A DNA stretch of 23,236 nt from a virus, in IMG/VR virus record IMGVR_UViG_3300046535_001680, positions 1 to 23,236 of that record. One strand, given 5' to 3'. The position numbers were made by a program, and so were the translations under genes. This document shows positions 1 through 23,236 of the stretch, piece after piece. The notes beneath the pieces were generated by a model. It was not told the origin of the DNA, did no database searches, and saw nothing but the letters and a program-made list of their open reading frames with translations. How positions within the stretch are numbered: the stretch's first letter is position 1; each line of letters begins with the position of its first letter.

Positions 1-138
1 CACCTGGGGGGCGCGGACCTGGGGGGCGCGGACCTGGGGGGCGCGCACCTGCGGGGCGCTAGACGGTACTCTTTCGACGTCGGGGTATCTGATTGGGATC
101 TGGTCAACGGCGTGCTTCGAAAGGTAGGTGCCCCGTGA
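1..138 (+). CDS. Pentapeptide-repeat protein, C-terminal end (partial)
   Basis: The reading frame is open from the first base of the window and ends at TGA 136-138, giving the last 45 residues of a protein that begins outside. Residues 1-20 follow the pentapeptide pattern A-(D/H)-L-x-G (HLGGA, DLGGA, DLGGA, HLRGA). A 25-residue non-repeat tail ending VGAP follows. Pentapeptide repeats fold as a right-handed quadrilateral beta-helix; some members (Qnr, MfpA) mimic DNA and bind gyrase, but most have no known role, so no function is assigned. The stop overlaps the GTG of the next gene (GTGA at 135-138), the junction type used throughout this operon, which supports the frame. The main doubt is that the body of the gene is not visible. 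Confidence 0.7.
   Translation, partial: HLGGADLGGADLGGAHLRGARRYSFDVGVSDWDLVNGVLRKVGAP
2..61 (+). repeat. Four tandem 15-bp units coding for pentapeptide repeats
   Basis: The unit ACCTGGGGGGCGCGG occurs at 2-16 and 17-31 exactly, at 32-46 with one change and at 47-61 with two. The 15-bp period equals five codons in the open frame, so the array is coding. It may continue to the left of the window. Confidence 0.85.
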
Positions 139-548
139 GCGATCAGTACGATCTTGCGCAGACTGAGCGGATTCTTGCTCGAGTTGGACGCGACCGTGAT
201 CAGTATCTCGAGCAACCCCAAAAGCCCCGTCTCGAGACGGACTCAGACAAGCGCAAGGCGATTCCCCTCGCGTCTGGATGTCTGGACTACTTCCCCGATG
301 CCCTCGCCGCCGTGGCGGAGCTCTCGCACGTGGGCAACGAGAAGCACAACCCCGGGGAGCCGCTGCACTGGGCGCGAGGGAAGAGCACCGACGAGGCGGA
401 TTGTTTGCTCCGACACTTCGTCGAGCGCGGGACCGTCGACACGGACGGGATCCGGCATTCGGTCAAGGTGGCGTGGCGGGCGTTGGCCCTGCTCCAGAAG
501 GAACTCGAGGCGGCGTACGGACTCCCGATATCGAGGGGGTCGCGATGA
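135..548 (+). CDS. MazG/MazZ-like dATP/dGTP pyrophosphohydrolase family protein
   Basis: 137 residues. From about residue 40 the pattern matches the dATP/dGTP diphosphohydrolase N-terminal family (PF18909, formerly DUF5664): a lysine-rich start, then VGNEKH, LHWARGK, the helix DEADCLLRHF, and an acidic/His helix (DTDGIRHSVKVAWRALALL). These all-alpha enzymes cleave dNTPs to dNMP and pyrophosphate using Mg2+ held by Glu/Asp residues, and alter the nucleotide pool during infection. The GTG at 135 is chosen over a TTG at 93 because AGGTAGG lies just upstream and because it forms a GTGA overlap with the pentapeptide gene. The stop overlaps the next gene as ATGA. Family assignment is from remembered motifs; the substrate is inferred. 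Confidence 0.6.
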   Translation: MSDQYDLAQTERILARVGRDRDQYLEQPQKPRLETDSDKRKAIPLASGCLDYFPDALAAVAELSHVGNEKHNPGEPLHWARGKSTDEADCLLRHFVERGTVDTDGIRHSVKVAWRALALLQKELEAAYGLPISRGSR

Positions 549-946
549 TTCTCAGGGGAATGATGCGGGCTTTGACTGACCAGACCACGCCCGGGCCTTG
601 GGAGCAACGCCTCGATCGGATTGGAGGAGGACGAGTGATCCCCCGTACCGTCCTCGTCAACGGCGTCCGCTACCGAACCGCCGTGCGTCCGCGCGCACAC
701 TTCCGTTGCGATGGGGTCGATCTCGACGGGCTTTGCGATCCCGAACAGGCGCTGATCGTCATCGCGCGCGAGCTCGCGCCGTCGCAGCAGACCGCGGCGT
801 ATCGGCACGAGATCGGGCACGCGGCGTTCCACGAGTCCGGGGCGTCCGAACTCCTGAAGGACTACACCACGCAACCGGATCGATTGGAGGAGGTTCTCTT
901 GCAAGTTTTCGCGCCCGTGTACCGTCTTGCGTTGGGGGTCAAATGA
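545..946 (+). CDS. HExxH metalloprotease, ImmA/IrrE-like
   Basis: 133 residues from the ATG at 545. The zinc-binding motif HEIGH lies at residues 88-92 in the context AAYRHEIGHAAFHESG, as in ImmA/IrrE-type (DUF955) peptidases; Glu115 or Glu116 could be the third ligand. Before it is a beta-rich segment with VNGVRYR and DLDGLCDPEQALIVI, typical of small phage members of this group. ImmA cleaves phage repressors and IrrE acts on DNA-damage regulators; the target here is unknown. The start overlaps the previous stop (ATGA) and has GAGGGGG upstream. A second in-frame start, GTG at 635, has a stronger ribosome site (GGAGGAGG at 623-630) and would give 103 residues that still contain the motif. Confidence 0.65.
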   Translation: MILRGMMRALTDQTTPGPWEQRLDRIGGGRVIPRTVLVNGVRYRTAVRPRAHFRCDGVDLDGLCDPEQALIVIARELAPSQQTAAYRHEIGHAAFHESGASELLKDYTTQPDRLEEVLLQVFAPVYRLALGVK

Positions 947-2136
947 AAAACCGCGGAAGTTTCGTTCCCAAGTGGTCCGATGAGCAGATCGAAACGGCCC
1001 GGGCGCTCGTGGACGAGGCGCCTACGAAGACGCGGGGGTATGCAAGCGCGGCGGACTACCTGGGCATCACCGAAGATGCGGCGCGCAAGGTGGTGAGCGG
1101 GCGCAATCGCGGGCCGCGCAAGCGCGCGACGCAGTCGCCCGCCCCCCTCCCGACCTATGCAGCGCGAGTCGAGGCTAGGGCAGACCGCTCCCGCGTTGCC
1201 TCGCTCGAGCGGGAGAATCATGAACTTCGCCTCGCGGTCGATGCGTACTCGTCCGCAACGAAGCGCCCGCTCGCGCCCGTGAAGCGGTACGAGCTCGGGT
1301 CTGGTCTTCGCGAAGCTACGTCCGTCGCGATGCTCTCCGATGTTCACTGCGAAGAGGCGGTCCGCGCGGGGGAGACCCCGACGGGGAACGAGTACAACCC
1401 GGAGATCGCCGAAAAGAGCATCGCGCGGTTTTTCGCCGGATATCGCTGGCTGATCGAATTTCACCGCAACGCCTTCCAGATCCGTCACGCGCTTCTCTGG
1501 CTGGGCGGCGACCTCATGACGGGGCACATCCACGAAGAGCTGAAAGAGACGACCGCCTCGACGCCGATTGAAACGATGCTCTGGCTCCGTTCGCGCATCG
1601 TGTCAGGCATCGATCTCCTTCTCGAGGACGATCGCCTCGATCGTCTGCTCATCCCCTGCTCCTACGGAAACCACGGTCGGGACACGAAGAAGTCCTTCCG
1701 CGCGCAGGGGGCGGCGCACTCGTACGAGTGGGCGCTGTACCAATGGCTCGCGCACCACTACGCCGGCAACCGACGCGTCGAGATCCTCGCCGACCAGAGC
1801 GCGCATCAGTACGTGCAGGTCTATGACTTCAATCTGCACTTTCACCACGGCGACGAGACGAACTATGGCGGGGGGGTCGGGGGAATCACGATACCCCTGA
1901 ACAAGGCCGTGGCGCAGTGGGACATCGCGCGCAGGTGCGACTATCACCACTTCGGGCACTGGCATCAGTACATTGACACGGGTCGAATTGTCGTCAACGG
2001 GAGCGTTATCGGGTACAACGCCTTTGCGATGGCGATCAAGGCGGCGCCCGAGCCCCCGCAGCAGGCGTTCTATCTTCTCGACGCGAAGCGGGGCAAGACG
2101 TGCAAGAGTCCGATATGGGTTCGGGAGCGGGCGTGA
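943..2136 (+). CDS. Metallophosphoesterase (calcineurin-like) with N-terminal HTH and coiled coil
   Basis: 397 residues. Residues 10-60 resemble a helix-turn-helix (YASAADYLGITEDAARKVVSG) followed by a basic stretch (RNRGPRKRAT). Residues 84-104 look like a short coiled coil. Residues 125-385 carry the metallophosphoesterase motifs in order: DVH 133-135, GGD 188-190, GNH 242-244, HFHHGD 299-304, GHWH 338-341. These form the two-metal centre used by phosphodiesterases, phosphatases and Mre11/SbcD-type nucleases. All expected metal ligands appear present. The DNA-binding-like N-terminus favours a nucleic acid substrate, which is inference. The ATG at 943 forms an ATGA overlap and has GGGGG upstream; the frame runs further back without a better start. 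Confidence 0.75.
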   Translation: MKNRGSFVPKWSDEQIETARALVDEAPTKTRGYASAADYLGITEDAARKVVSGRNRGPRKRATQSPAPLPTYAARVEARADRSRVASLERENHELRLAVDAYSSATKRPLAPVKRYELGSGLREATSVAMLSDVHCEEAVRAGETPTGNEYNPEIAEKSIARFFAGYRWLIEFHRNAFQIRHALLWLGGDLMTGHIHEELKETTASTPIETMLWLRSRIVSGIDLLLEDDRLDRLLIPCSYGNHGRDTKKSFRAQGAAHSYEWALYQWLAHHYAGNRRVEILADQSAHQYVQVYDFNLHFHHGDETNYGGGVGGITIPLNKAVAQWDIARRCDYHHFGHWHQYIDTGRIVVNGSVIGYNAFAMAIKAAPEPPQQAFYLLDAKRGKTCKSPIWVRERA

Positions 2137-2882
2137 AAAACCCTGCGAAGGAGACCGCGCCACCAGCGATGTTGAAAGACCTCGAGCAATGCCCCCCGAT
2201 GACGCCGAAGGAGGAACGTAGCATCGCTCGGAAGATGCGGCGCGGGTCGAGGCAGGCGCGCGCGGAATTCATTCGCCGGAACATGCGCCTCGTGTTCGTG
2301 TGCGCGAAGCGCCTGGTGTGGCTACCCCTGACTCTCGAGGAGCGCGTAGCCTCGGGGTACGAGGGTCTGATCATCGCGGTCGACAAGTTCGATCCCTCGC
2401 GGGGTTTTCGCTTCGGGACGATGGCGGGGTGGTGGATTCGAGCGACGATCGTCCGCGAAGCGAACGACAAGGGGCGTCTCGTGCGGTTGCCTGCACGACT
2501 GAGCGAAGGGAAGAAGGCGAAACCCGTGGACGGAATCGATGCCGGTGATTTCGCGGTCACGTCTCTGGACCGCGAAAGATGGGTGGACGGAACGAGCGGG
2601 GAGTTCACGCTTCACGACATCCTAGCGAGCGACGCCCCTGCGCCGGACGCAAGGCTGTACGAGGCGGAGAGACGAGAAGGGGCGATGCGGATGCTCGACG
2701 GACTCACCGCGCGGGAACGTCTCGTGCTCGAGTACCGACACGGGTTCCGAGGCGAGGAGCAGACCTTGCAGGAGATTGGAGCGATGTGGGGGCTCTCGCG
2801 CGAGCGCATCCGGCAGATCGAGGCGGGGGCGCTCGCGAAGATTCGTAAGCGTGTCGACACCGGCGTCCTGGAGAAGCCGTGA
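2133..2882 (+). CDS. RpoD-type (sigma-70) RNA polymerase sigma factor
   Basis: 249 residues. Region 1.2 lies at about 14-40 (MTPKEERSIARKMRRG). Region 2 lies at about 42-122, with NMRLVFVCAKR, GLIIAVDKFDPSRGF, GWWIRATIVREA and RLVRLPARL. Region 3 is shortened: only a 3.2-like finger (SLDRERW then LHDILASDAPAPDA, 144-173) is clear, and the 3.0/3.1 helices are nearly absent. Region 4 lies at about 188-240, with the 4.2 helix LSRERIRQIEAGALAKI. It should direct host core polymerase to phage promoters. Compared with E. coli sigma-70 from memory, the -10 readers Q437 and T440 correspond to Ala104 and Val107, while the -35 readers are kept. The GTG at 2133 gives a GTGA overlap with GGGAGCGG upstream; ATG 2115 and GTG 2100 are less likely starts. 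Confidence 0.92.
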   Translation: MKNPAKETAPPAMLKDLEQCPPMTPKEERSIARKMRRGSRQARAEFIRRNMRLVFVCAKRLVWLPLTLEERVASGYEGLIIAVDKFDPSRGFRFGTMAGWWIRATIVREANDKGRLVRLPARLSEGKKAKPVDGIDAGDFAVTSLDRERWVDGTSGEFTLHDILASDAPAPDARLYEAERREGAMRMLDGLTARERLVLEYRHGFRGEEQTLQEIGAMWGLSRERIRQIEAGALAKIRKRVDTGVLEKP

Positions 2883-3076
2883 AAAAGTCCCTTCGCCGCT
2901 GGGAAGCGACAGTGTCCGGGCGCACGTTGGTTGCCTACGCGCGCACGGCGAAGGCGGCGCGGGCGCTCATCGCCGCGCATCTCTGCGCCCCGCCCGAAAG
3001 CATTTCCGTCGTGTGGGCGCCGTTCGATGAGATGGTGACGACCCTGTTCGAGGGGCGAAGGGCGCCGGGAGCATGA
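2879..3076 (+). CDS. Small protein of unknown function (65 aa)
   Basis: Not recognised. It begins with GTG in a GTGA overlap with the sigma factor gene, preceded by GGAGAAG, and ends in an ATGA overlap with the next gene. The start is basic (KKSLRRW), followed by an alanine-rich helix (RTAKAARALIAAHL) and a C-terminal part with two aromatic residues. There is no signal peptide or membrane segment. Its place directly after the sigma factor, translationally coupled to it, makes a partner or modulator of the sigma factor possible, but the sequence gives no direct sign of that. Confidence 0.6.
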   Translation: MKKSLRRWEATVSGRTLVAYARTAKAARALIAAHLCAPPESISVVWAPFDEMVTTLFEGRRAPGA

Positions 3077-3381
3077 AACACGAGACCCGATCTTATTGTC
3101 TCACGTGCGATCGGTGCATTCAAGACGACCTAGAGCACTTCGAGGGACGTCGGTGCTCTGCGTGCGGCGATGAGACGCTGGGCGCCAAATGGGAGGTGCA
3201 CGACGGTGTGATGCACCTCTGTGTACTGGCCCGGGCACACATCCCTCAGATCACTTGCACGATTGCGCTCTCTTGCTGCACGTGTCAGTTCGTCGTCGGA
3301 CGCATTGGACATCCGGGGGATACGACTCGTCGGCGTATCCTGAGCGTCGACTGTCCGATCCACGCTACGCCGACGAGATAG
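3073..3381 (+). CDS. Cysteine-rich, probable zinc-binding protein (102 aa)
   Basis: It has eleven cysteines in 102 residues. Cys9/Cys12/Cys15 and Cys28/Cys31 (CxxC spacing) could form one zinc ribbon, and Cys62, Cys68, Cys69, Cys71 and Cys94 a second cluster. No catalytic motif is visible. The ATG overlaps the preceding stop as ATGA, making it the last gene of the rightward operon. Its 3' end overlaps the end of the convergent endolysin gene by 17 bases and contains one arm of a large inverted repeat. Similar small zinc-ribbon proteins are common in phages, usually of unknown role. Confidence 0.6.
   Translation: MKHETRSYCLTCDRCIQDDLEHFEGRRCSACGDETLGAKWEVHDGVMHLCVLARAHIPQITCTIALSCCTCQFVVGRIGHPGDTTRRRILSVDCPIHATPTR
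3326..3377. terminator. Candidate bidirectional terminator hairpin at the convergent junction
   Basis: A perfect 12-bp inverted repeat, CTCGTCGGCGTA (3326-3337) and TACGCCGACGAG (3366-3377), encloses 28 bases. A further 4-bp pairing (GCGT 3344-3347 with ACGC 3362-3365) could extend the stem. It lies where the last gene of each operon ends. Neither side has a U-run, so intrinsic termination is uncertain. Confidence 0.45.
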
Positions 3382-3979
3382 TCGGCACGCGTCCTTTGAA
3401 GTCCTGCGAGACGAAGTCCACGTCCACGAACACGCCCGCTCGCGTGTGCGACGGCCACGCCTGGTACACGCACCATCCGGGCAGCGGCTCTGCGAGCGCC
3501 CCGTGCCGGTCACACACCCTCGCGGGCGCGCGCCAGTAGCGGACAACGTGCAGGCGCGTGAGCTCGTCCGTCGTGAGGGGCTGAGGACTCCCGACGTAGA
3601 TCCCGGGGACGTACCCCACAAGCGCGACCTCGTCCGCCCACGCGTTGATTGCGTGGATGAGCGCGTCGGGAGGGGTCTCATACGCCGCCTTCCCCTCGAG
3701 GTCGAGGAAGAGGGTCGTTCCCCGCGCGAGTCCGAGTAGGTGCGCCTGCTCCGCGGCGCTCTTGCCGTCGTACCGCCCTGCGAGGGTCACCCCGAAAGCG
3801 CCCATGCCCGCGCCCAGGACCGCGTCCAGCTGCGCTTTGCCGGCAACCCCAAGGTACAGGGCCACGAAGTCAATCCCCGACGCACGGAGCGCCTGCGCCT
3901 GGGAACGGGTGCCCCCCTGAGAGAAGGGCAGCGAATCGACCCCTCGCGCCCCGACGGGGCAGCTAACGACGTGGACCAC
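3365..3979 (-). CDS. Endolysin, DUF1906 / Rv2525c-like glycoside hydrolase-like domain
   Basis: 204 residues. Almost the whole protein matches the glycoside-hydrolase-like DUF1906 fold, a TIM-barrel relative of GH25 lysozymes: GVDSLPF at 13-19, FVALYLG at 38-44, FGVTLAGRYDGK at 62-73, LFLDLEG at 90-96, GIYVGS at 126-131 and VFVDVDF at 183-189. Candidate acidic residues are Asp15, Asp93, Glu95 and Asp187. No signal peptide is seen, so release would depend on a holin encoded just upstream. The GTG at 3979 is chosen because GGAGGGG precedes it; it overlaps the upstream gene by 17 bases. Catalytic activity of this domain in phages is inferred from its lysis-cassette context. Confidence 0.7.
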   Translation of the reverse strand: MVHVVSCPVGARGVDSLPFSQGGTRSQAQALRASGIDFVALYLGVAGKAQLDAVLGAGMGAFGVTLAGRYDGKSAAEQAHLLGLARGTTLFLDLEGKAAYETPPDALIHAINAWADEVALVGYVPGIYVGSPQPLTTDELTRLHVVRYWRAPARVCDRHGALAEPLPGWCVYQAWPSHTRAGVFVDVDFVSQDFKGRVPTISSA

Positions 3980-4145
3980 GGCGCCCCTCCAGTTTGATGA
4001 TCCTCGCCTCTTGGTTCGTGTGCACATGCTCATCGGCGGCGACGTGCTCGCGGATAGCGCTCTCGATGTCGGAGAGCTTCGAACGAAGCGCCCAGGTGGC
4101 GCCGCCAACCGTGACCAGGATCGTGACGAGTAGTTCGATGTTCAC
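3963..4145 (-). CDS. Small membrane protein with one TM segment, lysis cassette (60 aa)
   Basis: It has an N-terminal transmembrane segment at about residues 3-20 (IELLVTILVTVGGATWAL), followed by a charged helical region with coiled-coil character (KLSDIESAIREHV) and a basic tail (GRRGPRR). The shape recalls small phage proteins such as XhlA-like membrane factors or an inner-membrane spanin subunit, without clear homology. It starts with GTG in a GTGA overlap with the upstream gene and sits directly before the endolysin, which supports a lysis role. Confidence 0.6.
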   Translation of the reverse strand: MNIELLVTILVTVGGATWALRSKLSDIESAIREHVAADEHVHTNQEARIIKLEGRRGPRR

Positions 4146-4312
4146 GGGTCGAGCTCCCTTCGCATCTCGGCATCGGACGCCGCGACCATGGCGTCGCGAA
4201 TCGCTTTGCGGAGAGAGTCCTTTGAGAGACCCCCCTCGAGGGCGTTCACGATGTCGCCGAGCAAGTCGGCGTGTTCGACCAAGAACGCCCCGACCTCGGC
4301 GAGCGCCCCCAT
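4142..4312 (-). CDS. Small protein of unknown function, lysis region (56 aa)
   Basis: Not recognised. It is helical, with an N-terminal moderately hydrophobic stretch (GALAEVGAFLVEHADLLGDIVNAL) and a charged C-terminus (KAIRDAMVAASDAEMRRELDP). The ATG at 4312 shares one base with the preceding stop, with a G-run upstream. It is flanked by a lipoprotein gene and a small membrane-protein gene. Confidence 0.5.
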   Translation of the reverse strand: MGALAEVGAFLVEHADLLGDIVNALEGGLSKDSLRKAIRDAMVAASDAEMRRELDP

Positions 4313-4515
4313 CAGCGCAACCCCCCGTCCGCCATGCAGTCGGAGTACGCCTTGTAGCAATCCGGTCCGCTACCGCCGTCGAGATGACAGGCACGACCAA
4401 GTTCTTGGCAATGCTCGATCTTCGCCGCATCGTCGATGATGCCCGCCCGATCGGCGGGACCGAGCACGGCGCACGCGACGAGTCCGCAGAGAAAGCAGAG
4501 AACGATCTCTCTCAT
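4312..4515 (-). CDS. Small lipoprotein, Rz1-like outer spanin candidate (67 aa)
   Basis: Residues 1-15 form a short lipoprotein signal: MRE, a hydrophobic run, and the lipobox LVAC, with Cys15 as the lipidated residue. The mature part is about 53 residues and contains Cys36, Cys43, Cys53 and Cys60, which could form two disulfides. A lipoprotein among lysis genes suggests an outer-membrane spanin subunit, although Rz1 proteins are usually proline-rich and this one is not. It starts at ATG 4515 in an ATGA overlap. A longer in-frame extension to 4650 was rejected because it removes the signal peptide from the N-terminus. Confidence 0.6.
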   Translation of the reverse strand: MREIVLCFLCGLVACAVLGPADRAGIIDDAAKIEHCQELGRACHLDGGSGPDCYKAYSDCMADGGLR

Positions 4516-4667
4516 GATTGGCTCCTTCCGAGCATGAACGCGACGAGGGTGCCCGCGCTTCCGACAGCCATCCCCGCCTCGGGACCGAGGAATCGGTATG
4601 CTGCGAAAGCGAAGCCAAGCATCAAAGCGAAGACCGCCACCTGGGGCCATGTGATCGTCGACAGCAT
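4512..4667 (-). CDS. Probable holin with two transmembrane segments (51 aa)
   Basis: A very small, hydrophobic protein. TM1 lies at about residues 7-27 and TM2 at about 31-47, joined by a short GPE turn; a short charged tail (RSQS) follows. This is the layout of small class II-type holins, which make lesions in the inner membrane and release the endolysin. The ATG at 4667 shares a base with the upstream stop, and the stop overlaps the lipoprotein start. The call rests on topology and context, not on a recognised family. Confidence 0.6.
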   Translation of the reverse strand: MLSTITWPQVAVFALMLGFAFAAYRFLGPEAGMAVGSAGTLVAFMLGRSQS

Positions 4668-4909
4668 CACCAATACACCGTGGCGCTCGTGGTCGTGAGA
4701 CTCGAGATGTTCTTGCAACGGACAGGCTGCATCTCGCCCGCGAGAAAGGGGAGCGTCACGCTCTGCCCGTCCTCGGAGATCACGACGATGTTCCCCGCGG
4801 CGGTCGCTCGGAGCGCCCGACACGGTGCGCCCCCGACGGCGACGAGGTCGGTCGCCCCCGAGACGACGGCGAAGTTCGGCGAGCAGAAAGTACCGGTTGT
4901 CTGTCCCAT
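4667..4909 (-). CDS. Small virion protein resembling a spike base protein (80 aa)
   Basis: A beta-rich protein whose pattern (AVGGAPCRALRATAAGNIVV, then a glycine turn, TLPFLAGEMQPVRCKNI, ending TTSATVYW) recalls the short spike base proteins described in gene transfer agents and tailed phages. Those proteins form a collar that anchors a receptor-binding spike. The position next to the fibre and spike genes fits. The ATG at 4909 has GAGGAC upstream, overlapping the previous stop. Family assignment is from memory of the pattern. Confidence 0.5.
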   Translation of the reverse strand: MGQTTGTFCSPNFAVVSGATDLVAVGGAPCRALRATAAGNIVVISEDGQSVTLPFLAGEMQPVRCKNISSLTTTSATVYW

Positions 4910-4916
4910 GTTGTCC

Positions 4917-5615
4917 TCAGATCCCGTATCTGGCGTTCACGTAGGTCGCGAGGCTTGCTCGTTCGGGGGCGGTCAACGCGCGCGCGACGATGATCAGCTC
5001 CCCGATCTTGTAGTTCCACCCCTGCGCGGCCGCGTTGTTCCCGATGACGAACCCGGTGGATCCGGACTCCGTCCCCTGGTTGCCGGCGCCGAGTCGCTGC
5101 GTGCCCGCGATGTAGATCGCCGGGTCCACGCCACTACCGGCGTAGGCGTGCATCGACCAGAACGGTGATTGCACTTCGGTCGCGACGCTCGAGATCGTGT
5201 GAGTGCTCGCAACGCCGTCCGAGTAGGCGTACGTCGTGACGCCGATGGTGAAGAGCAAGGAGCCTGCTTCCGGGGTCGTCCGCCGCAGTGCGAAGAGGCA
5301 TCCGCCAGTCGCGTCACCCGCCTGAGCGACCGCAATGACGGTGTAGATCGAGCCCGCCGTCACGAGCGAGGAGGTCGTGTTCACGAACGACGCGCCGCCG
5401 GCCATGTCGAAGGCGGCCTGTCCACCGAGCGTGGTCGTCGCCGGTGTCGTGCCGCCAGCGGGCGCATCGTGTCCGTTGCCGCTCTGGTCGGTCCAAGAGG
5501 AAGTGCTACCGACGTCGCCACGGAACCACGCGACGGGCGCGAGATCTAGCGGCGAGAACGGGGCCGGGCCCACGGTAGACTTGCGGAGCATCAATCCAAG
5601 TCCGATGCCAATCAT
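4917..5615 (-). CDS. LamG / concanavalin A-like lectin domain protein, tail-associated
   Basis: 232 residues. After a short N-terminus, residues 25-232 look like a LamG-type jelly roll: PVAWFRGDVGST, SSWTDQSGNGHDA, AAFDMAGGASF, a central run of beta strands, and a closing strand set IGELIIVARALTAPERASLATYVNARYG, a common ending for such domains. These bind carbohydrate and occur in phage fibres and decoration proteins. No catalytic residues are apparent. The ATG at 5615 overlaps the spike gene stop (ATGA). A receptor-binding or capsule-binding role is inferred from its position directly after the tail spike. Confidence 0.65.
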   Translation of the reverse strand: MIGIGLGLMLRKSTVGPAPFSPLDLAPVAWFRGDVGSTSSWTDQSGNGHDAPAGGTTPATTTLGGQAAFDMAGGASFVNTTSSLVTAGSIYTVIAVAQAGDATGGCLFALRRTTPEAGSLLFTIGVTTYAYSDGVASTHTISSVATEVQSPFWSMHAYAGSGVDPAIYIAGTQRLGAGNQGTESGSTGFVIGNNAAAQGWNYKIGELIIVARALTAPERASLATYVNARYGI

Positions 5616-8600
5616 GACGCAAGAACGATCTGCACGATCGACCTCCACTTGGTGCTGTTGGTGTTCGGCGGCGTGAGGTCACCCGAGATCTCGCCCGTGG
5701 CCGCGTCCGTGATGTTCAGCACCGGCATGAAGTCCGTACCGAACACATCGCCGACGACGCCACCGGCCGCGCCCACCTCGACGATCGCAGAGCCGTTCCA
5801 CTTGTACTGCTGCGTCACGACCTGCGAGTAGGCGTCCGCGTTGGCCTCATGCCCCTCGATGCTCCAGATCAACTTGAAACTCTGCTGAGCGACGACCATC
5901 ACGAAGACCGACGGAGGCGTGACGCTAGTGGTCGTGGCGTCAAACACTTCAGTGTTCATCACCCGACCGTTCTCGCTCACCCAATCGACGCGACGAATGT
6001 GGTGGAACGTTGCCTTTTCCGCCTCGATGGTGTCGCCTGCGGTGGGCTCCAGCACGGGGTTGTGATTGTAGGACGGCACCCAATCCGTGCCGTCGCAGAA
6101 CGCTTCGACGGTGGCACCGTTCGCGCACGCCACTCCGATGCCTGTCAGGCCCGCGACGATGATCGATTGGTTGCCCGTCGTGCTGTTTCGAAAGGTGCGT
6201 CGGTTGCCCGGCACGAGCGGCAGGAAAACCACCCGCGTATCGGTGAGCGTGCCCGCGGAGGTGACGTCGATCACCCCGTCCTTGAACTCTTCGAATGTCG
6301 CCGTGTAGTCCGCGTCCGTTGGGATCTCGATGCCGCCGAACCCGCTCGTTTCGTCGGGTAGCACCACCTGGCGGCAAAACACGCCGTCCGAGTTGTCGAA
6401 CCACGGGTTATCGTTCTTCGTGCAGTTGACCACGCGCACGACGTTAGTTGGGTCGGTGTCGGCGAGTACTTTGATGAATCCAGGGTGACTCGGCAACGCG
6501 GCGAACTGACACTGCAAAAACTCATATTTGCTGCTGTCCTCGGAGAAGTGTCCCGAGCCGCTGCCGAATATCTCGATGAACGGCTTCAGCCCGCCCTCTT
6601 CAAAGCAGCCGAAGCCGACGCCCACCAGCGTGACCAGATCCATCCCCCGGAAGAAGAACCCGCCCGCGACCGCGATGCCGCCAACGGTCGTCGTCTCATC
6701 CGAAATGCCCGCGGTGCCGTCGATCACCAGAGAGTCCGTCTCGGCGAAGATTTGATACTTGTTCGCGACGAGGTAGCAGCGACCGGTGATCGACACCGAT
6801 GCTCCAGCCATCACGATGGCGCACTTGTACGAGCTGCCCACCTCGATGCCGTGGATGTTGATGATGCCCGCGCTGCCGGTCATCTCGAGCGCGATACGCG
6901 CGTTCGCGGGCGCATTGTTGAATAGGACGTTCGTCAGATTCGAGTTGTAGGAGTTGAAGACGAGACGAATGCCGGTGCGGCACACGCAAGACACGTTGTA
7001 GATTCGTGTGGATACGGCGGATTGGCAGTCGATACCGGGTCCGTACACGTTGGTGACGGTCAGTTGTTCAATCTGCACATCTCGGATCGCGAAGTTAGCA
7101 TTGTCGTCGAGCCTGTGCGGGATCCACGCCTGAGAAAGGCCCCCGGAGAGAAGCGGCCTAACGGCTGCCTGCACAAACACGCCGTCGAGCGTGTCCCAGT
7201 CCGTCCACCAAAGGGTGGTAGAGCCGTTGAACGCGAGCTTCGTTGCACCTGGCGTGTAGCCAGTCGTGTGGATCGACGCCGCATCAAGCACCATCGAAGC
7301 GCACTCATGGCGCACGCTGCCGCGCACCTCGCCGCCGTTCCACCCGCCGATGGCGCCCATGCCGTAGCGGACAGTCTCCCAATCTTGTTGGATGAGCGTG
7401 CCCGCGATAGCGGTCGTACCCTTCAGCACACCGTCGAGGAAAAGCCGGATGTTCGTGCCGTCCCAGTCCACGCAGAGCTCGTGGAAGTTGCCATCATCCG
7501 CCGCTACCGCGGCCGCGCCGGTGGAGGACACGGTCCCGACGCCCGCTGTAGTGAGGATTTGCGCCTGAAACTCGTTGGGCGATACGTTGATGCCAAACAC
7601 GGAATCGTAGGGTGAAGTGAGAATGTTTCCGGTCTTCTCGCCGTAGGAGACAATCAGATAGCCACCCTCGGGAATCGCGGCGTACCAGCCAGTGCGGAAG
7701 CGAAACTGGATGCGGAAACAGAAGGCCGACTTGCCGTGCAGGTCCCACCCGGCGCCGTACTCGCGGAGATCGAGGCAGCTCCGTAGGGATACGCCTTCCT
7801 CTGCCCCGTGCAGAATGGCCGCGTTGCCACCCGCGAAAGCGTTCGGCGTGACGGGGAACTCGCCGACGTCCGGGCCCACATAGAACGTGGGGCCCACGTA
7901 CTGCTCAGAGCGAACAACCGTGGAGTCCTTTCCGGCCCCCAGGATCTTCGACCCTGAGTTTTTGACGTGCAATGGCTTCGTCACAATGGTGGAGCCAGCG
8001 GGAAACTCGATCGGGCTTGCGCTGTAGTTCAATCCAGCGGTCGTGACGAGAGCGGCGTCGAGTGCCGCCCTCAGGGCGTCGGTGTCATCGCTGGCGCCAC
8101 TGAACTTCGCCCCAAATACCGGATCGTGCGGGCGTATGGCCTGAGCGATCGGCGGCTTCGGATCGATGGTGATGAACCCCGTGGTGCCGTCCGCGATGCC
8201 TCCTCGGTACGAGCTCGACGCTGGCGACGTGGCGAGCACCGCGCGCGCCGTCGTCGGGTCGATGATGACGGGGGTAGGCTTGCCGCTACCCGGCGGAAAA
8301 AAGCCCGAGACCTCGACGATGTGCCCGACGGGCGCGTACTTCAGCGTCGCGCCAAGGATGACGGTCTCCGTCGCCATGCCGACGACGTGCCCCGCGGCGA
8401 CGAGATTCGCGGCGGTCGCGGGGAGAAGCTTCGTCGAATCCCCGGCGTCGCTCGCCGTGCAAAGGAACTGCCCCGCGCCGATGTTCTCGGCGGCGAGTCC
8501 AGACGGCGCGCTCCCCGCACCGGCGACAAGCGCCGTGAGGTCGATCACGGTCTCAGCGTTCGTCGGATCGTCGAAGACGACGGTATCGTCCACGCCATCG

Positions 8601-8701
8601 AAGCGAACGACCGTCCGTTTCGGGAGCAGGGTTGTCCCCTGCTTGATCTTCGCGGGACCAAAGAAGGCGTCGAGGTACGTGGGCTCTCTCTCTGTCGTCA
8701 T
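5612..8701 (-). CDS. Tail spike/fibre: pectin-lyase-like beta-helix with inserted LamG-like domain
   Basis: 1029 residues, the largest gene here. Residues 1-190 form an N-terminal attachment region. At about 197-236, GAKFSGASDDTDALRAAL and IEFPAG match the start of pectate-lyase-type phage spikes. The first helix strands (NSGSKILGAGKDSTVV) are followed at about 305-475 by a LamG-like jelly roll (FRIQFRFRTGW, FHELCVDWDGTNIRLFLDGVLKGTT). The beta-helix resumes at about 535-790 (FAIRDVQIEQLTVTNVYG, then many short strands). The last 115 residues form a separate domain, possibly for trimer formation. Such spikes bind and often cleave surface polysaccharide. The ATG at 8701 overlaps the previous stop (ATGA). 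Confidence 0.8.
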   Translation of the reverse strand: MTTEREPTYLDAFFGPAKIKQGTTLLPKRTVVRFDGVDDTVVFDDPTNAETVIDLTALVAGAGSAPSGLAAENIGAGQFLCTASDAGDSTKLLPATAANLVAAGHVVGMATETVILGATLKYAPVGHIVEVSGFFPPGSGKPTPVIIDPTTARAVLATSPASSSYRGGIADGTTGFITIDPKPPIAQAIRPHDPVFGAKFSGASDDTDALRAALDAALVTTAGLNYSASPIEFPAGSTIVTKPLHVKNSGSKILGAGKDSTVVRSEQYVGPTFYVGPDVGEFPVTPNAFAGGNAAILHGAEEGVSLRSCLDLREYGAGWDLHGKSAFCFRIQFRFRTGWYAAIPEGGYLIVSYGEKTGNILTSPYDSVFGINVSPNEFQAQILTTAGVGTVSSTGAAAVAADDGNFHELCVDWDGTNIRLFLDGVLKGTTAIAGTLIQQDWETVRYGMGAIGGWNGGEVRGSVRHECASMVLDAASIHTTGYTPGATKLAFNGSTTLWWTDWDTLDGVFVQAAVRPLLSGGLSQAWIPHRLDDNANFAIRDVQIEQLTVTNVYGPGIDCQSAVSTRIYNVSCVCRTGIRLVFNSYNSNLTNVLFNNAPANARIALEMTGSAGIINIHGIEVGSSYKCAIVMAGASVSITGRCYLVANKYQIFAETDSLVIDGTAGISDETTTVGGIAVAGGFFFRGMDLVTLVGVGFGCFEEGGLKPFIEIFGSGSGHFSEDSSKYEFLQCQFAALPSHPGFIKVLADTDPTNVVRVVNCTKNDNPWFDNSDGVFCRQVVLPDETSGFGGIEIPTDADYTATFEEFKDGVIDVTSAGTLTDTRVVFLPLVPGNRRTFRNSTTGNQSIIVAGLTGIGVACANGATVEAFCDGTDWVPSYNHNPVLEPTAGDTIEAEKATFHHIRRVDWVSENGRVMNTEVFDATTTSVTPPSVFVMVVAQQSFKLIWSIEGHEANADAYSQVVTQQYKWNGSAIVEVGAAGGVVGDVFGTDFMPVLNITDAATGEISGDLTPPNTNSTKWRSIVQIVLAS

Positions 8702-9318
8702 TGGGGTCTCCACACTTTGTAGGCCACCGTGTAGGCGCCTTGCCACTGCAGAGATGCGGCGGCATCCGCGTTGACCCGCCCTCGCAAGCTACCCGCGTAG
8801 GACCCCGCAGCGGTGACGATGTCAAGGGAGACAAGGGTGAATGGGACGACCATCACCGCGGAGGCGAGGTTTTGCCCCATCTGAACTTTGCTTCCCGGGA
8901 CGGCCACGGCGCCCGTGCCGTTTTGGTTTCCCTCGAATTGGATCCATCCCCTGGAGGTGCCGGAGCCGCTGTCCTGTATGAGAGCGTGCGCTTGTACGAC
9001 GGCTTCCACTACGTCACCGACGGCCGTAACGATCGTGGGCGGGCTCGTGAATCCGCCGAATGAGGCCCACGCCGCTGTCGTAACTGGACTCCCGTGACCC
9101 GTCTCGGTCTCGCTTACGTCCTCAAATCGAATTGACTTCCACTGGACGAGCACGAGGTTCGACAGCGTAATCGGGTCGAGTCGCGTTTTCAAGTACGTTG
9201 TGCGATCGGCCAACGCCTCGAGGGCGACGTTCGCACTCGCGGCGTTGCGCGGGTCCCCGTCGTCCGGGATCGTCATCCCGGTGGGGTAGCTGTTTGTTCC
9301 GTTGTAGATGCTGGACAT
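8698..9318 (-). CDS. Tail fibre-associated virion protein, unknown (206 aa)
   Basis: Not assigned to a family. The N-terminus (PDDGDPRNAASANVALEALADRTTYLKTRL) is the short helical adapter often seen at the start of phage fibre-like proteins. The rest is beta-rich with many Thr, Ser, Gly and Val residues. There is no enzyme motif. It lies between tail protein I and the tail spike with overlapping starts and stops (TGATG, ATGA), the usual place for a fibre connector or proximal fibre. The ATG at 9318 is supported by the one-base overlap with the upstream stop. Confidence 0.6.
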   Translation of the reverse strand: MSSIYNGTNSYPTGMTIPDDGDPRNAASANVALEALADRTTYLKTRLDPITLSNLVLVQWKSIRFEDVSETETGHGSPVTTAAWASFGGFTSPPTIVTAVGDVVEAVVQAHALIQDSGSGTSRGWIQFEGNQNGTGAVAVPGSKVQMGQNLASAVMVVPFTLVSLDIVTAAGSYAGSLRGRVNADAAASLQWQGAYTVAYKVWRPQ

Positions 9319-10124
9319 CAGGTGATCCCTTCCCAGAATCGGCAGTCTGGACTTCGCCCGCTTGGTACTGCTACGCCTCCGCTCAGGACATGCCAACGTC
9401 CCCACGTGCCATCAGGCATTGTAGTGGGGGTCGAGGGGTCGAACAACGAGGAGTCGTAGGTCCAGATGATCGACCGCACGTAGGAGTGCTCGCTCTTCCA
9501 CTGCCGGATGAGCGCGAGCACGGCGTCGACATCTTCGCGCGGGGCATCGTGTCCAAACCCGAGACCGCCGCCCCACCGCTCGCCGTCACCCCACGGGCTG
9601 TCGATGGGCCACGGCGGCTGATCCACCACGATCCAGAGGTCCCACCAATGGGTCGCGTTGCCCGGATCCGTGACGCTATCCCAGTCCCACGCGACCTGAT
9701 CGTCGGAGAAGGTGCCGTCCGTCTCGCAGGTGATCATGCGCCCCGCGCGGTTCACCACGCGCACGCGAGGGTGATTCGACAGGTACTCGTGAAGGGACAA
9801 CGCGATCGCCTCCGCACTGCCCGCGCGCCGCCAACGATCCAGCCACGGGATGAGGCGCGCGGCGAAGTTGTCGTCAGTCTCGCCTTGCCCTTGAAGGATG
9901 CCGCGGCTTCGCCCGATGAGAGGCAGTGCGGTCGGCGTACCGAACCCGGGAAACTTCGCCTCGACCCCCTGGATCCGCGTGTCGATCTGCGCGTCGAAGA
10001 TGGCCGCCCACGCCCAGATGACCGCGAACCCCGTGCGCAGCGGCTCGGGCGCGCGTCCGCGGTCTGCGAGCCACGGCGGGATCCAGGCGCGGATCGCGTC
10101 TCGGAGGCGGAAAGCGGCGCTCAC
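9318..10124 (-). CDS. Tail protein I-like baseplate protein
   Basis: 268 residues. The N-terminal half is helical, with the pattern RTGFAVIWAWAAIFDAQ, then GRSRGILQGQGETDDNFAARLIPWLDRWRRAGSAEAI, found in proteins encoded right after baseplate J (P2 gpI / Mu gp48 position). The C-terminal half is tryptophan-rich. It would join the wedge to the fibres. It starts with GTG in a GTGA overlap with baseplate J. The assignment relies mainly on gene order and the helical repeat pattern. Confidence 0.65.
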   Translation of the reverse strand: MSAAFRLRDAIRAWIPPWLADRGRAPEPLRTGFAVIWAWAAIFDAQIDTRIQGVEAKFPGFGTPTALPLIGRSRGILQGQGETDDNFAARLIPWLDRWRRAGSAEAIALSLHEYLSNHPRVRVVNRAGRMITCETDGTFSDDQVAWDWDSVTDPGNATHWWDLWIVVDQPPWPIDSPWGDGERWGGGLGFGHDAPREDVDAVLALIRQWKSEHSYVRSIIWTYDSSLFDPSTPTTMPDGTWGRWHVLSGGVAVPSGRSPDCRFWEGIT

Positions 10125-11269
10125 GTGCCCGCCTCGACGATGCGCACATCGCTCACGTCTACAACGAGCGTCGCGACCTCGCCCGGGGAGAGGGGAAGAT
10201 CCGTGTCCGCGCCGTCGACGTCGAAGATCGTCGGGTGCGCGCTCTCTACGATTCCTGCGACGTAGTCGCCGTACAGGTACCCCTGCGTCGAGGGCGTCTT
10301 CGCAATCCCGCCGATGGGGTAGTTCTTGATTGCCTTTTCGAGTGCGGCGAGAACCAGAGTGCGGAGGTTTGCGGCGGACACCCCTGGACTTCGGGTCGCC
10401 CAGATCGTGAGGGTGGCGCCCAGCCCGACGGGGGTCGCGCCAAAGAGGTTGGCGGTCACGGAATCGGGACGGGCGATCGCCTCGATGTCCGCTCGTGCGA
10501 AGTCGAGATCTGCGGAGGTCGGCGTACCTGTTGGGGATGCGGCGTATATCGTCACGATCCCGGTCGCGGGGTCCGCCTGCACCTGAGCGCGGTTGATGTC
10601 CACGGGGGTTCCGTCATCTCGTAGAGCGGAGAGTACGGCGTAGCGGTATGCACCGCGGGGACCCAAGGGCGAGAGCGAGGCAAGGCGATCGAGGCAGCGC
10701 GCGCGGAGCGGCTCGTCCTCTTCTGCGTCCTGCCCGATGAACGCGGCGGGGTTCGTGACCGACACTCCGATGATGGTCGTCTCGAGCGAGTCTATCTCCC
10801 CCGGACCTGCGGAGGAATCCGATCCGAGCTCGACCGCCGAGAAGTCCACGAGGACGGTATCCCCGGGATTGAGATCGAACGCGGCGGTGTTTCGGTACGC
10901 CTTGCCCGTCGTAGAATCAAGCGCGCGCACCTCGTCGGGATCGAAGTGATACACCCCGCCCCCAGAGTTCGCGAGCTGCAGTTGCCCCGTCGCGGTCGTC
11001 TCGGGGATTCGCGTCACCCCGTAGACGTAATACGCGAGACGCGTGAGCCACGGGCCCTCGGCGGTATCGAGCCACCCTGCCCTGATCGCCTCAACGTCGA
11101 GAACCGTGACCCCCGCGAACGCGCGCGCGATTGATCGAAGAATGACACGCCTAGCGCCCGCGATGCGCCACGACCGTGCGGGGACTCCCAGGGTCTCGAG
11201 GATGTCGAGGCAGAGCTCGAGCGCGTCTGTTTCGGTGACGCTTTTGATGAGATCGTCAACGGCAAGCAT
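10121..11269 (-). CDS. Baseplate J-like protein
   Basis: 382 residues, the usual size. The pattern fits the baseplate J family (P2 gpJ / Mu gp47, PF04865): an N-terminal helical region with GWLDTAEGPWLTRLAYYVYGV, beta-rich middle with LNPGDTVLVDFSAVE, the signature EEDEPLRARCLDRLASLSPLGPRGAYRYAVLSA, and a C-terminal arm with SPGEVATLVVDVSDVRIV. It forms part of the baseplate wedge around the spike. The ATG at 11269 has GGAGGG upstream and shares a base with the previous stop; a TTG one codon earlier is less likely. Confidence 0.88.
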   Translation of the reverse strand: MLAVDDLIKSVTETDALELCLDILETLGVPARSWRIAGARRVILRSIARAFAGVTVLDVEAIRAGWLDTAEGPWLTRLAYYVYGVTRIPETTATGQLQLANSGGGVYHFDPDEVRALDSTTGKAYRNTAAFDLNPGDTVLVDFSAVELGSDSSAGPGEIDSLETTIIGVSVTNPAAFIGQDAEEDEPLRARCLDRLASLSPLGPRGAYRYAVLSALRDDGTPVDINRAQVQADPATGIVTIYAASPTGTPTSADLDFARADIEAIARPDSVTANLFGATPVGLGATLTIWATRSPGVSAANLRTLVLAALEKAIKNYPIGGIAKTPSTQGYLYGDYVAGIVESAHPTIFDVDGADTDLPLSPGEVATLVVDVSDVRIVEAGT

Positions 11270-11634
11270 CAAACCCTCCGAAACCCTTCGGCGTCATTCT
11301 GGAAGGCGAGATCGATTGCGCCGCCGGACGTGTCGATGTGCAGATCTACGCGCAACACCCCCGGAGAGTTCTCGGAGATCGTCGTTTGGCAAGACGACAC
11401 GCGATCGTCGCGCTGCACTTGCGAGTCAATACGATGCGCGAGCGTAGGATCGCTCGGCGCCGAGAGCAGGTCCGGAATCCCGATGCCTCGATCCGGGTCG
11501 TCGATGTTCGACCCCGGAGGTTCGATGAGGATGTGGTATACGTCCTGCGCCAAGACCTCGACGGGATCCGTCAGGTCGCGGTCGAACAGGGACAGATCAT
11601 CCCAGCAATCGAAGTCGGTGAAATCTTCCGCCAT
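11269..11634 (-). CDS. gp25/Mu gp46-like baseplate wedge protein
   Basis: 121 residues. An acidic N-terminus (AEDFTDFDCWDDLSLFDRDLTDPVEVLAQDVYHILIEPPGS) leads into a compact alpha/beta domain in which DPTLAHRIDSQVQRDDRV recalls the gp25 (GPW) fold. The gene order spike, this gene, baseplate J is that of Mu gp45-46-47. gp25-like proteins anchor the sheath to the baseplate and trigger sheath assembly. Starts and stops overlap by one base on both sides. Confidence 0.7.
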   Translation of the reverse strand: MAEDFTDFDCWDDLSLFDRDLTDPVEVLAQDVYHILIEPPGSNIDDPDRGIGIPDLLSAPSDPTLAHRIDSQVQRDDRVSSCQTTISENSPGVLRVDLHIDTSGGAIDLAFQNDAEGFRRV

Positions 11635-12788
11635 CAGGTTGCCTTGACCCTCGAGGCGGCGACGCTGCCCGCGCCCCCCATCGCCACCGCGGGAACCCCG
11701 GTGGATCCCGAGATGGTTCCACCCGAATGCACGTGCGTGTTGAACGCCGTGCGGATCGCGTTCAGTTCTGACAATACGAGCGCGGCGAGGGCGACGTAGT
11801 CCGCTCCGCCCGCGAGATCGATCCGCGTGCTCGCGTCGAGGCGAAGCACGAGGGGCGGCGCGCCGTCCTGGAACGAGCGCACGATCGGGCGCGACGGGTC
11901 GCCGGCGATGAACTCTACGATCACCTCGGACCCCGGGGCATACGTCGCCGAGAGACCCGCCATGCCCGGCCAGGGGGTGAGCGGGATCATGTCCGGCAAT
12001 CCGCGCGACTTCTCAACCGCCTGAAGCGCTAGGCGTCCGTCCGCCTTCTGTTCGACGATGCGGTATCGGTACGCGCGCGCGAAGACGATGCGCGACTTCG
12101 CCTCGATGAGGCGAGAGAACGCTTCGGAGAGGCGCGTCTTCGGTTGCGCCCCGCACCACGCTGTCGCTCGCGCGCCGCCCTCTCCGAAGGTCTGCTCTAC
12201 ATCGCGCACCGTGACCGATCCATCGAGACGGGCGTCCGTAAGAACCATGCCCGGTTGCACGAGGTCGTCGCTCGCGATCTCCGCTTTCTGCATGAGAGGG
12301 TCCCACGAAAGGACCTGCACGCTCGCGGGCGCGGGCACGGTAGCACGAGGCCCCACGATCGTCTTGCCCGCGAAGTCCGCATGCCAATCGAGACCGTCCA
12401 GGACAGACGAAGCGACTCCCGCGGCGCGCTCGTAGTCCACGCCGAGGCGCGTCGAGAGACCCGACACGATCGTCTCCTTCGCCTCCGCTGCCGTGGTTTC
12501 GATGACGGAGGACAGTTTCACGCCCGCATCGTTGTGGTACGCGCGCGGTCCTAGCGTCTTCGTCCACCCGTTGGCACCCCCCACCACGCGGGATTGGACG
12601 TGCGCGGCGAAGCGCCCCGATGCGCCTGCGTCGACCGTGCCGACCAGGGTGGCAGCGCCCAGGACGAGCGTAGCGCGCCCCGCGGCAACGGGCAGATCGT
12701 AGTCCACGTCGGCGGTCCACGCGCCCTGCCACGGGACGAGCAAGCGCACGGACTTGGCGCGCGATCCGTTCAGGACGAGGGTCGTCAC
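11634..12788 (-). CDS. Baseplate hub/spike protein (Mu gp45 / P2 gpV-like C-terminus)
   Basis: 384 residues. Residues 1-240 are beta-rich and hub-like (VVGGANGWTKTLGPRAYHNDAGVKLSSVI, then QVLSWDPLMQKAEIAS). Residues 240-306 look like the OB-fold of spike proteins (PGMAGLSATYAPGSEVIVEFIAGDPSRPIVRSFQDG). The C-terminal region carries HVH at 352-354, an HxH motif that binds iron at the tip of P2 gpV-type spikes, followed by a Ser/Gly-rich end. The protein would cap the tube and pierce the outer membrane. It starts with GTG in a GTGA overlap. No separate hub gene (Mu gp44-like) is seen, so this may combine both roles. Confidence 0.7.
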   Translation of the reverse strand: MTTLVLNGSRAKSVRLLVPWQGAWTADVDYDLPVAAGRATLVLGAATLVGTVDAGASGRFAAHVQSRVVGGANGWTKTLGPRAYHNDAGVKLSSVIETTAAEAKETIVSGLSTRLGVDYERAAGVASSVLDGLDWHADFAGKTIVGPRATVPAPASVQVLSWDPLMQKAEIASDDLVQPGMVLTDARLDGSVTVRDVEQTFGEGGARATAWCGAQPKTRLSEAFSRLIEAKSRIVFARAYRYRIVEQKADGRLALQAVEKSRGLPDMIPLTPWPGMAGLSATYAPGSEVIVEFIAGDPSRPIVRSFQDGAPPLVLRLDASTRIDLAGGADYVALAALVLSELNAIRTAFNTHVHSGGTISGSTGVPAVAMGGAGSVAASRVKAT

Positions 12789-13360
12789 TTGGCGACCTCT
12801 TCTTTGAATTGCTTGACGAGCGCCTCAATCTGCATATCCGCCGCGTCCTTCGCCGCGGGCACCTTGGGTTTGGTCGGCGGGACCTTGCCCCCCGCGGGAC
12901 CGGTACCGTTCGGCGTGCCGAGACCGGCGGTCGGAAGCGCGAACTTCTCCAACTTGATTTCACACGTCCAGAGTCCGTTGTCGTCCTGATCCCACTGCGA
13001 CACGTCCACGCGGTTCACGCTCGTGATGTTCAGGGGCGGTCCGTTGACGAGAGGGTGCACGATCGCGAGCGCTTTCGGTGCCGCCTTCCCCGTGCCCGCG
13101 GTCGGCTCCTTCACGAGCACCTTGCGCGCGAACGCCTCCCACGTCGGCGTCCAGATCGCCGGCTTGTCCCACGCCGTTACCGTGATGCTCCCCTTCGAGA
13201 GATCTTCGCCAGCGAAGACGCTCGATGCGCCCGACGTGCCGTACCCCTTGCGTTGGTCCCACTTCCACGGATCGCCGAATCCCTTGATCTCTACCTTGAA
13301 GAAGGGGGGACCCAAGTACTCGCCGCCGAGCAAAACGTGATCTTGCCGCAACTCGGTCAT
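12785..13360 (-). CDS. Tail/baseplate protein after the tape measure (191 aa)
   Basis: It lies between the tape measure and spike genes, where myoviruses encode a hub-adaptor (Mu gp43, gp53-like). Residues 1-140 are beta-rich, with GFGDPWKWDQRKGYG, SKGSITVTAWDKPAIW and a closing NGLWTCEIKLEKF. A proline-, glycine- and lysine-rich linker then leads to a C-terminal amphipathic helix (AADMQIEALVKQFKEEVAK). No LysM repeat is evident. The helix may contact a partner in the hub. Role is from position. The ATG at 13360 overlaps the tape measure stop as ATGA. Confidence 0.6.
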   Translation of the reverse strand: MTELRQDHVLLGGEYLGPPFFKVEIKGFGDPWKWDQRKGYGTSGASSVFAGEDLSKGSITVTAWDKPAIWTPTWEAFARKVLVKEPTAGTGKAAPKALAIVHPLVNGPPLNITSVNRVDVSQWDQDDNGLWTCEIKLEKFALPTAGLGTPNGTGPAGGKVPPTKPKVPAAKDAADMQIEALVKQFKEEVAK

Positions 13361-15273
13361 GCGGGCTCCGTCGTGACTTGCAGACCCTGCCCGACGAGCA
13401 AATCCTCGAGTGCCTTCACGAGCTGCGCCTGAAAACTCGGGGTCGAGAGCTTCGCCGAGGCATCGCCGCCCTCTTTCCCAGCGCCCGCGTGAATGTGGAG
13501 GTGCACCTCTGCACCCCCGCCCCCCGAGGCGGGAGCACCTGGCGCCTGGACCATGCTCTGCACGGCATCCGACGAGCGCCCCGAGCCCTGCTCAACCCCT
13601 TGCGCGTACCCCTCGGTCGTGTGCCGACCGTACTCGGCGAACACGGTCGACGGACTCTTGATTCCCAGAGCGCTCGTGAACCCACTCTTGACCTTGCTAG
13701 CGAGGCCGGTCACCGCGTCCGCAAGCGCCTTCGCGCCGCCCGTGATGCCCGAGATCAGCCCCGAGATGACTTCCTTGCCGATCTCGCTCCAACCCGAGGA
13801 AAGAAGGCGCTTTGCCTCCGTCCACACGGCTTTGATGGCGTCAATGGCTCGGCTCGCCATGTTGATCTGATTCGTGAAGACGCGCCACACGCCGTACAGC
13901 ACAACGATCCCTGCGAGCATGCCCTCGACCACGAACTTCGTAACCGCCAGCGCCGCGTTCATGATCGTCACGCTCGACGTCGTATCCGGCCCGAACGCGT
14001 CCCGCACGCGGTGATAGAGCTGCAGGAAGTAGATCGCCGCCTCGAGGGTAATGATTAGCAGCTGCTTCATCGTCTGCTTGACGAACGGTGCCGCGTCTTC
14101 CGCCCACTCGCCCAGCTGGTTTCCGATGGCGGTCACGATCTCTTTGATCGCGTTCCCCGTGACCGTGTCCTCATCGAAGAAGGACGAGATCTCGGCGACG
14201 GCACGGAGTAGCGGCTCTAGATTCACGTCGCTCGTCAGGCGCGACATCGTGTCTTTGAAGTGCTGCGCTTGCGCGTTCAGATCGAGCAACTTCTTCGAGT
14301 TCAGCTGCCCGAACTGTTGCTCGACCGCCTTGCGGAGCGCGGCCGCGCCCCCCTTGAGATCGACCTTTGAGAGATCGAGTCCCGTGCCCTTGAGATCCGC
14401 CGCGGTCAATTGCCCGCCCTGCAGGGACTTCGTGAGCGCGGTCTGCAGCTTGCTCCCCGCCTCTTTGCCGACTGCCGACGAGACCTGAGCGACGGCGTTC
14501 AACGTGTCGACGAGCGTGTCTCCCCGGAGCCCCGCCTGACCGAGCTCGTTCGCGAGTCCTTCGAGCTCCGCGCGCGCCGTCGGGACCTTGCCGGAGAGCT
14601 CGGTGATCTGATCGGCGAGGTTCTTCGCGTTCTCCTCGGTACCGAAGATCCCCTCAGCGGTGAGATCCGTTGCGCGCGACGCGTTGGCGGACTGGATGAT
14701 CCACGATGACAAAGCAACCGCGCCCGCGACAAGTGCCGCGGTCAACGCGGCAACCCCCGCAGCAAGTCCAAGCATCGCGCTCGCCGCGAGTTCCCCGCCC
14801 GCGCCCATGCCGCCGAAAGCCTCGCTCAACTCTCCTACGTCTCGAAGAGAGCGCTTTCCCACGATGCCGAAGACATCGAGACCTGTCTTCAGCTTGGAGA
14901 GTCCCGCCTCCCCCCCTTTCGCCGCCTCCGTGTGCGCGTGTTCGGCCTTCGTCAGGATCTGCTCGGCGGTCGCCGCAGCCTTCGCCTTCGCAGCAAGCTC
15001 CGTGTAGCTCGATCCCTGCTTCTTGATCTCAAGCGTTGCTTTCGTGACCGCCTGTTGCTCGCTCAGGATCTTCGTCTTGAGCTCTTCTTTCGCCCTCTTG
15101 ACCTCGTCGCTTGATCCCTTGAGGCGTTTCAGCTCGCCCCCGTACTCGCGCATCTTCTGCTCGGAGGTCTGAACGGACGTTCGCAGCTTCTCCAATGCGG
15201 CGACCGTGTCCGCGGACACCTTCGCTGCGTTGGAGTCCATCTGAATGCCGAACCGTGCCGTCTCACCTGCCAC
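13357..15273 (-). CDS. Tail tape measure protein
   Basis: 638 residues. Residues 20-120 form a long coiled coil. A hydrophobic, Ala/Gly-rich segment lies at about 161-192, and others at about 404-420 and 436-465, as is usual in tape measures, which enter the membrane at injection. The C-terminal part has the typical pattern SGWSEIGKEVISGLISGI, LASKVKSGFTSALGIKSPS and FAEYGRHTTEGYAQGV (about 493-560). By the family rule of roughly 1.5 angstrom per residue the tail would be near 95 nm, an estimate only. It starts with GTG, overlapping the end of the frameshifted chaperone by 11 bases. It follows the chaperone pair, as in most tailed phages. Confidence 0.92.
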   Translation of the reverse strand: MAGETARFGIQMDSNAAKVSADTVAALEKLRTSVQTSEQKMREYGGELKRLKGSSDEVKRAKEELKTKILSEQQAVTKATLEIKKQGSSYTELAAKAKAAATAEQILTKAEHAHTEAAKGGEAGLSKLKTGLDVFGIVGKRSLRDVGELSEAFGGMGAGGELAASAMLGLAAGVAALTAALVAGAVALSSWIIQSANASRATDLTAEGIFGTEENAKNLADQITELSGKVPTARAELEGLANELGQAGLRGDTLVDTLNAVAQVSSAVGKEAGSKLQTALTKSLQGGQLTAADLKGTGLDLSKVDLKGGAAALRKAVEQQFGQLNSKKLLDLNAQAQHFKDTMSRLTSDVNLEPLLRAVAEISSFFDEDTVTGNAIKEIVTAIGNQLGEWAEDAAPFVKQTMKQLLIITLEAAIYFLQLYHRVRDAFGPDTTSSVTIMNAALAVTKFVVEGMLAGIVVLYGVWRVFTNQINMASRAIDAIKAVWTEAKRLLSSGWSEIGKEVISGLISGITGGAKALADAVTGLASKVKSGFTSALGIKSPSTVFAEYGRHTTEGYAQGVEQGSGRSSDAVQSMVQAPGAPASGGGGAEVHLHIHAGAGKEGGDASAKLSTPSFQAQLVKALEDLLVGQGLQVTTEPA

Positions 15274-15876
15274 GAATCAGAGCTCCTATCGCCTCGGTCA
15301 AGATCTTCACGCCTACGATCCGTCGGGTCTCTTGCTCCTCGTCATCTCGGGGCGTCTCGAGAAGCGCCCCGATGCACGTCGCCGCGGGCTCTAGGTTGAT
15401 CTGATCTTTGCCGCCGACAAGGCCCTTTCGCGCTTCCTTGTGGAGGCTTTCTATTTTCCCCGCTGCCGCTCCGTCCGAACCCCGTGCATCTCGCAGATCG
15501 CGAGCGCGCATTGCCCGGGCACCTCGTCGTGCTTTTCGGCGAGCGCCTTGAACCCGTCGAGGTCGGGGTAGAGGAGGTTCGGTTTCACGAGGTCCCACGC
15601 GTCGGCGCGGTTCTTGCGGCCGTCGAGGAACGTCCTAAAGCGAGGGACGGGGCCGCGCTGGACGGCGCAGAGCACTCCCAGTTGCTCGTTCGTGACGAGC
15701 GTCCAATCGACCTCGACCTCGCCAATCTCTTCCGAGAAGCGGACCGTGAGCTCGTCGGCGAGATCTCGGAGCGCCATGCGGCGCGCCTCTTTCTCGCGCG
15801 CAATCTCCGCAAGGCGGGCGCGAACCTGCTCGCGCTTCGCCTCCGTCGTCACGCCGTTCGTGTTCGCGTCCGTCAC
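15263..15876 (-). CDS. Tail assembly chaperone, -1 frameshift fusion product (gpGT/Mu gp41-42 type)
   Basis: A fusion of 204 residues is predicted. Ribosomes read 141 codons from GTG 15876, slip back one base on GGGAAAA (15460-15454), and continue with ATA at 15454 through 63 more codons to the stop at 15263-15265. The added part (IESLHKEARKGLVGG, then QINLEPAATCIGALLETPRDDEEQE, ending LIRGR) has no good start of its own in that frame, where the upstream shadow is arginine-rich. In lambda the same arrangement makes gpG and gpGT, needed to load tube subunits on the tape measure. Location just before the tape measure fits exactly. Confidence 0.8.
15410..15460 (-). promoter_or_regulatory. Programmed -1 ribosomal frameshift site: slippery heptamer plus stem-loop
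   Basis: On the minus strand the heptamer G-GGA-AAA (15460-15454) is in the X-XXY-YYZ register of the first frame and is followed at once by the TAG stop (15453-15451). After a 6-base spacer a stem can form between 15447-15436 (GCCTCCACAAGG) and 15422-15410 (CCTTGTCGGCGGC). It has eleven pairs with one mismatch, one bulge and a 13-base loop. Lambda uses the closely related GGGAAAG. Spacing and register are as in known -1 sites. Confidence 0.8.
15451..15876 (-). CDS. Tail assembly chaperone, non-shifted product (gpG-like, 141 aa)
   Basis: This is the main product of the chaperone locus, ending at TAG 15453-15451. The N-terminal third is a charged helix (KREQVRARLAEIAREKEARRMALRDLADELTVRF). 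The rest is mixed, with EVEVDWTLVTNEQLGVLCAVQRG and FLDGRKNRADAWDLVKPNLLYPDL. It is made in excess over the fusion and binds tube subunits during tail building in known systems. It starts with GTG in a GTGA overlap with the tube gene, with GAGGAC upstream. Function is by position and by the frameshift architecture rather than by sequence likeness. Confidence 0.75.
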   Translation of the reverse strand: MTDANTNGVTTEAKREQVRARLAEIAREKEARRMALRDLADELTVRFSEEIGEVEVDWTLVTNEQLGVLCAVQRGPVPRFRTFLDGRKNRADAWDLVKPNLLYPDLDGFKALAEKHDEVPGQCALAICEMHGVRTERQRGK

Positions 15877-16364
15877 GGGGAGTCCTCATCCGAATAGAGC
15901 GACACGGTCGTTCCGTTGCATTTCTCGACAGCGCGAAGTCCCATGAGTTCGAGTTGCACCTCAGACTCGTCCACGCCCTCTTTTTCGTCGGCTTTATTGC
16001 CCGTTAGGCGCAAACCGATCAACGAAACAGAGATGGGATCTTGCCCTGGTTCGACGTGCTGTAAGTCGTAGTTGAACTCCACGCCGCCATAGGATCCGTT
16101 ACCCGATTTCTCGGCAAGATTGCGCTTCAGCTTGTTGGCGGTGTCCTTGAGCATGGTAATGCTCACGGACTCCAGAGTATACTTGCCTCCGGTCATCCCC
16201 AAGGGCGTGGCATCACGCTTCGCGCCATGAACGAGTTTTCGCTCAAGCTTTTCCGAAAAGGAGACAGACTTGATCCCCTCGTAAGGCTCGCCGTCGATCT
16301 TGTGGACGGAGCTTTTCCAGCTGTAAATTATGTTGCTTCGACGGACGGTATCGGGTGTCGCCAT
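15873..16364 (-). CDS. Tail tube protein
   Basis: 163 residues, the usual size for a myovirus tube subunit. It is beta-rich with the order expected of tube proteins: KIDGEPYEGIKSVSFSEKLERKLVHG near the start, YTLESVSITMLKDTANKLKRNL in the middle, then PISVSLIGLRLTGNKADEKEGVDESEVQLELMGLRAVEKCNG. It follows the sheath gene in the operon, separated from it only by an HNH endonuclease gene, and precedes the tail chaperones. The ATG at 16364 lies 2 bases after the HNH stop; its ribosome site (AGGAG, 16378-16374) is inside the end of the HNH gene. Confidence 0.75.
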   Translation of the reverse strand: MATPDTVRRSNIIYSWKSSVHKIDGEPYEGIKSVSFSEKLERKLVHGAKRDATPLGMTGGKYTLESVSITMLKDTANKLKRNLAEKSGNGSYGGVEFNYDLQHVEPGQDPISVSLIGLRLTGNKADEKEGVDESEVQLELMGLRAVEKCNGTTVSLYSDEDSP

Positions 16365-16366
16365 AG

Positions 16367-16912
16367 TCACGCACTCCTGTTGTGGGACCGCATCCACGCG
16401 GCGATCCGTTCATGCTCTTCTGCCGTGCCTGAGCTTTTCACCGAGTTTGCGCGAAAGCTGACTACGTGCACGTTCCCCCGAACATATCCTTTTGCTGGAT
16501 CGAAACGATCCAGCGACGGCGACCCCGCACACGCGGCGCCCTGCCCATATTCCAGGCGAATGCCTAGGATAGGGCAATACTCGGGGATGTGTATGTCCGA
16601 CTCGGAGAGATCAAAAAGCAATCCCGCCTGCCTCGCCCGGAACTTGGCTGCGCCGAGCAACACGCGCTCGGGCCGCTCCTCGCGCCGTGCCTTGAGATAC
16701 TGCACCTGCTCGTCGCGCTTGCCCGGCTGCTTACGATACAGTGCCGTGTACGCCGCGCGGCACGCCCTGCAGCGAGAGCTCATCCCCAAACAACCGTGCG
16801 GATCGCGCCCGAACTCCGAGAACAAGAGCACCTCTTTGCATCGCGAACACTGCTTTCGCAGGTCGCCAAGCCAAGGCGTGGTGTTGAGCGTCTGAGCGAC
16901 CTGCATCGTCAC
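16367..16912 (-). CDS. HNH-type endonuclease with N-terminal zinc ribbon, probable homing endonuclease
   Basis: 181 residues. The N-terminal zinc ribbon has Cys22/Cys25 and Cys48/Cys51 (CSRC ... CRAC). Residues 113-160 match the phage HNH group: CPILGIRLEYG, then SPSLDRFDPAKGYVRGNVHVVSFRAN. The LDRxDPxKGYxxGNV signature usually provides the metal and DNA contacts. Such free-standing genes spread by cutting phage genomes that lack them. It sits between sheath and tube genes, normally neighbours. The GTG at 16912 gives a GTGA overlap with the sheath stop; an ATG two codons in is the alternative. Confidence 0.82.
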   Translation of the reverse strand: MTMQVAQTLNTTPWLGDLRKQCSRCKEVLLFSEFGRDPHGCLGMSSRCRACRAAYTALYRKQPGKRDEQVQYLKARREERPERVLLGAAKFRARQAGLLFDLSESDIHIPEYCPILGIRLEYGQGAACAGSPSLDRFDPAKGYVRGNVHVVSFRANSVKSSGTAEEHERIAAWMRSHNRSA

Positions 16913-18360
16913 ACCGACCGCTCGAACTTCGCGGTAACCTTGATCTGCTTGATGTAGCTGAGCGCCGCGACCGACAGCTCTCCGGTGATCGTCGCGCCCG
17001 CGTTGCTGCCGATGTCGTCATCGCGCGAGAGGTCGAACCGCACGCCGCTCGTGCGCCCCTTCGCGGCCTTGTCGACCGCGACTTGCACGAGCGACTCGAT
17101 CGCCTGCGCGTCCTCTTCCACGATGTAGACCTGCCCGCCTGGCTGCGCCTTGCGCTGCTTCCGCACGCCCTTCGAGAGCTGCGTCTTGAGCGCCTCGTAC
17201 GCGACGGTCGCGATCTCGTTCATGACCCGCGCGTGCTGCAGATACACGAAGTCGCTGTTCAGCGGCGAGAGGATCGGCGCGTTCGTGATGAACACGCCGG
17301 GCTCTCCCGCGAACGAGCGCAGCGTGGCGAGACGGAGATCGTCGAGTCCCGGGTGCAGGTACTCGTCGTGGTACTTCGGGTTCGCGCGTTCGTCCGTGAT
17401 GCTGAACCCGGGGACCGAGCCGTCAGACTTCTGCGCGGGGTCGACAGAGACGTCCGTCGCCATGGCGCGCGCCGCGACGGCGAGAGACGTCGGTCGCGAC
17501 TGCGAGACGCCCGTGATGATAGAGGTCAGGTCCCCGCCATCCGCGGCGACCGTGACGTTGATCGTCGCGACGCTCGCGAACGCCGCTTGCATCGCGGTCG
17601 CGTACTCGCTCTCCGTCTCGGGGGTGAGACGGTCGCGCCTGCGAGAGTTCACGATCGCGAACTTGTACTTTCCCGCCGTCTCTAGGTCCTGAAGCCAGAG
17701 ATCGATCGCGTTGACCATGTCGTCGTCCGCGTCGCCGACAACGAGCAGGACTTCCCACGGCGACGCGCTCACGCGCAGCGCCTCGAGGGAGTCCGCCAGA
17801 TCCGTGCTCTGCAGCTGCGGGGCGGTCGCGGGCACCGAGACCGTCTCGTCGGCGGCAACGTCGCCGGGCGCGAGGTCGAACGACACGCCCGTGCCGTCGA
17901 TCGTCAGGGTCGTGAGCGTACCGAGATCGAGAGCCTTGCTCGTGTGCTTTCCGCCGTCGAGCGAGTACGTGTACTGGATCCCCGGGGTGCCGACCGTGCC
18001 GTCGTCCAGGAACGTCACGAGCACATCATAGTCGTCGAGCGGCTCCGAGGTGCCCGCGGTAATGACTGACGGACCCGTCGGCGCGCCGGTGACCGTGATC
18101 GTGCCGTACGCGCCCGGCGTCGAGGGATCTGCGCGGACGAGGAGCACGGGCTTGTGCGCAACCGCCATGTCGTACGCGGCGAACTCCACGAGCGGACCCG
18201 CGCCGAGGTCGTCGAACGCCGTCCGCGTGCGCGTGTACAGCGCGGCGACGTTCATGTCGCCCTTCTCACTGGGGGCGATGATCGCGAGCACGCCTTCGTC
18301 GGAGGGCGTAACCACCCCCGTATTGAAATCGCTCTTCTTGATCTCTACGTTCGGAAGCAT
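16909..18360 (-). CDS. Tail sheath protein (DUF2586-like)
   Basis: 483 residues. The N-terminus (LPNVEIKKSDFNTGVVTPSDEGVLAIIAPSEKGD) and the C-terminal conserved block (PLNSDFVYLQHARVMNEIATVAYEALKTQLSKGV, GGQVYIVEEDAQAIESLVQVAVDKA, and AALSYIKQIKVTAKFERSV) fit the sheath group. A middle block (LEALRVSASPWEVLLVVGDADDD) resembles the Rossmann-like part seen in sheaths. Residues 86-178 form a beta-rich inserted domain with YTYSLDGGKHTSKALDLG. The sheath contracts to drive the tube through the cell envelope. The ATG at 18360 has AAGGGAAA upstream. Confidence 0.82.
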   Translation of the reverse strand: MLPNVEIKKSDFNTGVVTPSDEGVLAIIAPSEKGDMNVAALYTRTRTAFDDLGAGPLVEFAAYDMAVAHKPVLLVRADPSTPGAYGTITVTGAPTGPSVITAGTSEPLDDYDVLVTFLDDGTVGTPGIQYTYSLDGGKHTSKALDLGTLTTLTIDGTGVSFDLAPGDVAADETVSVPATAPQLQSTDLADSLEALRVSASPWEVLLVVGDADDDMVNAIDLWLQDLETAGKYKFAIVNSRRRDRLTPETESEYATAMQAAFASVATINVTVAADGGDLTSIITGVSQSRPTSLAVAARAMATDVSVDPAQKSDGSVPGFSITDERANPKYHDEYLHPGLDDLRLATLRSFAGEPGVFITNAPILSPLNSDFVYLQHARVMNEIATVAYEALKTQLSKGVRKQRKAQPGGQVYIVEEDAQAIESLVQVAVDKAAKGRTSGVRFDLSRDDDIGSNAGATITGELSVAALSYIKQIKVTAKFERSV

Positions 18361-18371
18361 CGGTTTCCCTT

Positions 18372-18920
18372 TCAGCCAATCAACCGGACGTAGTCCGTAT
18401 CAAGGTGCGGCTCGGGCACCACGCGATCGAAGTCCACATCGCGCACGACCTCATCGAGCAAGAGCGTCGCTTTCATCTGACGACCGAACGCGCGCTCCGT
18501 CGGAGGCGAGGACCAATCACGGTCCGTCCACAAGTGGTTCGCATACGCCCACTGAGCGATCGCTTGCGAGCAACGCTCGAACATGACGGCGAGCGCGCGG
18601 ATCTGCAGGCGGTCGTCTTCGCCGTCCCCTGTCGAATCATACGCCCAGAAGGTGACGGGAATCTGATACTGCGTCACGTGCAGCGTGCGAGCGTCGCCCT
18701 CGCTCGTGCGCCGCATGCCCGGACCGCCGCGAACGGGGAGCGTCTTCGCCTTCGTGCCGTTCATGTCGAACACGATGCGATTTGCGCCGCCGGGACCTTG
18801 GTTGATGGTCCGCGCCTGATCGTGCCAGCCGATCCACACGAGCGTGTCGTGACCTTCGTCGGCGAAGAACGCCTCGATCGCCTCGACCATCGCGACGGGA
18901 ACTGAAAACGTCTCGGTCAT
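18372..18920 (-). CDS. Probable tail completion/terminator protein (182 aa)
   Basis: Not recognised by family. It is a mixed alpha/beta protein with helix SVPVAMVEAIEAFFADEG, strand-rich centre (TLHVTQYQIPVTFWAY) and a C-terminus with QMKATLLLDEVVRDVDFDRVVPEP. It lies directly before the sheath gene and after a gp10/Mu gpG-like gene, the usual site of the tail terminator that caps the tube and joins it to the head. It has no signal or membrane segment. The ATG at 18920 overlaps the previous stop (ATGA). Confidence 0.55.
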   Translation of the reverse strand: MTETFSVPVAMVEAIEAFFADEGHDTLVWIGWHDQARTINQGPGGANRIVFDMNGTKAKTLPVRGGPGMRRTSEGDARTLHVTQYQIPVTFWAYDSTGDGEDDRLQIRALAVMFERCSQAIAQWAYANHLWTDRDWSSPPTERAFGRQMKATLLLDEVVRDVDFDRVVPEPHLDTDYVRLIG

Positions 18921-19312
18921 TGTCCCGCCAGCTTGCTGAACGCGAGAACCGCGCCCTTGCCGATCGCTTCCGCGATGCCCACGGGAATCGGGTCGCCCGG
19001 CTTCGGAATGATCTGCCGCTCGGGCGTGGTCTTGCCGACGCCGTGGTGGTGGTACACCTCGACCCCCTCGAGCGTGATCGCGATCGTCGGTCCGGCAGCG
19101 CTTGCGGCGATGGCGTTCGCCGCGCCCGCAAGTGGCCGGCCGCCGTCTTTCTTCGCGACCCACGCCCGACCGTCGGGGGTCGTCCCCGCGGCCGCGGTGC
19201 GCCGCGCGGCGGCCTGCACGAGAGGCGCTGCCTCCGCGGCGGTTGCGTCGGCGAGTCCGGCAAGAGCGCGAACGCGTTCTTTGATGGCATCTAGTTGTGC
19301 ATCACCGTCCAC
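18917..19312 (-). CDS. Neck/virion morphogenesis protein, HK97 gp10 / Mu gpG-like
   Basis: 131 residues. It has a helical N-terminal half (DAQLDAIKERVRALAGLADATAAEAAPLVQAAARRTAAAG) followed by beta strands with TPDGRAWVAKKDGG, TIAITLEGVEVYHHHGVGKTTPERQIIP and DPIPVGIAEAI. The sequence near the His triplet resembles the F-H-x-x-G ... R-x-I-P pattern of Mu gpG-like and gp10-like neck proteins, which link head and tail. The GTG at 19312 is chosen with GAGGAC upstream; it overlaps the previous gene by 11 bases. Confidence 0.6.
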   Translation of the reverse strand: MDGDAQLDAIKERVRALAGLADATAAEAAPLVQAAARRTAAAGTTPDGRAWVAKKDGGRPLAGAANAIAASAAGPTIAITLEGVEVYHHHGVGKTTPERQIIPKPGDPIPVGIAEAIGKGAVLAFSKLAGQ

Positions 19313-19784
19313 GATCTGCGTCCTCGTTCTTTCCGGCTTCCGCCTGCACGTCCTGCCACACGTAGGGGGACGTCTCGTTGTATGCCAGCGGAAACCCTCT
19401 CGTGACCCCCGTCGCCGTCGTGTCATCGCGAAGGGGGAGCTCGAAGAGTCCGTCCTTCGCGTCCGCCGCTTCCTTGATCTCCGTCCGCGCGAGCTCCGCG
19501 CGCGCTACCCACGGCGTCGCTTGCGGGTTGTTCGGCGGCGCGCCTGCGGCCTCGTATGCCATCTCGGTCACGAGATCGACCAACCACCCGACGACGTGCG
19601 CAGGGGGGTCGGTCTCGTCAAACGGCGCGGCATACCGCTTGGCGAGCCGACCGTCAACGCTCTTTCGAGAGTGGTACTCGAGTTGCCAGGTCAGGAACCC
19701 GGGCCGCTTCGCTTCGAGCTTGTCCACGAGCTCCGTAGGGATCGTGGACTTCGTTCGAAACCCGGCAACATCGAGGTACGCCAC
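19302..19784 (-). CDS. Head-tail connector protein, Mu gp36/gp6-like (160 aa)
   Basis: The pattern is that of small helical connectors: a short start (AYLDVAGFRTKSTIPTELVDKLEAKRPGF), a first helix with QLEYHSRKSVDGRLAKRYAAPFD, then a second with VVGWLVDLVTEMAYEAAG. In DUF1320/gp6 proteins the same features (an Asp/Arg-rich helix, RYA.P, then a second long helix) build the ring below the portal. The rest is extended. It follows the capsid region and precedes the neck gene. The GTG at 19784 has GAGGGTG upstream with a 9-base gap from the previous stop. Confidence 0.6.
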   Translation of the reverse strand: MAYLDVAGFRTKSTIPTELVDKLEAKRPGFLTWQLEYHSRKSVDGRLAKRYAAPFDETDPPAHVVGWLVDLVTEMAYEAAGAPPNNPQATPWVARAELARTEIKEAADAKDGLFELPLRDDTTATGVTRGFPLAYNETSPYVWQDVQAEAGKNEDADRGR

Positions 19785-19793
19785 GAGTCACCC

Positions 19794-20429
19794 TCAGACC
19801 GGATCCCCGAAGACGCGGGTAGAGACCGTGCCCGCGCCTGACTGCGTCGCCGTCGTCTTCACACCCGCCGACGCGACCTGCCCCGCGACCGGCAGCGTCG
19901 GACAGGCAACGAGAAGCTTTCCGTTCGCGGACAGCTGGAAGGGGTAGAAATCCTTCAGGTTGTAGACCTGGACATCCGACACATCCGATGCCTGGATGCC
20001 AGTGCCCGAAAGCCAGGACTGGACGGTCACGGTGGCGTCATCCTTGCGCTTCACGGACAGGACGCCCGCCGTGCCGTGCGAGGTGACGAGCTTGACCGCG
20101 AGGTGATCCGCTGCGACGTTCGCGAGCGCGATATCCGCTACGCCCGAAGCGAGCGTCCCGGTCGCCGAGGCGGGATCGTTGATCTTCGCCTTGATGTCCT
20201 GCCCTGTCTTGTTTTCGATCTCGAGCATCGTGGCACCCGCGACGGCGCCGAACGAGGCCGCGTACTCCGTATCCGCGGCGGTCGTATCGGGGACGTCGAT
20301 CGTGCCTTGCTGTTCTCCCTGGTAAGGAGAGTTCAGCGAGCTCGTCCCCTGAACGGGATCGCGAACCGTGTTGCCGCTGCCGTCCGTGAACTGGAGCGAC
20401 GTCTTGAGCGTGGCGTTCTTGTTGGACAT
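19794..20429 (-). CDS. Virion protein of unknown function after the major capsid gene (211 aa)
   Basis: Not recognised. The protein is mostly beta-strand, rich in Ala, Thr, Ser, Val and Gly, without an enzyme motif or transmembrane segment. The first 45 residues (KNATLKTSLQFTDGSGNT) look like a flexible arm. It directly follows the major capsid gene, with only 13 bases between them, and has a good ribosome site (GGGAGAA) before ATG 20429. In related phages this place can hold a head decoration or fibre protein, a guess based on position and composition. Confidence 0.6.
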   Translation of the reverse strand: MSNKNATLKTSLQFTDGSGNTVRDPVQGTSSLNSPYQGEQQGTIDVPDTTAADTEYAASFGAVAGATMLEIENKTGQDIKAKINDPASATGTLASGVADIALANVAADHLAVKLVTSHGTAGVLSVKRKDDATVTVQSWLSGTGIQASDVSDVQVYNLKDFYPFQLSANGKLLVACPTLPVAGQVASAGVKTTATQSGAGTVSTRVFGDPV

Positions 20430-20442
20430 GTCGTTCTCCCGA

Positions 20443-21498
20443 TCAGTACGGCGTGACTTTGTAGATGAGGTACGGCAAGCCCGGGCCGCACACGTTTCGG
20501 CCCTGGCAGTGCCACTCGAGCTCGCGAGCGCGATCGAGGATCGCGTCCACGCCCGTGCCGCCACCCTGGCCGGTGTAGTAGGTGATCTTGAACGGCTCGC
20601 GGTCGACGTACACGAGCGCGCCGAGCTGCGACGATGCGATCTGCTCGCACGCGACGTAGAACGTCTTGTTCTTGTGTCCGGTAACCGTGCCGTCGTCCGT
20701 CGGAAGCGGCGCGAGCTCGTCCGCGATGATCGGCTCTTTCCAACCGAACGTCGTGATCGCCGCCTCGACGTCGCCCGAGCCGCCTGCGCTGCCCGTGCCC
20801 TGCGCGAGGAACTTCGCCCGCATGAGCTGCGTGACGTTCGCCTGCATCGCCGGAGGCGCGATGATGCGAGTCGGCGTGAGGAACCGGGGATCGACGCCGT
20901 TCGGCATCTTCACCGACCGGATCGCCGCCGTGATCTTGTTCAGCGCGACGCGCGCCGCGTCAATGTCCGCGCCGCTGATGTCGTACGTCGAGCTCGTGAA
21001 GAGGTTCGAGTACGTCCCCAGCTCGGTCGCGAAGGGGTTGTACGGGTGATCCGTACCGAAGAAATCGCTCCCGTCGAACGACTTCACGCTGCCGCTGTCA
21101 CCGGTCTGGAGAAGTTCCACGACCTTCTTCTGCGGCCAATACGCCATGTACGCGCCCATCTGCGCGGACCACTCGGCGCCGAACTGGAGACCCTTGCCAT
21201 CCAGATCTTCGATCTGATTGCGGAAGAGCTTCAGACCCTTCGCCGCGGTTCGGTTTTCGAACTGCGTAAAGACCGATGCCATATCGTCGAAGGTGATGTT
21301 TCCACCCTGCACGCCGACGTCTTCGAGCTGCGCCGTGGAGAGAATCCACGCCATGAGCTCTTTGCCGCTGCCGCTGGGGACGACCTTGGTGATCTGCGAC
21401 CACCACAACTTGCTCGCCATGCGCGCGTACTCCTGATCTTGGATCGCGCGCATGTTGTTTTCGAAGCGAAAGAGGAACTCGGGAGTCAACGCGGGCAT
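20443..21498 (-). CDS. Major capsid protein, Mu gpT-like (HK97 fold)
   Basis: 351 residues, close to the length of Mu gpT (about 305). The N-terminal helix (LTPEFLFRFENNMRAIQDQEYARMASKLWWSQITKVVPS) and the middle block (KGLKLFRNQIEDLDGKGLQFGAEWSAQMGAYMAYWPQKKVVELLQTG) fit the gpT group (PF10124). The segment FFGTDHPYNP and the later EPIIADELAPLPTDDGTVTGHKNKTFYVA also occur as capsid-type patterns. It forms the icosahedral shell; its scaffold is the upstream I-type gene. The ATG at 21498 has AGGAGATC upstream. Confidence 0.85.
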   Translation of the reverse strand: MPALTPEFLFRFENNMRAIQDQEYARMASKLWWSQITKVVPSGSGKELMAWILSTAQLEDVGVQGGNITFDDMASVFTQFENRTAAKGLKLFRNQIEDLDGKGLQFGAEWSAQMGAYMAYWPQKKVVELLQTGDSGSVKSFDGSDFFGTDHPYNPFATELGTYSNLFTSSTYDISGADIDAARVALNKITAAIRSVKMPNGVDPRFLTPTRIIAPPAMQANVTQLMRAKFLAQGTGSAGGSGDVEAAITTFGWKEPIIADELAPLPTDDGTVTGHKNKTFYVACEQIASSQLGALVYVDREPFKITYYTGQGGGTGVDAILDRARELEWHCQGRNVCGPGLPYLIYKVTPY

Positions 21499-21513
21499 TG
21501 TCTTGATCTCCTA

Positions 21514-21942
21514 TCAGCCGGCCAGCGCGACGAGCACGCCTTTGATTGCATCGACGCCCCAGATCACGCCCGCGACGCTCGTTCCCGAGGCGTCCGACGA
21601 CACGGTCTCGTCGTCGAAGACGTAGCAGTTCTGCAGAAGCATGTCCGCCGTGACGGCGTCCGTCACGTCGTTCTTCATCCACACGAGCGAGCGCTCGTGA
21701 ATCAGATCGATCGTGACCGGGGCGGTCGCGCCGTCCGCGACCACGGGGCCGAGGTCGGCGAAGAATCCGATCGGAATGAGTCCCGTGCCGACCGCACCTG
21801 GCTTGATCGACCCGTCGCCGGTATCGACGCAAGCGAGACCGCCAGGGTACGCCGTACTGCCGTCGGCGAGACCGTTGACGCCGCTGAACTGAAGCCGCGT
21901 CGCGAGCGTGCGACGGGTCATGCGCGAATTGCTGAGGCTCAT
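21514..21942 (-). CDS. Head decoration-like protein between protease and capsid (142 aa)
   Basis: A compact beta-rich protein with RRTLATRLQFSGVNGLADGST, GTGLIPIGFFADLGPVVADG, APVTIDLIHERSLVWMKND and SVAGVIWGVDAIKGVLVALAG. This fits small capsid-decoration proteins often encoded between protease/scaffold and major capsid, although not a specific family. The ATG at 21942 overlaps the previous stop (ATGA). Position is the main evidence; it could also be a head maturation factor. Confidence 0.55.
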   Translation of the reverse strand: MSLSNSRMTRRTLATRLQFSGVNGLADGSTAYPGGLACVDTGDGSIKPGAVGTGLIPIGFFADLGPVVADGATAPVTIDLIHERSLVWMKNDVTDAVTADMLLQNCYVFDDETVSSDASGTSVAGVIWGVDAIKGVLVALAG

Positions 21943-22640
21943 TTCCCGGACTCCTTCTTCGCGGTCAGTGAAGCGAGCATCGTCTTCGCCTCGTCGGCGT
22001 TCATCACGGCGTACGTCGAGTGCACGCCTGCGTGCTTCACGGTCGCGGTTTCGTGGTAGAGACCCATGCCGCGGTCGATCTCTTCGGCGAGCTCGGGGCG
22101 CACGGTCGGCCCGGTGCCCTGCTCTTTGCCGCGCGTCGCGGTGACGTGGTCCGCAGCGGCGGGGTTCGGGCGGGTAACCGGGATCGCGGCGAGCACGCGC
22201 TTGACCTTCTCGAGCGGGAACTCGTCCAGCATCGCGATCGTCTCTTTGCCGAGATCCTTCCGCGTTGCGTAGATCGCCTTGCGGTCCTCGGCCTCGAATC
22301 GCGCCTCGAGCGCGGCGTTCCGTGCCTCGAGCGACGCGAGTCGCGAAGCGGCGCGCGCGGCGGCCTTCGTGTCCTCGTCGTCCGCGTCGTCCTTCGCGTC
22401 CTTCTTGTCCGCGTCGTCGGCCGCGTCCTTCTTGTCCTCGGCCTCCTTCTTCGGCGGGGGCGCCGCGGGGGCCTTGCTCGACGGGGGCGCTTCGTCGCCA
22501 TCACCACCGTCGTCGCCCGCATCGGCGGACTTCGCCTTCGGGAGCATCGACTTCAGCGCCTTGCGCGCCGCCTCGGCGTCTTCGCCGTCGCCCTCTCGCG
22601 CCATGCGCGCGAGCTCTGCCAAGACCTCATGGTATTTCAT
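21939..22640 (-). CDS. Scaffold protein from internal start within the protease gene (Mu gpZ-like)
   Basis: An in-frame ATG at 22640 (Met173 of the long product) would give 233 residues that include a helical segment (KYHEVLAELARM), the acidic linker and the coiled-coil C-terminus, but not the protease. Upstream, GGAGAG at 22651-22646 lies 5 bases before the ATG, a stronger and better placed ribosome site than most genes in this operon have. Mu makes its scaffold Z from an internal start of gene I in the same way. Whether it is used here is inferred. Confidence 0.6.
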   Translation of the reverse strand: MKYHEVLAELARMAREGDGEDAEAARKALKSMLPKAKSADAGDDGGDGDEAPPSSKAPAAPPPKKEAEDKKDAADDADKKDAKDDADDEDTKAAARAASRLASLEARNAALEARFEAEDRKAIYATRKDLGKETIAMLDEFPLEKVKRVLAAIPVTRPNPAAADHVTATRGKEQGTGPTVRPELAEEIDRGMGLYHETATVKHAGVHSTYAVMNADEAKTMLASLTAKKESGK

Positions 22641-23156
22641 ACCGTCTCTCCGTGTCTCGTTGGTTGCCTCGACACCCGCGCGAGACGCGAGAGCCGTAAC
22701 CGAATGCGTTGCAGGGTTGTTCGTCAAGGCAGTGTTCAAGTAAGACACTACCTCATTCGTCTCAGGATCGCAATCGTACGCCGGGGAGAAGTATCGCCAC
22801 TCGGGGGGATCTTTCGTCAACCCGTCCCGAACGGTGTCCGTCCACTCGACGTTGACCGCCCAGAGATCTCCGTCGCGGACTTCGAGTTGATGCCAGCCGA
22901 CCGCCTTGCGAACATCGATGGGGGACATCGGATTCAGCGATAGGTGATCGACGTCGATCGAGTACAGATTCCCCCTGTTTTCCTGCTCGGTCATGAGCAG
23001 GTCTGCGCTTCGCGGCGAGAACACTGTGTCGCCGTGGTCCGTCATGTTCGATCCCGCGTGCCAAATTCGGAACGCGATCGGCATGCCCGTGACGTTGCGC
23101 TCGACGTCGTCCGACTGCTTGAAGATGAGGGTATCGCACCTCTTGATCTTCTTCAC
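21939..23156 (-). CDS. Mu gpI-like capsid maturation protease with C-terminal scaffold
   Basis: 405 residues. The N-terminal protease domain spans about 5-150, with NLYSIDVDHLSLNP (His71), a Trp-rich middle (GWHQLEVRDGDLWAVNVEWTD), then WRYFSPAYDCD at 120-130, where Ser124 may be the nucleophile, as in Mu-like I proteins (PF10123). Residues 205-285 are a low-complexity linker of Asp, Lys, Ala and Pro. The C-terminal part is a helical scaffold with a coiled coil (SRLASLEARNAALEARFEAEDR). The protease cleaves scaffold and capsid during maturation. The GTG at 23156 overlaps the upstream stop (GTGA). An internal start probably makes the scaffold alone. Confidence 0.82.
   Translation of the reverse strand: MKKIKRCDTLIFKQSDDVERNVTGMPIAFRIWHAGSNMTDHGDTVFSPRSADLLMTEQENRGNLYSIDVDHLSLNPMSPIDVRKAVGWHQLEVRDGDLWAVNVEWTDTVRDGLTKDPPEWRYFSPAYDCDPETNEVVSYLNTALTNNPATHSVTALASRAGVEATNETRRDGMKYHEVLAELARMAREGDGEDAEAARKALKSMLPKAKSADAGDDGGDGDEAPPSSKAPAAPPPKKEAEDKKDAADDADKKDAKDDADDEDTKAAARAASRLASLEARNAALEARFEAEDRKAIYATRKDLGKETIAMLDEFPLEKVKRVLAAIPVTRPNPAAADHVTATRGKEQGTGPTVRPELAEEIDRGMGLYHETATVKHAGVHSTYAVMNADEAKTMLASLTAKKESGK
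22646..22651 (-). promoter_or_regulatory. Internal ribosome binding site for the scaffold product
   Basis: GGAGAG on the minus strand lies 5 bases upstream of the internal ATG (22640) and inside the coding region, where no such motif is required by the protein sequence. Confidence 0.55.
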
Positions 23157-23236
23157 TGCAGCACCTCGTCCGTACCCACGTTCGGCTCAAGCGGCTCGGT
23201 GTCGGGGGTTGGGATCGGCGGGGGCGTGCCGTCGGG
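23153..23236 (-). CDS. C-terminal end of an upstream head gene (partial)
   Basis: The frame is open from the window edge to TGA 23155-23153, giving the last 27 residues (PDGTPPPIPTPDTEPLEP, then NVGTDEVLQ). The segment is proline-rich and acidic, as in C-terminal tails of portal or head-morphogenesis proteins (Mu gp29/gp30), which precede the I protease. The GTGA overlap with the protease start supports the frame. The identity cannot be judged from 27 residues. Confidence 0.6.
   Translation of the reverse strand, partial: PDGTPPPIPTPDTEPLEPNVGTDEVLQ

Follow-up and report, generated by a model that had tools for sequence, protein, structure and literature searches.

An intact gene for a σ70-family sigma factor is carried by the IMG/VR virus record IMGVR_UViG_3300046535_001680, whose entire 23,236 bases (the window) were analysed here. 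The gene lies at 2133-2882 on the plus strand, and its 249-residue product, P0001, is confirmed as a σ70-family factor with regions 2 and 4 in order, as predicted from both the sequence and a structural model. Then, what could such a factor do for the phage? We consider it probable that P0001, which lacks σ3 and is encoded towards the end of the early operon, switches the host polymerase to the late genes. The observations behind this reading are the gene itself, its domain make-up, its position and overlaps in the operon, the late module on the opposite strand and the presence of sigma factor genes in related phages.

The window has a G+C content of 64.7%, and no tRNA genes were found in it. 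The early operon on the plus strand is a chain of genes joined by consecutive 4-base overlaps, which runs up to a convergent junction with the late module on the minus strand. First in the chain is the end of a pentapeptide-repeat-like frame, followed by genes for a dATP/dGTP diphosphohydrolase N-terminal-like protein (135-548; PF18909, 41.5 bits), an M78/IrrE-like metallopeptidase (545-946; PF06114, 19.9 bits, just below the cut-off) and an exonuclease/metallophosphoesterase-like protein (943-2136; phrog_284 exonuclease, 105 bits). The sigma factor gene is located immediately downstream, starting with GTG and overlapping the stop of the exonuclease gene by 4 bases. Two small ORFs (2879-3076 and 3073-3381), again with 4-base overlaps, end the operon; neither has a family match in Pfam or PHROG, and the second contains CxxC pairs and is zinc-ribbon-like. 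The convergent structural module (3365-23156, minus strand) was recognised by Pfam and PHROG matches and by synteny with a Labilithrix prophage. It is of the contractile-tail type and includes an endolysin-like glycoside hydrolase, tail fibre, baseplate J, tape measure, tube, sheath, and Mu-like gpT and gpI. Within it, the 1044-residue tail-fibre-like protein (5612-8746, minus strand) has weak pectate-lyase-like and lectin-like stretches and is a possible depolymerase. A 181-residue ORF with CxxC pairs (16367-16912, minus strand), located between the sheath and tube genes, resembles a homing-endonuclease-type insert; it has no Pfam match above the cut-off and a relative in L162.

Roughly 13% of phage genomes have sigma factor homologues, among which the ones serving lytic development are known to diverge (PMC9429907). 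Therefore, a phage sigma factor gene as such is not surprising, and P0001 is a divergent example of an already known kind of phage regulator. For example, the sigma factors of phiEco32 and Salmonella phage 7-11 switch the host polymerase to middle and late genes on the opposite cluster and, like P0001, are encoded among functional genes, with the structural genes on the opposite strand (PMC4331800). The likeness is one of gene arrangement, and the window differs from these phages in that no anti-σ gene was recognised in it. In the proposed mechanism, P0001 would be made from the early operon, would use σ2 and σ4 to bind the host core RNA polymerase in competition with the host sigma factor, and would direct this polymerase to middle/late phage promoters, above all to the one of the structural operon on the opposite strand. 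Some observations count against such a switch. No consensus σ70 promoter was found in a scan of 1-4700, and the intergenic gaps are at most about 80 bases, those between predicted genes inside the window reaching about 50 bases at most. Both operons run off the contig, the open frame at each end overlapping the complete gene next to it, and the late promoter is located outside the contig, past 23236. The contig offers no gene-free stretch in which to look for a phage promoter motif.

The initial annotation of this DNA had proposed a sigma factor gene at 2133-2882, in which regions 1.2, 2 and 4 were all clear. The gene is borne out by the open frame, by PHROG 351 (RNA polymerase sigma factor; E value 7e-43) and by Pfam, where Sigma70_r2 (PF04542) matches residues 46-115, the σ2 domain core (2268-2477), with 35.3 bits (cut-off 24) and Sigma70_r4 (PF04545) matches residues 188-239, the σ4 domain (2694-2849), with 62.2 bits (cut-off 24.1). 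Regions 2 and 4 are thus clear, while "clear" is a little strong for region 1.2, which is alignable but scores 14.6 bits against a Pfam cut-off of 22. Region 1.1 is absent, and P0001 begins at region 1.2. An AlphaFold model built with 42 σ sequences has high confidence at about residues 11-114 and 171-242 (pLDDT >90 over residues 11-110) and low confidence in the linker (residues 116-160); the predicted picture is one of σ2 and σ4 helical domains on a loose linker. A Foldseek search of the PDB with this model returned σA and RpoS first (E about 1e-10), with low overall TM-scores because the placement of the two domains is free.

Which type of sigma factor, then, is P0001? It passes the cut-off of the sigma70-ECF superfamily model TIGR02937 (90.8 vs 42.9 bits). 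The best NCBIfam model is RpoS (TIGR02394; 153.7 bits, below the cut-off of 378.7), RpoD-type models rank next (TIGR02393; 118.5 bits, below the cut-off of 354), and in a sequence comparison with solved chains, RpoS and σA come closest. The earlier designation "RpoD-type" is consequently unproven, since the best model is RpoS, the RpoD and RpoS cut-offs are missed and the trees described below are weakly supported. P0001 shares with the group 1 and 2 σ70 factors (RpoD, RpoS) the σ2-σ4 order, most of the region 2.3 aromatics, the RERIRQIE helix of region 4.2 and the length of the region 3.2 finger; it differs from them by the absence of region 1.1, the missing σ3 core, a rewritten region 2.2, Y430M/Q437A/T440V and H455R. 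With ECF (group 4) factors it has in common a two-domain σ2-σ4 make-up without σ3; it differs from them in its region 1.2-like segment and in a σ finger of full length. Region 2 is also similar to MzaA of the MZA anti-phage system (PADLOC, 99.9 bits). Membership in this defence system was rejected; the match is best only along the σ2 stretch of the 683-position model, and the four neighbouring early genes tested gave no PADLOC match.

Between the two domains, the σ3 domain (regions 3.0-3.1) has no PF04539 match, and no region 3 was found in the window. The equivalents of P453 and S506 are 24 residues apart in P0001, compared with 53 in both E. coli RpoD and RpoS, in agreement with the earlier claim that region 3.0/3.1 is nearly gone. 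The shortened linker, in which the σ3 core is missing, covers residues 116-160 (2478-2612), mostly at pLDDT <=65. The region 3.2 finger has its full length (45 vs 43), and the finger alignment places the motif TLHD at residues 159-162 (2607-2618). This [TS]LHD motif is common to P0001 and the sigma factors of L003, L005, the L004 contig and the Labilithrix prophage. Among 131 aligned sigma factors, it occurs at the finger position only in P0001, the prophage, L003 and L005; L004 entered the finger comparison by manual addition of its factor. Some of the related phage factors have a variant of this motif.

Based on a MAFFT alignment in E. coli RpoD numbering, P0001 was compared with E. coli RpoS, RpoH and FliA, sigma factors from Myxococcota genomes and viral sigma factors. 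Columns were tallied over the 125 other factors, and percentages from this set are approximate, because it was partly picked by similarity to P0001 and includes some chromosomal rpoD/rpoS copies. The residue mapping of the initial annotation proved right: Met97 (2421-2423), Ala104 (2442-2444) and Val107 (2451-2453) are the equivalents of Y430, Q437 and T440, respectively. Met occurs at position 430 in none of the 125 factors, 120 of which have Tyr. Ala437 is found in 11, most of which are RpoH-like or belong to other alternative factors, and Val440 in 12, roughly 10% of the set apiece; singly, each is frequent in RpoH-like and group-2 factors, while the pair of Ala437 and Val440 is found in none. 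Could these residues be ordinary variants of the host's own RpoD? The Labilithrix RpoD (L083) reads YKFSTYATWWIRQAITR, the same as E. coli, and a chromosomal RpoD variant was rejected for this protein, which retains Y, Q and T. If the host is a myxobacterium, the three residues, judged from the alignment, are not host variants.

The recognition helix RERIRQIE of region 4.2 (2799-2822) is unchanged, as the initial annotation had stated, being identical to E. coli RpoD at 584-589, with R223, E224, R225, R227 and Q228 as the equivalents of R584, E585, R586, R588 and Q589. However, the -35 residues E585, R586, R588 and Q589 are about 98-99% conserved across all the sigma factors compared, and being near-universal they are uninformative on specificity, including the RpoD type. 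Of the conserved positions, defined as those where half or more of the set have the same residue, P0001 retains 20 of 31 in regions 2.3-2.4, within the normal spread (22 of the 125 others are as low). In region 4 it retains 22 of 30 (55 of 125 as low). Four of the five region 2.3 aromatics are kept (F92, F94, W100 and W101).

It is conceivable, although somewhat doubtful, that P0001 is a special case of the switch with hybrid specificity, in which a host-like -35 element is combined with a distinct phage-specific -10 element read via Ala104, Val107 and Met97. Met430 and the Ala437/Val440 pair, both absent from the other factors, and the Y, Q and T kept by Labilithrix RpoD speak for it, whereas Ala437 and Val440 are each frequent singly, regions 2.3-2.4 are ordinary overall and the -35 residues are not diagnostic. 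That is, the -10 readers are indeed changed, but their distinctiveness had been over-read. It has been reported that a T:A to C:G change at -12 is suppressed by the substitutions Q437H and T440I, and that the region 2.3 aromatics act in melting, with combined alanine substitutions impairing open-complex formation (PMC2613000). In view of the suppressor genetics, the -12 base pair is the one to watch. For the proposed switch to late genes, a TTGACA-like -35 element would be expected since region 4.2 is kept, and a different or relaxed preference at the -12 base pair since Q437 and T440 are replaced. Promoter melting would probably be retained despite Met97, given the four aromatics kept, and most of the extended -10 reader would be gone with the loss of σ3 and with Arg as the H455 equivalent.

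By the same counts, the main anomaly of P0001 is the core-binding region 2.2, rather than region 2.4. P0001 retains 9 of the 22 conserved residues in regions 2.1-2.2, and 4 of the 125 others are as low. The region 2.2 helix at the β' coiled-coil interface covers residues 68-85, helical in the model (2334-2387). The differences that had been claimed here are real and more extensive than stated, namely L384M, G398P, D403E, L404R, Q406A, E407S and N409Y. We take D403, Q406, E407 and N409 to be among the σ70 residues with core-contact roles, several of them contacting the β' coiled coil; nothing usable on Q406-type core-binding mutants was found in the literature. Could the host core itself be altered? 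In the β' coiled coil, Labilithrix and E. coli have the same residue at 41 of 47 positions, and among 14 positions inspected only V292I differs. An altered host core is therefore ruled out as the reason for the region 2.2 changes, if the hosts are Labilithrix-like.

The altered region 2.2 suggests core binding that is weaker, or that is helped or retuned by another factor. Several β'-gripping residues being replaced, it might also mean poor core binding, which counts against the switch. An unlikely possibility is that the rewritten core-binding helix works only on a phage-modified or co-factor-bound polymerase, and that the -10 element read by P0001 differs from those of all known sigma factors, with the host -35 element kept. 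It is quite unlikely that P0001 is a regulator no longer initiating alone, such as a σ-like decoy, a competitor for core binding or a factor dependent on a co-factor for core. This would fit the replacement of D403, L404, Q406, E407 and N409 in the face of an E. coli-like Labilithrix β'; however, the finger, most of the melting aromatics and region 4.2 are kept, and a mere competitor would not need them.

Searches for relatives of P0001 gave none in the viral contigs with the single sequence, no close one among the matches listed for a nine-σ alignment against these contigs (best segment 36%), none above 60% identity in phage and plasmid records, and no close one among the best 7 candidates per genome in 379 genomes of the Labilithrix phylum. 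The identity to host sigma factors is 38% at best. At the sequence level, the want of a close relative that might show selection of P0001 as a sigma factor also counts against the switch. The exonuclease search led to viral contigs and a contig of a Labilithrix MAG (Myxococcota), with relatives 60-65% identical. The MAG contig contains a serine recombinase gene, beyond which a chromosomal HemD/tetrapyrrole methylase gene is located, and its structural module is collinear with that of the window, the aligned proteins being about 50% identical. The L001 contig has the same structural module, and the two relatives share it at about 50% identity. Since the Labilithrix prophage and L001 share the exonuclease and structural module, the host likely belongs to soil-type bacteria and is likely myxobacterial. 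In the prophage (L081, G003:C1, about 18.7-64 kb), the early and late modules are divergent, whereas they are convergent in the otherwise collinear window, a difference suggestive of a circularly permuted phage genome.

Among the exonuclease-sharing contigs searched, σ region 2 is above the cut-off in all six and region 4 in five; the Labilithrix prophage also carries a sigma factor gene. No sigma factor gene was found in six more distant baseplate relatives, which are mostly fragments. The sigma factors of the exonuclease-sharing phages are very unlike one another, and σ3 is shortened or missing in those measured. Those of L001, L003, L004, L005 and L081 resemble P0001 in the early-module neighbourhood, the reduced or absent σ3 and the [TS]LHD-type finger; they differ from it by very low identity, P0001 being the most RpoD-like of the set in regions 2.4 and 4.2, and P0001 occupies a different place in the early operon from the sigma factors of its two closest phages. 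Several related phages (L003, L005 and L006; G383:44531-45597) have a pair of σ70-like genes, of which one lies above the exonuclease gene and the other directly after it, or which are neighbours. A region-2-only σ-like protein is often encoded in the place directly after the exonuclease gene (L002:2699-3298, L005:11263-11919). Nothing usable on sigma factors of Myxococcus phages was found in the literature.

Alternatively, could P0001 re-program host genes, such as those for dormancy or development, rather than serve the late genes of the phage? Auxiliary factors of this kind exist, like the sporulation-like sigma factors of Bacillus phages, and the known ones resemble host factors (PMC9429907). 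P0001, however, is far from any host sigma factor and stands in an operon with nucleotide-metabolism genes, and such a role is rather improbable. In two trees, P0001 falls outside the RpoD/RpoS group, weakly supported and on a long branch (2.3-2.7 changes per site). Grouping it with the sigma factors of exonuclease-sharing phages (p-AU 0.41) or with groups 1/2 (p-AU 0.40) is not rejected in either case. A recently captured copy of the host RpoD or a group-2 factor, with which the latter value and the RpoS/σA models and structures would agree, is hardly credible in view of the long branch, the missing σ3 core, the low identity to host factors and the LHD finger common to P0001 and the sigma factors of related phages.

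If the proposed switch to late genes is confirmed, P0001 would be a compact natural sigma factor that lacks σ3 and grips an ordinary β' coiled coil in a changed way, and it could help to find out which contacts between σ and core can be dispensed with. Such a result would further suggest that myxobacterial contractile-tail phages with Mu-like structural genes run late transcription with their own rapidly changing sigma factors, rather than with Mu-style activators. In addition, the viral records L148, L164, L166, L168, L195, L209 and MK416018 contain chromosomal rpoD/rpoS copies, identical or nearly identical to those of E. coli or other bacteria, which represent host DNA in virus collections.
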